Of a DNA stretch of 57,870 bases, positions 1-57,870 are shown one piece after another; within the stretch, counting starts at the first letter, position 1, and each line of letters begins with the position of its first letter. The position numbers and the translations under genes are program-made. Source of the DNA: a virus. The stretch is taken from the IMG/VR virus record IMGVR_UViG_3300049489_000130, positions 1-57,870 of that record; one strand, 5' to 3'. The notes beneath the pieces are model-generated. The model made no database searches and had not been told where the DNA came from. It was given only the letters and a program-made list of their open reading frames with translations.

Positions 1-168
1 GTTCCGGAGGTTTCTTGCCGCAAAGTACGCTTGGAACGAGAGCATCCGCCGCATATCTACTCAGCACAACTTGAGGACAACTCTGCGATTCTGGGTATGG
101 CTCGTTGCTGGGGGTATCCAAGATACCGAGAAGAAGATTCGTTTGACGGTAAACCAAGAAATCTCAAA
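1..168. repeat. Left copy of the 168-bp terminal direct repeat
   Basis: Bases 1-168 match 57703-57870 at every position except one (A at 41, G at 57743). The unique genome is therefore about 57702 bp. The repeat lies inside one small coding sequence, so the ends look like an arbitrary break in a circularly assembled molecule. A true short terminal repeat cannot be excluded. The mismatch suggests population variation or a read error. Confidence 0.95.
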
Positions 169-201
169 GAGGCCGTGCAGCAGCTTCGTGATTCAAAATG
201 A
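1..201 (+). CDS. Hypothetical protein, 3' part of the gene split by the window ends
   Basis: Frame +1 is open from base 1 to TGA at 199-201 and lacks its start here. The missing start is at 57682 at the other end of the window. The joined protein is 73 residues, begins MTFDPGHVPEVS and ends LRDSK. I do not recognise it. It is basic and hydrophilic, with two Cys that do not form a CxxC pair. The stop overlaps the start of the next gene by four bases (ATGA). The single terminal-repeat mismatch makes residue 21 (joined protein) Glu in this copy and Gly in the other. Confidence 0.75.
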   Translation, partial: VPEVSCRKVRLEREHPPHIYSAQLEDNSAILGMARCWGYPRYREEDSFDGKPRNLKEAVQQLRDSK

Positions 202-347
202 AACACATACTCATCCATTGTCCTATGTGCAAAGAGAAGACTACATCACTTGTAGATGGTAATGGGGCAACTATCTGTTTGACATGTGGCACAACACAAT
301 ACGTTCATCCTTCGAGATATATGAGGAAAAATGACGACACAAAATGA
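198..347 (+). CDS. Small zinc-ribbon protein
   Basis: A 49-residue protein starts at ATG 198, inside the stop of the previous gene. It has two cysteine knuckles, CPMC near residue 8 and CLTC near residue 32, the spacing of a zinc ribbon. Such mini zinc ribbons are common phage accessory proteins that may bind nucleic acid or protein, but no function can be assigned. Its end overlaps the next gene (ATG 331) by 17 bases, so it belongs to a tightly coupled operon. Confidence rests on frame, overlap and the paired CxxC motifs. Confidence 0.65.
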   Translation: MKHILIHCPMCKEKTTSLVDGNGATICLTCGTTQYVHPSRYMRKNDDTK

Positions 348-774
348 GTTAATAGAGAATCTACGTCGAGCGGTAGAAGATAAAGGGCGTGTTCCTGAAT
401 TCCATATTCATATGAAGCGTCAACACCAAAGTGAATGGCCTAAACTCTGGGAAGCAATCCATGCCTTGTTGAACTTCAAACCAAGAACATATCCGATCAA
501 TCGAACCTTTGTGATTGCGCCATCTTATCAAAAGGCTCAAGTATGGTGTGAGGATCACGACATCAACTATAGAAGCCCGTATGTGTATGTCATCACCCCT
601 TATTCACCAAAAGGTGTCTATGGTATGCGCCCCGGTGAAGGTGATGAAGTGAAGATCATATATCCTAATTTCGACGAAGCACCATACCCAGAAGAGTTTA
701 TTATGGTCCTACAGACAAATGGGTTTCTTATTTCATTTCAATATAAGGAGACTGCTAATGACAACATCAGCTAA
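331..774 (+). CDS. Hypothetical protein
   Basis: A 147-residue soluble protein I do not recognise. The N-terminal 25 residues look helical and charged, and the middle is rich in aromatic and proline residues. There is no membrane segment and no clear catalytic motif. It overlaps the zinc-ribbon gene upstream and the thyX start downstream (ATG 758), so translation is probably coupled to thyX. A role near nucleotide metabolism would be inference from position only. Confidence 0.7.
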   Translation: MTTQNELIENLRRAVEDKGRVPEFHIHMKRQHQSEWPKLWEAIHALLNFKPRTYPINRTFVIAPSYQKAQVWCEDHDINYRSPYVYVITPYSPKGVYGMRPGEGDEVKIIYPNFDEAPYPEEFIMVLQTNGFLISFQYKETANDNIS

Positions 775-1597
775 GATCATCGCCGATTCGGTTAGCCCGG
801 AAGGTAAGCGTGTCACGACAATGGAAGTGGAGATGCACCGATTTGTGTTGGCGGAATTCAATACACATCGCGTCTTCAGCCGCAATAGTGCCTCGAGTAG
901 GGCCATTCCTGTGGTGAAGCAGCTCAACAACATCTGGGCGCGTCCGGCATATCCTGCAGTATGGGCCTCTGAGAAGCCCGGCATGCAGGGTGGCGATGAG
1001 CTCACGGGTACAGATCTAGAAGACGCTGAGGCCTTATTTCAGCGTTGTCTTGCGTATGTTGGTAACCAAGTAGAACGATATGTGGACGAACATCCCCTCG
1101 AAACTGAGGACAGCGTACGCTTACACAAGTCCTTGTTGAACCGATTGCTCGAGCCGTTCATGTGGCACAAGGTGATTGTGACGTCGACTGAGTGGGATAA
1201 CTTCTTCGCGCTGCGGTGCCATCCTCTGGCTCAACCCGAGATGCGTATTGCGGCAGAGATGATGTTCGACGCATACAACAACTCTGTCCCTCTACCTCTT
1301 GGTTACGGGGAATGGCACACACCATATGCGGATGAGGACACGCCACTCAACGAGCGTCTTATTACATCGGTAGCCCGATGCGCTTGGGTATCCACTGCGT
1401 CTCATGATGGCGATCATTCCTTTGATGCTTGTGTGCGTATGTACAACCGTCTCGCTGAGGCAAATCCTATGCATGCTAGCCCATTCGAACATCAATGCAC
1501 ACCAATGAACAAGGACCAATCTGCTCAGGTTGGGAACTTGCTCCGATTTCGGCAGCTTCGTCACTTCATTGAAAAGGATATTCCAGTATATGGCTGA
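758..1597 (+). CDS. thyX: FAD-dependent thymidylate synthase ThyX
   Basis: This 279-residue protein has the hallmark ThyX segment, here NTHRVFSRNSASSRAIP around residues 37-53. It corresponds to the RHRxxSxNxxSxR signature, with Thr replacing the first Arg as in many long phage ThyX proteins. ThyX makes dTMP from dUMP using methylene-tetrahydrofolate and FAD/NADPH, feeding phage DNA synthesis. ATG 758 is chosen because it follows an AAGGAG site at 747-752; an earlier in-frame start at 719 lacks one. A second conserved block, LLNRLLEPFMWHKVIVTSTE, lies near residues 126-145. The end overlaps the next gene at ATG 1590. Confidence 0.92.
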   Translation: MTTSAKIIADSVSPEGKRVTTMEVEMHRFVLAEFNTHRVFSRNSASSRAIPVVKQLNNIWARPAYPAVWASEKPGMQGGDELTGTDLEDAEALFQRCLAYVGNQVERYVDEHPLETEDSVRLHKSLLNRLLEPFMWHKVIVTSTEWDNFFALRCHPLAQPEMRIAAEMMFDAYNNSVPLPLGYGEWHTPYADEDTPLNERLITSVARCAWVSTASHDGDHSFDACVRMYNRLAEANPMHASPFEHQCTPMNKDQSAQVGNLLRFRQLRHFIEKDIPVYG

Positions 1598-1790
1598 TGT
1601 AGTGAGGACATGTTTCGCTGTACCAGGAGGAAAGGTTCATATCTTAGAGCCTGACTTTGATAGAGATCGTTTTCCACTAGGTCGAGCCAAATGTGCACCC
1701 TTTCCTCGTAAGAAGTCGGACGCTCTTGTAGAGCCAAACCAAGTATCTAGTGAGGAGTTTTGTAATCTATGTCTCAAAATCAAAAACTAA
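1590..1790 (+). CDS. Hypothetical protein
   Basis: A 66-residue protein starting at ATG 1590, overlapping the thyX stop by eight bases. It ends in EFCNLCLKIKN, so a CxxC pair sits at the C-terminus, with two more Cys at residues 8 and 34 that could complete a metal site. I do not recognise it. A longer in-frame extension to 1530 runs back inside thyX and is not supported. It overlaps the following small gene at 1769, in keeping with the run of tiny zinc-binding genes here. Confidence 0.6.
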   Translation: MADVVRTCFAVPGGKVHILEPDFDRDRFPLGRAKCAPFPRKKSDALVEPNQVSSEEFCNLCLKIKN

Positions 1791-1903
1791 AAGAAAATTG
1801 TCCTCGTTGTGGAAATTCCCTATACCGAGATATGACTAATAACGGTTTCGTCACTCGATGTAGAAACCCGGCGTGTCCTGTCGATGCCGTGAGTAAGGGG
1901 TAA
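1769..1903 (+). CDS. Small zinc-ribbon protein
   Basis: A 44-residue protein. Motif CPRC at residues 12-15 and a second pair formed by CRNPAC near residues 31-36 give a four-cysteine zinc-ribbon layout. It starts inside the end of the preceding gene and stops two bases before the ATG of the next, so the four genes from thyX onward are translationally coupled. Function is unknown. It may be an RNA- or DNA-binding accessory. Confidence 0.62.
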   Translation: MSQNQKLKENCPRCGNSLYRDMTNNGFVTRCRNPACPVDAVSKG

Positions 1904-1905
1904 AC

Positions 1906-2298
1906 ATGTCAAAACGAGTCCCTGTTAAATTTCAAAGTAATGAGACTGTCGGCATTGCGGAAGTGCGTGGTGACGGATACAGTATCACATTCATTGATAC
2001 CGAAGCGGGTCGTGCAGCAAAAGCTATAATGTTCGGTGAGGATGATCTTGGTCATTTAAGTATTGTTCTCGATCCGTCTGTACCGACAGAGTGGAACGAT
2101 AACGCATATACGGTTGTTGGTGAGCCTGCTACTCTGATCAACAATATGGTTAAACGGTCCTTCCCAGACGTTTTTGTAAAATCGGAATACCAAGACCATT
2201 GTCCTAAAGATGAAGATGGAATTCATTTCTTTAGAGGTAGATTCTGTATCTATTGTAACTGTACAGATCCTCTGATTGATAACGTATTTGAGGAGTAA
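1906..2298 (+). CDS. Hypothetical protein with C-terminal zinc-binding tail
   Basis: A 130-residue acidic protein. The first 90 residues look like a beta-rich domain, and the last 35 carry His and Cys residues in the order HC, H, CIYCNC, a likely metal-binding tail. I do not recognise the family. It sits directly upstream of the SF2 helicase (12 bases from stop to start), so a partner role in recombination or replication is plausible but unproven. Confidence 0.7.
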   Translation: MSKRVPVKFQSNETVGIAEVRGDGYSITFIDTEAGRAAKAIMFGEDDLGHLSIVLDPSVPTEWNDNAYTVVGEPATLINNMVKRSFPDVFVKSEYQDHCPKDEDGIHFFRGRFCIYCNCTDPLIDNVFEE

Positions 2299-2309
2299 GG
2301 AGGTGAGAT

Positions 2310-3488
2310 ATGCCGGAACTGATGGAACACCAAAAAGAGGCTTTGAAGAATTTAGGTAATGGGAAGGTCCTTTGGGGTGGAGTTGGTTCTGGAAAGACAA
2401 TGACGGCGTGTGCATATTACATGCAAAACGAAGCGCCAAAGGATATCGTTGTCATCACCACCGCAAAGAAACGTGACAGTCTCGACTGGGAGGGTGAGTT
2501 TGCTGCCTTTGGTGTCAGTACGACTCGCTCTCTCAGTTGTGCTGGTACTCTTGTTGTAGACTCATGGAACAACATCGGCAACTACATAGACAAGGAAGAC
2601 GCATTCTTCATATTTGACGAGCAGAGGCTTGTTGGTAATGGGGCATGGGTCAAAGCGTTCCAGAAGATTGCTAAGAAAAACCAATGGATTCTGTTGAGTG
2701 CTACCCCCGGAGATACTTGGGTAGATTATGCTCCTTTGTTTCTGGCAAATGGTCTATATAGAAATGTAACAGAATTCAAGCGTGAACACATCGTATACGC
2801 GCCATTCTCGAAGTACCCCAAGATCGTACGATATGTAGGCGTTCGTACGTTAGAGAAATACCGCAACATGCTTTTGGTAGAAATGCCATATATGAAGCAT
2901 ACTTCTCGTGTATTCGAGGAGATTTCTGTAGGATATGATGAAGAAATGCTACGTCTTGTGAATGTGAAGCGTTGGCAACCATACGAGGACAGACCGTTGA
3001 CTGATGTCTCTGACATGTTCCGTACAATGCGTAAGGTAGTCAACTCAGATCCTTCACGTCTGGATGCGGTTAGAGCTTTGTTGAAAGACCATCCTAAACT
3101 CATCATCTACTACTCGTTCAACTACGAACTCGATATCTTGAGACAATTAGCGGATGAAGTAGAGGTAGCCGAGTGGAATGGTCATCGTAAACATCCTCTT
3201 CCTACTGGAGATCGTTGGGTGTATCTCGTACAGTATGTAGCTGGCGCGGAAGGATGGAACGCCATAACAACAGATACAATGGTGTTCTGGTCTTTGACGT
3301 ATTCATACAAGAACTTTCATCAAGCCCAAGGGCGGATTGACCGTCTGAATACCCCTTTCAAGACTCTCTATTACTTCGTTTTGATATCAGATTCTGTGGT
3401 TGATAAGGCCGTAAAGCGGAGTTTGGATGCTAAAGAGTTGTTCAGCGAGCGTAAATTCTTGGCTGAAAACTGGCCAGAATGGGGGTAA
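2310..3488 (+). CDS. SF2 (DEAD/SNF2-like) DNA helicase
   Basis: A 392-residue helicase. Motif I (Walker A) is GGVGSGKT near residue 24, motif II is FDEQ near residue 99, and motif III-like LLSATPG is near residue 130. In the C-terminal RecA domain, GAEGWNAITTD and the QAQGRIDR box with arginine fingers give motifs V and VI. Such short phage SF2 helicases unwind or remodel branched DNA during replication and recombination. An AGGAGG-type site precedes ATG 2310. It is the last gene before the 600-bp non-coding block. Confidence 0.85.
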   Translation: MPELMEHQKEALKNLGNGKVLWGGVGSGKTMTACAYYMQNEAPKDIVVITTAKKRDSLDWEGEFAAFGVSTTRSLSCAGTLVVDSWNNIGNYIDKEDAFFIFDEQRLVGNGAWVKAFQKIAKKNQWILLSATPGDTWVDYAPLFLANGLYRNVTEFKREHIVYAPFSKYPKIVRYVGVRTLEKYRNMLLVEMPYMKHTSRVFEEISVGYDEEMLRLVNVKRWQPYEDRPLTDVSDMFRTMRKVVNSDPSRLDAVRALLKDHPKLIIYYSFNYELDILRQLADEVEVAEWNGHRKHPLPTGDRWVYLVQYVAGAEGWNAITTDTMVFWSLTYSYKNFHQAQGRIDRLNTPFKTLYYFVLISDSVVDKAVKRSLDAKELFSERKFLAENWPEWG

Positions 3489-3570
3489 AAAGTATCGAAA
3501 AAGGGGTCTTTACCTACCAGAGAGTATGTTCAAAAGTGGGTAAATTTGTATGAATTTTTTTGTTGTTTTT

Positions 3571-3601
3571 CTGTGAAATCTTGAACGTTTTTGAAAGCGT
3601 A
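3571..3601 (+). repeat. 31-bp inverted repeat, left arm
   Basis: This arm begins CTGTGAAATC and ends GAAAGCGTA. Its reverse complement recurs at 3736-3766, differing only by a T moved between two runs. The arms are separated by about 134 bases that contain repeated GTGAAAAT words. As RNA it would form a long hairpin; as DNA it could be a cruciform or a paired protein-binding site. Confidence 0.9.
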
Positions 3602-3735
3602 GTGAAAATTTGGTGAAAATCGAGGGTAAATCGGTCAGTTTTGAGGGTTCGTTTTGGGTGTGAATTGGCATTTGGGATGGATTCAAAATTGGGTGAATTT
3701 GGTGAAAAATTGTCTCGAAATTCTAAAATTTTTGT

Positions 3736-3766
3736 TACGCTTTCAAAAAACGTTCAGATTTCACAG
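3736..3766 (-). repeat. 31-bp inverted repeat, right arm
   Basis: This arm begins TACGCTTTCAAAA and ends GATTTCACAG, the near-perfect reverse complement of 3571-3601. The first GTTATACTAC element begins only three bases downstream, at 3769. Confidence 0.9.
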
Positions 3767-3768
3767 GA

Positions 3769-4022
3769 TGTTATACTACTTTTTGAGGTTTGGGTTTGGG
3801 TGAAAATGGCCTCTGACCTGGGGTTATGCCGAACGGGACAGTTGCGAAAAAAAGTAGTATAACATTTATTTTTTTTGAGGCAAAAACTTTTTATAAAAAA
3901 CGTAAATGTTATACTACTTTATTATTGTACGCGCGACCTTAGAGGTTATACTACCAACTAGTATAACATATGACGTTTTCTACAAAAGTTTTCACAAGAA
4001 AAAAAATAAATGTTATACTACC
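3769..4022. repeat. Array of GTTATACTAC elements (iteron- or operator-like)
   Basis: Copies are at 3769-3782 (+), 3851-3864 (-), 3907-3920 (+), 3945-3954 (+), 3959-3967 (-) and 4011-4022 (+). The pair at 3945-3967 forms a perfect palindrome, GTTATACTA then CCAAC then TAGTATAAC. Several copies are followed by TTT. Further copies are at 4602-4611 (-) and 57493-57502 (+). The element also resembles an extended -10 box (TGnTATACT), so it may be promoter, operator or iteron. Confidence 0.85.
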
Positions 4023-4088
4023 CCAAAAAACAGTACCGTGGGTCCGTACCCCTACTTTGGGTAAAATTTTGAGTCAAGGAGATACCTA

Positions 4089-4598
4089 ATGGATGAAGTC
4101 TGGACTCCTATCGATGAACTACCAAATTATCTAGTAAGTAACACTGGACTCGTCATGAACGATTCAACAGGTAGGTTATTGAAACAGAGTTTAACAAAAC
4201 AAGGAGCATTGAAAGTAAACATATTTGATGGCGATCGATCACACAAGACATTATCAGTCAAAGTTCTCGTAGCAAGAGGCTTTGTGTATGGAAGAGATGA
4301 TATATTCAACACAGCCATCCAGTTAGATGGTAACCAGTTAAATGTAGACGCTTCTAATCTGATGTGGAGACCGAGACATTACGCCATATCTTACAGAAGA
4401 CAGTTCTCAAACCCAAACCCACATTACGAAGGACTTTATACTTTAATGCCTGTCATGGAAGTTGAGAGCGAAGAAGTATACGAGAACATTCGAGAAGCCG
4501 GGATCAAGTTTGGTTTGTTGTGTTCGGAGATATGGAAGTCTTGCGTGTACGGTAACCCTACTAGTTTAACAGGGCAGACCTTCAAATACGTAACTTAA
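4089..4598 (+). CDS. NUMOD4-like DNA-binding protein, no HNH nuclease visible
   Basis: A 169-residue protein whose first 30 residues (EVWTPIDELPNYLVSNTGLV) match the NUMOD4 motif that normally leads HNH homing endonucleases and helps bind DNA. No HNH catalytic triad or CxxC knuckles follow; the remainder is instead about 110 residues of uncharacterised sequence. It could be a decayed homing endonuclease or a domesticated DNA-binding regulator. It lies between two sets of GTTATACTAC elements, which makes it a candidate binder of them (inference). An AAGGAG site precedes ATG 4089. Confidence 0.7.
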   Translation: MDEVWTPIDELPNYLVSNTGLVMNDSTGRLLKQSLTKQGALKVNIFDGDRSHKTLSVKVLVARGFVYGRDDIFNTAIQLDGNQLNVDASNLMWRPRHYAISYRRQFSNPNPHYEGLYTLMPVMEVESEEVYENIREAGIKFGLLCSEIWKSCVYGNPTSLTGQTFKYVT

Positions 4599-4601
4599 AA
4601 A

Positions 4602-4637
4602 GTAGTATAACCCACCCACAAAAACAACGGATATAAT
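4602..4637 (+). promoter_or_regulatory. Putative promoter with an upstream repeat element
   Basis: A consensus -10 box TATAAT lies at 4632-4637 with no TTGACA-like -35. Instead, an inverted copy of the repeat, GTAGTATAAC, lies at 4602-4611, centred near -37 relative to the likely start. The geometry suggests the repeat is an operator or activator site for the nuclease-polymerase operon downstream. Confidence 0.5.
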
Positions 4638-4685
4638 AGAAGGAGCCGCCTGTGTTGCTCGTTTTATCGTTTTTGGAGGCATAAT

Positions 4686-4982
4686 ATGACTGAAAGTCAA
4701 TACCAAGCACAGTTGGTAAAAAAATTGTACCGACTGTTTCCTGGTTGCTTCATTCAAAAAAACGATCCTAAGACAACGCAAGGGATTCCAGATCTTGTTA
4801 TATTCTTTGGTAAGTATTGGGCTATGCTTGAAGTTAAAATATCAGCAACAGCCAAAGAGCGGCCTAATCAACGTTATTATGTAGACATGCTCTCGGAGAT
4901 GTCGTTCGCCGCTTTTATATTTCCCGAGAATGAAGAGGACGTACTGTATGAACTTCAACTCGCATTACGCTCTGTCCGGTAA
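4686..4982 (+). CDS. VRR-NUC-type PD-(D/E)XK nuclease
   Basis: A 98-residue protein with the compact VRR-NUC / Holliday-resolvase-like core. GIPDLVIFFG near residue 36 gives the catalytic Asp, and LEVKIS near residue 53 gives the ExK pair. The N-terminal ESQYQAQLVKKL helix is typical. Stand-alone phage VRR-NUC proteins cut branched or flap DNA during replication and packaging. A GGAGG site precedes ATG 4686. The 3' end overlaps the next nuclease gene, and the two plus the large downstream gene form an operon. Confidence 0.8.
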   Translation: MTESQYQAQLVKKLYRLFPGCFIQKNDPKTTQGIPDLVIFFGKYWAMLEVKISATAKERPNQRYYVDMLSEMSFAAFIFPENEEDVLYELQLALRSVR

Positions 4983-5508
4983 ACACGCATTTCTATCGCC
5001 AAGCCAGTACCACTGGATCAATTATGATGAACACAAACTCGAAGCGCGTTTTGTTGCCGCCACTGCAGCTGCTAGGGGAACCGATCTACATGATCTAGCA
5101 CACCAGGCTATACGCTTGGGAATAAAGCTATCCAAAGCTAATAGAACTATATCTTCTTATGTGAATGACGCTATTGGATACAAGATGCAAAGCGAACAGA
5201 TGCTCTATTATTCGGACAACTGTTTTGGTACTGCTGACACTATATCTTTTAGACGAAACAAACTTCGTATACATGACTTGAAGACTGGTATCACTCCGTC
5301 TTCGGTTCATCAATTGGAAGTTTACGCTGCATTATTCTGTTTGGAGTATGACTTCTCACCTTTTGATATTGAGATAGAACTTCGCATTTATCAGAACGAT
5401 GAAGTCAGAATCTTTGATGGAGATCCTAACGTTATCCTGGACATCATGAACAAAATTGTCGAATTTGACATGCGTATTCAATTTATGCAGGAAAGGGGTG
5501 TCGGATGA
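4948..5508 (+). CDS. RecB/Cas4-like PD-(D/E)XK exonuclease
   Basis: A 186-residue protein with the RecB-family nuclease layout: an RGTDLHDLAH helix (residues 32-41) supplying the motif with His, then GTADTISFR, IHDLKTG with the catalytic D and K near residue 113, and the QLEVYAALF motif. Proteins like this process DNA ends in recombination or host DNA breakdown. ATG 4948 is preferred over ATG 4930 because AGAGGA lies just upstream of it. The stop overlaps the following polymerase-like gene by four bases (ATGA at 5505). Confidence 0.75.
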   Translation: MNFNSHYALSGKHAFLSPSQYHWINYDEHKLEARFVAATAAARGTDLHDLAHQAIRLGIKLSKANRTISSYVNDAIGYKMQSEQMLYYSDNCFGTADTISFRRNKLRIHDLKTGITPSSVHQLEVYAALFCLEYDFSPFDIEIELRIYQNDEVRIFDGDPNVILDIMNKIVEFDMRIQFMQERGVG

Positions 5509-8171
5509 TTATTGATGAAGATGAATATCTGGCGCACTATGGTATTCTCCGTAAGTCAGGGCGTTATCCTTGGGGGTCTGGTGATAATCAATCAGAGGTA
5601 AATAACGCGTTTCTGTCGTATGTTGCCGACCTTCGAGCTAAAGGTCTCAGTGAAGTAGAGATTGCTCGAGGGATTGGTGTTTCAACCACACAACTTCGTG
5701 CAGCAAAAGCCATTGCCAAGACTGAGCAAAAACAAACTCAGATCAACATGGCCCAGCGACTTAAGGATAAAGGTCTCTCGAATGTTGCCATTGGGCAACG
5801 TATGGGGATTCCGGATACGACAGTTGGAACACTTCTAAAACCAGGCGCCAAAGATAAAGCTGACGTCCTCCAAGGCATTACAACCATGCTCAAGGACCAA
5901 GTCGCCGAAAAGACCTATGTTGATGTTGGTAGTGGCGTAGAACAATCACTTAATATTAGCGATACAAAACTCAAGGTTGCTCTAGCTGCACTTAAAGAAG
6001 AAGGATACAACGTTTATTACGCTAAAGTCCTTCAGCTTGGTACCGGAATGGAAACGAGCTTGAAAGTTTTAGTTCCTCCTGGAACTACATATTCTGAGTT
6101 TTACAAGAACCGTGACAACATCAAACAGATAAATGCTTTTTCTGATGATGGTGGGCGAGACTTCAATCGAATCCAACCTCCTCTGCGAATCGATCCTAAA
6201 AGAGTTGATATCGTCTATGGAGATAAAGGTGGCGCTGCAGCCGACGGTGTTATTTATGTTCGTCCAGGCGTTCAAGATGTTTCGCTTGGTAAGAGTAGCT
6301 ACGCCCAGGTTCGTATTCAAGTAGGAGATGGTCATTACCTTAAAGGTATGGCTATGTATCGGGAAGATCTTCCTGATGGAGTAGATCTCCTCTTCAACAC
6401 GAACAAGTTGGATACTGGTAATAAGTTCGACGCTATGAAGAAAGTTAGCGACGATCCTGTTAATCCGTTTGGTTCAATGATCAAAAGACAACTTATTGAT
6501 CGAGACCCCAATGGTAAACCTGTAGTAACTTCAGCTATGAATATCGTTAACGAGGAGGGAGATTGGACCACTTGGTCTAAGAACCTTTCTTCTCAGATGC
6601 TTTCCAAGCAGAGCCCTCAGTTGGCTCGGGCTCAACTCAACATGGCTTATGAAAGAAGGGCTAGAGAGCTTGATAATATCTTAGCCCTTACGAACCCCGA
6701 AGTTCGTAAGAAGTTGTTGACAGAGTTCTCTGACGGCGCCGATTCTGCTGCTGTCCATTTGAAGGCTGCGCCTTTACCTGGGCAAGGGTCACATATTATC
6801 TTACCAATCAAATCAATCAAGCCTACCGAGATCTATGCTCCAAACTATCAGAATGGAGAAAGGGTTGTCCTGATCAGACACCCGCATGGTGGTACGTTTG
6901 AGATTCCAGAATTGACTGTCAACAACAATCATCGCGAATCTAAGCGTTTGTTGAAAGACGCTAAAGATGCTGTTGGTATTCACAGTAGCGTAGCAGAACG
7001 CCTTTCGGGCGCAGACTTCGATGGTGACACTGTTATTGTCATACCAAACTCTGGAAATAAAGTAAAGACCACACCAGCACTTGAAGGTTTGAAGAACTTT
7101 GATCCTCGGTCCGCATACCCAGCATATGAGGGTATGAAGCCGATATCACCTCGAACCAAACAACAAGAGATGGGTTATGCGTCCAACCTGATTACGGACA
7201 TGACTATCAAGCGAGCATCTACACAAGATCTTGCTAGAGCTGTTCGTTACTCCATGGTTGTTATTGACTCTGAGAAGCATAACTTAGACTATCGGCAGGC
7301 TGCACTTGATAACGGCATCAGGCAACTGAAAGAACGTTACCAAGGTAAGTCAAGAGGCGGTGCATCAACGCTGATCTCTAATGCGGGTAAAGAGTCTAAG
7401 GTTGCTATACCAGAGCGTAAAGCACGTACCTTTGCTAAGGGTGGACCAATAGATCCAAAGACGGGTAAGAAAGAATACGAACCAACTGGTGTTACCTATG
7501 TCAATTCAAAAGGGCAGACAGTAACCAAGACCGTTCGTGTTCCTAAACTATCAGTTGTGGATGATGTGTCTGTCTATTCATCAGGCACGCCAATGGAGCG
7601 CGTCTATGTAGAGCATGCGAATAAACTTAAGTCGTTGGCTAACTACGCAAGATTACAGTTAATTAATACCCCCCCTATCAAAGTATCGACCTCCGCAAAG
7701 AAAGTATACTCGAACGAGGTTGAGTCTTTGAACGCTAAATTAGCCCTCGCCATAAGAAACCGCCCCCTCGAGAGACAGGCACAGATTCTGGCTAATGCTG
7801 CTATCAAAGCTAAGGTTGCTGCTGATCCTGGAATGGATAGTGCTACTCTCAAGAAGATCAAGAATCAAGAGTTGGAGACCGCCCGTATTCGTACCGGCGC
7901 CAAGAAACAAAGGATTCAGATCTCCCCTGAAGAATGGGATGCTATTCAAGCCGGCGCTATTAGCGGAAGCCGTCTAGCCACCATACTGGACAATGCTGAT
8001 ATGGACATTGTTAGGGAGCTTGCTACACCACGTGATAGTGTTCTTATGACAACCGCCAAGACAAACAGAGCCAAGGCCATGCTTGCTGATGGTTACACAA
8101 GAGCCGAAGTTGCTGCACAATTGGGTGTGTCACTCTCTACTTTGGATGCTTCAACTAGTGAGGAAGGATAG
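5505..8171 (+). CDS. Putative single-chain DFDGD-type RNA polymerase with HYG tag and HTH repeats
   Basis: This 888-residue protein contains ERLSGADFDGDTVIVIP, with Asp504, Asp506 and Asp508 in the DFDGD loop that binds catalytic Mg in the double-psi beta-barrel of RNA polymerase beta' and of YonO-like single-chain polymerases. About 40 residues upstream, VLIRHPHGGTFEIPELTVNN parallels the RxPTLHR region that precedes the loop in beta'. Residues 35-125 hold two helix-turn-helix-like repeats (KGLSEVEIARGIGVS and KGLSNVAIGQRMGIP), and a third (GYTRAEVAAQLGVS) ends the protein. The N-terminus (EDEYLAHYGILRKSGRYPWG) is a tag also seen in phage structural proteins. It probably transcribes phage genes and may be carried in the virion. 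It is co-transcribed with two nucleases. The polymerase call rests on motifs only. Confidence 0.65.
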   Translation: MIIDEDEYLAHYGILRKSGRYPWGSGDNQSEVNNAFLSYVADLRAKGLSEVEIARGIGVSTTQLRAAKAIAKTEQKQTQINMAQRLKDKGLSNVAIGQRMGIPDTTVGTLLKPGAKDKADVLQGITTMLKDQVAEKTYVDVGSGVEQSLNISDTKLKVALAALKEEGYNVYYAKVLQLGTGMETSLKVLVPPGTTYSEFYKNRDNIKQINAFSDDGGRDFNRIQPPLRIDPKRVDIVYGDKGGAAADGVIYVRPGVQDVSLGKSSYAQVRIQVGDGHYLKGMAMYREDLPDGVDLLFNTNKLDTGNKFDAMKKVSDDPVNPFGSMIKRQLIDRDPNGKPVVTSAMNIVNEEGDWTTWSKNLSSQMLSKQSPQLARAQLNMAYERRARELDNILALTNPEVRKKLLTEFSDGADSAAVHLKAAPLPGQGSHIILPIKSIKPTEIYAPNYQNGERVVLIRHPHGGTFEIPELTVNNNHRESKRLLKDAKDAVGIHSSVAERLSGADFDGDTVIVIPNSGNKVKTTPALEGLKNFDPRSAYPAYEGMKPISPRTKQQEMGYASNLITDMTIKRASTQDLARAVRYSMVVIDSEKHNLDYRQAALDNGIRQLKERYQGKSRGGASTLISNAGKESKVAIPERKARTFAKGGPIDPKTGKKEYEPTGVTYVNSKGQTVTKTVRVPKLSVVDDVSVYSSGTPMERVYVEHANKLKSLANYARLQLINTPPIKVSTSAKKVYSNEVESLNAKLALAIRNRPLERQAQILANAAIKAKVAADPGMDSATLKKIKNQELETARIRTGAKKQRIQISPEEWDAIQAGAISGSRLATILDNADMDIVRELATPRDSVLMTTAKTNRAKAMLADGYTRAEVAAQLGVSLSTLDASTSEEG

Positions 8172-8176
8172 AACTA

Positions 8177-8434
8177 ATGATGGTTTCAATGCTCACTACT
8201 GTTGACAATCCCCATGATCCTTTTGACGCCTACGATCAGTGGTATAGTTGGGATCAAAGAGCTGGTTACAACACCCCCGCCTTCCTGGCAAGGGTCACTG
8301 TAACTTCAGATGTTTTGTCTGAAGCAGATCAGATACTAGCTATTGAACGTGCAATCGATGAGATTGTTTTTGAAAACGTTCTTGGTGTGTATAGAAAAGT
8401 TACAAAAGAATTTCCTGACGATTTAGAGTTTTAA
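8177..8434 (+). CDS. Conserved phage hypothetical protein
   Basis: An 85-residue acidic protein with the pattern DPFDAYDQWYSWDQRAGYNT then PAFLAR. I recognise this aromatic signature as common in small siphovirus proteins of unknown role. The second half is a predicted amphipathic helix. It follows the putative RNA polymerase by five bases and closes that operon. ATG 8177 or 8180 could be the start; the GAGGAAGGA site upstream fits both. Confidence 0.7.
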   Translation: MMVSMLTTVDNPHDPFDAYDQWYSWDQRAGYNTPAFLARVTVTSDVLSEADQILAIERAIDEIVFENVLGVYRKVTKEFPDDLEF

Positions 8435-8454
8435 TTCGTCGAGATTGCATGTTG

Positions 8455-8498
8455 GCATAGGGGGGGGAGGGGGTCTCCGGATTCTACCCCCCCTATGC
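8455..8498. repeat. GC-rich 12-bp inverted repeat with G and C runs
   Basis: Arm GCATAGGGGGGG (8455-8466) pairs perfectly with CCCCCCCTATGC (8487-8498) around a 20-base loop that is itself G-rich. It sits in a 164-base gap between the early operon and the first virion genes. No U-tract follows, so it is not a standard intrinsic terminator. A cohesive-end or packaging site, a structured leader, or a G-quadruplex former are alternatives. Confidence 0.85.
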
Positions 8499-8598
8499 AT
8501 CGCCCGACTCCCCAAAAAATACCCGGCGGGAGATTTCCGGAGGACTTTTTGGATTCCAGGGCAGGTTTAGATCCCTTTAGACTTAGGAGTAATCAACA

Positions 8599-8916
8599 AT
8601 GGACAAGTCAGTTGTGGTCTATAAGAATCGCACAAACGTTCTCACTGTTCGTTTGGGTATAGATGTTTCTGGGGATACCTTTGAGAGTGAAATTCGTGAT
8701 CGACCAAACTCCGACGCAAACCTCATTGCGACATGGGCTTTCAGTTTTCTGACAGATGGCACCGATGGTGTAGTGGTTTTAACCTGTGATAATTCACAAT
8801 TGTCCAATGTGGTGCACAAGACCGGTTACATGGACCTGAAGCGTGTCAGTAACGGAGAGCCGTACCAGGTATATGCTCCCGTCAAGGTACAGTTCGTTGA
8901 TACGGTGACCGCATGA
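8599..8916 (+). CDS. Virion appendage or tail-fibre-associated protein, baseplate-upper-like
   Basis: A 105-residue beta-rich protein. It follows the pattern of small tail-associated proteins that precede fibre genes: an N-terminal strand, an FESEIRD segment, a hydrophobic strand, and a TGYMDLKRV segment near residue 75. The protein at 23353 has the same architecture (KSGYYDMIIS) and also directly precedes a collagen-like fibre protein, so the two are probably distant paralogues. An AGGAG site lies upstream. The stop overlaps the next gene by four bases. Confidence 0.6.
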   Translation: MDKSVVVYKNRTNVLTVRLGIDVSGDTFESEIRDRPNSDANLIATWAFSFLTDGTDGVVVLTCDNSQLSNVVHKTGYMDLKRVSNGEPYQVYAPVKVQFVDTVTA

Positions 8917-9386
8917 GTGATACTATAGATGTGTTTTCAAGAACACAGATCATCGAGGTTGATCCCACAGCACAGATCGTATTTGCTGAAAACCAAGAAT
9001 TAGTTATCGATCCATCGACACAAGAAGTTGACGTTGTTTCGGTTCTCTATGCCATAAATGTACTTAGTGCTCCTGCCTCGGTAAGCGTTATCAATGCCGG
9101 CCCGCAAGGTCCTCCGGGCGCTTCCAACATACCTTCAAATTTGGCCCAAGCTGCGTTCCAGAAAGCCGAGTCGCTCGGGAATAAAGAGATCGGCTATACT
9201 TCTGGGCTGCCAAGCATTATCCGTTACCTTGATGGTTTAACTTTAGTGTATGAGTCAGCTATAACCTATTCGTCTGGCCTACCGGTTTTGATTCAGTTAA
9301 CAAGACTATCGGATAACCAAGTATTTGAAAAAGAGATTACCTATACAAATAGTCTCCCGGTTTCTGTAGAATGGCGTGTCGTTTAG
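8913..9386 (+). CDS. Appendage protein with short collagen-like segment
   Basis: A 157-residue protein. Around residues 65-70 it carries GPQGPPG, the collagen-like triplet used in trimeric phage fibres. Downstream is a repeated strand pattern (YTSGLPSIIRYLDG, YSSGLPVLIQLTR, YTNSLPVSVEW) with about a 30-residue period that looks like a small trimeric beta-sheet head. It is likely a trimeric fibre or adaptor joining appendage proteins to the particle. Start ATG 8913 overlaps the previous stop. Confidence 0.6.
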   Translation: MSDTIDVFSRTQIIEVDPTAQIVFAENQELVIDPSTQEVDVVSVLYAINVLSAPASVSVINAGPQGPPGASNIPSNLAQAAFQKAESLGNKEIGYTSGLPSIIRYLDGLTLVYESAITYSSGLPVLIQLTRLSDNQVFEKEITYTNSLPVSVEWRVV

Positions 9387-9431
9387 ACCCATTCAGACTA
9401 ACCACCACATTCGAAAAGAAAGAAGAGTCAG

Positions 9432-10865
9432 ATGGCACTCATCACAGATCCCGACCTTTTGGACGATGGCCCAACCGACAACGGGACTACCGAAGTATTC
9501 ATCAACACCACAACCAAGACTATAAAGCTTACCACTACAGGGGCATTGTCTACTGACGGGGTTACCCTTAAAGCTCTTTATTCTTTCTTGAAGGAAGAGT
9601 GGAAGAACGATCCTCACACGAAGAATCTTGCGGCCTTCCCTTTCCCTCTCACCCCAATTACGGATGAATCATATGAGTTCATCGAAGGTTGGGACATGTT
9701 CAACGATGCTGCTCGGTATCTCATTCGAACTTCAGGGTGGACTGTTCGTAATACCTCAGGTCTTGTTACTCAACAGTGGGCGGGTATCATCGGACTTGGT
9801 AGCATCGAAGCGAACGACCAGTTGTATATCCAACAGTCTTCGGGTGGCGCAGCAACCAACATTGTTCTTACAGGGCAGGTAAACCAAGCGGTCCAAATCC
9901 TTAAGGACGACGATGGCGATGGTAACTTTGCCGAGGGTTCTGACTTTGATCGTCGTACTTACTTCACGCTTTTCGGTCGTGAGCAAGCACAGGTCTTTGG
10001 ACGCTCTAAACTCTCCGACATCGGTGTTGTTTCCATGGGCCCACAGGCTTATCGATTCCCAATCTCGACTGGTGCTGATCTCAAAGTAACGACTGCCGAC
10101 ACCGGAATCAAGGCTTCCGGGTCTGGTTATCCCGCGGATGTGGCTCCTTATTCCGGGATGAGTATTACTTATCATAGCACTCCGCAATCTAGAGCGATTG
10201 GTACTAATAACTATAACTTTGGGATCACTGTTGATGGAAACGGCCAGCCTCTCCAGAAGATTTATGAGTTCATTCAGTACGCACTTCGCCAGAACGTAGA
10301 CATCGCTGCTGGTGCTGCTAATGTTATCGGTAAGACTGCCGACCCACTCGCACGTTATGTTGGTGACACTTTCTATACTGTCGCTGCTTCCAACCCAGAA
10401 GGTGGTGGAACTGGAGTTTGGATCGCCAACTTTGCAACAGTCGACGTTAACTCTATTGTTCTTGTTGATAATACCGGCGCAGAGCGAACCTTCCCGTATA
10501 CCGCATCTCTTACCATCAACTTCAACGATAACCTTGACAATGATGCCGCTGCTGAGTACTGGGTGTATTTTACCACACTTCCTGGCGCTACAAATGACTT
10601 TGGCGAATCTGGCGCGGTTCTGGTTCAAGACGCGGATGATGTTGCTATGACCGGACTTGTTCCTGGTTCTTCAGTAACACATACGTTTGACTATGACGGT
10701 AATGTTCAGGGTGGTAGGACTGCCGGAACAGATGCTGGAATTACCGTAGTCGCGATTGGTCTGGCGACAGGGCAATATGTCCGTGCTACCGGGTCTATTC
10801 AGCGTTCTACTTCCAATTCAATCGCCCTTGTTGCACCATTGGAGCGCACATACGCCAACCCGTAA
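9432..10865 (+). CDS. Phage structural/appendage protein
   Basis: A 477-residue beta-rich protein opening with MALITDPDLLDDG, then an FINTTTKTIKL segment, and later SDIGVVSMGPQAYRFP. I recognise this type from uncultured and aquatic siphoviruses, where it sits with a large beta-helical protein and a small MAITFDG-type protein, as it does here. It is probably an exterior particle component (decoration or tail appendage). No enzymatic motif is visible, and the C-terminal 150 residues look like beta-sandwich repeats. GAAAGAAGAG before ATG 9432 is a weak ribosome site. Confidence 0.6.
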   Translation: MALITDPDLLDDGPTDNGTTEVFINTTTKTIKLTTTGALSTDGVTLKALYSFLKEEWKNDPHTKNLAAFPFPLTPITDESYEFIEGWDMFNDAARYLIRTSGWTVRNTSGLVTQQWAGIIGLGSIEANDQLYIQQSSGGAATNIVLTGQVNQAVQILKDDDGDGNFAEGSDFDRRTYFTLFGREQAQVFGRSKLSDIGVVSMGPQAYRFPISTGADLKVTTADTGIKASGSGYPADVAPYSGMSITYHSTPQSRAIGTNNYNFGITVDGNGQPLQKIYEFIQYALRQNVDIAAGAANVIGKTADPLARYVGDTFYTVAASNPEGGGTGVWIANFATVDVNSIVLVDNTGAERTFPYTASLTINFNDNLDNDAAAEYWVYFTTLPGATNDFGESGAVLVQDADDVAMTGLVPGSSVTHTFDYDGNVQGGRTAGTDAGITVVAIGLATGQYVRATGSIQRSTSNSIALVAPLERTYANP

Positions 10866-10875
10866 GAGGTGAATA

Positions 10876-13479
10876 ATGGCCACATTTACGATCACTACTG
10901 ATCAAAACTGGGACACTCTTGCTGGTAAAGCTGGCGGAGATACTTATAACATTAACAGTGGTGGTATTCTTCGTATCGATACAGATACGCGCTGGTGCGC
11001 CAACACATCTACAACTGTCGGTACCATTGGCCCAATGACCATAACCGCAGGAACCGTTCTCATGGACGGAACTAAGGTCCGGCTTATTCCTTATAACACC
11101 GGAACAGGTAACGTTCCTGCCGCTGGCACTACCATCACACAAGGCGGAGTGACTTCAGTATTCCTTTGCGCTATGTCTGCCGTAAACGCTGTGCCTACGG
11201 CTTATGGTTCCGCGATGCCCGCAACCGGCTTCATCAAAGTCAAGAATAAAACCGGCGGTGATTATGCTGCTGGAGCTTTGACTGGGATTGGAGCTTCGTC
11301 TACAGGTGCTGATGTTGTCGGATGGATTGAAATTGCTGCCGATGAGGTCGCCGCCAATGTTTTCACTATCCCTCGATTGGGGAAGTGGCAGATTACCGGC
11401 GAGTGGTATGCGGCGGGAACAACCAACGGATCTCGAGGTCAGACCATTCAGTTGCCAAACGGTACGGCTGGTGCTGGTCTCAGGACTCCTGGAGTCTGGA
11501 TTGAAACTTCCGCTGGATCCGACACGTATGAATTCTGGCCAGCCCTTTCCACGGCCAACGGGTTTGTTACTACAGCACATGGAACTGATGATCGTTCTCG
11601 TGTTGTACAAGACGCAACTGGTGGTCTGATTCGGATCGGATCCGATGGTACAAACAACATCGGCCATCTTCCTCCAACTGGGTGTAAGATTCGTATCCCA
11701 AATGTGATGCTCACCGGCAATACAACGGCGGCAAGACAGACCGCGGTTATCCCAAACTCTACAATAGCTACACGATTTGAGACTGTAACAACTTCCGCCG
11801 GTGTTATCGATATTAATAAAGCGGCTATTCACTGGTATCTCAATATTTCACAGGCATACAGCGTCAAGTTGAATTATTGTAGTGTCTTTGATGGGCCTCA
11901 TATTATTTCGGAAGTCGCTGCTCCTCTTGATCTAAATAATTTCAATATTGTTCCAGCTAATGCGCTTGATGCTCAGTCATTAACGCTTTCTTCATGTTTT
12001 GCGGGTGGGGCAATAACCGACTGTAAGTTTGGACGAGCTGGAACCATAGCGGCATCCGACCATATCGGGACTGTTTCTTTCTGCATTGGGCAGACTTGGA
12101 CCAGAGTTCATGCAATTGCATTTACAGTTAGAACAAACGCTACATATCCGAGATTCATCTTAACTTCATGTGATAATCAGGTTCTCGATGATTTTCGGGT
12201 TACTGGTTTGGCGCTTAACTTAGTGACCTGTTCGAACGTTAGTGTTTTGAACATGAAGTATTGCGATACATGTATCGCGCAAAGCACATCGAACCCCACG
12301 TATGCGTTGTTGATCGAGACGAGATGTAACGGAGTTACGGTTAACGGGTTTGGTCTTTATGGCTCAACTATCAACATGCATCCTTATTCTGGGTTGTTCA
12401 GTATAACAGCGAGTAAGAACATAAAGATCCGAAACATCGGAACTCCAGCAGCTCGATTCCAAATGGGTACAGCAAACGCTTCTGGCGTTATCGTCAACCA
12501 TGGCGGTAACAGCGACGGAATTGAAGTCAAAAGAGTTTATACTCAGAACACAAGAACAGGCATCTACACCACTCTGAACTCCGACACTAATGTTCTCTAT
12601 GAGAACGTATGGGGTGATGCTGGCGATGTTCCCAACGCTCAGTGTTTGAACATGCTTCAACGTGGAATGTACGCTGGAGGAACACCGACGGTTGCTTTTA
12701 CTTCAGTTTATGGGTCTATCTTTTGGGATGCGTTCATCAGTGCCACGCAAGGTCGCGTTGGATTGTTCGGAAACGAACCAACGGCATTACAGGCTTCTTA
12801 CGTCTACGACAAGACAATTAGCGGCGCCTCTGGGTGGACTTCAACAGGAGCACTTTCTCTTGTTGTTCTAAACAATACAGTCACGTACGAATGGCCCCAC
12901 TTCGTTAAAGGGTACACCTCGGGCGCTAACGTCGCTACCGTAGTCACAGGTACAAACGTAACTTTGTCTGGCAACGTTCATGGTAACCACACAATCACTT
13001 ACCAAATCGACAAAGGGTCTGGTTGGAACGGTTCGTGGATTCCGTTTACTCAGGCGAACATTGCTGCGGAAACTGGAATCAGCGCGACGGTCGGGTTTAA
13101 GTTGAAAATAAAAGTTGTTTGTAGTACAGCCGCGACTAATAACGCCATCACGGGAATTTATGCTACATTCACAACCGATTCGACGAGTCAACAAACGCAG
13201 TATCCACTTGATCTGAACACGTTGTCTCTTACCGGGCTTAAAAACCCAACCGAGATTCGGGTGTTCAATGCTGGAACTACCACGGAGATTGCAGGGCAAG
13301 AAGCAGTTACCTCTGGAACTTTCACTACATCTATTGACGCCGGAGCATATCCGTCCGTTGATATTTCTGTGATTTCTCTTGGGTATCAAAATACGCGATT
13401 GCTTTCTATTTCTATGGCAGGAGGAAACGTTTCAATCCCAGTACAGCAACAGATAGATCGACAGTATTGGAACGAGTGA
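10876..13479 (+). CDS. Large beta-helical appendage (tailspike-like) protein
   Basis: An 867-residue protein rich in Thr, Asn, Gly and Ala. Residues 1-60 form a capping region. Residues 250-560 show irregular short-strand repeats (for example VTVNGFGLYGSTINMHP, KNIKIRNIG, DGIEVKRVYTQNTRTGIY) typical of a right-handed beta-helix as in phage tailspikes. The C-terminal 300 residues look like stacked beta-sandwich domains. Such spikes bind or digest surface glycans; I see no definite catalytic triad, so binding is as likely as hydrolysis. AGAGGTG precedes ATG 10876. Confidence 0.6.
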   Translation: MATFTITTDQNWDTLAGKAGGDTYNINSGGILRIDTDTRWCANTSTTVGTIGPMTITAGTVLMDGTKVRLIPYNTGTGNVPAAGTTITQGGVTSVFLCAMSAVNAVPTAYGSAMPATGFIKVKNKTGGDYAAGALTGIGASSTGADVVGWIEIAADEVAANVFTIPRLGKWQITGEWYAAGTTNGSRGQTIQLPNGTAGAGLRTPGVWIETSAGSDTYEFWPALSTANGFVTTAHGTDDRSRVVQDATGGLIRIGSDGTNNIGHLPPTGCKIRIPNVMLTGNTTAARQTAVIPNSTIATRFETVTTSAGVIDINKAAIHWYLNISQAYSVKLNYCSVFDGPHIISEVAAPLDLNNFNIVPANALDAQSLTLSSCFAGGAITDCKFGRAGTIAASDHIGTVSFCIGQTWTRVHAIAFTVRTNATYPRFILTSCDNQVLDDFRVTGLALNLVTCSNVSVLNMKYCDTCIAQSTSNPTYALLIETRCNGVTVNGFGLYGSTINMHPYSGLFSITASKNIKIRNIGTPAARFQMGTANASGVIVNHGGNSDGIEVKRVYTQNTRTGIYTTLNSDTNVLYENVWGDAGDVPNAQCLNMLQRGMYAGGTPTVAFTSVYGSIFWDAFISATQGRVGLFGNEPTALQASYVYDKTISGASGWTSTGALSLVVLNNTVTYEWPHFVKGYTSGANVATVVTGTNVTLSGNVHGNHTITYQIDKGSGWNGSWIPFTQANIAAETGISATVGFKLKIKVVCSTAATNNAITGIYATFTTDSTSQQTQYPLDLNTLSLTGLKNPTEIRVFNAGTTTEIAGQEAVTSGTFTTSIDAGAYPSVDISVISLGYQNTRLLSISMAGGNVSIPVQQQIDRQYWNE

Positions 13480-13480
13480 T

Positions 13481-13930
13481 ATGGCTATAACGTTTGATGG
13501 ACCAACAAAGATAATCACTCTAACTTCCGGCACGACATCATTAGATGTGGTAGATCTTTATTCTCGCTGGAAAGACTGGGTGGCGTCTGGAAATGCTAAT
13601 TTTCTGTCGGCGTTTGATGTCGTTGGTGGAAATTCAATCGATGCTATATCTGGGACTTCTGTTCCTCTATACGCGTTCTTAACAAACGGTTGGCGCCTCC
13701 GGCCACAAGAAGCTAGTCATACCCTAAACGTTTTTGGCGGGGTTCTTCTTGTGGCTGGAGGTGGTGATCCATTCATCAATCCGGTTGGTAATTATGTTGT
13801 CCGAATCAATTACCAACAGCCAGTTCAGGCGATCACTGTCTCGACTGGTGGCGGAGCTGGTGGATTGACTCCAGAGCAAGAAGAGAAACTAACCAAAGCG
13901 GCAAATCTTGCCGGCATAAATCTAGTCTAA
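13481..13930 (+). CDS. Appendage-cluster protein, MAITFDG type
   Basis: A 149-residue protein beginning MAITFDGPTKIITLTSG, with VVDLYSRWKDWV near residue 23. This pattern recurs in small virion proteins of diverse siphoviruses, next to the two larger appendage genes, and the same trio is present here. The final 30 residues (GGLTPEQEEKLTKA) form a helix that may anchor a partner. Its start is one base after the previous stop. The precise role is unknown. Confidence 0.6.
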   Translation: MAITFDGPTKIITLTSGTTSLDVVDLYSRWKDWVASGNANFLSAFDVVGGNSIDAISGTSVPLYAFLTNGWRLRPQEASHTLNVFGGVLLVAGGGDPFINPVGNYVVRINYQQPVQAITVSTGGGAGGLTPEQEEKLTKAANLAGINLV

Positions 13931-13942
13931 CAAGGAGGTAGC

Positions 13943-14281
13943 GTGGCTTCAACACAAAGACGCAAAGAAGAAAAACCATTGCGGCCTGCCACTACCCCCG
14001 AGGGTAGAGAAAATCAACTCGTCTCTCTTGCTGTCGATCTTGCCGAAAGACAACTTAGAGATGGAACGGCCTCCGCTCAAGTCATAGGGCATTATCTCAA
14101 GATGGCCTCCACTCGAGAAAAGTTAGAGCAGAAAAGACTTGCTAGCGAGAATGAACTCCTCGCGGCAAAGATCAAACACATGGCTTCTGCTGAGCGCATC
14201 GAAGAACTGTATACTACGGCATTGAACGCTATGCGTACCTATGCAGGGCAGGATGAATTCGATTTCGATGACGAAGAATAG
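13943..14281 (+). CDS. Terminase small subunit
   Basis: A 112-residue, highly charged helical protein. The segment ENQLVSLAVDLAERQLRDG, then HYLKMASTREKLEQKRL, then ELLAAKIKHM fits a family of actinophage and Firmicutes-phage proteins taken as small terminases, which recognise DNA for packaging. The C-terminus is acidic (DEFDFDDEE). The start is GTG 13943 after a strong AAGGAGG site. It overlaps the HNH gene and lies 2 kb before the large terminase, consistent with a packaging role. Confidence 0.65.
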   Translation: MASTQRRKEEKPLRPATTPEGRENQLVSLAVDLAERQLRDGTASAQVIGHYLKMASTREKLEQKRLASENELLAAKIKHMASAERIEELYTTALNAMRTYAGQDEFDFDDEE

Positions 14282-14681
14282 AACATATTCTGAACTTGAA
14301 CGACTACCTACTTTTGAGGAGCGTTATGATTACTTACGTCTTGGCGGAAGCGTTGGGGTTTCTACTTTTGGTTTCGACCGTTATATTAATCAAGATTTCT
14401 ACCGATCTAGGGATTGGAAACTCACTCGGGATTACGTGATAATCAGAGATAATGGATGTGATCTAGGTATATCTGGGTATGAAATTCATGATTCCATACT
14501 CGTGCACCATATGAATCCTATGTCTGCTGACGACGTTATTCATGGTGAAGAGTGGATATTAAATCCGGAATTCTTGATATCCACAACAAAAGATACACAT
14601 AACGCCATACATTATGGCGATCGCTCACTTCTAAGACAACTATTTGTCGAAAGAGGCCCGGGCGACACTAGACTCTGGTGA
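14268..14681 (+). CDS. HNH endonuclease
   Basis: A 137-residue protein. The core RDWKLTRDYVIIRDNGCDLG, then VHHMNPM (His-His), then NPEFLISTTKDTHNAIHYGD gives the H-N-H metal-dependent nuclease fold, here without the CxxC knuckles. HNH proteins beside terminase genes assist DNA cleavage during packaging in HK97-like phages. ATG 14268, overlapping the small terminase by 14 bases, is preferred over an earlier start at 14241. The neighbourhood supports packaging rather than homing. Confidence 0.75.
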   Translation: MTKNRTYSELERLPTFEERYDYLRLGGSVGVSTFGFDRYINQDFYRSRDWKLTRDYVIIRDNGCDLGISGYEIHDSILVHHMNPMSADDVIHGEEWILNPEFLISTTKDTHNAIHYGDRSLLRQLFVERGPGDTRLW

Positions 14682-14691
14682 AGGAGTTAAA

Positions 14692-15621
14692 ATGGCGAAT
14701 ATTTATCCACGAGCATATATAGGAACACCCGAACCACCCCCAACAAGACCCAGACTTCGTCGGGTGAATGTTCTTCTCGCGCATGAGGTTGGTGTAAATA
14801 CGCCACTAAACGGAAGGTATCGGTCTTCTGATCCAGCTCGCGTTCTTTCGGACGCAAAAGCTGCTGCGTCTTATGGTATTTCTGCAAATAAAACCTGGGA
14901 ATACAACTGGATGATTGGCCTTGACGGTTCGATCTTCACGCAAGCCGGAGAGTTCTTAGGTGCACATTGCTTAAATTTCAACCCAAAGTCTGCGGGTTGT
15001 ATATTTTTAAACGCCACCGATGTTCCTCTCACACAGGCGCAAATTGATTCTTGGTTCCAAGTTCGACAGCATGCGGTCGATCTTGAGGTTCTGACGTCTG
15101 ATCATGAAGTCGCTCCTCATTATCGATACCGGTCAACTTCTTGCTGTGGAATTCACGCTGACAAACCAGGTTGGTACTGGGCTTCACCCACTGGCGAAGG
15201 TCGTGTCGGTAATCTTCGTTCGGTTCTTTTGGATCGTCCTGTTCCACCGACTCCACCACCAGTAGAAAACTATCAAAGGATCGCTATGGCATCTTCATTT
15301 GAATTCGCATCGGCCACACGTTGGGATACCCGAGGTTTTGGGGCTCCTCTTGCTGCTGGACAATACACGGTTAAACTTGACGGCTCTCTCGGTAAGGTCG
15401 GGGCTATGGTCAACATGACTATTGTTTCTCCAACCGCACCAGGTTTCGCTTCTCTTTGGAAGGACGGGCCTCGCCCAAATACCTCAAAGATTAACTATGT
15501 TCCTGGTGGCGCTATCGCCAATGAAGTTAGCGTGGCTCTTGCTGGAGACGGAAGTTTCCAGGTTTACATCTCGACCCCAGCGCACATCATTTTCGACCTT
15601 ACTGGCTACTGGCTGGCATAA
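14692..15621 (+). CDS. Endolysin: N-acetylmuramoyl-L-alanine amidase with actinobacterial wall domain
   Basis: A 309-residue lysin. Residues 20-180 are an amidase_2/PGRP-type domain: first Zn-ligand region LLAHEVG, YNWMIGLDGSIF, GAHCLNFNPKSAGCIFLN, and DHEVAPHYRYRSTSCCG with the later ligand positions. It would cut the amide bond between muramic acid and the stem peptide. A Pro-rich linker (PPTPPP) leads to a beta domain (residues 200-309) with VNMTIVSPTAPGFASLW, RPNTSKINYVPG and FDLTGYWLA, a repeat common on actinobacterial surface proteins. No signal peptide is seen, so a holin is needed. ATG 14692 follows AAGGAG. The position before the large terminase is unusual. Confidence 0.85.
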   Translation: MANIYPRAYIGTPEPPPTRPRLRRVNVLLAHEVGVNTPLNGRYRSSDPARVLSDAKAAASYGISANKTWEYNWMIGLDGSIFTQAGEFLGAHCLNFNPKSAGCIFLNATDVPLTQAQIDSWFQVRQHAVDLEVLTSDHEVAPHYRYRSTSCCGIHADKPGWYWASPTGEGRVGNLRSVLLDRPVPPTPPPVENYQRIAMASSFEFASATRWDTRGFGAPLAAGQYTVKLDGSLGKVGAMVNMTIVSPTAPGFASLWKDGPRPNTSKINYVPGGAIANEVSVALAGDGSFQVYISTPAHIIFDLTGYWLA

Positions 15622-15650
15622 GTCGCCAATAGTCTAAACGGAGGTTTTTC

Positions 15651-15995
15651 ATGGAAGACAGCATTCTAATCAGTACGAAAAAAATCCTTGGTGTTCCCGA
15701 AGAGTATACCGTATTTGATTTGGACATTATAACTCATATCAATGCTGCTTTCTCAGTTTTAACACAACTCGGCCTTGGGCCTGAGATTGGATTTATGATT
15801 GAGGATGATACAGCTCTTTGGTCTGAGTTCACGTCGAACATCTCAGCTTTGAATCTTATAAGAACTTACGTCTTTCTCAAAGTTAAGTTATTGTTTGATC
15901 CCCCAACTACTTCATTTCTAATTGATGCTACAAATCGCCAAATCGAGCAATATGAGTGGCGTCTTAACGTACTTAGAGAATCGGAGCTAACATGA
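15651..15995 (+). CDS. Head-tail connector protein, gp6-like
   Basis: A 114-residue helical protein. DSILISTKKILGVPEEYTVF, then DLDIITHINAAFSVLTQLG, then YVFLKVKLLFDPP is the usual sequence of phage gp6-type adaptors that sit under the portal. These rings form the neck onto which head-closure and tail proteins dock. Here the gene lies before the terminase rather than after the capsid. GGAGG precedes ATG 15651, and the stop overlaps the next start by four bases. Confidence 0.75.
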   Translation: MEDSILISTKKILGVPEEYTVFDLDIITHINAAFSVLTQLGLGPEIGFMIEDDTALWSEFTSNISALNLIRTYVFLKVKLLFDPPTTSFLIDATNRQIEQYEWRLNVLRESELT

Positions 15996-16312
15996 TCATC
16001 GATTTAACCGATGACTTTCTCGAGCACTACGGCGTTAAAGGTCAGAAGTGGGGTGTTCGCCGAAAGTCAAAAGGACGAATTAGCGAACCTAATCCGAAAT
16101 TCATGTCGGATGACCAGCTTCGTAAAGCCATTAATCGAATGGAAATGCAAAAGAAGTACAAAGCATTAACCACTGAACAAAAAACTCATCCTGGTAAAAA
16201 GGTTGCTAACGATCTTCTTAAGAAAGCCGGGATGACTTTGTTTGGTGTTGCTGTTAGTACTGGCGCTAGTCTTGCTGTGAAAAAGGCTATGGGCGCTGTT
16301 GCAAAAACTTGA
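15992..16312 (+). CDS. Small HYG-tagged protein with C-terminal hydrophobic segment (1)
   Basis: A 106-residue basic protein. The N-terminus DDFLEHYGVKGQKWGVRR is a conserved phage tag often fused to minor head proteins. The middle is lysine-rich and residues 72-100 form a hydrophobic Gly/Ala segment. It has the same architecture as the protein at 18073, on the other side of the terminase, and a related tag starts the putative RNA polymerase at 5505. A virion or ejection protein is likely. The four-base overlap with the connector gene indicates coupled translation. Confidence 0.7.
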   Translation: MIIDLTDDFLEHYGVKGQKWGVRRKSKGRISEPNPKFMSDDQLRKAINRMEMQKKYKALTTEQKTHPGKKVANDLLKKAGMTLFGVAVSTGASLAVKKAMGAVAKT

Positions 16313-16330
16313 TATAGGGAGGCGGTCTAA

Positions 16331-18076
16331 TTGGGATTATCAAATACCGCTACACCAAAGTACTACGGAGAATTTCGTGAGGCAGTTCTTAGGGGAGAGA
16401 TCCCCGTAAATCGTGAAGTCTCAATGGAGATGAATCGAATCGATGAATTGATCGCCAATCCAGACATTTACTACGACGACAAAGCTGTTGAAGGTTTCGT
16501 CAAGTACTGTGAGATGGAATTAACTCTCACTGATGGTGGAGATTTACATCTGTTACCTACGTTCAAACTCTGGGCTGAACAGTTATTCGGCTGGTTCTAC
16601 TTTGTTGAACGTAGCGTCTATCAACCAGGACCAGAAGGTTCTATTGGTGGGTTCGTAACAAAGATGATTAAAAAAAGGCTTACTACAAAGCAATATTTGA
16701 TTGTTGCTCGAGGTGCGGCCAAGTCTATGTATGCGGCTTGCATTCAAGCGTATTTTCTGAATGTAGACACCGCTACTACCCATCAGATCACAACCGCTCC
16801 GACAATGAAACAGGCCGACGAAGTTATGTCGCCTATCCGCACCGCGGTTACCAGAGCTAAGGGCCCTCTTTTCAAATTCCTGACTGAAGGAAGTCTTCAA
16901 AACACAACGGGCTCAAGAGCTAACCGCGTAAAGTTGGCGTCAACTAAAAAGGGCGTCGAAAACTTTCTTACTGGCTCTTTGCTTGAGATTCGCCCAATGG
17001 CAATCAATAAGCTTCAGGGTCTTCGCCCTAAAGTCTCGACCATTGACGAATGGCTTTCTGGCGATATTCGAGAAGACATTGTCGGCGCAGTCGAACAGGG
17101 CGCTTCAAAACTAGAAGATTATGTTATCGTCGCTATTAGTTCTGAGGGCACCGTTCGAAATGGTTCTGGCGACACCATCAAGATGGAATTAGCAAGCATT
17201 CTAAAAGGTGAATACGTTGCCCCACATGTTTCGATATGGCATTACAAACTTGACGAAATTGAGGAAGTGGCAGATCCTTCAAAGTGGATCAAAGCAAACC
17301 CAAATTTAGGACTGACTGTTACCTATGACGTTTATCATCTTGATGTTGAAAGAGCAGAGAAAGCGCCTGCTTCTCGAAATGATATTCTTGCTAAGCGTTT
17401 TGGTATTCCTATGGAGGGATACACTTACTTCTTCACGTATGAAGAAACCATTATACATCGACCGAGAGATTTCTGGGGTATGCCTTGTGCTCTTGGCGCC
17501 GACCTATCGCAAGGCGATGACTTCTGTGCATTCACGTTCCTTTTCCCGTTGCCGAATGGTTCATTCGGGGTAAAGACACGCAGTTATATCACCACTCTTA
17601 CGTTAATGCGACTCCCTGGTGCTATGAGAGCCAAATATGAAGACTTCATCGCAGAAGGAAGTCTACACGTCTTAGAAGGCACTGTGTTGGACATGATAGA
17701 GGTCTATGACGACCTTGATGCGTTCATATTAGAAGCCGAATACGACGTTCGCTGCCTTGGTTTCGACCCTTATAACGCAAAAGAGTTTGTTAGTCGTTGG
17801 GAAGCCGAAAACGGCCCATATGGTATCGAGAAGGTTATTCAAGGTGCAAAGACTGAATCTGTTCCTCTTGGCGAGCTTAAATTGTTCAGCGAACAAAGAA
17901 TGCTTATATTTGACCAGGAATTGATGTCTTTTGCTATGGGTAATGCAATTACTCTTGAAGACACAAATGGAAACCGTAAACTTCTTAAGAAACGAACCGA
18001 AGAGAAAATTGACAACGTGTCCGCTTTGATGGACGCTTATGTAGCATACAAAGCCAATAAGGATGGTTTCGAATGA
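16331..18076 (+). CDS. terL: Terminase large subunit
   Basis: A 581-residue packaging motor. Walker A is ARGAAKS near residue 127, Walker B is STIDEW near residue 236, and the C-terminal RNase-H-like nuclease domain carries GADLSQGDD near residue 391 and LGFDPYN near residue 475. It pumps DNA into the prohead and cuts it. The start is TTG 16331 after GGGAGGCGG; no ATG fits as well. It is flanked on both sides by HYG-tagged small proteins, and its 3' end overlaps the next gene by four bases. Confidence 0.9.
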   Translation: MGLSNTATPKYYGEFREAVLRGEIPVNREVSMEMNRIDELIANPDIYYDDKAVEGFVKYCEMELTLTDGGDLHLLPTFKLWAEQLFGWFYFVERSVYQPGPEGSIGGFVTKMIKKRLTTKQYLIVARGAAKSMYAACIQAYFLNVDTATTHQITTAPTMKQADEVMSPIRTAVTRAKGPLFKFLTEGSLQNTTGSRANRVKLASTKKGVENFLTGSLLEIRPMAINKLQGLRPKVSTIDEWLSGDIREDIVGAVEQGASKLEDYVIVAISSEGTVRNGSGDTIKMELASILKGEYVAPHVSIWHYKLDEIEEVADPSKWIKANPNLGLTVTYDVYHLDVERAEKAPASRNDILAKRFGIPMEGYTYFFTYEETIIHRPRDFWGMPCALGADLSQGDDFCAFTFLFPLPNGSFGVKTRSYITTLTLMRLPGAMRAKYEDFIAEGSLHVLEGTVLDMIEVYDDLDAFILEAEYDVRCLGFDPYNAKEFVSRWEAENGPYGIEKVIQGAKTESVPLGELKLFSEQRMLIFDQELMSFAMGNAITLEDTNGNRKLLKKRTEEKIDNVSALMDAYVAYKANKDGFE

Positions 18077-18498
18077 TTTACCAAGAGGATATTGACTTTC
18101 TCGAACATTATGGTGTTAAGGGGCAACGTTGGGGCGTTCGACGTGATCGTCGTGCTAACACACTTAAGAAGGTTGGGTCTGGTAAAGGATCAGGAACCGA
18201 GAAATTGAGGGCGTATACTACTGTTTCTCCTCTAGACGTTGCTAGAGGCAGAGGTTTTAAAGGAGCCGCCAAACTTAGAGGTGAGCGTCAGTTAAGTCGA
18301 AACGCCAGAATTAGAAAAGGTGAGGCTAGTGTACGCGATATACTTGTTTATTATGGTGGCACAAAACATCAGGATTTGATTCCTACTAACAAGAAGAAGA
18401 CAAATACTAAAGCTGCGTTAGGCGCATCTATAGCCGGTGTTGTTCTGGTAAGCATCGGCTCTAACGCCATTGGTGCCGCACTTAAAACAAATGCCTAA
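18073..18498 (+). CDS. Small HYG-tagged protein with C-terminal hydrophobic segment (2)
   Basis: A 141-residue, strongly basic protein. Its N-terminus IDFLEHYGVKGQRWGVRRDRR closely matches the tag of the protein at 15992. Residues 25-110 are Arg/Lys/Gly-rich, suited to DNA contact. The last 30 residues (AALGASIAGVVLVSIGSNAI) form one membrane-like helix. It is probably a minor virion protein, perhaps ejected with DNA (inference). Coupled to the terminase by the ATGA overlap. Confidence 0.7.
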   Translation: MIYQEDIDFLEHYGVKGQRWGVRRDRRANTLKKVGSGKGSGTEKLRAYTTVSPLDVARGRGFKGAAKLRGERQLSRNARIRKGEASVRDILVYYGGTKHQDLIPTNKKKTNTKAALGASIAGVVLVSIGSNAIGAALKTNA

Positions 18499-18533
18499 TT
18501 CTCCAACGCAATACTAAAAGGAGGTGAGCCAGC

Positions 18534-19730
18534 TTGCCAGTTCTCGATCAAGTACGAAAAGCATGGAATGCATTTAGAGGTGGAGGAGAAGATCATACAT
18601 ACAGGTCTTATGGACCTAGCGAGAGCACACACCCAGAACGTCGAACCTTTGGTTTTTACAACGAACGCTCTATTATCACCTCGATCTACACTAGAATCGG
18701 AATTGATGTAGCTGGAGTTGGCTTACGTCACGTACTTCTGGATGACGCAAATCGTTATGCGGATGACATTGTCAGTCCTCTTAACGATTGTCTTACTCTT
18801 GAACCAAACATGGACCAAGCGCCTCGAGCATTTAAGCAAGATATTGTTGCTACAATGTTTTCAAAGGGGGTTGCTGCAATAGTCCCTGTTGATACGGCGC
18901 AAAATCCGAATACTCACAGTAAATTTGACATCTACACATTACGTGTCGGCGAGATTGTTAAATGGTATCCGAAACATGTGAGAATTAGTCTCTACAATGA
19001 AGCTGAAGGTAAACGAGAAGAAATTACTCTCGAAAAAAGATTTGTGGCCATTGTAGAGAATCCGCTTTATGCCGTAATGAATGAACCCAACTCAACTCTT
19101 CAGCGTCTTATTAGGAAGCTTAGTCTTCTAGATGCTGTTGATGAACAGTCAAGTTCTGGTAAGTTGGATTTAATTATTCAACTTCCTTACGTGATCAAGT
19201 CGGAGGCTCGACGTCAACAGGCGGAACAACGCCGACAAGACATAGAGATCCAACTCAAAGGAAGTCAGTATGGAATTGCCTATACTGATGGTACCGAGAA
19301 GATCACTCAACTCAACCGTCCTGCTGAAAACAATTTGTTAAAGCAGGTAGAGTATCTTACCAATATGCTGTACGGTCAGCTAGGTATAACCGAAGACATC
19401 ATGAATGGCACCGCAGATGAAAAGGCCATGCTCAATTATTTCAATAGAACGATTGAGCCCATCCTTGATTCTATTGTGGAAGCCATGCAGCGATCGTTTA
19501 TCGGTCCTATGGGCACAAAAGAGAAGGAAAGGATTCGGTACTTCCGAGATCCGTTCAAGTTAGTCCCAGTTACTGAAATTGCCGAAATCGCAGACAAGTT
19601 TACTCGTAATGAAATTCTTACGTCAAACGAAATTCGCGGTTTCCTTGGGATCCCTCCATCTAAGGATCCTAAAGCAGATCAACTAATCAACAGTAACATG
19701 CCACAATCCGAAGCGGACTCTGAGTCTTAG
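18534..19730 (+). CDS. Portal protein
   Basis: A 398-residue, HK97-type portal. The segment NERSIITSIYTRIGIDVAGV near residue 44, the central LTLEPNMDQAPRAFKQDIV, the clip and wing region, and the C-terminal helix LLKQVEYLTNMLYGQLGITE are as expected. It forms the dodecameric channel at one capsid vertex. The start is TTG 18534, preceded by AAAGGAGGTGAG; no closer ATG exists. The C-terminal 25 residues are polar and disordered. It sits between the terminase/tagged protein and the capsid fusion, the standard place. Confidence 0.88.
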   Translation: MPVLDQVRKAWNAFRGGGEDHTYRSYGPSESTHPERRTFGFYNERSIITSIYTRIGIDVAGVGLRHVLLDDANRYADDIVSPLNDCLTLEPNMDQAPRAFKQDIVATMFSKGVAAIVPVDTAQNPNTHSKFDIYTLRVGEIVKWYPKHVRISLYNEAEGKREEITLEKRFVAIVENPLYAVMNEPNSTLQRLIRKLSLLDAVDEQSSSGKLDLIIQLPYVIKSEARRQQAEQRRQDIEIQLKGSQYGIAYTDGTEKITQLNRPAENNLLKQVEYLTNMLYGQLGITEDIMNGTADEKAMLNYFNRTIEPILDSIVEAMQRSFIGPMGTKEKERIRYFRDPFKLVPVTEIAEIADKFTRNEILTSNEIRGFLGIPPSKDPKADQLINSNMPQSEADSES

Positions 19731-19752
19731 CTCTTCGAAAGGAAACCTCAAA

Positions 19753-21729
19753 ATGAAAGCAGATTTTAGCGGTTACGCCACTAAGGCTGGACTCAAGTGC
19801 ACCGACGGTCGGACCATCATGCCTGATGCGTTCAAACACCAGGATAAGTCTCGAGTTCCGCTTGTGTGGCAGCACGGCCATACCAATCCCGAAAACGTTC
19901 TCGGCCACGCTATTCTTGAGAACCGTGATGACGGCGTTTACGCCTACGGTTTCTTCAATAGCACGGATAAGGCCGAGCACACTAAACAGCTCCTTGAGCA
20001 TGGTGACATCAGTATGTTGTCCATTTGGGCAAATAACCTGATCGAGCGTTCGGGTAACGTCCTTCATGGAGCTATCCGTGAGGTCAGCCTTGTACTGTCG
20101 GGTGCAAACCCAGGGGCAGTCATCGAAAATGTTTCTATTCGCCATTCCGATGGTGACACCGAAGTCGTGGACGATGAGGCGATTATCTACACCGGTCTCG
20201 AACTTGAGCACGGTGACTTGAAAGAAGATGACACCGACGATGAAGACAAAACAATCGTTGATGAAGTCGAGGAAATCAAGCACGCCGATGAAGACGCAGA
20301 CGAAGAGGATGAGGAAACCGTCCAGGACGTCTACGACTCTCTCACGGACAAGCAGAAGGACGTTGTGCATTATATGATTGGGGAAGCACTCCAGTCAGCA
20401 GACGCCGAAATGAAACAAAGCAGTACTGATGATACCAACAATACCGATCCGGAAGGAAAAGAAATGACGCACAACGTTTTCGAGACCAAGGGCGATGCCG
20501 AGGGTAAGACCGTGATCTCGCACGATGACATGAAGTCCATTGTTAACACTGCGGCCCGGACCGGTTCGCTCAAGCACGCCGTCGAAGAGTACGCTCTGGC
20601 GCACGGCATCACCAACATCGAAGTTCTCTTCCCTGAGGCTCAGCTTGTTGGTAACGTGCCTGAATGGGTCAAGCGTCGCACCGAATGGGTCGACACCCTT
20701 CTGGGCGCAACCCGTAAGAGCCCGTTCTCGCGGATCAAGACGATCAGTGCAGACATCACCTTCGAAGAGGCTCGCGCCAAGGGTTATGTTACCGGGACGT
20801 TGAAGAAGGAAGAGTTCTTCGGCGTTCAGACTCGTAGCACGACTCCGACGACCATCTACAAGAAGCAGGCGCTGGATCGTGACGACGTTCTCGATATCAC
20901 CGACTTCGATGTGGTTTCTTGGCTCAAGGCCGAGATGCGGCTTATGCTTGATGAGGAATTGGCTCGCGCCATCCTGATCGGTGACGGTCGTGACATTGCC
21001 AGCGAAGACAAGGTCAACGAGGGTAACATCCGTCCCATCGCTAAGGATCATGAGCTCTACACCACGACGGTTAGTGTTAACGTCACGGATGCAAACTCCT
21101 CGATGACCGAGGTTGTCGATGCTGTCATCCTGAACCGCCACAAGCTCAAGGGCACTGGTATGCCAACGTTCTTTACGACCGAGTATTGGATCGCACGATT
21201 CCTGCTCCTTCGTGATGCTGACGGTCACCGCATCTACAAGACCCTCGATGATCTGGCCGCGGAGCTCCGCGTTTCCTCGATCGTTGCTGTTGAGGCGATG
21301 ATGGATGACCCGACGATTGTCGGTATCATGGTGAACCCGGTTGACTATGTCATCGGCGCCGATAAGGGCGGAAACGTCAGCATGTTTGACGACTTCGACA
21401 TTGACTATAACAAGCAGAAGTATCTGATCGAGACCCGCGTTTCTGGCGCGTTGGTCAAGGTCAAGTCTGCTATGGTCATCAAGAGCGTTCCTGGAACTGA
21501 TGTTCTGGTCAGCCCGAATGAGCCGACCTTCAACACCACGACGGGTGTTCTGTCGATTGTCAACCAGACGGGTGTCATCTACAAGAATGGCGCAACCGTG
21601 GTTAACGCTGCCGGCTCGCCGTACGCTGCAATCGCATCTGGTGCTTCTATCACCATCGACGCAACGCCTGCTCCGGGTTACTACTTCGCCACGAGCGACA
21701 ACGACTCCTGGACTTTCACGCGCGACTGA
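19753..21729 (+). CDS. Prohead protease-scaffold-major capsid fusion protein
   Basis: A 658-residue fusion. Residues 1-135 match the S78 HK97 prohead protease (VPLVWQHGH with the catalytic His, DISMLSIWANN with the nucleophile Ser, REVSLVLSGANPGA). Residues 140-235 are acidic and helical (DEEDEETVQDVYDSL), a scaffold-like delta region. Residues 238-570 are the HK97-fold major capsid protein (VPEWVKRRTEWVDTLLGA, ARAILIGDGRD). Residues 580-658 add an Ig-like domain ending DSWTFTRD. An in-frame ATG at 20464 behind GGAAGGAAAAG could make the 421-residue capsid alone. The capsid part is visibly more G+C-rich than most of the genome, suggesting strong expression. The protease must release the mature subunit. 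Confidence 0.88.
   Translation: MKADFSGYATKAGLKCTDGRTIMPDAFKHQDKSRVPLVWQHGHTNPENVLGHAILENRDDGVYAYGFFNSTDKAEHTKQLLEHGDISMLSIWANNLIERSGNVLHGAIREVSLVLSGANPGAVIENVSIRHSDGDTEVVDDEAIIYTGLELEHGDLKEDDTDDEDKTIVDEVEEIKHADEDADEEDEETVQDVYDSLTDKQKDVVHYMIGEALQSADAEMKQSSTDDTNNTDPEGKEMTHNVFETKGDAEGKTVISHDDMKSIVNTAARTGSLKHAVEEYALAHGITNIEVLFPEAQLVGNVPEWVKRRTEWVDTLLGATRKSPFSRIKTISADITFEEARAKGYVTGTLKKEEFFGVQTRSTTPTTIYKKQALDRDDVLDITDFDVVSWLKAEMRLMLDEELARAILIGDGRDIASEDKVNEGNIRPIAKDHELYTTTVSVNVTDANSSMTEVVDAVILNRHKLKGTGMPTFFTTEYWIARFLLLRDADGHRIYKTLDDLAAELRVSSIVAVEAMMDDPTIVGIMVNPVDYVIGADKGGNVSMFDDFDIDYNKQKYLIETRVSGALVKVKSAMVIKSVPGTDVLVSPNEPTFNTTTGVLSIVNQTGVIYKNGATVVNAAGSPYAAIASGASITIDATPAPGYYFATSDNDSWTFTRD
20448..20466 (+). 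promoter_or_regulatory. Internal ribosome-binding site and in-frame ATG inside the capsid fusion
   Basis: A purine-rich GGAAGGAAAAG stretch lies about 5 bases before ATG 20464, in frame with the fusion gene and exactly between the acidic scaffold segment and the capsid domain. Initiation here would give free major capsid protein starting MTHNVFETKG, in excess over the full-length fusion. Confidence 0.55.
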
Positions 21730-21750
21730 TTTTAACGTAAGGAAGTCAAA

Positions 21751-22101
21751 ATGGCACGATTTTATGGAGAAATCGGTTATGGTACCACCTTAGAGTCCCC
21801 TCCAGACTCGGGTATTTATGTTGACGACATCACGGAATATTCATATTTCGGGGATGTTATACGTAATACTCGTAAATCGGAGAGTGGGGAATATCTGAAC
21901 AATGATATTTCCGTTGGGAACTCTATAAGTATCGTTGCTGATCAATATGCCATTGAACACTTCTTTGCCATTCGTTATATTCGGTGGGCGGGGGCTCTTT
22001 GGACTGTGACTGATGTCGAAGTCCGGAGCCCCCGCCTTATCCTTAGCCTTGGGAGTGTATACAATGGCCCCACGAGTCCAGTTGCAGGCCCTTTTTATTG
22101 A
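21751..22101 (+). CDS. Head completion / neck protein
   Basis: A 116-residue beta-rich protein. MARFYGEIGYG, then YFGDVIRNTRK, NNDISVGNSISIVADQYA, then LWTVTDVEVRSPRLILSLGSVYN is a conserved pattern of phage proteins placed right after the capsid gene and thought to close the head. It would dock on the connector ring. AAGGAAGT precedes ATG 21751. It overlaps the tail-terminator gene by 38 bases. Confidence 0.75.
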   Translation: MARFYGEIGYGTTLESPPDSGIYVDDITEYSYFGDVIRNTRKSESGEYLNNDISVGNSISIVADQYAIEHFFAIRYIRWAGALWTVTDVEVRSPRLILSLGSVYNGPTSPVAGPFY

Positions 22102-22369
22102 GCTCCTAGGGTCAAATAACGTATATTTTCAACCACCTCCTAACCTGCAGATGAAATACCCCTGTATCGTCTATAAAAGAGATGATCAGAGAATTCGTTC
22201 TGCAAACAATAAACCGTATAGCCATCGAACGCGGTATCAGGTCACGGTCATCGACCAAAATCCGGATAGCGTCATTCCATCAAAGATAGCTGAGTTACCT
22301 CTCTGTGTTTTTGATCGATTCTACACGGCCGAAAACCTCAACCATGATGTCTACAACATATTCTTCTAA
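22064..22369 (+). CDS. Tail terminator / tail completion protein
   Basis: A 101-residue protein starting MAPRVQLQALF, with NVYFQPPPNLQMKYPCIVYK near residue 18, YQVTVIDQNPDS in the middle and NLNHDVYNIFF at the C-terminus. This conserved pattern belongs to proteins just upstream of the major tail protein that cap the tail tube and join it to the head. ATG 22064 (after GGGAGTGT) is chosen over the earlier in-frame 22013. It ends 11 bases before the major tail gene. Confidence 0.75.
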   Translation: MAPRVQLQALFIELLGSNNVYFQPPPNLQMKYPCIVYKRDDQRIRSANNKPYSHRTRYQVTVIDQNPDSVIPSKIAELPLCVFDRFYTAENLNHDVYNIFF

Positions 22370-22380
22370 AGGAGAAAGAA

Positions 22381-23271
22381 ATGGCAGTTCTTACGTGGGA
22401 CAATGTCGGGCAGCGGTTCTATGAGACCGGTGTCGATCGCGGCGTCCTTTATATCCCTGATAACTTTGGTGTCTACAATGACGGTGTAGCTTGGAACGGT
22501 CTTACGAGCGTTACCGAGTCGCCTTCCGGCGCCGAGCCGAATGCGATGTATGCTGATAATATCAAGTACCTCAACCTCTTTTCGGTCGAGGAATTCAGCG
22601 CCACGCTTGAGGCCTATACTTACCCGGATGAGTTTGCTCTGTTCGACGGTTTCGTTTCGCCTTCGGCGGGCGTGACTATCGGTCAGCAGACGCGTGGAGT
22701 GTTTGGTCTTTCATATCGTACTCGTTTGGGTAATGATGTGGACCAGGACGACTATGGCTATAAGTTGCACCTCATCTACGGCTGCAAGGCATCTCCTTCG
22801 GAGCGTAACTACGCAACGATTAACGATTCGCCTGAGGCGATTTCGTTTAGTTGGGAGATTTCTACTACTCCGGTGGCATCGACTGGTAACAAGCCGACTT
22901 CCATCATCACGATTGATTCCACGAAGGTTCTCCCGGCTAACCTGGTGACCCTCGAGAACCTTCTGTATGGTACGGCCGGCTCCGAGCCTTCGCTTCCGCT
23001 TCCGGATGATGTTGTTGCCATCTTTGCTGGTGGTCAGACGGCAGTGACAACTCAGAACCCGACCTTTGTGTCGGCAACTGGTGTTATTACTATCCCGTCG
23101 GTTACTGGTGTCACGTATCGTCGCGCTGACACCAACGCCATCGTTACTGGCACTGTCACCATTTCTGGTGGCGCAGGAGCAAACCTTGTCATCACGGCCG
23201 CTCCGACGAACAGCACTTATGTGTTCACGCCGCAGAGCGACACCGATTGGTCGTTCACTCGCACCGCGTAA
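22381..23271 (+). CDS. Major tail tube protein with C-terminal Ig-like domain
   Basis: A 296-residue protein. Residues 1-215 are the tube domain: TWDNVGQRFYETGVDRGVLY, ATLEAYTYPDEFALFDG, FGLSYRTRLGNDV, ISFSWEISTTP. Residues 220-296 are an added Ig-like domain (NPTFVSATGVITIPS, ending TDWSFTRTA) similar to the one on the capsid fusion. The subunits stack into the tail tube, with the extra domain exposed outside. Codons are G+C-rich, as in the capsid. An AAAGGAG site precedes it and a strong terminator follows. A second tube-like protein lies at 30144. Confidence 0.88.
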   Translation: MAVLTWDNVGQRFYETGVDRGVLYIPDNFGVYNDGVAWNGLTSVTESPSGAEPNAMYADNIKYLNLFSVEEFSATLEAYTYPDEFALFDGFVSPSAGVTIGQQTRGVFGLSYRTRLGNDVDQDDYGYKLHLIYGCKASPSERNYATINDSPEAISFSWEISTTPVASTGNKPTSIITIDSTKVLPANLVTLENLLYGTAGSEPSLPLPDDVVAIFAGGQTAVTTQNPTFVSATGVITIPSVTGVTYRRADTNAIVTGTVTISGGAGANLVITAAPTNSTYVFTPQSDTDWSFTRTA

Positions 23272-23285
23272 TTTTCAAGTTCAAT

Positions 23286-23325
23286 AAGGGGGTTGGGAGT
23301 CTTAGTTGGCTCTCAGCCCCCTTTT
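23286..23325 (+). terminator. Intrinsic terminator after the major tail gene
   Basis: Arms 23286-23299 and 23310-23323 give a 14-bp stem with two wobble pairs and a 10-base loop, followed by a short T run. It separates the capsid/tail-tube transcript from the fibre genes and would keep expression of the two major structural proteins distinct from downstream genes. Confidence 0.8.
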
Positions 23326-23352
23326 GATCACAAAACCTGAATGGAGTATATC

Positions 23353-23733
23353 GTGGCTCAGCAATTTCCTATGAACATTACTGCCGGCATTCCCTATGGG
23401 AAATTAGTTACTGTTACGTTACCTTCAGGTCGTGTTTGGTGGACTTCTGGATCGCAATTCGAGGTCCTGTTCCAACTTCGTGAAGGACCCGATGTCAATT
23501 CGGCGCTTATTTCCGATTTAAGGCAGTATTTAACAGTCACTTATACAGGACCGAATACCGTCAGCATTGCGTTTGACATGACAGGGGAAGACACTCGAAC
23601 TTTAACCAAATCCGGCTATTACGATATGATCATATCTGATGTTGGTGTTGTGGATAACAGAGCGTTTATCGTTTTGAGTGGTGTTGTATATCTCACATCG
23701 ACAGTCACCGATTCTGTGGAGGCTAGCACATGA
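23353..23733 (+). CDS. Tail-fibre-associated protein, baseplate-upper-like
   Basis: A 126-residue beta-rich protein. Start GTG 23353 is preferred because GGAG lies 7 bases upstream; an in-frame ATG at 23341 lacks a site. It has the pattern ITAGIPYGKLVTVTLPSGRV, FEVLFQLREG, KSGYYDMIISD. A distant relative is at 8599. Both precede collagen-like fibre genes and probably form the adaptor that attaches the fibre. The stop overlaps the fibre gene by four bases. Confidence 0.65.
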   Translation: MAQQFPMNITAGIPYGKLVTVTLPSGRVWWTSGSQFEVLFQLREGPDVNSALISDLRQYLTVTYTGPNTVSIAFDMTGEDTRTLTKSGYYDMIISDVGVVDNRAFIVLSGVVYLTSTVTDSVEAST

Positions 23734-26513
23734 GCGAACCATATGAGATTCTTGTTACTGTCGTCGATCTAGAGGGTAATAAAGGCGTCACTGGAGCTAC
23801 GGGTATTCAAGGTGTTCCGGGTCAGGTCACTAATGCGACACTCACGTCGGAAATGGCGCTGAAGGCGAATGTTGCCTCCCCGACTTTCACAGGCACACCG
23901 GCTGCTCCCACAGCGGCAACGAACACGAACACAACTCAGATTGCCACTACCGCACATGCACGCGCAAACCGAGCCGAGCTCGAGGCAGTCGATGCGCTCA
24001 AGGCGCCTCTTGCTTCCCCAACGCTGACTGGCACTCCGGCTGCTCCAACTGCAGCGACATCCACAAACACGACTCAGATTGCTACCACGGCGTATGTTCG
24101 TGCCAACCGTGCTGAGTTGGAGGCTGTAGATGCCGTAAAAGCACCTATAGTTTCTCCCGAGTTGACCGGTACTCCGGCTGCCCCAACACCATCTACCGCG
24201 GACAACACGACAAAAATTGCTACAACTGCTCATGTTCGCGCAAACCGGGCTGAGCTTCAGGTCGGGTTGGATCTAAAAACAACTATCGCCAACCCGAGTT
24301 TCACTGGTAACGTTGTCGTACCAGACGCTGTTGATGATGGTGCTATGGTGCAGAAGGTTCAGATGGAAGCCGCGATCGCAGAAGCGGACGCTGAACTCTA
24401 TCCGCATATTTCGCCTATTCCACCAGAAAATAACATTCCTGGTCGCCTCTGGATGAAGACGCCGGAAAATCACACGGCTATCAACATTGGGGGAGATAAT
24501 TTTGCCCCTCTCTGGCCCCCTACCGATAACCGTGCAGTGAATTCGAAAGCTGCTATTGAGTTATTAGAAGAAGCCGTCGGTTGGTGGGACGCAGCATATG
24601 CCGTTCCTGGAGAACAGTATGTCAAGAACCGCGGAAGTGGTGGAAGTGCTTTGGATGCTCGATATGGCACAACTGCTGGTAACACGATCATTCAGGATGG
24701 AAAAGCAGTTCTTCCCGGAACGGGTGGTTATTATCTTTCTGTACCCGACGATACCACCCTTGATATTACTGGTGATATTGAGATTGCAGTTCGCGCATCT
24801 GCCACTGATTGGACTCCAGGTTTAGTACAAACACTGGCTTCAAAACACGGAGCCTCTGGGCAACGTAGCTGGATATTGCGACTTGAGGTTGATGGTAGTC
24901 TTTCTTTTCATTACTCGGCAAATGGTTCCACTGTTACTGTCGTATACTCCATAGCCGTCTTACCTTTTTCAGACATACAAACTGGCTGGGTAAAACTGGT
25001 CTTTGATGCCAATAACGGTTCTGCTGGAACAACGACGAAGTTCTACTATGCATCTGATGAAGTAACAGAACCAACAGTCTGGACACAATTAGGGACGGAT
25101 AGAGTAACGGCAACGGCAATTAGTTTGTTTGCTTCTACGGCTACCGTATCGGTCGGCGCTACCTCAGAAGGGTTTTGGCCTTGGGTCGGCACAATCTACC
25201 GCGCCATAGTCCGTAACGGAATCGGCGGAACTACAGTGCTCGACGTAGACTGCTCAGTCGCAGCAGACCATGTGAGTACGTTCTACGCTCGTACCGGGCA
25301 ACTGGTGACTGTGAATCCGAGTGGTATTGACGCTTCAGAACCATTGTTTTTGCCGCATACGGGCGATAATTACCTGGCGTCAGTTGATGCAGAGTCAAGA
25401 ACTTCGGCAAATGGATTGTCGTTGACGTTTGCTGGCGATGCAGAAATGTTGGTGCGGTGCTCGTACCGAAACTGGCAAACGTCAAATGTCGAAACAGCAA
25501 TCTGGGCGCAGTTCGGAAGCATCTATAACCGATCGGCTGGACAGATTCATATTTCAATCAACACGAGCGGTGGCAGCGGAAGCGCCTCCATGACGGGTGT
25601 GAATCCATTTAACGCTGACCAGATCGTATGGTTGCGCTGGCGACGTATTGCATCCAGTGGCGTAACCACCTTGGACTGGGCGCCTAATTCTGTGCAGCCG
25701 CCATCGACAGGGTGGGTAAACATAATCAACACCACGTTCCGTGCTGGGGAACAGTTGGTTTCGGTGGTTGACATTGGTGTTGGTAGTTCTGGTATTGGTG
25801 CCGTCACAGACATGAACGGAGACATATATCGCACCATCATCCGCAACGGCATTGACGGCCCCACGGTCTTCGACTTTAACGCCGCCACCGACATTACCTC
25901 ATCTGCTGCAACTTCATTCACAGCAACAACCGGCCAAACCGTTACAGTCAACCGAGCAACAACTGGTCGCAAAACAACTCTAGTAACTCGCCCAGTTTGG
26001 CTCTTAGGTTCAGATGATCATTTAGAAGTTCTTGATAATCCTCTCATTAACTTCGACGTGACAAAATCATTCAGCGTTCTTATTATTTGTAAAATGTGGC
26101 ATTCTGCTAACTACTCCTCATTAATCTCAAAAAGACTAAGTGCAACAAACACAAACTATGGTTGGGCAATTCTTACGCCTAATAGTTTACGTCTTTTGGT
26201 TGAGTATAGAGGTGGTGGCGTTACTGATGACTGGGCTGCAACCTTACCCAGCCCTTCGTTTTCAGCAGGTCAAAATATTCTAGCGGCTTTAATACACAGT
26301 TCATCTGGGTCTAACAAAACCGTAGTAAATAATGTAGAAACAGTTTCTACAGATGCCTTAATAGACATGACGAATACTGAATCTCTCCTCATTGGAAAAG
26401 GTAATACTGGTGGAGATGGTTTTAATTTTGAGGTATATGCTGCAGCTATATTTGATCGAGCCCTAACAACAGAAGAAATTGCACTGATCAACAACTTCTA
26501 CGGGACGGTCTAA
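23730..26513 (+). CDS. Tail fibre protein 1, collagen-like and LamG-like modules
   Basis: A 927-residue receptor-binding candidate. Residues 1-30 include a short collagen-like GATGIQGVPG. Residues 40-190 are four repeats of the fibre unit PxxTGTPAAPT followed by TNTTQIATTA and ANRAELEAVDALKAP. A conserved connector follows (FAPLWPPTDNRAV, EAVGWWDAAYAVPGEQYV). Residues 325-927 contain three jelly-roll LamG/concanavalin-like modules separated by TVNPSGIDA- and VNRATTGRKT-type linkers. LamG-like modules often bind sugars. The neighbouring fibre at 26567 shares the whole N-terminal half and the last module. Confidence 0.82.
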   Translation: MSEPYEILVTVVDLEGNKGVTGATGIQGVPGQVTNATLTSEMALKANVASPTFTGTPAAPTAATNTNTTQIATTAHARANRAELEAVDALKAPLASPTLTGTPAAPTAATSTNTTQIATTAYVRANRAELEAVDAVKAPIVSPELTGTPAAPTPSTADNTTKIATTAHVRANRAELQVGLDLKTTIANPSFTGNVVVPDAVDDGAMVQKVQMEAAIAEADAELYPHISPIPPENNIPGRLWMKTPENHTAINIGGDNFAPLWPPTDNRAVNSKAAIELLEEAVGWWDAAYAVPGEQYVKNRGSGGSALDARYGTTAGNTIIQDGKAVLPGTGGYYLSVPDDTTLDITGDIEIAVRASATDWTPGLVQTLASKHGASGQRSWILRLEVDGSLSFHYSANGSTVTVVYSIAVLPFSDIQTGWVKLVFDANNGSAGTTTKFYYASDEVTEPTVWTQLGTDRVTATAISLFASTATVSVGATSEGFWPWVGTIYRAIVRNGIGGTTVLDVDCSVAADHVSTFYARTGQLVTVNPSGIDASEPLFLPHTGDNYLASVDAESRTSANGLSLTFAGDAEMLVRCSYRNWQTSNVETAIWAQFGSIYNRSAGQIHISINTSGGSGSASMTGVNPFNADQIVWLRWRRIASSGVTTLDWAPNSVQPPSTGWVNIINTTFRAGEQLVSVVDIGVGSSGIGAVTDMNGDIYRTIIRNGIDGPTVFDFNAATDITSSAATSFTATTGQTVTVNRATTGRKTTLVTRPVWLLGSDDHLEVLDNPLINFDVTKSFSVLIICKMWHSANYSSLISKRLSATNTNYGWAILTPNSLRLLVEYRGGGVTDDWAATLPSPSFSAGQNILAALIHSSSGSNKTVVNNVETVSTDALIDMTNTESLLIGKGNTGGDGFNFEVYAAAIFDRALTTEEIALINNFYGTV

Positions 26514-26566
26514 TGCATCACGCCCCGTCTACAAATACGCCAGTCTAGATCCCATAAGGAGTAAAA

Positions 26567-28729
26567 ATGGCTGATACATATAACATTACTGTAACGGTAA
26601 GCAACCTTAAGGGCGCGACTGGCGACACGGGGCTTCAAGGGCCACAGGGAATTCCGGGGGAGGTGCAGACCGCTGATCTCAACGCCGCACTGGCATTGAA
26701 GGCGAATCTGGCCTCCCCCACCCTGACCGGTACACCAGCAGCTCCTACGGCCGCTACTGCTACCAATACGACACAGATTGCGACAACCGCATTCGTTCGG
26801 GCAAACCGTACTGAGTTGGAAGCTGTGGATGCCCTCAAGGCACCTATTGCTTCTCCAACGTTCACCGGTACACCTGCTGCTCCGACGGCTTCGGTTGCAA
26901 CCAACACCACGCAGATCGCAACCACGGCGTTCGTGCGTACAAACCGCGCAGAGCTAGAGGCGGTTGATACGCTCAAGGCGCCGCTTGCATCACCCACGTT
27001 CACGGGCACGCCTGCTGCCCCAACACCGCCAGTTGCGACCAACACGACTCAGATCGCCACGACAGCATATGTCCAGGCGAACCGGGCAGAGCTTCAGGCC
27101 GCAATTGATTTGAAGGCGCCTATCTCCAACCCGACATTTACGGGTAACGTGGTTGTACCGACGGCAGACGCTCCCACAGAAGCAGTCAACAAACTCCAGA
27201 TGGAGACCGCGATTGCTGCTGCAGATGCTGCTAACTTCACGGTGATCTCACCTAACCCCCCGGAGACCAACAAGCCGGGACGAGTCTGGTTGAAGACGCC
27301 GCAGTTTCACGCCGCAATCAATGCGAGTGGAGACAACTTCGCTCCTCTTTGGCCTCCTACCGACAACCGAGCCGTAGAATCCAAGGCGGCTGTCAAGCTT
27401 CTCAAGGAAGCCGTCGGTTGGTGGGATGCTGGTTATTCGGTTCCTGGCGAACAGTATGCTGTGAACCGCGGTACGGGTGGAAGTGCTTTGGATGCCAGGT
27501 ATGGATCTGCTGCTGGGGTAGACAGTTCAGACCCATTGTTGCTGCCGCATACCGGTGAGAATTATGTGTATATCGAAACGCCACCCCATCCCGCAGGCCC
27601 TTTATTTGCTCCTTATCAAGCAGATTTTCATGCTCCTGGCAACTTTTCCTTCACCGCCAAATTTCAGCTTCCCGATTCTGGAGTAACTTATGGTATAGGA
27701 GGCCGGCAAAACGGAACTATAGGGGTGTTCAATCTTAATTTGAATTCAGATAGAACCCTTGGTTTGGAACTAGATGATGGCACCGGTAGCACTGGAGCAA
27801 ACTCTACTGTTTCTCTTAGTAGTGTTGGTTACTCATTAGGGGGCATTCTTTGGGTAAAGATGACTTTTAGATCTTCAGATAGAAGAGTTCAGTTTTTTTA
27901 CGCTGAAAATAGCTTGAATGAGCCCACTCTTTGGACTAACTTAGGCGCAGATGTTACTCATTCAAAATCTGGGCAACAGGCAACTAGTGCGGTTGGGATC
28001 GTTCTTGGCGCCAGGTATGGGGCGCAAAATGTTTTAAAAACAGCTTTATTTCGAGCTATTTATCATAACGATACCGCAAAAGTCTTCGACTTTAATGCCG
28101 CCACCGACATTACCTCATCCGGTGCAACTTCATTCACGGCCACAACCGGTCAGACCGTCACTGTAAACCGAGCCACTACAGGCCGCAAAACCGCACTAGT
28201 CACTCGCCCAGTTTGGTTATTTGGCACAGATGACTATATGGAAGTTCCTGACAATGCTTTGTTGGACTTTGGTGTCAATGATGATTTTACGGTATTAGCC
28301 ATATTCCGATCATGGGATCCTGGTCTTGGTTCAACTAATTTTGCCGCTGTATCTAAAGGCAATGGGGCAATGAATGCGAACGGATGGGTTCTTGCACAGC
28401 AGGGAACCATCAGAAATATATATGCCGGAATAAGAGATACAACTCTGACTCAATCGGTTGGTGGAGCTCCAGCGTTTGGCGCTTTATCCCTAGCCTTAAT
28501 GTTGGTTGATAGAACTGCGGATACATTAAAAGCTGGACATAATAACACTATTACTGCTGGATCAGCTATTCTTTCAACGGAAGCCTTTTCTAACTCTCTA
28601 AATCTTAGGATCGGTTCTTATTCAGATTCACCGCAATCAAATGGTGAGATTATCGCAGCAGCAGTCTTCCGTCGTGTCCTCACCACCAACGAAATCTTAC
28701 TCATCAACCAATTCTACGGGACGGTATAA
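26567..28729 (+). CDS. Tail fibre protein 2, paralogue of fibre 1
   Basis: A 720-residue paralogue of the upstream fibre. It has a collagen-like GDTGLQGPQGIPG start, four TGTPAAPT/NTTQIATTA repeats, the same FAPLWPPTDNRAV and GWWDAGYSVPGEQY connector, then two LamG-like modules instead of three. The block at 28089-28216 is nearly identical in DNA to 25871-26000, pointing to recent duplication or gene conversion. An AAGGAG site precedes ATG 26567. Having two related fibres may give two receptor specificities. Confidence 0.82.
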   Translation: MADTYNITVTVSNLKGATGDTGLQGPQGIPGEVQTADLNAALALKANLASPTLTGTPAAPTAATATNTTQIATTAFVRANRTELEAVDALKAPIASPTFTGTPAAPTASVATNTTQIATTAFVRTNRAELEAVDTLKAPLASPTFTGTPAAPTPPVATNTTQIATTAYVQANRAELQAAIDLKAPISNPTFTGNVVVPTADAPTEAVNKLQMETAIAAADAANFTVISPNPPETNKPGRVWLKTPQFHAAINASGDNFAPLWPPTDNRAVESKAAVKLLKEAVGWWDAGYSVPGEQYAVNRGTGGSALDARYGSAAGVDSSDPLLLPHTGENYVYIETPPHPAGPLFAPYQADFHAPGNFSFTAKFQLPDSGVTYGIGGRQNGTIGVFNLNLNSDRTLGLELDDGTGSTGANSTVSLSSVGYSLGGILWVKMTFRSSDRRVQFFYAENSLNEPTLWTNLGADVTHSKSGQQATSAVGIVLGARYGAQNVLKTALFRAIYHNDTAKVFDFNAATDITSSGATSFTATTGQTVTVNRATTGRKTALVTRPVWLFGTDDYMEVPDNALLDFGVNDDFTVLAIFRSWDPGLGSTNFAAVSKGNGAMNANGWVLAQQGTIRNIYAGIRDTTLTQSVGGAPAFGALSLALMLVDRTADTLKAGHNNTITAGSAILSTEAFSNSLNLRIGSYSDSPQSNGEIIAAAVFRRVLTTNEILLINQFYGTV

Positions 28730-28731
28730 CC

Positions 28732-29298
28732 ATGGCATGGCAAATCGGAGATACACTCGCCGCATGGCGAACTAGAAACGCGACAACCTTTGCACCTACG
28801 ACTCCTCCTGTAGTTGGGGCCTCTGCTCCCGTAACCGCATACGATGCCACTACTGGTCGTCTAGCTATTGGCGGAGTTGAAATGGGTGATACTGGGTGGA
28901 GAGTGTTCAACTCTACCAATAGTAACGTCACTTCCAGTAGCGTTAGGGTTCGTCGCATTGGGTCTACTATCATGTTAGACTTCGTGCAAAACATTGTTTG
29001 TTCTGATACTTCATCGAGTGCTTCTGACCCTATCGATTTGGGAATTAATCTAGGTACCGGTTGGCGTCCTCTCGGCGAAGGTAATCAGACGCACGCACTT
29101 CTTCAAGATAATGCGTCATCTCAGAGACACGTTTTAATAACAGGTACGGCGCAAATACAGTATCTATGGCGACAAGCATACCCCGGTTCTGGATCATTCC
29201 ATACGGGTAGAGATTCGGTTCAGTATTCTACATCGGATACATGGCCTGCCTCACTACCCGGTGCCCTTGGCACAGCTCCACTCACAGTAGCTCTATAA
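28732..29298 (+). CDS. Fibre-cluster accessory protein
   Basis: A 188-residue protein starting two bases after fibre 2. The first 60 residues are Thr/Ala/Pro-rich (NATTFAPTTPPVVGA). The rest is beta-rich, with DTGWRVFNSTNSN and VRVRRIGSTIMLDFVQN, as in small trimeric fibre tips. It could be a fibre tip, a chaperone or an additional adhesin. Position after two fibres is the main evidence; no catalytic motif is visible. Confidence 0.55.
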   Translation: MAWQIGDTLAAWRTRNATTFAPTTPPVVGASAPVTAYDATTGRLAIGGVEMGDTGWRVFNSTNSNVTSSSVRVRRIGSTIMLDFVQNIVCSDTSSSASDPIDLGINLGTGWRPLGEGNQTHALLQDNASSQRHVLITGTAQIQYLWRQAYPGSGSFHTGRDSVQYSTSDTWPASLPGALGTAPLTVAL

Positions 29299-29313
29299 CC
29301 AAAAGGACACATC

Positions 29314-29571
29314 ATGGCAGTAACACTACAAGTACTCGTATCCGACGAGGAGCAGGCTTACATCGTAGACCTGGCCTCCAAGATTGCCCCCGGCATGACA
29401 GGCCCCCAGTTGGTCCAGTGGGCTCAGGGCGTTTGTAAGAAGGCCCTCAAGGAAGAAGTGCTCAAGCAGGCCCGAGACCTCCTCATGCAAGAAGAACTCG
29501 AGGCGGCAAATGAAGCACGTCGACAATTTGAGGCAGCAGCTCAGACGGCTTGGCCAGAAGAGCAGGTTTGA
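29314..29571 (+). CDS. Small coiled-coil protein
   Basis: An 85-residue protein: a short N-terminal strand (VTLQVLVSDEEQAYI) followed by a long charged helix from residue 35 to the end (LKEEVLKQARDLLMQEELEAANEARRQF), likely a coiled coil. I do not recognise it. An AAAGGA site precedes ATG 29314. It ends 20 bases before the tail assembly chaperone gene and may be a tail assembly accessory. Confidence 0.6.
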   Translation: MAVTLQVLVSDEEQAYIVDLASKIAPGMTGPQLVQWAQGVCKKALKEEVLKQARDLLMQEELEAANEARRQFEAAAQTAWPEEQV

Positions 29572-29590
29572 TCACGAGGGAGACCAAAGA

Positions 29591-30133
29591 ATGCTCAAGG
29601 TAACAATTCCAGGAGATGAATTCTTCGACGAAGTAACCGACACATTCTTGACGGTCGGAGATGTCGAATTGGAGTTCGAGCATTCTTTGGTCTCTTTGTC
29701 AAAATGGGAGTCAGAATTCGAGAAACCCTTTCTCTCAAAAGAAGACAAGACTTCCGAAGAAACTTTAAAGTATGTTTACCACATGCTTTTAACACCTAAC
29801 GTGTCTTTTGATGTTATCGAAAAACTCACGAAACAAAATCTTGACGCGTTGAACACTTATATCAATTCGTTACAGTCAGCCACTACATTCGGCGAGATGC
29901 CTAAAACTCGCGGTAGCGGAGAGGTCATAACATCCGAACTCATATATTATTGGATGATTGCGTTCAACATACCGTTTGAATGTCAACACTGGCATATCAA
30001 TCGGCTTTTCTCTCTAGTGCGTATATGTAACATCAAGAACTCAAAGCCTAAAAAGATGGGGCGTCACGAGTTGGCGGCTCGTAATCGTGAGTTGAATGCA
30101 CAACGTCGCGAAAAGCTTGGTACCTCAGGATGA
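29591..30133 (+). CDS. Tail assembly chaperone
   Basis: A 180-residue protein. GDEFFDEVTDTFLTVGDVEL near residue 7, LEFEHSLVSLSKWESEFEKP near residue 28, ITSELIYYWMIAFNIPFECQ near residue 120 and the basic C-terminus NRELNAQRREKLG are hallmarks of siphovirus tail assembly chaperones, which coat the tape measure during tube growth. ATG 29591 follows GAGGGAG; the longer in-frame start at 29510 lies inside the previous gene. I see no slippery site or overlapping second frame for the usual frameshift product. Here the tape measure is 2 kb downstream. Confidence 0.72.
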   Translation: MLKVTIPGDEFFDEVTDTFLTVGDVELEFEHSLVSLSKWESEFEKPFLSKEDKTSEETLKYVYHMLLTPNVSFDVIEKLTKQNLDALNTYINSLQSATTFGEMPKTRGSGEVITSELIYYWMIAFNIPFECQHWHINRLFSLVRICNIKNSKPKKMGRHELAARNRELNAQRREKLGTSG

Positions 30134-30143
30134 AAGGACTATC

Positions 30144-30965
30144 ATGACCAGACTTCTTTGGGATCAAGTCGGAGAAAGAACTTATGAAAGTGGTGTCGAC
30201 CGAGGCGTTTTGTATCTTCTTGATGGTACGGGCGTACCTTGGAATGGGCTCATCTCCGTAAACGAAACGATCTCCACCTCTGTTTCCCCGGTCTATTTCG
30301 ATGGCAACAAGTACAATGAAATAATTTCTTCTGGTAACTACGCGGCCAAACTCAGAGCTTATACTTACCCAGACGAGTTCTCGGTATTCGAAGGTGTTTA
30401 TGATGATACCTCTGGATTCTCTGTGGCAGACCAACCGCCAACTCGCTTTCATCTCTCATACAGAACTAAAGTAAACAGCGATGTAGAGGGTGAAGCGCAA
30501 GCATACAAGATTCATATTTTGTATAATGTAACAGCGGTTCCTTCGACCAAGGCATATCAAACTGATTCTTTGACTGTCTCGCCGATTGAGTTTGAATGGG
30601 ATATTTCAGCGGTTCCATCAGAAGTGAGTGGCTTCAAACCCACCGCGCATATAATAATTGACAGCCGTAAGATAGAACCATTTCTCCTTGAGGATGTCGA
30701 AGAACTTCTCTATGGTAGCGATGATGTAGACCCAAGACTTCCTCTTGCCGAAGGGCTTGCGAAGTTCCTTCGTGATTGGGATCGTCTTATTATCACATCA
30801 ACAAGCGAAGGTATATGGACCGCATTTTCTATCAAAGATGGGTTCATCGAGATGCTCGACGAGACAACGTTTCAGATCAATAACGCTAATGCCGTATATT
30901 TGGATGCTGACACTTACGAAATTTCTAATACAGAACGAGAAGAGGTACAAATATGGCTACCGTAA
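30144..30965 (+). CDS. Second tail-tube-like protein
   Basis: A 273-residue paralogue of the major tail protein at 22381. LLWDQVGERTYESGVDRGVLY, AKLRAYTYPDEFSVFEG, FHLSYRTKVNSDVEG and IEFEWDISAVP line up motif by motif. It lacks the Ig-like domain and instead ends in about 60 residues of new beta sequence. It may form a distinct ring, for instance at the tail tip or neck, or a minor tube component. ATG 30144 follows AAAGGA; the longer start at 30096 lies inside the chaperone gene. Confidence 0.75.
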   Translation: MTRLLWDQVGERTYESGVDRGVLYLLDGTGVPWNGLISVNETISTSVSPVYFDGNKYNEIISSGNYAAKLRAYTYPDEFSVFEGVYDDTSGFSVADQPPTRFHLSYRTKVNSDVEGEAQAYKIHILYNVTAVPSTKAYQTDSLTVSPIEFEWDISAVPSEVSGFKPTAHIIIDSRKIEPFLLEDVEELLYGSDDVDPRLPLAEGLAKFLRDWDRLIITSTSEGIWTAFSIKDGFIEMLDETTFQINNANAVYLDADTYEISNTEREEVQIWLP

Positions 30966-31831
30966 CAAGCTTCACCGCAGCAAGAATGCTTGCTATGGAA
31001 GCAGACACCATCATTGATGGTAATGTTGTTGGCGACAACCTGATCCTTATCAAAAAGGACTCCAGCACTGTTGACGCGGGGAGCGTTCGTGGTCCTGTCG
31101 GCCCGCAAGGTCCCGATGGTAACCCCACAGGAACCATCATCATGGGCGGTTGGGCGGTTGCTCCGTCTGGGTATCTTCTTCTAAATGGTGCTACTGTTGT
31201 TGGAGGTACCGCGACATATGCTGCCCTTGCCGCAATGTATCCCTCTTGGGTTGTCGGACCAAACTTGGTTCTTCCGGATACTGCTGGAGTTGTTCCTCTT
31301 GGTGGGGCTACCCCGGGTGTTGTTTCAGGGTCGATGACTCACACACTGGTCGAAGCTAACCTGCCTTCGCATACACATAGCATTTCGGCACATACGCACC
31401 CTGTTCCTTCGCATACTCATACTACCCCAGATCACAGTCATGCTGGGCCTAGTCACACACACGGGGTAAACATAAACTCGGCTGGAATGGGATACGAACT
31501 TGTTTATCGTATTGCTACTGGCGGAGCAGGTTTCTGGACCGGTCGTGACACAGACGGTGACGGCAACTTCGATTCTTCTAACGGCGCGTATGTTGTTACG
31601 GGTATGCATGTGGATTACATTGGTGACCACGCGCACAACGTATCTGGTAACACCGGCTCTTCCGGGACAGGTTCGACGGGTGGGGCAAGTGATGGTAACA
31701 CTACATCCGGTACCTCTCTAACTACATCTAATAACACATCCGCATTGGTTACCGGTTCTGGTGCCGGAACTGGCACGGCAATCAACCACACCCCAAAGAA
31801 TCTCACGGTTCGATACGCAGTGAAGACCTGA
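30953..31831 (+). CDS. Short tail fibre / collar protein with HxH metal sites
   Basis: A 292-residue protein. A collagen-like GPVGPQGPDG near residue 47 is followed by a tail-collar domain (GGWAVAPSGYLLLNG, ATYAALAAMYPSWV). Residues 133-170 carry five HxH motifs (SHTHS, AHTHP, SHTHT, DHSHA, SHTHG), the pattern that binds iron in short tail fibres such as T4 gp12. The C-terminus (NHTPKNLTVRYAVKT) is typical of the family. Probably a receptor-binding fibre. It overlaps the tube-like gene by 13 bases. Confidence 0.8.
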   Translation: MATVTSFTAARMLAMEADTIIDGNVVGDNLILIKKDSSTVDAGSVRGPVGPQGPDGNPTGTIIMGGWAVAPSGYLLLNGATVVGGTATYAALAAMYPSWVVGPNLVLPDTAGVVPLGGATPGVVSGSMTHTLVEANLPSHTHSISAHTHPVPSHTHTTPDHSHAGPSHTHGVNINSAGMGYELVYRIATGGAGFWTGRDTDGDGNFDSSNGAYVVTGMHVDYIGDHAHNVSGNTGSSGTGSTGGASDGNTTSGTSLTTSNNTSALVTGSGAGTGTAINHTPKNLTVRYAVKT

Positions 31832-31845
31832 TTCTAGGAGGCATT

Positions 31846-32223
31846 GTGATTAGGATTAATCAGTCTGGTTCTTTCAAAAAGACCATGACGTCTCTGAACG
31901 CAATGTCTCGAATTGGTCTATACTCAGATTTGGACAGATACGGCAAAATGGGAGTAGATGCTTTAGCGAAAGCGACTCCTTCCGAAAGCGGATTAACCGC
32001 CAAATCTTGGGGATACCGTATTTACCGTAACAGAAATTCTACAGGTATCGAATGGTATAACTCCAATGAAAACAACGGAGTAAACATCGCCATACTTCTA
32101 CAGTATGGTCATGGTACTGGTACCGGAGGATATGTTTCCGGACAAGACTACATTAACCCAGCTATCCGACCGATATTCGATCGAATCGCGGAAGACGTTT
32201 GGAAGAAGGTGACCAGTGTCTAG
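31846..32223 (+). CDS. HK97 gp10-like neck / minor tail protein
   Basis: A 125-residue protein beginning at GTG 31846 after AGGAGG. GLYSDLDRYGKMGVDALAKA near residue 24 and NIAILLQYGHGTGTGGYVSG near residue 84, then DYINPAIRPIFDRI, define the gp10-like family that helps join head and tail. Usually found between capsid and major tail genes, here it lies just before the tape measure. Its end overlaps the tape measure start by eight bases. Confidence 0.75.
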   Translation: MIRINQSGSFKKTMTSLNAMSRIGLYSDLDRYGKMGVDALAKATPSESGLTAKSWGYRIYRNRNSTGIEWYNSNENNGVNIAILLQYGHGTGTGGYVSGQDYINPAIRPIFDRIAEDVWKKVTSV

Positions 32224-35200
32224 TGTAGACAACAAAATCGTATCGATGCAGTTCGACAATGCTGCATTTGAGTCCAAGATTTCCGCGACAATAAAAAGTC
32301 TGGACGCCCTTACCAAAAGTCTTGATATGGCCAGCACCAAGAAAGGTCTCGAAGATCTTTCCACGGCGACTAAAGGGTTTAATGTTGGTGATATGACCTC
32401 GGCTATCGAGGGTGTTAGTAACAAGTTCCTTGCTCTTTCGACTATTGGTATCACCGCTTTAGCAAACATCACAACGAAAGCCATTGCCACTGGCGCCCAG
32501 TTGGTCAAGTCACTTACTCTCGAACCCGTCATGCAGGGGTTCCAAGAGTATGAAACAAACATGAACTCCATCCAGACCATCCTGGCTAACACGGATAGTA
32601 AGGGCACGACGCTCGAGCAGGTCAATGCCGCTCTTGATCAGTTGAATACCTATTCTGACCAAACGATCTACAACTTCGCCGAGATGGCGAGGAACATCGG
32701 TACCTTCACGGCTGCCGGTGTGGATCTGGATACGTCAGTCAACTCGATTAAGGGTATCGCTAACCTTGCCGCTATCTCGGGTTCAAACTCGATGCAGGCT
32801 TCGACGGCGATGTATCAGCTCTCGCAGGCAATCGCTACCGGTTCTGTAAAGCTCATGGACTGGAACTCGGTTGTCAATGCCGGTATGGGTGGCGAAGTTT
32901 TCCAGAAAGCTTTGTTCGAAACCGGTAAGTCTCTCGGGACGATCAAAGATACTCCAATCGATACGACGTTTGAACAATGGACCGATGCTGGTAACTCCTT
33001 CCGAGGCTCGCTCGAGTCAGGATGGTTGACCGCCGACGTCCTGACGAACACGCTTCAGGGTTTCACTGGCGACTTAACTGCCGCACAACTTATGGCCCTT
33101 GGGTACACCGAGGCTCAGGCCCAGGAAATGCTTCGTCTCGGAGCGCTGGGTAAATCGGCTGCTACGGAAGTCAAGACACTCACGCAGCTTCTGAGTACAG
33201 TCAAGGAAAGTGTTGCTTCGGGTTGGTCGGCTTCATTCCGACTCATATTTGGCGACTTTGAAGAGGCAAAAGAACTCTTCACTGGCATCAACAATGCTAT
33301 TGGTGGGTTCGTATCCGCCTCTGCCGATGCACGTAACGCGCTTCTTCAGGGTTGGAAGGACATGGGTGGGCGTACGCTCCTCATCACAGCTCTCAAGAAC
33401 GCATTTTATGCGCTTGGTCAAATTCTCACACCAATCAAAGAGGCATTCCGTTCTGTCTTTCCAAAGACAACGTCAGAGGAGTTGTTCACTCTCACCCAAC
33501 GGATTGCCCTTCTAGCACAAAAGCTTATTCCAGCTCAAGAAACCATTGAGAATTTGAAGTCTGGTTTCCAGGGTTTCTTCTATGCCATAAAGATTGGTAT
33601 GGAAGTACTCAAGGGTATCGCTCGAGTTATCGGTGACGTTATTGATGCTATTATTCCCGAAGGAGCCGGTGGCGGCCTTCTCGAATTCTTTGGTGAATTT
33701 GGTCGGACCATCACAAACTTTTATGGCACCCTCCTTGCCACTCAGGCTATTCCTGAATTCTTCGAGAGGGTTAGCACGGCACTCACCAACGTCGTAACTT
33801 TTATTCAGGAAAGTATATCGGCATTCAAGGAGTTCTTTACTTCGATCGATATTGGAGAATTGGATTCGCTTGGTAGTGCATTCGACCGTATTAGAGATCG
33901 CTTCGCAAATATATTCTCATTTGACATTGATTTCGGAGCTATGCTTGGGCCGTTCGAAGGTCTATTTGAAGCGATCAAGGGCGTCTTCGAGGATATTTGG
34001 ACATACATTAAAGATTGGTTTGCTGATCTCGGTGATGATATGGCCGCGGCGACGGAAGAGGGCGATTACTCCAAGGTTCTTGATACTCTCAACGTAGCAT
34101 TACTCGGAGGAATTGTCGGGCTTCTTGCCAGCATAAAGAAGGGTCTGAAGATTGATTTTGGGGACGGTCTCTTTGGGCCGGGTGTTGTTGAGAGTATCAA
34201 TGATACGTTTGGTGCTTTGAATAACCATCTCCAAGCACTTACTCTGAACGTCAAAGCCGAAGCACTTCTCAAACTCGCAGCCGCTCTGGCGCTTCTTACT
34301 GCGTCTGTGTTGGTGTTGTCACTCATTGACTCCGCCGCCTTGACTAAGGCTCTTGCTGCCATGGCGGTTGGGTTTGGACAACTTATTGGGTCAATGCTTC
34401 TTCTCACCAAGATGGATCTCGGACCCATGAGTGCGGCTAAGATGGCGTTGATGTCAGCGGGGCTTATTCTTCTTGCTGGCGCTATTCTTGTATTGTCGGT
34501 TGCCGTCAAGATTCTTTCTACGATGGATACGGCCGAATTGACTCGTGGTCTGGTTGCCGTAACTGTGTTGCTTGCTGCTCTCAGTGCTGCGGCTATTCCG
34601 CTGTCCGCCAACGCAAGTGGTCTTGTCCGAGCTGGTCTCGCTATGATTCCTCTGGCAATTGCATTGAATCTTCTGGCTGTAGCTATGAAGATATTTGCAA
34701 CGATGTCCTGGGAAGAGATGGCTAAGGGTTTGGTTGCTGTTGGCGGAAGTCTTCTTCTCATCGCAGCGGCAATGCAACTCATGCCGGCCAACATGCCTCT
34801 TACGGCAGCAGGACTTGTTCTTGTCGGTGGGGCGCTTAATCTTATTGCCGCGTCTATGCTTCTCTTTGCCACTATGGATTGGGAAGATATTGGTAAGGGT
34901 ATTGTCGGTGTCGCCGGAGGTTTGCTTGCTATCGCATTGGCAATGAACTTAATGCCTGTTACGCTTCCTATTACAGCGTCCGGGCTTGTTCTTGTCGGTG
35001 TAGCACTCGGCCTTATTGCCGGAGCGATGATGCTCATTGCAGACATGTCCTGGGAAGAGATTGGGCGAGGTCTTGCCGGCATGGCAGGCGCATTGCTTGT
35101 TCTTGCCGTGGCGACAGCGGCTATGACTGGGTCTATTGTCGGTGCAGCAGCACTCGGTATCGTAACCCTTGCGTTGTTTGGGCTGGTACGAGTTGTCAAA

Positions 35201-36991
35201 GAGTTCTCCGGTCTTAGTTTGAAAGAACTCGGGATTGGGCTTCTCGGAATGGCGGCAACTCTAGCGGTTCTTGCTGCAGCAGCACTTCTTCTCGGCCCCG
35301 CCATCGGCCCAATGCTTGCTCTTGGAGCGGCGTTGTTTGTCATTGGCGCAGGCTTTGCGTTGTTTGGTGTTGGTGTTTCAGGAATTGCAAAAGCATTTGA
35401 GATTCTGGCTAAAGCTGGAGCAGCAGGCGCAGAAGCATTTGTTGCTGCTTTGGATGTCATGCTCAAATGGTTGCCAAAGATTGCGACCGCGCTTGCTCAG
35501 GCCATATTGGACTTTGCTGCTACGTTCCTTGAAGGTCTACCGGTTATTGTTACGGCGCTCGGCGTTTTGATCGAGCAGATTCTCGACACGTTTATTACAC
35601 TAATCCCCAAAATAGGAGAAGTTGTTAGTAAATATGTCGCTGAATTCCTTCGGGTTATTCGTGAGGCGTCGCCCGATATCATCGCGACAGGCATTAAACT
35701 AGTCAAGGATTTCCTAACGGCTATTCGTGATAACATCGAAGAGATTGTTACTCTTGGTCTTGAGATCATCACGACTTTCCTCCAGGGTATTGCCGACAAT
35801 ATCGACGAAGTCATCGCTGCTGGCACGAACTTGATTGTCGAATTCATCAAGGGCATTGGTAACGCATATGTAGATATTGTTGCCGCTGGCGCTCAGATGA
35901 TTGCCGATATTATTACTGGTATTGGTCAGGCAGCAGAAGATATTGTTGCCGCTGGTGCTAATGCTATCATCAGCTTCCTTGAAGGTGTTGCGTCAAATGT
36001 CGTCAAGGTTGTAGAGGCCGGTTTCCAAATTGTCATTGACATGCTCAATGGTCTGGCTGACAGTATTGAGAGAAACCGTGGTGCACTTGCTGCCGCCGGA
36101 TTCAACGTATTGGACGCTATATTTGGTGGCGTTCTGTCCCGAGCAATTGGGGTCTTTGAATGGTTTACCAACCTTCCAGGAGCAATACTTGGAAAGATTG
36201 CCAACTTTGCCGAGACCTTTGCCGAAAAAGGTAGAGATCTCATTCGTGGAATCTGGACGGGTATTGTTGAGAGATGGGCTGGCGTTCGGGATTGGTTCGC
36301 TGGGCTGGATGATCTTATCTTGGAGAAGATCGGTGATCTAGGCGACCTTCTTTACAACGTCGGTAAGGCAATTATCCAAGGTCTTTGGGACGGTATGAAA
36401 TGGCTTTGGGACCACGGTCCTGCTGGCTGGATCAAGGGTCTCGGAGGCTGGATTGAAGACCATAAAGGTCCTCTCGCATACGACAAAGTCATGCTCTTTG
36501 AGAATGGTAAAGCCATAATGCAGGGATTGTATAATGGTATGCAGGAAGGCTGGCAAGACGGAGCAGATTGGGTAGATGGTCTTGGGGACGCAATTATATC
36601 TAGTATAGATGTCGACCCTAATGACCTTACTCGTCCTCTTACCCAAGCACTCAATGCCGTCGTGGACCGTCTTGGTGATGTTGAGGAATTCAACCCGACA
36701 ATAACCCCAGTTCTCGATCTGAGTAATATTCAGAGAGATGCCAAGACAATTGGCGGTTTGTTGGGGGGTTCCTCAATCGGGGCCGAAGTATCGCTCAATC
36801 AGGCCAGAGTTATATCTAGTGCCACGGAGGCCCAGCGGGTCGAATCAGACCTCGCTACGGCTAACACAGGACCCTCTGAGGTCAAGTTTGAGCAGAACAT
36901 ATTCTCTCCCACGGCACTTTCTACCAATGATATTTACCGACAGACACGTAGCCAAATTGCACTAGCGAAGTTGGAATTGGAGATCCCATGA
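32216..36991 (+). CDS. Tail tape measure protein
   Basis: A 1591-residue tape measure starting at GTG 32216. Residues 1-350 hold the conserved N-terminal region (NSIQTILANTDSKG, TIYNFAEMARNIGTFTAAG, LMDWNSVVNAGMGG) common to siphovirus tape measures. Residues 680-1080 are very hydrophobic, with a repeat of about 57 residues (ATMSWEEMAKGL, ATMDWEDIGKGI, ADMSWEEIGRGL). Residues 1080-1280 have shorter AAGxxxIxxxxxGI repeats. It sets tail length and may help DNA cross the membrane. At the usual 0.15 nm per residue the tail would be near 240 nm. No lytic domain is obvious. Confidence 0.9.
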   Translation: MSSVDNKIVSMQFDNAAFESKISATIKSLDALTKSLDMASTKKGLEDLSTATKGFNVGDMTSAIEGVSNKFLALSTIGITALANITTKAIATGAQLVKSLTLEPVMQGFQEYETNMNSIQTILANTDSKGTTLEQVNAALDQLNTYSDQTIYNFAEMARNIGTFTAAGVDLDTSVNSIKGIANLAAISGSNSMQASTAMYQLSQAIATGSVKLMDWNSVVNAGMGGEVFQKALFETGKSLGTIKDTPIDTTFEQWTDAGNSFRGSLESGWLTADVLTNTLQGFTGDLTAAQLMALGYTEAQAQEMLRLGALGKSAATEVKTLTQLLSTVKESVASGWSASFRLIFGDFEEAKELFTGINNAIGGFVSASADARNALLQGWKDMGGRTLLITALKNAFYALGQILTPIKEAFRSVFPKTTSEELFTLTQRIALLAQKLIPAQETIENLKSGFQGFFYAIKIGMEVLKGIARVIGDVIDAIIPEGAGGGLLEFFGEFGRTITNFYGTLLATQAIPEFFERVSTALTNVVTFIQESISAFKEFFTSIDIGELDSLGSAFDRIRDRFANIFSFDIDFGAMLGPFEGLFEAIKGVFEDIWTYIKDWFADLGDDMAAATEEGDYSKVLDTLNVALLGGIVGLLASIKKGLKIDFGDGLFGPGVVESINDTFGALNNHLQALTLNVKAEALLKLAAALALLTASVLVLSLIDSAALTKALAAMAVGFGQLIGSMLLLTKMDLGPMSAAKMALMSAGLILLAGAILVLSVAVKILSTMDTAELTRGLVAVTVLLAALSAAAIPLSANASGLVRAGLAMIPLAIALNLLAVAMKIFATMSWEEMAKGLVAVGGSLLLIAAAMQLMPANMPLTAAGLVLVGGALNLIAASMLLFATMDWEDIGKGIVGVAGGLLAIALAMNLMPVTLPITASGLVLVGVALGLIAGAMMLIADMSWEEIGRGLAGMAGALLVLAVATAAMTGSIVGAAALGIVTLALFGLVRVVKEFSGLSLKELGIGLLGMAATLAVLAAAALLLGPAIGPMLALGAALFVIGAGFALFGVGVSGIAKAFEILAKAGAAGAEAFVAALDVMLKWLPKIATALAQAILDFAATFLEGLPVIVTALGVLIEQILDTFITLIPKIGEVVSKYVAEFLRVIREASPDIIATGIKLVKDFLTAIRDNIEEIVTLGLEIITTFLQGIADNIDEVIAAGTNLIVEFIKGIGNAYVDIVAAGAQMIADIITGIGQAAEDIVAAGANAIISFLEGVASNVVKVVEAGFQIVIDMLNGLADSIERNRGALAAAGFNVLDAIFGGVLSRAIGVFEWFTNLPGAILGKIANFAETFAEKGRDLIRGIWTGIVERWAGVRDWFAGLDDLILEKIGDLGDLLYNVGKAIIQGLWDGMKWLWDHGPAGWIKGLGGWIEDHKGPLAYDKVMLFENGKAIMQGLYNGMQEGWQDGADWVDGLGDAIISSIDVDPNDLTRPLTQALNAVVDRLGDVEEFNPTITPVLDLSNIQRDAKTIGGLLGGSSIGAEVSLNQARVISSATEAQRVESDLATANTGPSEVKFEQNIFSPTALSTNDIYRQTRSQIALAKLELEIP

Positions 36992-37836
36992 GGATTACAA
37001 ACATAGGTTTATATTCTAATAACTTTCAGGTGGCTAACTTCAACTTTAGGGACCCTGAGACGATTAATCCCTATGTGATCCAAGGTATATTTGGTTTGGA
37101 CGCCGATGAGATCGTTCCGAAGTTTTACGGATTTTCTACTACCTCAAAAATACGCCAGTATGATATGACTCTTCCGAAAAGGGAGATCACTATTCGTATA
37201 GCGTTGATCCCACAACCTGGGACGGGTAAGACATATTCGGATCTTCGGGACGATCTCTATCGTGCGATTTCTTCGTCACGATCGGGTCTGATCGAGTTGA
37301 AGTTTAACAACCGTTCTGCTACGATTGCCACGACAACCGGATTCATTACCAAATTTGAAGCAGCGCTTTCGACAAAACAACCTGAAGTGCAGATCACGAT
37401 AAAATGTGTAGATGCAATGCTCAAAGGACCTTCGGCTGTTGAAGTTGACACGGTTTTGATTGGGAACTCATTTACCATCGTCGATAACATCTCGACGGCC
37501 CCTCATGGTATGACCATGCAACTGGCCTTCACGGCAGACACGACCGACATAGTCATAAAAGACGTAACTACCCCAGAGTGGTCCTTCACGATTACTCCTG
37601 GGGATGTTGCTGGAGGTACGGGTTTTAAAAGTGGTGATGTTTTAACACTCTCGAGTGAATCCAACGCCAAAGAATTATATATCACAAGAAGTAGCGTCGA
37701 TTATTACCTCGTAGACAAGATTCTAAGCGGTTCCACCTGGCCATGCATATTTCCCGGAGCTAATAATTTCGAGATTGTGACCGGAACATTCACCTGGAAT
37801 TTCATTAAATATTGGCAAACGTTCTGGGGGATTTAA
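36988..37836 (+). CDS. Distal tail protein (Dit-like)
   Basis: A 282-residue protein. The N-terminal half (VIQGIFGLDADEIVPKFYG, then KREITIRIALIPQPG, YSDLRDDLYRAISSSRSGLI) follows the distal tail protein fold that caps the tube and holds the tip. The C-terminal half is a galectin-like beta sandwich. Its place between tape measure and tail-tip protein is the standard one. The start overlaps the tape measure stop by four bases. Confidence 0.8.
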   Translation: MRITNIGLYSNNFQVANFNFRDPETINPYVIQGIFGLDADEIVPKFYGFSTTSKIRQYDMTLPKREITIRIALIPQPGTGKTYSDLRDDLYRAISSSRSGLIELKFNNRSATIATTTGFITKFEAALSTKQPEVQITIKCVDAMLKGPSAVEVDTVLIGNSFTIVDNISTAPHGMTMQLAFTADTTDIVIKDVTTPEWSFTITPGDVAGGTGFKSGDVLTLSSESNAKELYITRSSVDYYLVDKILSGSTWPCIFPGANNFEIVTGTFTWNFIKYWQTFWGI

Positions 37837-37837
37837 T

Positions 37838-39616
37838 ATGGATCTATTCAAATTCGTCAAAACTGGAAGTGGGCCAAGTACTGTTGGTGAAGGTGAAGTA
37901 ATAAACGACTTAAAGTCTAAGTTGTGGATAGAGCGATATCGAGAAGCCGGCGAGTTCAAACTTACTGCCGGATTGGAATCTGATATTCGTAATAAACTTC
38001 CGGAGGGAACGCTTATCTCTCATGTTGATACTCGGGAGATCATGGTCGTCGAAAACCATCAAATTGTCGAGAATGCTGAAGATGGTGAATCCGAAATAGT
38101 TGTTACCGGAAGAAGTTTAGAGACTTTTCTAGAACAGAGAATCATTGGAGCTAACAGAGCATGGCCAGCAGTATCCGGTTCAACTCCACCAACATATTCT
38201 TTGTCCTCTGCATACACGTGGCTTCAAACTCAATCTTTGGTAAATACATATATTCGGCCTTCACTTCTTGTTGATAATAACGATATTCTCCCTGAAGTTG
38301 AAGTTGTTGTTGACGCTTCTCTTTCTGGAGCTACCGGTATTCAAGAGGTTAGAACTCTGAATCGTAAAGAAGACGTTTACAAAACGGCTTTAGGGTTACT
38401 TGAAGTTGATGACTTAGGCATCAAGGTTCTTCGACCGGATGCTACATCACCGGCATATAGGGATTTCGAAGCAACTTACAGTCTTACTGTCGTTGCGCCC
38501 GAGACGGTACATGGTCAATGGCCTAACTTCTTTTTCAGATGCCAAAATACCGCGTCTATTGGCGCGCAGGGTCCAAGAAGTTCCTATTCTTTAGAGCTCG
38601 ACCTTGTTTCCAATAAACTGGATTTTATTCGGAGAGGTTCTGCCGGAAATAATGTTTCTATAGCTAACACTTCTGGAACTTTAGACGGCGTAACGCTTGG
38701 AACGGATGCCACAAAGCGTAATTACCGAGTAACAATGGTCGGAACGACAATGATGGCTAAGTGGTGGCATGACGGTAATCCAGAGCCAGTTAATTGGATG
38801 CTTGAAGCAACAGATACAAACTACACTTATGGTGCTATCGGTCTTTTCTCTGTTAGTAACGTGCCTTTGAGTAGCGATCTGCCTGTGTCTAAACACAGAT
38901 ATGACAATATGGTAATAAGTTGTCCTCCAGGAAATCCTATATTTTCCGAAACGTGGACTGGAACTGACGGCGCTGCATGGGATTCCTCAAAATGGGGAGA
39001 CTACCTTGAAACCGTTTCTCAGTCAACCTATACGATTCAATCAAATAGCGGCGAATTAGCCGTTGGGCGAAATCAGATCGTAGCAAAAGTGACAACGCCA
39101 AAAATACCATATACCGTTTTAAACATCCACAAAGGCGTTGACAAATCGAAAAACGTTATGTTTTCATATGGTGCCGGAGACATATCAGCCGCTGAGTATC
39201 TGTGGAGTATCAAGAAATTGAAGACTTCCGCTTTGGTCAGTGGTAAATGGGTTGAAGTTATGATACACGGGTCGCAAGTGGGGTATGACCGTCGCGTTAT
39301 GTTTGTGGATGCTTCGGATCTTGATGATTCTCTTTCCGCATCTCCTACTGGTGGAACTTGGACGGATATCGAAACGAAAATGACCATTAGGGGAAGAGAA
39401 GCATTGGCCGCACAGAAAGCGGTTTCAATAGCTAGTGTACAGATTTCTCCAAATGCGAATCGGTATAAATATCGTCAGGATTATGACGTTGGCGACCTTG
39501 TTGCTGTTGATGGTAATTACGACACCTCTAGCATCATGCGAGTTACAGAACACGTGGAAATTGAAGACGAACGCGGTAACAACAGTTACCCAACGCTATC
39601 TGCGATAGAGAGTTGA
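37838..39616 (+). CDS. Tail-tip / tail-associated protein, ReqiPepy6 Gp37-like
   Basis: A 592-residue protein. Residues 1-170 (SKLWIERYREAGEFKLTAG, SHVDTREIMVVENHQIVENA, VVTGRSLETFLEQRII) and the C-terminal part (AQKAVSIASVQISPNANRYK, YDVGDLVAVDG) match the Gp37-like family named from Rhodococcus phage ReqiPepy6. Residues 210-360 look like an inserted LamG-like beta sandwich (YSLELDLVSNKLDFI, MAKWWHDGNPEPVNWM), unusual for the family and possibly carbohydrate binding. It forms the central tip structure that contacts the host envelope. Confidence 0.75.
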   Translation: MDLFKFVKTGSGPSTVGEGEVINDLKSKLWIERYREAGEFKLTAGLESDIRNKLPEGTLISHVDTREIMVVENHQIVENAEDGESEIVVTGRSLETFLEQRIIGANRAWPAVSGSTPPTYSLSSAYTWLQTQSLVNTYIRPSLLVDNNDILPEVEVVVDASLSGATGIQEVRTLNRKEDVYKTALGLLEVDDLGIKVLRPDATSPAYRDFEATYSLTVVAPETVHGQWPNFFFRCQNTASIGAQGPRSSYSLELDLVSNKLDFIRRGSAGNNVSIANTSGTLDGVTLGTDATKRNYRVTMVGTTMMAKWWHDGNPEPVNWMLEATDTNYTYGAIGLFSVSNVPLSSDLPVSKHRYDNMVISCPPGNPIFSETWTGTDGAAWDSSKWGDYLETVSQSTYTIQSNSGELAVGRNQIVAKVTTPKIPYTVLNIHKGVDKSKNVMFSYGAGDISAAEYLWSIKKLKTSALVSGKWVEVMIHGSQVGYDRRVMFVDASDLDDSLSASPTGGTWTDIETKMTIRGREALAAQKAVSIASVQISPNANRYKYRQDYDVGDLVAVDGNYDTSSIMRVTEHVEIEDERGNNSYPTLSAIES

Positions 39617-39617
39617 T

Positions 39618-40010
39618 ATGTTAGCCATAGAATTCGTCTACATGACGACATTTCTTACAAGACTCACTTCTCTAATCGTCGCAACTGTTAGTATAGTTAG
39701 CTTATATAGAACTATAATTCTTAGGCGACGATTAGGCGTGACTATACCGTGGGCCATGACCATTTTTACTATATTTTGGTTATTGGTCATAAGCGTTGCA
39801 ACTTTTTCTGCGATGCTCATATCACCTAAACCAATTGCTGGAGGTTTATACATAACAGTTCTTGGTGCAGGATATACATGGTCTATAGCTGGAATGGCTT
39901 GGCATATTTTGTATTTTGTAAAGCATGCATCAGAAAAGATGTTGATACCAATTACAAAGCTAGCCGACACTCTTGTTACTATCGAAAAGGAAGCGCGCGG
40001 TAAGACATGA
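39618..40010 (+). CDS. Membrane protein, possible holin partner
   Basis: A 130-residue protein with three predicted membrane helices: about residues 8-28, 45-68 and 76-100. The C-terminal 30 residues are charged and probably cytoplasmic. It overlaps the next membrane gene by four bases, and the r1t-like holin follows, so the trio may form the lysis cassette. Direct assignment as holin or antiholin is not possible from sequence alone. Confidence 0.65.
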   Translation: MLAIEFVYMTTFLTRLTSLIVATVSIVSLYRTIILRRRLGVTIPWAMTIFTIFWLLVISVATFSAMLISPKPIAGGLYITVLGAGYTWSIAGMAWHILYFVKHASEKMLIPITKLADTLVTIEKEARGKT

Positions 40011-40306
40011 CACCAGCTATGTGGGCCGCAATCGCCGCTTTACTTGGACCTATCCTATTATTCATAACATATCTAATGTCTCGAAAGCAGACAAGTCGTA
40101 CGTTTATGTCGGATCTCATGACAGCACAAATCAATAGTGCTTTATCGACGACAGAGACAATGCGTACACTTTTAGAACCATTAGAGTCTGAAATATCAGA
40201 TTTGAGACAAGAGATAGTTATATTACGAAATCACATAACAGTTTTAGAAGCCAAGATTGTAGAACTAGGCCACCAACCACCAGAATTTCCATATTCAAGT
40301 TACTAG
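40007..40306 (+). CDS. Single-pass membrane protein with coiled coil
   Basis: A 99-residue protein. Residues 5-24 (WAAIAALLGPILLFITYL) form one membrane helix. Residues 45-88 (STTETMRTLLEPLESEISDLRQ onward) form a strongly predicted coiled coil. This anchor-plus-coil layout resembles lysis regulators or spanin-like proteins, but no lipobox is present. It sits between two other membrane genes at the end of the tail operon. Confidence 0.65.
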   Translation: MTPAMWAAIAALLGPILLFITYLMSRKQTSRTFMSDLMTAQINSALSTTETMRTLLEPLESEISDLRQEIVILRNHITVLEAKIVELGHQPPEFPYSSY

Positions 40307-40318
40307 AAACGAGTAATC

Positions 40319-40693
40319 ATGACTGATTCCAACACAGATTCGACTCCTCTGTTGAGTGATAAGAACTATAATTTAATGAAAACCTTTGTGCAGCTCTGGC
40401 TCCCGGCCTTTGCTACGCTGTACATGACGGTCGCAACTATTTGGGGATTACCAAATCCTCAAGGTGTTGTGGCTACTATTGTGGCCATTACGACCTTCTT
40501 GGGTATCGTGTTGCGGATCAGCACGAAATCGTATGAGAATAGCGGGGTTGGTAATGTAGGTACGCTTGTTGTATCGAATCCTACTCCCGATTCGCTCTCA
40601 TACAGTCTCGAACTGAATGGCGATCCTGCAGACTTGCAGTTCAAGGATTCGGTTACTTTTAAGGTGGCAAACGCGCCCACAGTTTCGGAATAG
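40319..40693 (+). CDS. Putative holin, r1t-like
   Basis: A 124-residue protein with two membrane helices (LPAFATLYMTVATIWG and VVATIVAITTFLGIVLRIS) joined by a short loop (LPNPQG), the layout of phage r1t-type holins. A hydrophilic C-terminal tail of about 50 residues follows and is longer than usual. It would permeabilise the membrane so the amidase at 14692 reaches the wall. The endolysin is far upstream, so timing would rest on expression of this gene. Confidence 0.72.
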   Translation: MTDSNTDSTPLLSDKNYNLMKTFVQLWLPAFATLYMTVATIWGLPNPQGVVATIVAITTFLGIVLRISTKSYENSGVGNVGTLVVSNPTPDSLSYSLELNGDPADLQFKDSVTFKVANAPTVSE

Positions 40694-40698
40694 GTCTC

Positions 40699-40728
40699 TC
40701 GCAAAGCGAACATCGCTTATAATGAGAA
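40699..40728 (+). promoter_or_regulatory. Repeated phage promoter copy 1
   Basis: TCGCA (40699-40703), ACATCG (40710-40715) and TATAAT (40718-40723) followed by GAGAA. It drives the gene at 40748 with a short leader containing CCGAAAGG as ribosome site. It is one of eight copies with identical spacing. Confidence 0.85.
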
Positions 40729-40747
40729 CCTACCGAAAGGATTTATA

Positions 40748-41035
40748 ATGATCGGAAGATCTGAAACGACAGAGTCAGTCAAGCTGAACTTTGCCATCAA
40801 TCGCGTATTGGACGATATGGACACATATGGCCCGGACGCCCCGGAATACCCCGCACTGCTTGCCAGCCTGGAAAGGCTGACCGAACTGAGAACGACATCA
40901 CGTTCCGCTCGAGTCAGCCCTGACACCATGGCGATTGTCGCTGGGAACCTCCTCGGCATCCTTGTCATTGTAGCATACGAACATACGCACGTTGTGGTAT
41001 CGAAGAGCTTGCCGCTGCTTCTGAAGACAAGATAA
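40748..41035 (+). CDS. Small membrane protein
   Basis: A 95-residue protein: hydrophilic first 55 residues (TTESVKLNFAINRVLDDMDT) and then one membrane helix (VSPDTMAIVAGNLLGILVIVAY) near residues 57-78. This arrangement is common in small actinophage membrane proteins of unknown role. It has its own promoter (copy 1) and a strong terminator (41063-41110), so it is a monocistronic, probably abundant product. Confidence 0.7.
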   Translation: MIGRSETTESVKLNFAINRVLDDMDTYGPDAPEYPALLASLERLTELRTTSRSARVSPDTMAIVAGNLLGILVIVAYEHTHVVVSKSLPLLLKTR

Positions 41036-41062
41036 CCGTCACGTAACCAAACGTAGCGAACG

Positions 41063-41110
41063 ACGTAAAGGTCGTGTAAGAGAATACAAACTTACACGGC
41101 CTTTACGTTT
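41063..41110 (+). terminator. Strong intrinsic terminator
   Basis: ACGTAAAGG-T-CGTGTAAG pairs with CTTACACG-G-CCTTTACGT across a 10-base loop, giving an 18-bp stem (one wobble) followed by TTT. It closes the unit of the 40748 gene. A second GC-rich palindrome, CCCCGCGGGG at 41155-41164, follows before the next promoter. Confidence 0.85.
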
Positions 41111-41180
41111 TCGCTATTTCTACAAATGGTATAAATTTTTGTTTCTCTGAAAAACCCCGCGGGGTAATTTTGGCAAAAAG

Positions 41181-41210
41181 TCGCAGTTCTAACATCGGTT
41201 ATAATGAGAA
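41181..41210 (+). promoter_or_regulatory. Repeated phage promoter copy 2
   Basis: TCGCA (41181-41185), ACATCG (41192-41197), TATAAT (41200-41205), GAGAA. The leader keeps CTACCGAAAGGAG before the gene at 41233, as in copies 1 and 7. Confidence 0.85.
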
Positions 41211-41232
41211 TCATCTACCGAAAGGAGCCATC

Positions 41233-41439
41233 ATGTTTAATCGCACTATCGAGTTGAAGGTGATCAAACCGAAGAAGGCCCAACAGCCCGAACCACCCGC
41301 TGAAGATGGATATCTGGAGAAAGTCGTTTACACGACCCAATCCGCGAAGTCCCTCCTCGACGATGCGGTCAAACTTGTTGGTGCGTATATTCTGTTTGAC
41401 ACTTTCCGCAAGGTAATGATCGAACTGGCCAAGAAGTAA
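41233..41439 (+). CDS. Small protein, membrane-associated
   Basis: A 68-residue protein starting MFNRTIELKVIKPKKAQQ. A Pro-rich basic stretch (PEPPAEDG) is followed by a moderately hydrophobic helix near residues 46-62 (VKLVGAYILFDTFRKV). ATG 41233 follows AAAGGAG; an earlier in-frame start at 41170 lies upstream of the promoter -10 and is rejected. Monocistronic between promoter copy 2 and a terminator. Function unknown. Confidence 0.7.
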   Translation: MFNRTIELKVIKPKKAQQPEPPAEDGYLEKVVYTTQSAKSLLDDAVKLVGAYILFDTFRKVMIELAKK

Positions 41440-41446
41440 TGATCAA

Positions 41447-41480
41447 AAGGCCAAGGTCCTGTAGCAAGGGCTTTGGTTTT
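41447..41480 (+). terminator. Intrinsic terminator
   Basis: CCAAGGTCC (41451-41459) pairs with GGGCTTTGG (41468-41476), with wobbles, followed by TTTT. The flanking AAAA and TTTT make it partly bidirectional. It ends the 41233 unit just before promoter copy 3. Confidence 0.75.
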
Positions 41481-41483
41481 CGC

Positions 41484-41513
41484 TCGCAAGAATTACTGCT
41501 CTTATAATGAGAA
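41484..41513 (+). promoter_or_regulatory. Repeated phage promoter copy 3
   Basis: TCGCA (41484-41488) and TATAAT (41503-41508) with GAGAA. This copy has ACTGCT in place of ACATCG. No gene follows; it reads into the first predicted small RNA. Confidence 0.8.
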
Positions 41514-41635
41514 GAAAGATAAGACACGACAGTGTAGGTGCAAGACCTACCTATCTGGTGTGGAAGCAAAGCCACTAAATTACCGTTGTCATTGGGCGGT
41601 AATACCCTAGTTCTTCTCGCCTTATATTTTTTCGA
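41509..41635 (+). ncRNA. Predicted small structured RNA A
   Basis: No open frame of note lies here, but nested helices can be drawn. GAGAAGAA (41509-41516) pairs with TTCTTCTC (41611-41618). AGATA (41517-41521) pairs with TATCT (41552-41556) and encloses hairpin GTAGGT/ACCTAC (41534-41550). ATTACCG (41579-41585) pairs with CGGTAAT (41597-41603). A T-rich tail at 41625-41632 could terminate it. It begins right behind promoter copy 3. The first bases may be promoter rather than RNA, so the outer helix is uncertain. Confidence 0.6.
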
Positions 41636-41647
41636 AATTGTATAAGG

Positions 41648-41677
41648 TCGCAAAAAGAACATCGCATATAATGAGAA
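41648..41677 (+). promoter_or_regulatory. Repeated phage promoter copy 4
   Basis: TCGCA (41648-41652), ACATCG (41659-41664), TATAAT (41667-41672), GAGAA. It reads into the second predicted small RNA and may also supply the membrane-protein genes from 41792. Confidence 0.82.
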
Positions 41678-41770
41678 GAGGCCTGATTTACAATCAGCTT
41701 TGGAGGAACGAGCCCTACAACCGAATGGTTAAAGCACAAAACGTCCACTCTTCTTTTATAATTTTTCAAA
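41673..41770 (+). ncRNA. Predicted small structured RNA B
   Basis: Same plan as RNA A. GAGAAGAG (41673-41680) pairs with CTCTTCTT (41748-41755) and encloses hairpin CTGATT/AATCAG (41683-41697), a weaker helix TTGGAGG/CCCTACAA (41700-41720) and a GAAT tetraloop hairpin AACC/GGTT (41719-41730). A T-rich tail follows at 41752-41766. The last outer pair changes from A-T in RNA A to G-C here, a compensatory change that supports pairing. It is not a tRNA: there is no T-loop and the anticodon arm is not recognisable. Confidence 0.58.
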
Positions 41771-41791
41771 CTGAATAAGAAAGGAAAAGTC

Positions 41792-41932
41792 ATGTGTAAT
41801 TGTAACCAAAACTGTTGTTGTAACTGTAAAAGCTACGGTTTCTTCAATTTCATCTGGGACGTCTTCATGACATTCTTGACGTTTGGAATTTGGTTGATTT
41901 GGGTATTTGTCCGTGAAATGAGAAGGAACTAA
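41792..41932 (+). CDS. Cys-rich small membrane protein
   Basis: A 46-residue protein. The N-terminus MCNCNQNCCCNCK contains six Cys in twelve residues, then YGFFNFIWDVFMTFLTFGI leads into one membrane helix ending in the basic tail REMRRN. The next gene encodes the same membrane part without the Cys block, so the two are paralogues. The YGFF-to-REMRR core is a pattern I know from small phage membrane proteins. AAGGAAAAG precedes the start. Confidence 0.72.
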   Translation: MCNCNQNCCCNCKSYGFFNFIWDVFMTFLTFGIWLIWVFVREMRRN

Positions 41933-41944
41933 TAGGAGAATATT

Positions 41945-42058
41945 ATGCGTAATCGTTATGGTTTTTTCAACTTCTGTCTTGATGCTTTCATGACAATTGT
42001 AACCGCCGGATTCTGGCTTATCTGGGTTTTCATCCGAGAAATGCGAAGGAAGAACTAA
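41945..42058 (+). CDS. Small membrane protein, paralogue of the preceding gene
   Basis: A 37-residue protein, RYGFFNFCLDAFMTIVTAGF followed by WLIWVFIREMRRKN, one membrane helix with basic ends. It matches the preceding protein over its whole length but lacks the Cys-rich head. AGGAG lies nine bases before ATG 41945. The stop overlaps the next start (TAATG). Confidence 0.7.
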   Translation: MRNRYGFFNFCLDAFMTIVTAGFWLIWVFIREMRRKN

Positions 42059-42159
42059 TGTTCTCAACTAGAGCACTTATCTTTATATTTGTAGTGTTGG
42101 TTGTTTTTATGCTTCTGACAGGTGCAAGTGACGATATGGGTATTCGCGGAAGAGGTTAA
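42058..42159 (+). CDS. Very small membrane protein
   Basis: A 33-residue protein: MFSTRALIFIFVVLVVFMLL forms one membrane helix, followed by a short hydrophilic tail (TGASDDMGIRGRG). It overlaps the previous stop by one base and ends two bases before the next ATG. Support comes from strict coupling and the membrane character. Function unknown. Confidence 0.55.
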   Translation: MFSTRALIFIFVVLVVFMLLTGASDDMGIRGRG

Positions 42160-42160
42160 T

Positions 42161-42337
42161 ATGATGGATTTTATTGCATATTGGGGAGGGTTCGTCTTCG
42201 GGCTCTCCCTGATTGCATCGCTTTTGTTTTTGCTTGGGCTTTTTGTAGTTAGGCCATTAGTAGAGCGATATTGTATAAGAAAAGAAATAAAGAAATTTAA
42301 CATGCGAGCAGAGGACTTCTTTGATGTATATGAATGA
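42161..42337 (+). CDS. Small membrane protein
   Basis: A 58-residue protein with one long hydrophobic stretch (WGGFVFGLSLIASLLFLLGL) and a basic/acidic C-terminal region (RKEIKKFNMRAEDFFDVYE). ATG 42161 after AAGAGG is chosen; the earlier in-frame start at 42122 lies inside the previous gene. It overlaps the next gene by 14 bases, so the four membrane genes here are one translation unit. Confidence 0.62.
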   Translation: MMDFIAYWGGFVFGLSLIASLLFLLGLFVVRPLVERYCIRKEIKKFNMRAEDFFDVYE

Positions 42338-43064
42338 AATTGTGAAGAAACTTGAACGTCTTGCTCGAGTAAATTCGCCAGTTATCCTTACTGCCATCGG
42401 CGTTAGTGGAACAATCACGACTGCATATTTGACCGGGCGTGCTGCATACGAATCTGCGTTTGTCATTCTCGAGAAGGAACATGAGCTTGAGACTGGATAT
42501 TTGACCACAAAGGAAAAGACAGAATACGTCTGGCGGCTTTATATCCCAGCTACGGTCTCTGGGGTCGCGACAATCGTTTGTATTATAGGTGCCACGAGAA
42601 TAGGCGCACGTCGAGCAGCAGCGTTGACAGCGGCGTATTCTTTGAGCGACAAAGCGTTTGCTGAATATCGAGAAAAGATTACGGAATCAATCGGCGCCAA
42701 AAAAGAAAAAGCGTTACGCGACGAAATTGCTCAGCAACAAATCACTCAGAATCCCCCAACTAAAGAATTGATTATTGCCGGATCTGGAAGTGTTCTATGC
42801 TGTGAGCTGTTTACGGGTCGATATTTCCATTCTGATATGGAAACGCTTCGAAAGGCTCAGAACGATATCAATGCAAAATTGGTTGGGCATGAGTATGCGA
42901 GTCTTGCTGACTTCTATTACATCGTCGGGCTTCCATACACCTCATATTGTAGTGATATTGGGTGGACTTCAGACAAACTGATGTCTCTTGATTTCTCTAC
43001 TGTTCTTTCGGACGATAACCGACCATGTATTGCGTTTGATTACAATTATACAAAACCATTTTAA
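42324..43064 (+). CDS. Two-helix membrane protein with shared C-terminal domain (1)
   Basis: A 246-residue protein. Helices at about residues 18-38 (SPVILTAIGVSGTITTAYLTG) and 72-95 (ATVSGVATIVCIIGATRIGA) are followed by the repeat-like AAALTAAYSLSDKAFAEYRE and a C-terminal domain with LADFYYIVGLPYTSYCSDIG then W. The protein at 45473 has the same plan and that at 44691 shares the C-terminal domain. I believe this is the phage family called DUF6353, though I could not check the name. Function unknown; location before the replication fusion suggests a membrane platform (inference). Confidence 0.72.
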   Translation: MYMNEIVKKLERLARVNSPVILTAIGVSGTITTAYLTGRAAYESAFVILEKEHELETGYLTTKEKTEYVWRLYIPATVSGVATIVCIIGATRIGARRAAALTAAYSLSDKAFAEYREKITESIGAKKEKALRDEIAQQQITQNPPTKELIIAGSGSVLCCELFTGRYFHSDMETLRKAQNDINAKLVGHEYASLADFYYIVGLPYTSYCSDIGWTSDKLMSLDFSTVLSDDNRPCIAFDYNYTKPF

Positions 43065-43073
43065 GGAGAAGAA

Positions 43074-43241
43074 ATGAAGCTTAATATTTTTGAGATCTAT
43101 ATCGATCGCGATGGACTTTGGAGGTGGCGTCTTTGGTCTGGCAATAAAAAGATTATTGCTGACTCAGGGCAAGGATATTCGACCAAGTCAAATGCTAAGC
43201 GAGCGATTCGTTCAATGATGGCAGAATTCGAGATTCAGTGA
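43074..43241 (+). CDS. DUF1508/YegP-like small protein
   Basis: A 55-residue protein. FEIYIDRDGLWRWRLWSGN, IIADSGQGYSTKSNAKRAI is the classic DUF1508 (YegP) repeat, a small beta-beta-beta-alpha fold, here present once. It is common in bacteria and phages, with no firm function. AAGGAG precedes ATG 43074. It overlaps the next gene by four bases. Confidence 0.78.
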   Translation: MKLNIFEIYIDRDGLWRWRLWSGNKKIIADSGQGYSTKSNAKRAIRSMMAEFEIQ

Positions 43242-43546
43242 ACTCCGAAGAATTCAACAAACTCCTTGGTGGTCAATTAGACATGGTTGAAAGTATTCTT
43301 GGTGTAAAAGCTAAGGAGTACGCAACAGACGACCGCCTTCACAATTTCAAGGTCGCGGCTGAACTTCAAGGTTTGACGCCTAAGGAGGCGTTGGCTGGAA
43401 TGATGGCCAAGCACACTGTATCCGTGTATGATATGGCTACTTCGGAAAAGATATTTCCTCTAGCCCAGTGGGAAGAGAAGATTACCGATCATATCAACTA
43501 CCTTATTCTCCTAAAAGCTATTGTAATCGAAGAGGGTTCCTGTTAA
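43238..43546 (+). CDS. Conserved phage hypothetical protein
   Basis: A 102-residue helical protein starting at GTG 43238, inside the stop of the previous gene. The pattern KAKEYATDDRLHNFKVAAEL, then LAGMMAKHTVSVYDMA and KITDHINYLILLKAIV is a widespread phage family. The all-helical charged layout vaguely recalls MazG-like enzymes, but the metal-binding residues are not evident, so I leave it unassigned. Confidence 0.68.
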   Translation: MNSEEFNKLLGGQLDMVESILGVKAKEYATDDRLHNFKVAAELQGLTPKEALAGMMAKHTVSVYDMATSEKIFPLAQWEEKITDHINYLILLKAIVIEEGSC

Positions 43547-43547
43547 C

Positions 43548-43577
43548 TCGCAAGATTAACATCTCATATAATGAGAA
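43548..43577 (+). promoter_or_regulatory. Repeated phage promoter copy 5
   Basis: TCGCA (43548-43552), ACATCT (43559-43564), TATAAT (43567-43572), GAGAA. It drives the gene at 43599 through a short leader with AAAGGAG. Confidence 0.85.
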
Positions 43578-43598
43578 CCCACTACAAAGGAGAATCTA

Positions 43599-43787
43599 AT
43601 GGAAAACGAAGTCAACCTCGTTGCAGAAACCGCTGAGACCACCTCGTGGATCGAAAACCCCGTTGCCGCAGTCGCAGTACAGGTCGTCATGACCGTTGCT
43701 GTGCTCGCCACAACTGGATATTTCCTCCGCAAGTGGACTGAGAGGTCCATCCGCAAGAGCCAACTCGAATCCGTCGAGACCAACTGA
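43599..43787 (+). CDS. Small single-pass membrane protein
   Basis: A 62-residue protein: an acidic N-terminus, one helix (VAAVAVQVVMTVAVLATTGYF) at about residues 22-42, then a basic tail (RKWTERSIRKSQ), consistent with the tail inside the cell. It forms a monocistronic unit between promoter copy 5 and a strong terminator. Function unknown. Confidence 0.7.
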   Translation: MENEVNLVAETAETTSWIENPVAAVAVQVVMTVAVLATTGYFLRKWTERSIRKSQLESVETN

Positions 43788-43795
43788 AAAAGTTC

Positions 43796-43838
43796 CAAAA
43801 GTAGAAGCGCCGTAACAAGTGCTTCTGCTTTTGTTTTT
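43796..43838 (+). terminator. Strong intrinsic terminator, also in the leader of the next gene
   Basis: CAAAAGTAGAAGC (43796-43808) pairs with GCTTCTGCTTTTG (43821-43833), 13 bp with one wobble, followed by TTTTT. The next gene starts 26 bases later with no promoter visible between, so partial readthrough must be how it is expressed. Confidence 0.85.
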
Positions 43839-43863
43839 GCCTCATACAGAAAAGGAATGCATA

Positions 43864-44331
43864 ATGCTCAAGCGCACTATTACATATGAAGACTTCAACG
43901 ATAACCAGATTACCGAAGACTTCTATTTTAACATGTCAAAGTCGGAACTGGTCGAACTCGAAGTCAGCTATGAAAAGGGTTTTGGTGAAACGCTTCAAGC
44001 CATTATTGAAGCCAAGGATCACAAGCAGTTGATCACCGAGTTCAAGAAGCTTATTCTCATGGCTTATGGCGTCAAGTCTCCCGATGGAAAACGATTCATC
44101 AAGAATGACGAACTTCGTGAAGAGTTCTCACAAACGGCTGCGTATAACGCCTTGTTCATGGAACTGGCAACCGATGAGAATGCTGCTGCAAGTTTCATTC
44201 AAGCAGTCATCCCAAAGGATATGGCAGCCCAGATTGTTGTTGCCGAATCGACCTCTGCCGCTCCGGTTCAAGATTCCCCAGCTCTTCCGCCACCTCCTCC
44301 GGAGACGCCTTTGGTCGGAATCAAGCCCTGA
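43864..44331 (+). CDS. Conserved phage protein, tail-chaperone-like
   Basis: A 155-residue protein. ITYEDFNDNQITEDFYFNMS, LVELEVSYEKG, LITEFKKLILMAYGVKSPDG, then ALFMELATDENAAASFI resembles a family sometimes annotated near tail assembly genes in actinophages. The C-terminal 30 residues are Pro-rich (PALPPPPPETP). ATG 43864 is chosen over an upstream in-frame start at 43819 that lies within the terminator. It lies outside the tail operon, so the tail role is uncertain. Confidence 0.65.
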   Translation: MLKRTITYEDFNDNQITEDFYFNMSKSELVELEVSYEKGFGETLQAIIEAKDHKQLITEFKKLILMAYGVKSPDGKRFIKNDELREEFSQTAAYNALFMELATDENAAASFIQAVIPKDMAAQIVVAESTSAAPVQDSPALPPPPPETPLVGIKP

Positions 44332-44333
44332 CC

Positions 44334-44363
44334 TCGCTATATTTACATCGGGTATAATGAGAA
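44334..44363 (+). promoter_or_regulatory. Repeated phage promoter copy 6
   Basis: TCGCT (44334-44338, last base differing), ACATCG (44345-44350), TATAAT (44353-44358), GAGAA. It drives the gene at 44382. Confidence 0.83.
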
Positions 44364-44381
44364 CTATTGAAAGGACCCACT

Positions 44382-44621
44382 ATGAACAAACTCGAAATTC
44401 TTAAACAAGCCGCTGGCCTCGTCGCCGGTCTTGGTGTAAGTAAGATTGTTGCCGGAATTGTTGCCAATAACGTCGCCACAGAAACCAACTACCAAAAAGT
44501 AGTCGTGTTTGCTGGACGAACCGCTATTGCTGCAGTCATCAGCTCAGTCGTACAAGATCACATCAATACCGTCGTTGATGACGGTGCTGCTTGGGTGAAT
44601 TCGAATATCCTAGTCAAATAA
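44382..44621 (+). CDS. Small hydrophobic protein
   Basis: A 79-residue Ala/Val/Gly-rich protein with two moderately hydrophobic stretches (AAGLVAGLGVSKIVAGIVANN and VVVFAGRTAIAAVISSVV), possibly two membrane helices. ATG 44382 lies after AAAGGA; an in-frame earlier start at 44367 overlaps the promoter discriminator. It is monocistronic between promoter copy 6 and a terminator. Function unknown. Confidence 0.68.
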   Translation: MNKLEILKQAAGLVAGLGVSKIVAGIVANNVATETNYQKVVVFAGRTAIAAVISSVVQDHINTVVDDGAAWVNSNILVK

Positions 44622-44637
44622 CTAATCCCTAGTAATC

Positions 44638-44670
44638 AAAATTAGAAGATCTAACCGGTCTTCTAGTTTT
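44638..44670 (+). terminator. Intrinsic terminator
   Basis: TAGAAGATC (44643-44651) pairs with GGTCTTCTA (44657-44665) around a 5-base loop and is followed by TTTT; flanking AAAA and TTTT extend the stem. As with the terminator at 43796, the next gene follows within about 20 bases without its own promoter. Confidence 0.82.
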
Positions 44671-44690
44671 ATAACTTTTGAAGGACATAC

Positions 44691-45311
44691 ATGGAATCAT
44701 TTCCAAGCAACAGTCACAAGAAGACCAAGCCGATGTCGCCGGATCAAAAAAATGTAACCAAAGTCGTTACTGGTGAGGTGGTTCAGCGAAAAAAGTCACT
44801 CGGTCGACGATTTAAGGATATTTTTATGGGTGGAGACATTCGAGGCGTTACTCGTTATATTGCCGCCGACGTTCTTCTTCCAGCCGTTCGAAACATGGTG
44901 GTTGACGCTACAACCGAGGGTATTCGACGCGCAGTGTATGGAGAATCACCGGCACGACGTGGGAGAAGCTCGGATCCAATGCGGTCACGGGTTTCTTATC
45001 ACTCGCCAATGGAACGCTCCCCAATGCGTCCAACTATGCTCCCGGACCAGCCGCCATATTCTGCCAGACGGAAACAAGATCCAAATGAAATCATTCTGGT
45101 TTCTCGAGAAGAAGCAGAATTGGTTGTCGAGCGCCTCGCCGATTTGATTGATAATTTTGATGTTGCCACTGTCGGGGATTTCCATGAGCTCGTTGGACTT
45201 CCCTCTACGTATGTAGATAATAAGTGGGGTTGGACCGCAATCCGAGGTGTTGATATTCGGCAGGTCCGTGAAGGCTATCTAATTGAATTGCCGCCAATAG
45301 AACCAATCTAA
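44691..45311 (+). CDS. Basic protein with shared C-terminal domain (2)
   Basis: A 206-residue protein. Residues 1-110 are basic and partly disordered, with an amphipathic helix (ADVLLPAVRNMVVDATTEGI). The C-terminal domain (VGDFHELVGLPSTYVDNKWG followed by W) is the same as in the proteins at 42324 and 45473. Unlike those it has no clear membrane helix. The N-terminal pattern (DIRGVTRYIAADVLLPAVR) is typical of a family found with them in other phages. AAGGACAT precedes the start. Confidence 0.7.
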   Translation: MESFPSNSHKKTKPMSPDQKNVTKVVTGEVVQRKKSLGRRFKDIFMGGDIRGVTRYIAADVLLPAVRNMVVDATTEGIRRAVYGESPARRGRSSDPMRSRVSYHSPMERSPMRPTMLPDQPPYSARRKQDPNEIILVSREEAELVVERLADLIDNFDVATVGDFHELVGLPSTYVDNKWGWTAIRGVDIRQVREGYLIELPPIEPI

Positions 45312-45328
45312 AATAGGAGTAACACATT

Positions 45329-45463
45329 ATGAGTAATGTAGAACGTGAAGCCCTAAAGAAAGCCTACCCAAACTCTAAGTCTTGGGCCGAAAAAGTAGAC
45401 AAGATGCAACCAAATCAAGTCACAGCGGTTTATATTCGCCTTCGGTCACAACAGAAACTCTAA
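45329..45463 (+). CDS. Small helical protein
   Basis: A 44-residue charged protein (VEREALKKAYPNSKSWAEKV, DKMQPNQVTAVYIRLRSQQ) that looks like two helices. AGGAG lies before ATG 45329, and AAGGAG for the next gene overlaps its end. I do not recognise it, but its position, ribosome site and composition support it. Confidence 0.6.
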   Translation: MSNVEREALKKAYPNSKSWAEKVDKMQPNQVTAVYIRLRSQQKL

Positions 45464-45472
45464 GGAGAAATA

Positions 45473-46330
45473 ATGAAGTTGATCCCAAACGCTGTAACCC
45501 GGCAAGTTGCACGTAAGATTCTAATTGCCCAGAAACATTCACCTCGTATTCTGTTTGTTGCTGGTGTTGCTGGTGTCGTCACAAGTACGGTGCTTGCATG
45601 TCGAGCAACATTGAAGCTTCCTGAAGTGGCCGGCGAACTCGAGCATGAGATCGAGGGTGTGAAGATGAATCTTCATGGCACCGACGGCTACCACAAGGAT
45701 TTGGCATACGTCTACATCAAGGGTACGTATCAGATCGGGCGTCTTTACGCTCCTTCTGTGATGCTTGGCGTCGTTTCTATTGGTGCTCTAACCGGTTCAC
45801 ATATCACTCTCACTCGACGTAATGCTTCTTTGACGGCTGCTTATGCTGCAGTATCAAAGGGATTCGATGAGTACCGTGAACGAGTCCGAACTGAGCTCGG
45901 CGAAGAGCGTGAGCGCGAAATTTATCACGCTGTTACTATCGAGCAGATGATTGACGAAGATGGTAAGAAAGTCTTTGTCCCTGTTGCGGACCCGAATCGT
46001 TGGTCGCCTTACGCGCGCTTCTTCGATGAGTCTTCGCCAAACTGGGTCAAAAACGCCGAGCTCAATCGTTTGTTTGTTCAGTGTCAACAGAACTATGCTA
46101 ATCATCTACTGCATGCTCGAGGTCATGTGTTCCTCAATGAAGTGTACGACATGCTAGGTCTCGATCGGTGCAAAGCCGGTCAGACCGTAGGGTGGGTTAT
46201 CGGGCACGATGGTGACAATTATATTGACTTCGGTTTGTATGAAGCAAGTAGTTCTAGATTTGTAAACGGTATTGAACGTAGTATCCTTCTCGACTTCAAT
46301 GTCGACGGCGTAATTATCGATAATATTTAA
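45473..46330 (+). CDS. Two-helix membrane protein with shared C-terminal domain (3)
   Basis: A 285-residue paralogue in plan of the protein at 42324: first helix SPRILFVAGVAGVVTSTVLAC near residue 25, second near residue 95 (PSVMLGVVSIGALTGSHITL), then RRNASLTAAYAAVSKGFDEYR, and a C-terminal domain with LNEVYDMLGLDRCKAGQTVG followed by W and ending FNVDGVIID. AAGGAG precedes the start. Membrane anchoring is clear, function unknown. Confidence 0.72.
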   Translation: MKLIPNAVTRQVARKILIAQKHSPRILFVAGVAGVVTSTVLACRATLKLPEVAGELEHEIEGVKMNLHGTDGYHKDLAYVYIKGTYQIGRLYAPSVMLGVVSIGALTGSHITLTRRNASLTAAYAAVSKGFDEYRERVRTELGEEREREIYHAVTIEQMIDEDGKKVFVPVADPNRWSPYARFFDESSPNWVKNAELNRLFVQCQQNYANHLLHARGHVFLNEVYDMLGLDRCKAGQTVGWVIGHDGDNYIDFGLYEASSSRFVNGIERSILLDFNVDGVIIDNI

Positions 46331-46339
46331 GGAGATGTA

Positions 46340-47038
46340 ATGAATATTCAATTGTCAACTCTCCTGGAAAGGAAGTGGGTTCTTCCAACTTTTGTTGGGG
46401 TCACTGCTTTTTCTACCGGAGCTGTCATCGGACATGTCGTCACAAAGCGATATTTCAAGTCGTTTGATGAAATTGTTCCACCGCAAGCAGAGCAAATGTC
46501 GCTCTTTGATACTTGGAATGATGTTGTGGAACGAGAAACTGTTTATATCGAAGAAATCGAAACGGTTGCCGAAATCGATGAGATTATCGAAGAAATCGTC
46601 GAAGAGACTGCGCCAACTTATATTCTTGAGACGAACAACGTCTTTGCGAACAACGAATCCGAATGGGACTACGAAACTGAGCTTTCAACAAGAACTGGAG
46701 TCGATCCGTATGTGATTCATGCTGACGAATTCATTTCTGGAGAGATGGGTTTTGCTCAGTCGACCATTACGTATTATGCCGGCGACGACATCATGGCTGA
46801 TGAATTGGATACCCCAATTTACAACTATATGGGAATCATGGGTGAACTTAAGTTCGGGCATGGATCTAAGGATCCAAACGTCGTCTATATTCGTAACGAG
46901 ACCATGAACCACGAATGGGAAGTACTGCTCCATCAGGGTAAGTATGAAACCGAGGTTCTTGGCCACGATATCGAAGACGCCTATGAAGAACAAGAACTGA
47001 AGCACGCCAATTCGGTTCCTAAATTCAGGCGGGAATAA
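46340..47038 (+). CDS. Membrane-anchored acidic protein
   Basis: A 232-residue protein. One N-terminal helix (LPTFVGVTAFSTGAVIGHVV) is followed by a very acidic stretch, residues 65-95 (EEIETVAEIDEIIEEIVEET), and a C-terminal domain with YVIHADEFISGEMGFAQSTI, DPNVVYIRNETMNHEWEVL and a charged end. This type accompanies the two-helix proteins above in related phages. The acidic patch could mimic DNA or bind basic proteins (inference). It overlaps the next gene by one base. Confidence 0.68.
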   Translation: MNIQLSTLLERKWVLPTFVGVTAFSTGAVIGHVVTKRYFKSFDEIVPPQAEQMSLFDTWNDVVERETVYIEEIETVAEIDEIIEEIVEETAPTYILETNNVFANNESEWDYETELSTRTGVDPYVIHADEFISGEMGFAQSTITYYAGDDIMADELDTPIYNYMGIMGELKFGHGSKDPNVVYIRNETMNHEWEVLLHQGKYETEVLGHDIEDAYEEQELKHANSVPKFRRE

Positions 47039-47574
47039 TGACAGACGAGCCAATTGAAGACCTATATTTCAACTGGCTATATTCAAAGGTTGCATCCCCG
47101 TTGGCAGTTTCGACACCATCTCTTACATACTGGACTCTCATGCGAGATCTACACTCAACCGAGTTTGTCTGGTCAGTTTTAGGTGATGATAATCGAGTTG
47201 CCGATGGATTAGATTTACGTAAAGAATTCCTTAGGGAGGCGTATTTAGAACAAAACCCAAACTGGTTGAGCATACCATGCTCTGTTCTAGAAATGATGAT
47301 AGCGTTTTCCCGCAGGGCTTCGTTCGAAACTGAGCTTAGCCCTCGGGAATGGTTTTGGATATTTCTAGACAACTTAGGTTTAGCCGAACTCAACGATGCT
47401 TCTCTTGGCATAACAAGAATAGTAAGCGCAGTCCTAGATACTTTTGTATGGAGGACATATTCTCACGATGGGTATGGCGGAATGTTTCCTTTGAAAGATG
47501 CCGAACACGATCAACGAAAAGTAGAACTTTATTACCAATTCTGCGAATATCTTGTTGATCAAGAAATGATCTGA
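47038..47574 (+). CDS. Conserved phage protein upstream of replication genes
   Basis: A 178-residue protein. DLYFNWLYSKVASPL, then TYWTLMRDLHSTEFVWSVLG, DDNRVADGLDLRKEF, PCSVLEMMIAFSRRA and WFWIFLDNLGLAELNDAS define a widespread family in Firmicutes and actinobacterial phages with no known function. It always seems to sit with the membrane proteins above. AAGGGAGG for the polymerase fusion lies just after its stop. Confidence 0.7.
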   Translation: MTDEPIEDLYFNWLYSKVASPLAVSTPSLTYWTLMRDLHSTEFVWSVLGDDNRVADGLDLRKEFLREAYLEQNPNWLSIPCSVLEMMIAFSRRASFETELSPREWFWIFLDNLGLAELNDASLGITRIVSAVLDTFVWRTYSHDGYGGMFPLKDAEHDQRKVELYYQFCEYLVDQEMI

Positions 47575-47585
47575 AGGGAGGTTAT

Positions 47586-50500
47586 GTGGATTTCTATCAA
47601 ATAATTGTCAAAGAGAAAAAAGAAGGATTACCGCAAATCTCTCCAGATTGGACAGTAGGAAGATCAAGCGACCTTATGGTCCGAGGCCGTTCTTTCTATG
47701 CTATTTGGGACGAAGCCAAAGGGCTTTGGTCTACAGATGAATACGATGTACAACGACTTGTCGATGAGGACCTACATCGGTATAATCAAGAACATGGTAA
47801 AGCATACCAAATCATGAATATGAAATCCTTCAGTACGCAAAGCTGGAGTACGTTTCGAAAGTTCATGCAGAATATCAGCGATAATAGTCACCAACTTGAC
47901 GAGAAGCTTGTGTTTGCAAACACAGATGTCAAGAAGACCGACTATGCCAGCAGGCGTCTACCATATGCACTCGAACCTGGAACATGCGATGCTTGGGATG
48001 AACTTCTCGGAGTTTTATATTCCGAAGAAGAACGAACTAAGATTGAGTGGGCTATTGGCTCGGTTGTTTCTGGTGATTCAAAGAAAATTCAGAAATTCTT
48101 TGTCTTCTATGGGCCCGCTGGAAGTGGTAAGTCAACCGTTCTTAACATAATCCAACAGTTATTTGATGGGTACGTTTCAACGTTTGACGCCAAAGCGCTT
48201 GGTAGTAATAATAACGCATTTGCTACCGAAGTGTTTCGTTCAAACCCGCTTGTTGCAATTCAACACGACGGCGATCTTTCCAAAATAGACGACAACACAA
48301 AGCTAAACTCAATCATTTCCCACGAAGAAATGACAATGAACGAGAAGTATAAGTCGAGCTACATGGCACGAGTGAATGCTATATTGTTTATGGGCACAAA
48401 CCAGCCAGTCAAGATCAGTGACGCAAAGTCTGGTATTATCCGGCGATTGATTGATATTCACCCAACAGGTGCTAAGATCGAAGCCGATCGATACCACGCT
48501 TTAATGCGTCAGATTGAATTTGAACTTGGAGCCATAGCACATAAGTGTCTTGACCGATACCGTGAACTTGGTAAGAACTACTACAACTCATATCGCCCGC
48601 TAGAGATGATGTTGCAAACAGATGTGTTCTACAACTTCATTGAGGGATATTACGATGTCTTTAAAAAACAAGATGGCGTTACACTCAAACAAGCGTATGA
48701 GATGTATAAAGAATTCGGTCTTGAAACTGGGTTACCAAGGTTACTTCCGCAATACAAATTCCGAGAAGAACTCAGAAATTATTTTGACAGATTTGAGGAT
48801 CGGAAAGAATTGGGTGGCGTTATAGTGCATAGTTATTATTCAGGATTCAAACCCCTTACTCCGCCCAACCCATTCAAGCCCGACGAGACTTATGTTGTTG
48901 ATTTCAACATCGAAGAATCGTTGTTTGATAAGTTGTACCCAGATCTTCCAGCTCAGTACGCTCGGGCAAGCGGATATCCTGGGCGTAAATGGGAGTCGGT
49001 TACAACCACGCTTTCAGATCTGAACACCAAAAAACTACACTTTGTCAAAGTTCCAGAAAATCATATTGTCATCGACTTCGATCTTGTGGATGAGAATGGT
49101 GAAAAAGATCTGGCGAAGAATATAGAAGAAGCCTCAAAATGGCCCCCCACTTATGCGGAACTGAGTAAAAGTGGTGCGGGCATCCATCTTCATTATTTCT
49201 ATGGCGGTAACGTTCACGAACTAGCGCAGATATTTGATGTTGGTATTGAGGTAAAAACGCTTCTTGGCGACAGCTCATTACGACGTAAGGTGACTAAGTG
49301 TAACGCACTTGAGATTGCCACATTAACAAGCGGCTTGCCGATTAAGGAACAGCCTATGCTGGATACTAAAACCATTCAAAGTGAGAAAGCATTACGCGAA
49401 CTTATCGAACGTAATCTTCGTAAAGAGATTCATCCTGGTACTAAATCCTCGGTTGATTTCATTCAGAAGATTCTTGATGAAGCATACGAATCTGATATGC
49501 CATATGATGTTCGTGATATGCGATCCACAGTTTTGGCGTTTGCGGCAGGCAGCACTAATCAAGCAGCAACGGCAATCAAAACTGTGCAAAAGATGCATTT
49601 CGTAAGCGACGATGCAATGACTCCCCCGGAGCATTCCGAGACAAAGCCTTTGGTATTCTTCGACGTTGAAGTGTATCCAAACCTGTTTGTTGTGTGTTGG
49701 AAATATGCTGGAAGAGACGCCAAAACTGGAGAAGTTGAAGTCGTCAAGATGATCAATCCGACACCGGCAGAAATCGAGCCTCTGTTTGGTATGAGACTTG
49801 TCGGTTTCAATAATCGACGCTACGACAACCATATTCTTTACGGTCGTTTCCTTGGGTATTCTGTTGAAGAGTTGTATAAACTCAGTCAGAAGATTATCAA
49901 TGGTAATGGACAAAGTGGTTTGTTTGGTGAAGCATACAATCTCTCATATACCGATATTTATGACTTCAGCTCAAAGAAACAGGGTTTGAAGAAGTTTGAA
50001 ATCGAGCTTGGTATCCATCATATGGAATTGGATCTTCCTTGGGATGAACCTGTTCCTGAAGAAAAATGGCCTCTTGTTGTCGAATACTGTTCTAATGACG
50101 TAGTAGCGACAGAAGCCGTCTTTGATGATCGAAAGCAAGATTTCGTCGCCAGAGAAATTCTGGCGGATCTTTCCGGGTTATCTGTTAATCACACTACTCA
50201 ACAACATACAGCACAGATCATATTTGATGGTGAGAAAAATCCACAGTCAAGTTTTATCTATACTGATCTCAGCACCATATTCGATGGGTACACCTTCGAT
50301 GGGAAAGAGAGTATTTATCGTGGAGAAGTCACCGGAGAAGGAGGTTATGTTTATGCCGAGCCAGGAATGTACGAAAACGTCGCCCTCCTGGACGTGGCGA
50401 GTATGCATCCGACCAGTATTGAGGCGCTCAACCTCTTCGGACCTTATACATCTAATTTCTCCGCGCTTAAAGACGCTCGGATGGCAATCAAACATAAAGA

Positions 50501-51335
50501 GTACGAAAGGGCACGTAACGATCTCCTTGGAGGGAAGCTACGGAAGTTTCTGGACGGTGCTGAAACTGATCCCAGCTCAGCTGAGGCTTTGTCGTACGCT
50601 CTCAAGATCGTCATCAACATCGTATATGGACTCACCAGCGCCAGATTCCCAAACGCATTCAAAGACAACAGAAACGTCGATAACATTGTAGCGAAGCGTG
50701 GGGCTTTGTTTATGATTGATTTGAAGCATGAGGTGCAAAAACGTGGATTTACAGTTGCGCATATCAAAACTGATTCAATCAAAATCCCTAACGCCACACC
50801 AGAAATTATTGATTTCGTCTTTGAATTCGGGCGAAAGTACGGCTATGATTTTGAGCATGAGGCAACATACGAGAAGTTCTGTCTCGTCAATGATGCAGTC
50901 TATATTGCTCGAAATGGAACCAAATGGTCGGCCGTTGGTGCTCAATTCCAGCACCCTTACGTCTACAAGACCCTCTTTACGGGGGAACCGTTAGAGTTCG
51001 ACGACTTCTGTGAGACCAAGAGCGTTACCCAGGGTACGATGTATCTCGACTTCAATGCAGACCCACTACGAAAAGTTATGGAGTTTGTTCATGTCGGGCG
51101 TACCGGAAGTTTTATTCCTGTTGTTCACGGCGGAGCTACTCTCTGGCGCATCAAAGACGACAAGAAGTACGCTGTAACTGGAACTAAAGGTTATCGCTGG
51201 GTCGAAAGGGATATGGCTATTGCTAGAGAAGGGAAGGATCAACTCGAAATTGACATGCGGTATTTCGAAGCTCTTCGGAATGCTGCTTATGAAGCAATTG
51301 ATTTCTTTGGACCATTTGAAAGGTTTGTTTCTTAA
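47586..51335 (+). CDS. Helicase-primase-exonuclease-DNA polymerase fusion
   Basis: A 1249-residue replication protein starting at GTG 47586 behind GGGAGG. Residues 120-310 are an SF3/D5-like helicase: Walker A GPAGSGKS at 176, VAIQHDGDLS, sensor FMGTNQP. Residues 480-610 look like an archaeo-eukaryotic primase-type core: VIDFDL with Asp497 and Asp499, then SGAGIHLHYF with His534. Residues 685-890 are the 3'-5' exonuclease (FFDVEVYP, Asp693/Glu695; later YCSNDV). Residues 925-1200 are a family B polymerase: motif A LLDVASMHPT (Asp936), motif B KIVINIVYGLTS, motif C KTDSIKI (Asp1063). It would unwind, prime and copy phage DNA alone. The primase assignment is the weakest part. Confidence 0.85.
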   Translation: MDFYQIIVKEKKEGLPQISPDWTVGRSSDLMVRGRSFYAIWDEAKGLWSTDEYDVQRLVDEDLHRYNQEHGKAYQIMNMKSFSTQSWSTFRKFMQNISDNSHQLDEKLVFANTDVKKTDYASRRLPYALEPGTCDAWDELLGVLYSEEERTKIEWAIGSVVSGDSKKIQKFFVFYGPAGSGKSTVLNIIQQLFDGYVSTFDAKALGSNNNAFATEVFRSNPLVAIQHDGDLSKIDDNTKLNSIISHEEMTMNEKYKSSYMARVNAILFMGTNQPVKISDAKSGIIRRLIDIHPTGAKIEADRYHALMRQIEFELGAIAHKCLDRYRELGKNYYNSYRPLEMMLQTDVFYNFIEGYYDVFKKQDGVTLKQAYEMYKEFGLETGLPRLLPQYKFREELRNYFDRFEDRKELGGVIVHSYYSGFKPLTPPNPFKPDETYVVDFNIEESLFDKLYPDLPAQYARASGYPGRKWESVTTTLSDLNTKKLHFVKVPENHIVIDFDLVDENGEKDLAKNIEEASKWPPTYAELSKSGAGIHLHYFYGGNVHELAQIFDVGIEVKTLLGDSSLRRKVTKCNALEIATLTSGLPIKEQPMLDTKTIQSEKALRELIERNLRKEIHPGTKSSVDFIQKILDEAYESDMPYDVRDMRSTVLAFAAGSTNQAATAIKTVQKMHFVSDDAMTPPEHSETKPLVFFDVEVYPNLFVVCWKYAGRDAKTGEVEVVKMINPTPAEIEPLFGMRLVGFNNRRYDNHILYGRFLGYSVEELYKLSQKIINGNGQSGLFGEAYNLSYTDIYDFSSKKQGLKKFEIELGIHHMELDLPWDEPVPEEKWPLVVEYCSNDVVATEAVFDDRKQDFVAREILADLSGLSVNHTTQQHTAQIIFDGEKNPQSSFIYTDLSTIFDGYTFDGKESIYRGEVTGEGGYVYAEPGMYENVALLDVASMHPTSIEALNLFGPYTSNFSALKDARMAIKHKEYERARNDLLGGKLRKFLDGAETDPSSAEALSYALKIVINIVYGLTSARFPNAFKDNRNVDNIVAKRGALFMIDLKHEVQKRGFTVAHIKTDSIKIPNATPEIIDFVFEFGRKYGYDFEHEATYEKFCLVNDAVYIARNGTKWSAVGAQFQHPYVYKTLFTGEPLEFDDFCETKSVTQGTMYLDFNADPLRKVMEFVHVGRTGSFIPVVHGGATLWRIKDDKKYAVTGTKGYRWVERDMAIAREGKDQLEIDMRYFEALRNAAYEAIDFFGPFERFVS

Positions 51336-51574
51336 TGCATGAGATTACCGTTAAATTCGACAGGTATAAACTTAATGAAGTCACCTGTACGTGTGGTTAT
51401 AAGCAATATTTTGATGACGGTGTGAAAACAAGGTATGCGGCAGACATTCATGCAAAACGTAATACACCCGCAGCCTTGACGTATTTTGATAATGGTGTGA
51501 AAACACAACCCCCAAGTCGTACGGCCAAGCCCGGTCGTCACGATGGTTATTCCCAAGGCGCATACGCGCAGTAA
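51335..51574 (+). CDS. Small hypothetical protein with CxC motif
   Basis: A 79-residue protein whose ATG overlaps the polymerase stop by one base. CTCGYKQYFDDGVKTRYAA and then YFDNGVKTQPPS show a short internal repeat (YFDxGVKT). It is basic at the C-terminus and looks partly disordered. No family recognised. Coupling to the polymerase fusion suggests a replication accessory (inference). Confidence 0.6.
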   Translation: MHEITVKFDRYKLNEVTCTCGYKQYFDDGVKTRYAADIHAKRNTPAALTYFDNGVKTQPPSRTAKPGRHDGYSQGAYAQ

Positions 51575-51587
51575 CGAGAGGTATATT

Positions 51588-52046
51588 ATGTCAGATAAAC
51601 CAGCCACATTTATGGTTGAAGACGCGAAGATCATTTTCCGAAACTTTGCTGGAAGAGAAGATCAGTACAACCGAGAAGGTGACCGTAACTTTGCAGTCGT
51701 CTTGCCTGACGATGTTGCAGAACAGATGCTCAAGGACGGATGGAACGTCAAGTATCTAGAGGCTCGCGAAGAAGGAGACGTGCCGACAGCTTATATTTCT
51801 GTTGCCGTCAACTTCAAAAACCGACCTCCTCGAGTTGTCATGCTTACCTCACGAGCGCGAACTGCCATCCATGAAGATACAATTGAGGTTCTTGACTGGG
51901 CCGAAATCGCTAAGGCCGACTTGATCGCCACGGCATACACCTGGACTGTGAACGGTAAGAGTGGTGTAAAGGCGTATCTGAAGTCTCTCTTTGTCACCAT
52001 CGAAGAGGATGAGCTCGAGCGAAAGTACGCTATCGAGGATGAGTGA
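51588..52046 (+). CDS. Single-stranded DNA-binding-like protein
   Basis: A 152-residue protein. FRNFAGREDQYNREGDRNFA near residue 16, LEAREEGDVPTAYISVAVNF, VVMLTSRARTAIHEDTIEVL, then GVKAYLKSLFVTIEEDELER match a family in actinophages annotated as ssDNA-binding, with an OB-like strand pattern and acidic C-terminus. It follows the polymerase fusion, the expected place for a partner. ATG 51588 follows ACGAGAGG; the earlier in-frame start at 51543 lies inside the previous gene. Confidence 0.72.
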   Translation: MSDKPATFMVEDAKIIFRNFAGREDQYNREGDRNFAVVLPDDVAEQMLKDGWNVKYLEAREEGDVPTAYISVAVNFKNRPPRVVMLTSRARTAIHEDTIEVLDWAEIAKADLIATAYTWTVNGKSGVKAYLKSLFVTIEEDELERKYAIEDE

Positions 52047-52215
52047 ACCAACTAAGAAGGAAAAGCGTCGGGCAAATCTTCTCGATGACTACTGGTTCAA
52101 GTTGTATGGCGACCCAAAAAAGCCTAAGTCAAACACCAGGAACTGGCGGAAGCATATGAAGAACCCAGCTCTCAAGCATTCTGTTACGTCTGATAAACAT
52201 CATCGAGTCGCGTAA
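52039..52215 (+). CDS. Small basic protein
   Basis: A 58-residue, strongly basic protein (KKEKRRANLLDDYWFKLYGD, then PKKPKSNTRNWRKHMKN) that probably binds nucleic acid. It overlaps the SSB-like gene by eight bases and the next gene by one. No family recognised. Confidence 0.6.
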   Translation: MSEPTKKEKRRANLLDDYWFKLYGDPKKPKSNTRNWRKHMKNPALKHSVTSDKHHRVA

Positions 52216-52310
52216 TGGAAATAGTTCTCGGCGCAATTATCATGCTGGCAGGAATTCTTGTCGGCGCAGCAATCAAGACCACAAATCAAAAGGACGATTA
52301 TGGAACCTGA
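52215..52310 (+). CDS. Very small membrane protein
   Basis: A 31-residue protein, one helix (IVLGAIIMLAGILVGAAI) and a short hydrophilic tail. It starts on the previous stop (TAATG) and overlaps the next gene by 11 bases. The coupling supports it. Function unknown. Confidence 0.5.
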   Translation: MEIVLGAIIMLAGILVGAAIKTTNQKDDYGT

Positions 52311-52677
52311 ATACGGATTTATCACTTTTAATCGAAAGCCGTTCACTGTTGAGGCGGTCCAGATTACCGAGGAAAACATTGACGCCCTTGGGCCTCTTGT
52401 CGGTTCGGTTAAGACCAGCGGAGAAGGGGAGAAATTCATTACTCTTGATCGGCGTATTGTCCCGAACGTTCGTCGGGCATATGTTGGTTGGTGGATCACC
52501 CGAATGAATGACAACCTTCGCTGTTACTCGCCGAAGATTTTCGAGGAACAGTTTGAAATTGATGAGGGGTATGTTCCGGTCAGTCACTTGGCTACGTTGG
52601 AGACACCTACCACTACCTCATCTTCTTCCCCTAATCTCACGGTGACAACCTTGATTGTCAACGATCCTGACGCATGA
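52300..52677 (+). CDS. Conserved hypothetical protein
   Basis: A 125-residue protein. FITFNRKPFTVEAVQITEEN, ITLDRRIVPNVRRAYVGWW, FDIDEG-like FEIDEGYVPVSHLA resembles a small phage family with a beta-barrel pattern and a Thr/Ser-rich C-terminus. ATG 52300 (AAAAGGACG upstream) is preferred over an earlier in-frame start at 52258 within the previous gene. It overlaps the next gene by four bases. Confidence 0.62.
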   Translation: MEPEYGFITFNRKPFTVEAVQITEENIDALGPLVGSVKTSGEGEKFITLDRRIVPNVRRAYVGWWITRMNDNLRCYSPKIFEEQFEIDEGYVPVSHLATLETPTTTSSSSPNLTVTTLIVNDPDA

Positions 52678-52769
52678 GCTTCTGGATGATGAGTATTGCC
52701 GCAGTCTCGCTTGTCGGGATTGGGGTATATCTGTACGCTTCTTGGCGTATGGATAACGATGTCGACTGA
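52674..52769 (+). CDS. Very small membrane protein
   Basis: A 31-residue protein with one helix (MMSIAAVSLVGIGVYLYASW) and an acidic tail. It overlaps the previous stop by four bases and is the last gene before the large structured RNA. Function unknown. Confidence 0.5.
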   Translation: MSFWMMSIAAVSLVGIGVYLYASWRMDNDVD

Positions 52770-52779
52770 GCGACGTTAA

Positions 52780-53275
52780 ATAGCCTTTAGGCTCAGAGCG
52801 GTAGTGGTTCCCGAATTGCGCTGTGAGCGTGGCATGGGATTAAATGACATAGAGCGAGATCATTGTCAGCCACTACATAGACTGTGAAGGACACACAGAG
52901 CGCCATTGGGGACTGCCTGAGCGGTTCCACGCGCACCAATGGTTCGGGTAAAAAACAAACCGGTTTGGAAGCTACAGGCGGCGGGATTACCTACTCGAGG
53001 AGCCCGCATTTCTGGAAGGTGAGAGCTCCGGAATATTCAAATGACAACGTAGGTTATGAAGACTGAGTCCTGAGACCAGCACCTATGTTTACCACCTATC
53101 TTGTGGAAAACTAAACAGCATGTTCACCGAAAGCTGTTGGATAATCTAAAGTCCCTGTGGTGGCAGGGCAAATACGACGGTACTGACATCCGCAATTCCC
53201 CCTCCTGCAAAAGTCAGTTAAATCAGAGATGTTCTGTCCCCCCATACAGAGGACCTCTTAGCCTAAACGCTCTAC
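52780..53275 (+). ncRNA. Large structured non-coding RNA candidate, about 500 nt
   Basis: No credible gene fits this 531-base gap, yet many helices can be drawn on the + strand. AGCC/GGCT (52782-52793). GTAGTGG 52801-52807 with CCACTAC 52870-52876, enclosing GCGCT/AGCGT and TGACA/TGTCA. CCATTGG 52903-52909 with CCAATGG 52936-52942. GCGGG 52981-52985 with CCCGC 53003-53007. TTCTGGA 53010-53016 with TCCGGAA 53027-53033. AACAGC/GCTGTT (53114-53138). CCCTG/CAGGG (53153-53168). ACTGAC 53182-53187 with GTCAGT 53213-53218. Large phage RNAs such as GOLLD and ROOL have similar size and lie near tRNAs, but I cannot match conserved motifs. Ends are approximate. Confidence 0.62.
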
Positions 53276-53300
53276 CCAATAATAATCAAAGGAGAATAAT

Positions 53301-53531
53301 ATGGATGAGACCACTGAAACTCGTAATGTTTTGTATGAAGTATTTGTTCGTTATACAGATTATCCTGCTGATCATATTAAAAATGTCGAAGCATGGCGTT
53401 TGGAAGATGAGGTTTACTTCTTCTTTGTCAAATCATTTCTCGATCCAAAGATTCCGGCCATTCAAACTTTTTGGGTAAAAAACCCAAACGTTATTTCGAT
53501 CAATATCGTTCCCGTTAAATTTGCTGATTGA
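53301..53531 (+). CDS. Hypothetical protein
   Basis: A 76-residue protein, mostly beta with a helix (VLYEVFVRYTDYPADHIKNV, EVYFFFVKSFLDPKIP). I do not recognise it. AAAGGAG lies before ATG 53301, immediately after the structured RNA. It ends nine bases before the glycosylase-like gene. Confidence 0.62.
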   Translation: MDETTETRNVLYEVFVRYTDYPADHIKNVEAWRLEDEVYFFFVKSFLDPKIPAIQTFWVKNPNVISINIVPVKFAD

Positions 53532-53540
53532 GGTAATTCA

Positions 53541-53960
53541 ATGCAGACTTTCGTTCCATTTGAGAATTATGAAGACAGCGCCGAATGCCTCGATCGCCAA
53601 AGATTGGGTAAGCAGCGTGTAGAAGTACTGCAGATATACAATGCTCTTACCGGTCATTCACATGGTTGGGCTAACCATCCCGCTACTCGTATGTGGCGTG
53701 GACACGCCGGAGCTTTGTTAGATTACGGCATCATGGTTTGCCTTGTGTGGACAGCTCGAGGTTATATCGATAACACACGTGATAAGCTTCTAACGCTACG
53801 CGACAACGTGGATCTTGGCGAATCTTTTCACTACCCTCCTTGGTGGGGTGGCCCTATTCATGAATCTCATCAAGCGGCCTTAGTCCGTAAAGATCCAAAT
53901 TTCTATCGACCTATTTTTCCCGATGTGGATGATACGATCCCGTACTATTGGCCGGTATAA
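53541..53960 (+). CDS. Pyrimidine-dimer DNA glycosylase-like protein
   Basis: A 139-residue protein. MQTFVPFENYEDSAECLDRQ, RLGKQRVEVLQIYNALTG, then WANHPATRMWRGHAGALLDY and WARGY-like TARGYIDN match the family related to T4 endonuclease V (PF03013), which removes UV-induced pyrimidine dimers. The phage members may act as DNA repair or as a general base-excision enzyme. GAGG precedes ATG 53541. It ends one base before the next start. Confidence 0.72.
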   Translation: MQTFVPFENYEDSAECLDRQRLGKQRVEVLQIYNALTGHSHGWANHPATRMWRGHAGALLDYGIMVCLVWTARGYIDNTRDKLLTLRDNVDLGESFHYPPWWGGPIHESHQAALVRKDPNFYRPIFPDVDDTIPYYWPV

Positions 53961-53961
53961 C

Positions 53962-54129
53962 ATGATAAACATTTTAGTACTTATAGCTTTCATTCACGTC
54001 ATTCAAGATAATGCTCGAGCTTACGGATTTGAAGCTGGTAGACAAGGGGTTGTGAAACAAAACTTTATGTCTAGCCCGGATAACCCGTTCGTGCACAATT
54101 GGCGTCATATTTATGGATTGGATAGATGA
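53962..54129 (+). CDS. Small protein with N-terminal hydrophobic helix
   Basis: A 55-residue protein. The first 15 residues (MINILVLIAFIHVIQ) are hydrophobic, a signal or anchor, and the rest is polar (FEAGRQGVVKQNFMSS). ATG 53962 is one base after the previous stop; an earlier in-frame start lies inside that gene. It overlaps the next gene by four bases. Function unknown. Confidence 0.58.
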   Translation: MINILVLIAFIHVIQDNARAYGFEAGRQGVVKQNFMSSPDNPFVHNWRHIYGLDR

Positions 54130-54326
54130 TGTCTAGTCGGCATGAAAAAGAAGACAATATTGCTGACTTAGCGCTTTGGGCAGTAATTTTCTTCGGTATT
54201 GGTAGTCTTATATTCATGAATCGTTCACCACAAAACCAGGGGGGCTTCTTGATTGCTGGAACAATTTCCTTTGTTACTGCTATCGTATTCGTGTTTCTTA
54301 TCTTTCTGAGTAGAGACGATCGATGA
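54126..54326 (+). CDS. Small two-helix membrane protein
   Basis: A 66-residue protein with two membrane helices (LALWAVIFFGIGSLIFM and FLIAGTISFVTAIVFVFLIF) and charged ends. Starts at ATG 54126 (or 54129) overlapping the previous stop, and overlaps the next gene by four bases. Function unknown. Confidence 0.62.
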   Translation: MMSSRHEKEDNIADLALWAVIFFGIGSLIFMNRSPQNQGGFLIAGTISFVTAIVFVFLIFLSRDDR

Positions 54327-54490
54327 AATACGTTTTGATAACTGTAGCTCCTTCGGGAACGATGACAGCCAAACCCACGGACAACTACATGCAGGCGAAA
54401 GCAGAAGTCCTAGATGAGGGATGGTCTGCCTTTGTGGTAGAGGTTAAGTCGTTTCAGATAAATCGAAACCCCTATCCTGGAAGAGACTAA
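54323..54490 (+). CDS. Hypothetical protein
   Basis: A 55-residue protein with a beta-alpha-beta pattern (KYVLITVAPSGTMTAKPTDN, QAKAEVLDEGWSAFVVEV). I do not recognise it. It overlaps the stop of the gene before and the start of the gene after, so it belongs to the same coupled operon. Confidence 0.6.
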   Translation: MKYVLITVAPSGTMTAKPTDNYMQAKAEVLDEGWSAFVVEVKSFQINRNPYPGRD

Positions 54491-54714
54491 TGGATGAAGA
54501 CATTATTGAAGATCTTGCCGATGCTTTTGCGGGGCAGTTAAAATATATCGAAGAGAAATTCTTCACCCATTCCGCACTTAAAGAAGTAGTATATGATAGT
54601 ATGTATGCAGTCGCGACTGTAATAAACAATCATAACCCAACATATGATCTTCGTTACTTCTATAAGCGTGCGGGATTCCCAGAACCTTATCCGATTCATC
54701 CTATTCAGTATTGA
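54490..54714 (+). CDS. Hypothetical protein
   Basis: A 74-residue acidic, helical protein (DEDIIEDLADAFAGQLKYIE, then KEVVYDSMYAVATVINNHNP). Starts on the previous stop codon (TAATG). It is the last gene before the lysine tRNA; a small hairpin GGGCA/TGCCC (54729-54748) lies between. No family recognised. Confidence 0.62.
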   Translation: MDEDIIEDLADAFAGQLKYIEEKFFTHSALKEVVYDSMYAVATVINNHNPTYDLRYFYKRAGFPEPYPIHPIQY

Positions 54715-54752
54715 TGGTTCTCCCACCTGGGCATGTGGTAAACTGCCCGTTC

Positions 54753-54824
54753 GCATCTCTAGCTCAATGGAAGAGCAGTAGGCTTTTAACCTATTGGTTC
54801 TGGGTTCGAGCCCCAGGGGATGCA
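54753..54824 (+). tRNA. tRNA-Lys (UUU)
   Basis: Acceptor GCATCTC pairs with GGGATGC (54817-54823), with discriminator A at 54824 and no encoded CCA. Anticodon stem GTAGG/CCTAT holds the loop CTTTTAA, giving UUU for AAA codons. The T arm is TGGGTTCGAGCCCCA. All arms fold normally. Confidence 0.92.
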
Positions 54825-54969
54825 CTCATATGAAAGGAGAGTGGTGTCACCATGCCCTAACTTAAAGGTAATGCGCATAACTAAAGAGAGCACATGCATG
54901 ATTGCGATCCTGGGTATGATCGACTAAAAAACTGCCCACCCCATAATCACATTTATCAAAGGAGTAGTA

Positions 54970-55173
54970 ATGTACGTGTTTACTTGCAACGATTTCGAAG
55001 GTTTTTATCCGGTTGGGACGGCCGCGGTGGTTGTTGCCAATAATGAGGAAGAAGCCAAAAAGATGCTCATTGACGAATTGGATAAGCGCGGTCTCCCGCA
55101 GACAGACCCGACCTTGACTTTTGTCCACACGTTGTCCCCCTCGGTACATATTCTCTGCGATGGGAACTACTGA
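54970..55173 (+). CDS. Hypothetical protein
   Basis: A 67-residue protein (YVFTCNDFEGFYPVGTAAVV, then EEEAKKMLIDELDKRGLPQT) with a beta-alpha pattern seen in small phage proteins of unknown role. AAAGGAG precedes ATG 54970. The 145 bases before it hold the tRNA 3' side and no convincing gene. It overlaps the following gene by one base. Confidence 0.65.
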   Translation: MYVFTCNDFEGFYPVGTAAVVVANNEEEAKKMLIDELDKRGLPQTDPTLTFVHTLSPSVHILCDGNY

Positions 55174-55520
55174 TGGACATCACATGTAAATTCTGTGGCA
55201 CAAAACACGAGCACGTTGAGGGTGGACCAGACGCAAGGATCACATGTCAATGTGGTCGTGAACTGACCGGCGTATTCTCTATGAGCACAAACAAGCTGGT
55301 AGAAGATGTAAGCCGCGCGTTCCGACGTGGCCTTCTTCGATCCTTCTCTTCACAGGATCTTCTTGGAGAAGTGAGCGATCGTATCGATGACCAAATCAAA
55401 GCCGAAGAGGCTGCTAATGTAGAAAGAGAGGGGTTCATGGAACTATTGAATCATCCTACCATGACTACAGAAGAGGCTTGCCGCATCTTTCTGCAGAACA
55501 AGGGATGGGAAGTTCTATGA
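55173..55520 (+). CDS. Zinc-ribbon hypothetical protein
   Basis: A 115-residue protein. The N-terminus CKFCGTKHEHVEGGPDARIT, CQCG forms a zinc ribbon (CxxC and CxC). The rest is helical (LVEDVSRAFRRGLLRS, QDLLGEVSDRIDDQIKA). It may bind nucleic acid. Starts on the preceding stop and overlaps the next gene by four bases. Confidence 0.65.
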   Translation: MDITCKFCGTKHEHVEGGPDARITCQCGRELTGVFSMSTNKLVEDVSRAFRRGLLRSFSSQDLLGEVSDRIDDQIKAEEAANVEREGFMELLNHPTMTTEEACRIFLQNKGWEVL

Positions 55521-55702
55521 TGACTCGTTGGATTGTTCACATTACGTCTATCGAAAATATGACGAACCAGACAGAAAAGATCACCGAGGTTATTGTGGTC
55601 GCGGACAACATGGGAGGTGTTCTTGACATTGTTGAGTCTATGCTCCGCAATGTCACATTGTACACCCTTATTGTAGCAATCAACATCACTAAGGAACGGT
55701 AA
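55517..55702 (+). CDS. Hypothetical protein
   Basis: A 61-residue protein (TRWIVHITSIENMTNQTEKI, then VIVVADNMGGVLDIVESML) with a mixed alpha/beta pattern. ATG 55517 lies in the stop of the preceding gene; a longer in-frame start at 55478 lies inside it. It ends six bases before the leucine tRNA, so the tRNAs are probably on the same transcript. Confidence 0.6.
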   Translation: MMTRWIVHITSIENMTNQTEKITEVIVVADNMGGVLDIVESMLRNVTLYTLIVAINITKER

Positions 55703-55708
55703 GTCACA

Positions 55709-55783
55709 GCCCCCATAGCCCAACTGGCAGAGGCAATTGGCTTAAACCCGATCAAGTGCTGGGTTCGAATCCCGCTGGGGGCA
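55709..55783 (+). tRNA. tRNA with UAA anticodon (Leu by codon), short variable loop
   Basis: Acceptor GCCCCCA pairs with TGGGGGC (55776-55782), with discriminator A. Anticodon stem ATTGG/CCGAT has loop CTTAAAC, so the anticodon is UAA, reading UUA (Leu). The variable region is only about six bases, unlike normal bacterial tRNA-Leu, which has a long extra arm. The outermost T-stem pair is mismatched. No CCA is encoded. Confidence 0.85.
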
Positions 55784-55787
55784 CTGG

Positions 55788-55861
55788 ACTCCCGTAGCTC
55801 AGTTGGTTAGAGCAGCATGCTTATAACATGCAGGTCGCGGGTTCAATCCCCGCCGGGGGTA
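55788..55861 (+). tRNA. tRNA-Ile (UAU)
   Basis: Acceptor ACTCCCG pairs with CGGGGGT (55854-55860), with discriminator A. The anticodon stem GCATG/CATGC encloses CTTATAA, anticodon UAU for the AUA codon. The T arm is GCGGGTTCAATCCCCGC. It lies four bases after the UAA tRNA, and promoter copy 7 starts just after it. Confidence 0.92.
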
Positions 55862-55862
55862 C

Positions 55863-55891
55863 TCGCATAAGAAACATGTGTTATAATGAGA
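55863..55891 (+). promoter_or_regulatory. Repeated phage promoter copy 7
   Basis: TCGCA (55863-55867), ACATGT (55874-55879), TATAAT (55882-55887), GAGA. The leader again contains CCTACCGAAAGGA before the gene at 55911, as in copy 1. Confidence 0.83.
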
Positions 55892-55910
55892 CCTACCGAA
55901 AGGATTAATA

Positions 55911-56165
55911 ATGAGAAAATCAACCATCATCCTCACTACGGCAACCGCACTTTGTGTTGGAGACGCTATCGGCGTAACCAGAGCAAATCGTCGTGCGCGA
56001 AAGATCATCTCGAAGAAGAACGCCCACATTGAGGGGCTGGCACTTCGACTGCTTTCCATCATGACTCTAATGCAAAACATCACCAATGGTGTTTCCACGC
56101 AGGATGCCATTGCCCGTTTTGTTGAAGAATCGGAATTCATCGCTATTGTCACTGAAAAGATCTAA
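55911..56165 (+). CDS. Small protein with N-terminal membrane anchor
   Basis: An 84-residue protein. STIILTTATALCVGDAIGVT near the start is a weak membrane anchor or signal, followed by a basic stretch (RANRRARKIISKK) and a helical domain. It has its own promoter (copy 7) and a terminator (56167-56195). Function unknown. Confidence 0.68.
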   Translation: MRKSTIILTTATALCVGDAIGVTRANRRARKIISKKNAHIEGLALRLLSIMTLMQNITNGVSTQDAIARFVEESEFIAIVTEKI

Positions 56166-56166
56166 G

Positions 56167-56195
56167 GAGATCGCCCGCAAGGGCTTTCTCTTTTC
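56167..56195 (+). terminator. Intrinsic terminator
   Basis: GAGA-TC-GCCC pairs with GGGC-TT-TCTC around a GCAA loop (56167-56190), followed by TTTT. It closes the monocistronic unit of 55911; the next gene begins 15 bases further with no promoter seen. Confidence 0.75.
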
Positions 56196-56209
56196 TTATT
56201 TGGAGGGGT

Positions 56210-56602
56210 ATGAGATCACCAAAGAAACAGAAAGAACGACGTAGAGTTCTTCGTAGGCGTCTAGAAATTCGAAGTGGTAAGACCGAGCTTGAAATAGAAT
56301 ATGCGGTATGGCGTTTGTTCATGTTAGAAGAAGGTATTAGTCCTGTTGAGATCGACCGCAGAATTGATGCTCTAGTATTCAACGCTTTGGCCTCACGACA
56401 TTCGACCGAACGAGCTTTGGAGATTACCGGGTTTTATAGACAAGAAGACGGTTATGTTTCCCCAGATGACAAAAAGTACAAACCAACTTCAGTACTCAAA
56501 GAATTAAATGGTGTAGCCAGAGCTACTGGTGAAACTGCCAAAGCTATTAAACGTGGTAAGACAATCACTAAGTGGCAATATGATGAGAGGACTAAGGAAT
56601 AA
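56210..56602 (+). CDS. Hypothetical protein
   Basis: A 130-residue, basic, helical protein. The N-terminal RSPKKQKERRRVLRRRLEIR is very Arg-rich; the middle (EEGISPVEIDRRIDALVF) resembles a pattern for a small helical bundle. GGAGG precedes ATG 56210. No family recognised, nucleic-acid binding is plausible. Confidence 0.65.
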   Translation: MRSPKKQKERRRVLRRRLEIRSGKTELEIEYAVWRLFMLEEGISPVEIDRRIDALVFNALASRHSTERALEITGFYRQEDGYVSPDDKKYKPTSVLKELNGVARATGETAKAIKRGKTITKWQYDERTKE

Positions 56603-56931
56603 TGAAAACATCTCTACGAAATGTAACGTCCGGAGGCATACATTACCAAGCATTAGCGTTCTGGTGTCCTGGGTGTGCATCGATGAAAGATTTGGGTAGT
56701 GGACTTCATATGCTTCCTGTGAACTCTACAGAACGTAGTCCTTCCTGGGATTTTGACGGAAATTTAGAATCACCTACATTATCGCCATCAATTTTAACTC
56801 GTTACAACGATCAGGTGTGCCATTCATTTTTAAGAAATGGTGTTTTTGAATTTCTTAGCGATTGTACACATGAATTTGCTGGGCAAAACATTCCAATTCC
56901 AGATCTACCAGAAGGTTATTTTGAGGAGTAA
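56602..56931 (+). CDS. DUF6527-like zinc-binding protein
   Basis: A 109-residue protein. FWCPGCASMKDLG gives a CxxC knuckle, WDFDGNLESPTLSPSILTRY is the family signature, and CHSFLRNGVFEFLSDCTHEF supplies further Cys/His. Phage members are small, zinc-binding and of unknown function (I name the family from memory as DUF6527). It starts on the previous stop codon. Confidence 0.72.
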   Translation: MKTSLRNVTSGGIHYQALAFWCPGCASMKDLGSGLHMLPVNSTERSPSWDFDGNLESPTLSPSILTRYNDQVCHSFLRNGVFEFLSDCTHEFAGQNIPIPDLPEGYFEE

Positions 56932-56933
56932 TT

Positions 56934-57218
56934 ATGGCGTGGAGCGATAATGTATCATTTGTAAGCCCCGAAAGACTAGCTGAGAAATTAGATCTACCCA
57001 TCGCCGCCGTTCATATGTGGCGTACTAACATGAACTACATGCGTTTCGGAGGGGCAATATGCATGGGGTGTGGGCGATATATTAAACCGCATTCTCATCA
57101 TTGTTGTTTTGAGGATGGTTCATATTACACAATTACTTACGATTTAATGAGAAGTACGAATATCCCATACGAACTCACAAGAGGTAATAATGAAAGCCAT
57201 AACAATCACGGAAACTAA
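56934..57218 (+). CDS. Zinc-binding hypothetical protein
   Basis: A 94-residue protein. An N-terminal helix-turn-helix-like segment (SPERLAEKLDLPIAAVHMWR) is followed by CMGCGRYIKPHSHHCC, a compact Cys/His cluster. It may be a small DNA-binding regulator (inference). It overlaps the next gene by 29 bases. Confidence 0.6.
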   Translation: MAWSDNVSFVSPERLAEKLDLPIAAVHMWRTNMNYMRFGGAICMGCGRYIKPHSHHCCFEDGSYYTITYDLMRSTNIPYELTRGNNESHNNHGN

Positions 57219-57417
57219 CAAACAGACAATCGCAACAAAGTTCTCTATCATGAATACGGATATCGAGGCTGTCTTGCCTACTGGTTATATCCTCATTACG
57301 GATTTTGGTGTGGATGAACACTTCGAGGTTCTTACTCCTGAGAGATTCGCGATCTATTTCCGGAAGACCGGTTTGAAATTGAAAAATGACTTCTACGAGA
57401 TCATGCCGAAAGTTTGA
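57190..57417 (+). CDS. Hypothetical protein
   Basis: A 75-residue protein (KQTIATKFSIMNTDIEAVLP, TGYILITDFGVDEHFEVLTP). I do not recognise it. AAGAGGT precedes ATG 57190. It ends a few bases before promoter copy 8. Confidence 0.6.
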   Translation: MKAITITETNKQTIATKFSIMNTDIEAVLPTGYILITDFGVDEHFEVLTPERFAIYFRKTGLKLKNDFYEIMPKV

Positions 57418-57421
57418 GTCA

Positions 57422-57450
57422 TCGCATATTCTACATCGGTTATAATGAAG
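57422..57450 (+). promoter_or_regulatory. Repeated phage promoter copy 8, followed at once by a terminator
   Basis: TCGCA (57422-57426), ACATCG (57433-57438), TATAAT (57441-57446), GAAG. Unlike the others it is followed within about ten bases by a terminator hairpin. Confidence 0.8.
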
Positions 57451-57455
57451 ATAAG

Positions 57456-57488
57456 ACTAAGGCCCCTTTAACAAGGGCTTTAGTTTTT
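57456..57488 (+). terminator. Terminator / attenuator directly behind promoter copy 8
   Basis: ACTAAGGCCC (57456-57465) pairs with GGGCTTTAGT (57475-57484), 10 bp with one wobble, then TTTTT. A transcript from copy 8 would end after about 35 nt unless readthrough occurs. An extended -10-like TGTTATACTA (57493-57502) follows. Confidence 0.85.
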
Positions 57489-57492
57489 GCCA

Positions 57493-57502
57493 TGTTATAC
57501 TA
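57493..57502 (+). promoter_or_regulatory. Isolated TGTTATACTA element
   Basis: A single copy of the repeat clustered at 3769-4022 lies about 14 bases before ATG 57516, next to its AAAGGAG site. It could be an extended -10 box for the gene, or an operator over its ribosome site. Confidence 0.5.
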
Positions 57503-57515
57503 AAAAGGAGTTATC

Positions 57516-57692
57516 ATGGAAAACGGTTTTCAACCTGATTATCTAGACCACATGGTGTATGGCGCGACGCTGGCTGTACGAAAAGAATACGTTGCTGCAT
57601 GTAAGCGACTTGGTCAAACGCCAAGACAACTGTCACCTTTAATTGTCGGGATGCGAAGTGTTAGACCACTGGAGAACAATCATGACGTTTGA
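57516..57692 (+). CDS. Small hypothetical protein
   Basis: A 58-residue protein (QPDYLDHMVYGATLAVRKEY, then CKRLGQTPRQLSPLIVGMRS) with an acidic start and basic end. AAAGGAG lies before ATG 57516. Its stop overlaps the start of the split gene at 57682. No family recognised. Confidence 0.62.
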   Translation: MENGFQPDYLDHMVYGATLAVRKEYVAACKRLGQTPRQLSPLIVGMRSVRPLENNHDV

Positions 57693-57870
57693 TCCAGGGC
57701 ATGTTCCGGAGGTTTCTTGCCGCAAAGTACGCTTGGAACGAGGGCATCCGCCGCATATCTACTCAGCACAACTTGAGGACAACTCTGCGATTCTGGGTAT
57801 GGCTCGTTGCTGGGGGTATCCAAGATACCGAGAAGAAGATTCGTTTGACGGTAAACCAAGAAATCTCAAA
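57682..57870 (+). CDS. Hypothetical protein, 5' part of the gene split by the window ends
   Basis: ATG 57682 opens a frame that continues to the end of the window and, through the terminal repeat, into bases 169-201. The full protein is 73 residues. It starts MTFDPGHVPEVSCRK. Residue 21 is Gly here and Glu in the left copy. It overlaps the previous gene by 11 bases. No family recognised. Confidence 0.75.
   Translation, partial: MTFDPGHVPEVSCRKVRLERGHPPHIYSAQLEDNSAILGMARCWGYPRYREEDSFDGKPRNLK
57703..57870. repeat. Right copy of the 168-bp terminal direct repeat
   Basis: It duplicates 1-168 with one difference (57743 G versus 41 A). See the left copy. Confidence 0.95.

Follow-up and report, generated by a model that had tools for sequence, protein, structure and literature searches.

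This study analysed a stretch of viral DNA of 57,870 nucleotides (IMG/VR virus record IMGVR_UViG_3300049489_000130, here called the window) and found that the open reading frame at 5505-8171 encodes what is almost certainly a single-chain two-barrel RNA polymerase (RNAP), and very probably an active DNA-dependent one. The reading frame is real and conserved. Computationally, its product has a predicted fold of the two-barrel class, catalytic residues that are invariant among homologues and three helix-turn-helix (HTH) segments; a promoter-like motif is linked to the RNAP across phages, and the N-terminal tag of the protein is shared with proteins encoded beside the terminase.

The polymerase itself is already in databases, where the family goes by the name RNA polymerase in PHROGs and in several GenBank entries, so the enzyme of the original prediction is not a singleton. 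Its HTH architecture, like the conserved promoter and the link to the tag, was not found described in the literature searched, which covered few subscription papers. Among the relatives of cellular RNAP, two-barrel single-chain polymerases are the simplest, and their way of finding promoters is little understood. In the phages studied here, a large group that can be cultured, such an enzyme comes together with a putative promoter and a putative tag for its delivery.

The polymerase gene and its predicted fold

The start of the RNAP gene overlaps the exonuclease gene before it by 4 nt. The features of this locus are as follows, with residues numbered on the RNAP.

4930-5508, forward: exonuclease, PHROG 3953 (Cas4/RecB-like label in relatives), conserved neighbour; from profile and relatives' neighbourhoods
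5505-8171, forward: predicted single-chain two-barrel RNA polymerase (PHROG 4291), 888 aa, ATG start; from ORF call, profile, AlphaFold and Foldseek
5610-5702, forward: HTH 1, residues about 36-66; from PHROG profiles and model
5736-5840, forward: HTH 2, residues about 78-112; from Pfam, PHROG profiles and model
6204-6554, forward: candidate first double-psi barrel, beta-like, residues about 234-350; from model and Foldseek, borders inferred from predicted strands
6786-7046, forward: candidate second double-psi barrel, beta'-like, residues about 428-514; from phrog_8308 match 437-515, model and Foldseek
7014-7028, forward: catalytic DFDGD loop, residues 504-508; from invariance in 58 sequences
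7149-7280, forward: candidate bridge-helix region, residues 549-592; from model helices 549-568 and 573-592 and a weak RdRP match
8052-8156, forward: HTH 3, C-terminal, residues 850-884; from Pfam and model
8177-8434, forward: small conserved gene directly 3' of the RNAP, PHROG 4303; from profile and relatives

The PHROG 4291 profile covers the reading frame at full length (1268.6 bits, residues 4-886). DFDGD is not a chance occurrence, as the whole protein matches this family, and a protein other than an RNAP was likewise considered and discarded. With tblastn, the family was detected in 250 of 50,697 phage records, chiefly those of Arthrobacter, Gordonia and Streptomyces phages, with Lactococcus and Faecalibacterium phages also among the carriers, and its usual label there is 'helix-turn-helix DNA binding domain protein'. 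Relatives were further observed in at least 499 IMG/VR stretches and at least 153 stretches of prokaryote genomes, and the family occurs in many Bacillota prophages.

The DFDGD loop and the conserved block upstream of it were found where they had been predicted, as ADFDGDTVIVIP (residues 503-514) and IRHPHGGTFEIPE (about 457-469), both inside the most conserved stretch of the family. In the alignment of homologues, D504, F505, D506, G507 and D508 are invariant in 58 of 58 sequences, and the other invariant positions include K280-G281, which falls in the candidate beta-like barrel, R458, H461 and many within 556-592. All three HTHs of the original prediction were likewise recovered, two near the N-terminus and one at the C-terminus: HTH_23 matches residues 858-880 with an E of 4e-7, which passes the Pfam cut-off, HTH_38 matches residues 83-112 with an E of 2e-5, which narrowly misses it, PHROG DNA-binding families match residues 40-108, and the model displays helices at these places (36-45/50-57, 93-100/104-111 and 850-861/866-873/877-884).

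The AlphaFold2 model of the RNAP (pLDDT 81.3, pTM 0.63, residues 1-34 disordered) has as its best solved Foldseek matches QDE-1 (E 5e-9), QDE-1 of Thielavia, the P23-45-type gp64/P74-26 gp62 of Thermus phages (E 5e-7) and RDR2, with the crAss-like phi14:2 gp66 as a weak match (E 3.5e-3). The Foldseek probability to QDE-1 and the P23-45-type RNAPs is 1.00 over nearly the whole chain, at a whole-chain TM of only about 0.3; the domain packing is uncertain because of this TM and the pTM of 0.63, and we therefore claim the fold class and not a detailed model. Within that scope, the predicted structure, chosen beforehand as a check, agrees with a single-chain two-barrel RNAP, and the DFDGD loop, preceded by helix 494-499 and followed by strand 509-514, sits where the candidate beta'-type barrel ends, a position consistent with that class.

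The Pfam RNAP beta' model PF04997 has no match in the window, which we attribute to the family being too diverged. The YonO family profile phrog_8308, in which the membership of YonO was checked, matches residues 437-515 only (E 0.0016). An hhalign comparison of the RNAP with the single YonO sequence yielded no significant match, and a PDB search with the single RNAP sequence returned nothing useful. YonO and the crAss-like RNAP, to which the original prediction pointed, stand further from this enzyme than QDE-1 and the P23-45-type polymerases do.

A promoter-like motif that accompanies the polymerase

Gaps between genes in the window harbor a motif of fixed spacing, TCGCA-N15-TATAATGAGAA or TCGCA-N15-TATAATGAGAAC, the second block of which was found by inspection. 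At width 12 the EM motif run returned mostly ribosome-binding sites, and at longer widths the promoter motif. A position-weight matrix detected eight copies between 40.69 and 57.46 kb, all of them forward; the other strand had none. When the matrix columns were shuffled, the mean was 0.1 matches, against the 8 of the real matrix, and on leave-one-out every copy was still in the top 8 of its strand. For five of the eight copies, the distance to the predicted start codon that follows is 29-33 nt. The sites, all from the motif scan, are these.

40698-40729, forward: promoter-like site 1, CTCGCA-N14-TATAATGAGAAC, 30 nt before ORF 40748
41180-41211, forward: promoter-like site 2, 33 nt before ORF 41233
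41483-41514, forward: promoter-like site 3
41647-41678, forward: promoter-like site 4
43547-43578, forward: promoter-like site 5, 32 nt before ORF 43599
44333-44364, forward: promoter-like site 6, 29 nt before ORF 44382
55862-55893, forward: promoter-like site 7, 29 nt before ORF 55911
57421-57452, forward: promoter-like site 8, 75 nt before ORF 57516

In our reading the 40-57 kb region would be the early region, and the late region has no motif copy above the matrix threshold. TATAAT is an ideal host -10 box, and the host sigmaA could use TATAAT alone. At the motif copies no conserved -35 box was noticed at sigma-70 spacing (TTGACA 16-18 nt before TATAAT), the conserved upstream block being TCGCA, 15 nt before TATAAT. 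A sigma-70 promoter scan of the sequence was not above shuffled expectation and picked up only one of the eight sites (43543-43572).

A gapped-word search made without prior knowledge disclosed related multi-copy motifs in the phages Niktson, ReqiPoco6, Miek and 1706. The hosts of these phages are Arthrobacter, Rhodococcus, Streptomyces and Lactococcus, respectively. With up to two mismatches allowed, 10 of 14 RNAP-carrying phage genomes have 5-29 forward copies and no reverse ones (113 in total), while the reversed control pattern gave 6 matches in the same 14 genomes. The architecture recurs in Streptomyces, Arthrobacter, Gordonia and Rhodococcus phages with the RNAP, and the remaining four genomes, of Curtobacterium, Lactococcus and Faecalibacterium phages, display diverged versions: TATAGTAGAACCCC in Curtobacterium phage Yotsuba, T(C/T)(G/A)CA-N4-TTACA-N5-TATAGTAGA in Lactococcus phage 1706, TTTTACA-N4-CTATAATGA in P078 and CGCGA...CA-N6-CTTTATGGA in Faecalibacterium FP_oengus. 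Among the 2.9 million viral contigs of IMG/VR, exact TCGCA-N4-TTACA-N5-TATAATGAGA occurs in at least 120 stretches, and the reversed pattern in none. Motif-bearing contigs with a length of at least about 42 kb number 22; the RNAP is encoded on 21 of them and is absent from one, and a DUF7211 tag is present on all 22.

Conservation extends downstream of TATAAT (GAGACCCCTA in many actinophages), and this, together with the lack of a conserved -35 box, sets the motif apart from host sigma-70 promoters and brings it closer to those of phage polymerases. It is likely the cognate promoter of the phage RNAP, and the enzyme that reads it is probably the phage RNAP rather than that of the host. That a promoter-like motif in many copies goes together with the RNAP indirectly supports the earlier suggestion that the HTHs could recognise the phage's own promoters, the recognition itself being something we infer. 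Nothing on phage promoters appeared among the matches listed in the literature search for the motif.

The N-terminal tag and the virion

The following features bear on a possible packaging of the RNAP.

5529-5582, forward: N-terminal tag of the RNAP, residues 9-26 (LAHYGILRKSGRYPWGSG), candidate virion-packaging tag related to DUF7211; from alignment, model and tag profile
15992-16312, forward: small protein tagged at its N-terminus (FLEHYGVKGQKWGVRR), immediately upstream of the terminase; from tag search
16331-18076, forward: terminase large subunit; from profile
18073-18498, forward: small protein tagged at its N-terminus (FLEHYGVKGQRWGVRR), immediately downstream of the terminase; from tag search
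19753-21729, forward: head maturation protease, capsid-protease fusion by name in relatives, candidate tag reader; from profile and relatives

The tag of the RNAP follows the pattern HYG..R.SGRYPWGSG, in which HYG, SGR and GS are invariant in the 58 homologues though disordered in the model, which suggests that it is kept for something besides the polymerase fold. Both small proteins flanking the terminase start with FLEHYGVKGQ(K/R)WGVRR, a tag whose Pfam name is DUF7211 (PF23847); no paper on it was found in the literature searched. Relatives have 1-9 tagged proteins per genome, clustered between lysin/HNH and portal, and some DUF7211-tagged proteins bear acetyltransferase or 2'-5' RNA ligase/LigT domains.

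A profile built from 162 DUF7211-type tags of other loci matches, in the window, the two terminase-flanking proteins (E 3e-15 and 2e-13) and the RNAP N-terminus (E 0.0035), with the next match at 2.1, and Pfam DUF7211 does not call the RNAP tag at E<=1. An hhalign comparison of the two tag sets (P 6.5e-8) carries little weight, both sets being anchored on HYG. The RNAP-type tag (e.g. LAHYGLPRRSGRYKWGSG) was also noticed on unrelated, non-polymerase proteins beside the terminase in loci L010 and L190, with two more in L192.

DUF7211 and the RNAP are found in the same six of 250 genomes of one bacterial family, and the capsid-protease gene in those six plus one broken copy. Common descent accounts in part for the co-occurrence of motif, tag, RNAP and capsid-protease gene, as all four are hallmarks of a single phage clade; the co-occurrence shows a tight linkage within that clade, in which function and common descent are not separable. 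For Lactococcus phage 1706, GenBank gives the name 'structural protein' to orf75 (the RNAP) and orf7 (with two tags); these labels reportedly derive from particle proteomics and are suggestive only, because the untagged small proteins orf62 and orf71 are labelled likewise. On balance, we lean towards the presence of the RNAP in the virion.

Proposed scheme, alternatives and known systems

We propose, with moderate confidence, a virion-packaged single-chain RNAP that reads phage-specific promoters to start the early genes. The RNAP would be made late in infection, packaged into the virion through its N-terminal tag, delivered into the next host together with the phage DNA, and would there transcribe the early genes without a host sigma factor. 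Its three HTHs most likely place it on a promoter of CGCA, (T)TACA and TATAATGAGA blocks at fixed spacing, and early transcripts would start just downstream of TATAATGA. Late synthesis and packaging are put forward because the RNAP gene is far from most of the promoter-like sites and directly before the late/structural region, and because its tag resembles those of proteins from the terminase-portal interval. To a wider reading we give about even chances: a widespread siphophage clade of Gram-positives, with hosts of two phyla, that combines a virion RNAP, a cargo tag shared also with acetyltransferases and 2H phosphoesterases, and a sigma-free promoter read by HTHs. If the RNAP is virion-carried, the phage could switch on its genes by itself as soon as it enters the cell; if the scheme is true, it would yield a promoter system independent of sigma factors for use in actinobacteria and Bacillota, along with a cargo tag of general use in phage capsids.

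The same RNAP and promoters could also operate with an enzyme synthesised in the infected cell, its tag tethering, for example, a host or phage partner. We consider this unlikely, even if P23-45 has a pair of two-barrel RNAPs, one carried in the virion and one not (PMC10770324), the RNAP gene is grouped with exonuclease and helicase genes outside the head module, and packaging is drawn from database labels and tag analogy, for the gene lies away from the motif copies and adjoins the late region, the label of 1706 orf75 is 'structural protein', and the tag is common to the RNAP and to proteins of the head-packaging interval. It is quite improbable, too, that transcription from the TATAAT motif is the work of host RNAP and sigmaA, possibly with help from a phage activator, while the phage RNAP serves other (late) genes in the manner of YonO, which transcribes the late genes of SPbeta (PMC5467207). 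The exact spacing of TCGCA and TTACA in phages of two host phyla, the conservation past the -10 box, the lack of a conserved -35 box at 16-18 nt spacing and a late region free of copies above threshold all speak against such a division of labour, which the consensus -10 box in the motif and the closeness of the RNAP gene to the late region would otherwise suit.

The names given in PHROG 4291 ('RNA-dependent RNA polymerase') and RefSeq imply an RNA-dependent enzyme, a reading we regard as highly improbable: the phage genome is dsDNA, the protein has DNA-binding-type HTHs at three places, and a promoter motif in DNA accompanies the RNAP. In its favor are the nearest solved fold, QDE-1, which uses both RNA and DNA templates, and a weak Pfam RdRP match (E 0.019, residues 495-593), from which the family name probably comes.

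For the virion-packaged RNAP with its own promoters that is preferred here, the closest counterparts are the PHROG 4291 proteins of other phages (1706 orf75, Bilo gp57, ReqiPoco6 gp106 and the 'putative RNA polymerase' of FP_oengus), which belong to the same family at full length with 38-63% identity and share similar gene neighbours, the tag, DFDGD and the HTHs; they are annotated, and no study of them was found in the literature searched. Bilo is a Streptomyces phage and FP_oengus a Faecalibacterium phage, with ReqiPoco6 and 1706 from Rhodococcus and Lactococcus. DUF7211 is likewise an HYG-type tag of 25 residues in the same phages, often in several copies per genome beside the terminase, whereas the RNAP tag is divergent, with SGRYPWGSG in place of GMKWG. 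The QDE-1/RDR enzymes have the closest solved fold, a single chain and a DxDGD loop, but they are eukaryotic RNA silencing enzymes with about 10% identity to the RNAP, and we know of no HTHs in them. The crAss-like phi14:2 gp66 is also a single-chain two-barrel RNAP carried in the virion, with a weak fold match and a solved chain of 2166 residues; to our knowledge, no HTHs have been reported in it.

YonO of SPbeta, a proven active single-chain phage RNAP of about 100 kDa whose promoter sequence that study left undetermined (PMC5467207), resembles the present enzyme in that its family profile matches the DFDGD barrel, and differs in serving late genes and in showing no homology in the single-sequence comparison. 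P23-45 is a siphovirus with a two-barrel RNAP in its particle and specific promoters in use, and its gp64 (non-virion) and gp96 (virion) are single-chain two-barrel RNAPs with specific early-gene promoters (PMC10770324). Identity to these enzymes is about 12-13% in structural alignment, with no match in PDB sequence searches, and while gp96 is fused to the tape measure protein, the RNAP of this phage is a separate protein with a short tag.

Surroundings of the promoter-like sites

54753-55862, one tRNA gene each for Lys, Leu and Ile
41440-42323 and 52678-53300, long stretches in which no clear gene is seen

Promoter-like site 7 was located immediately after the last tRNA gene. Sites 3 and 4 both fall inside 41440-42323. 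Because this stretch holds two such sites, it may conceal short ORFs or small transcripts. Among the long contigs carrying the promoter motif, only G273 (the 45.7 kb contig of L274), which also harbors DUF7211 tags, was observed to lack the RNAP, indicating either a fragment or a phage whose RNAP was lost or replaced.

Tagged proteins around the terminase

In this phage clade, an island of proteins bearing the short N-terminal DUF7211 tag surrounds the terminase (window 15992-16312 and 18073-18498; also loci L175-L183 and L185). Some tagged proteins of relatives display GNAT acetyltransferase or 2H phosphoesterase (LigT/2'-5' RNA ligase) domains, which would be in keeping with injected proteins that act in counter-defence or host takeover.

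Other genes

9432-13479, a pair of large ORFs, of 477 and 867 aa, located after the RNAP and before the terminase region
22381-23271 and 30096-30965, two major tail proteins that are paralogues, each assigned to PHROG 2645
23730-26513 and 26567-28729, long tail-fibre-like proteins between these paralogues
47586-51335, primase/DNA polymerase protein (1249 aa; PHROG 4210, 1927 bits)

No clear family match was obtained for the 477-aa and 867-aa ORFs. The PHROG 4210 protein is also kept in RNAP-carrying phages.
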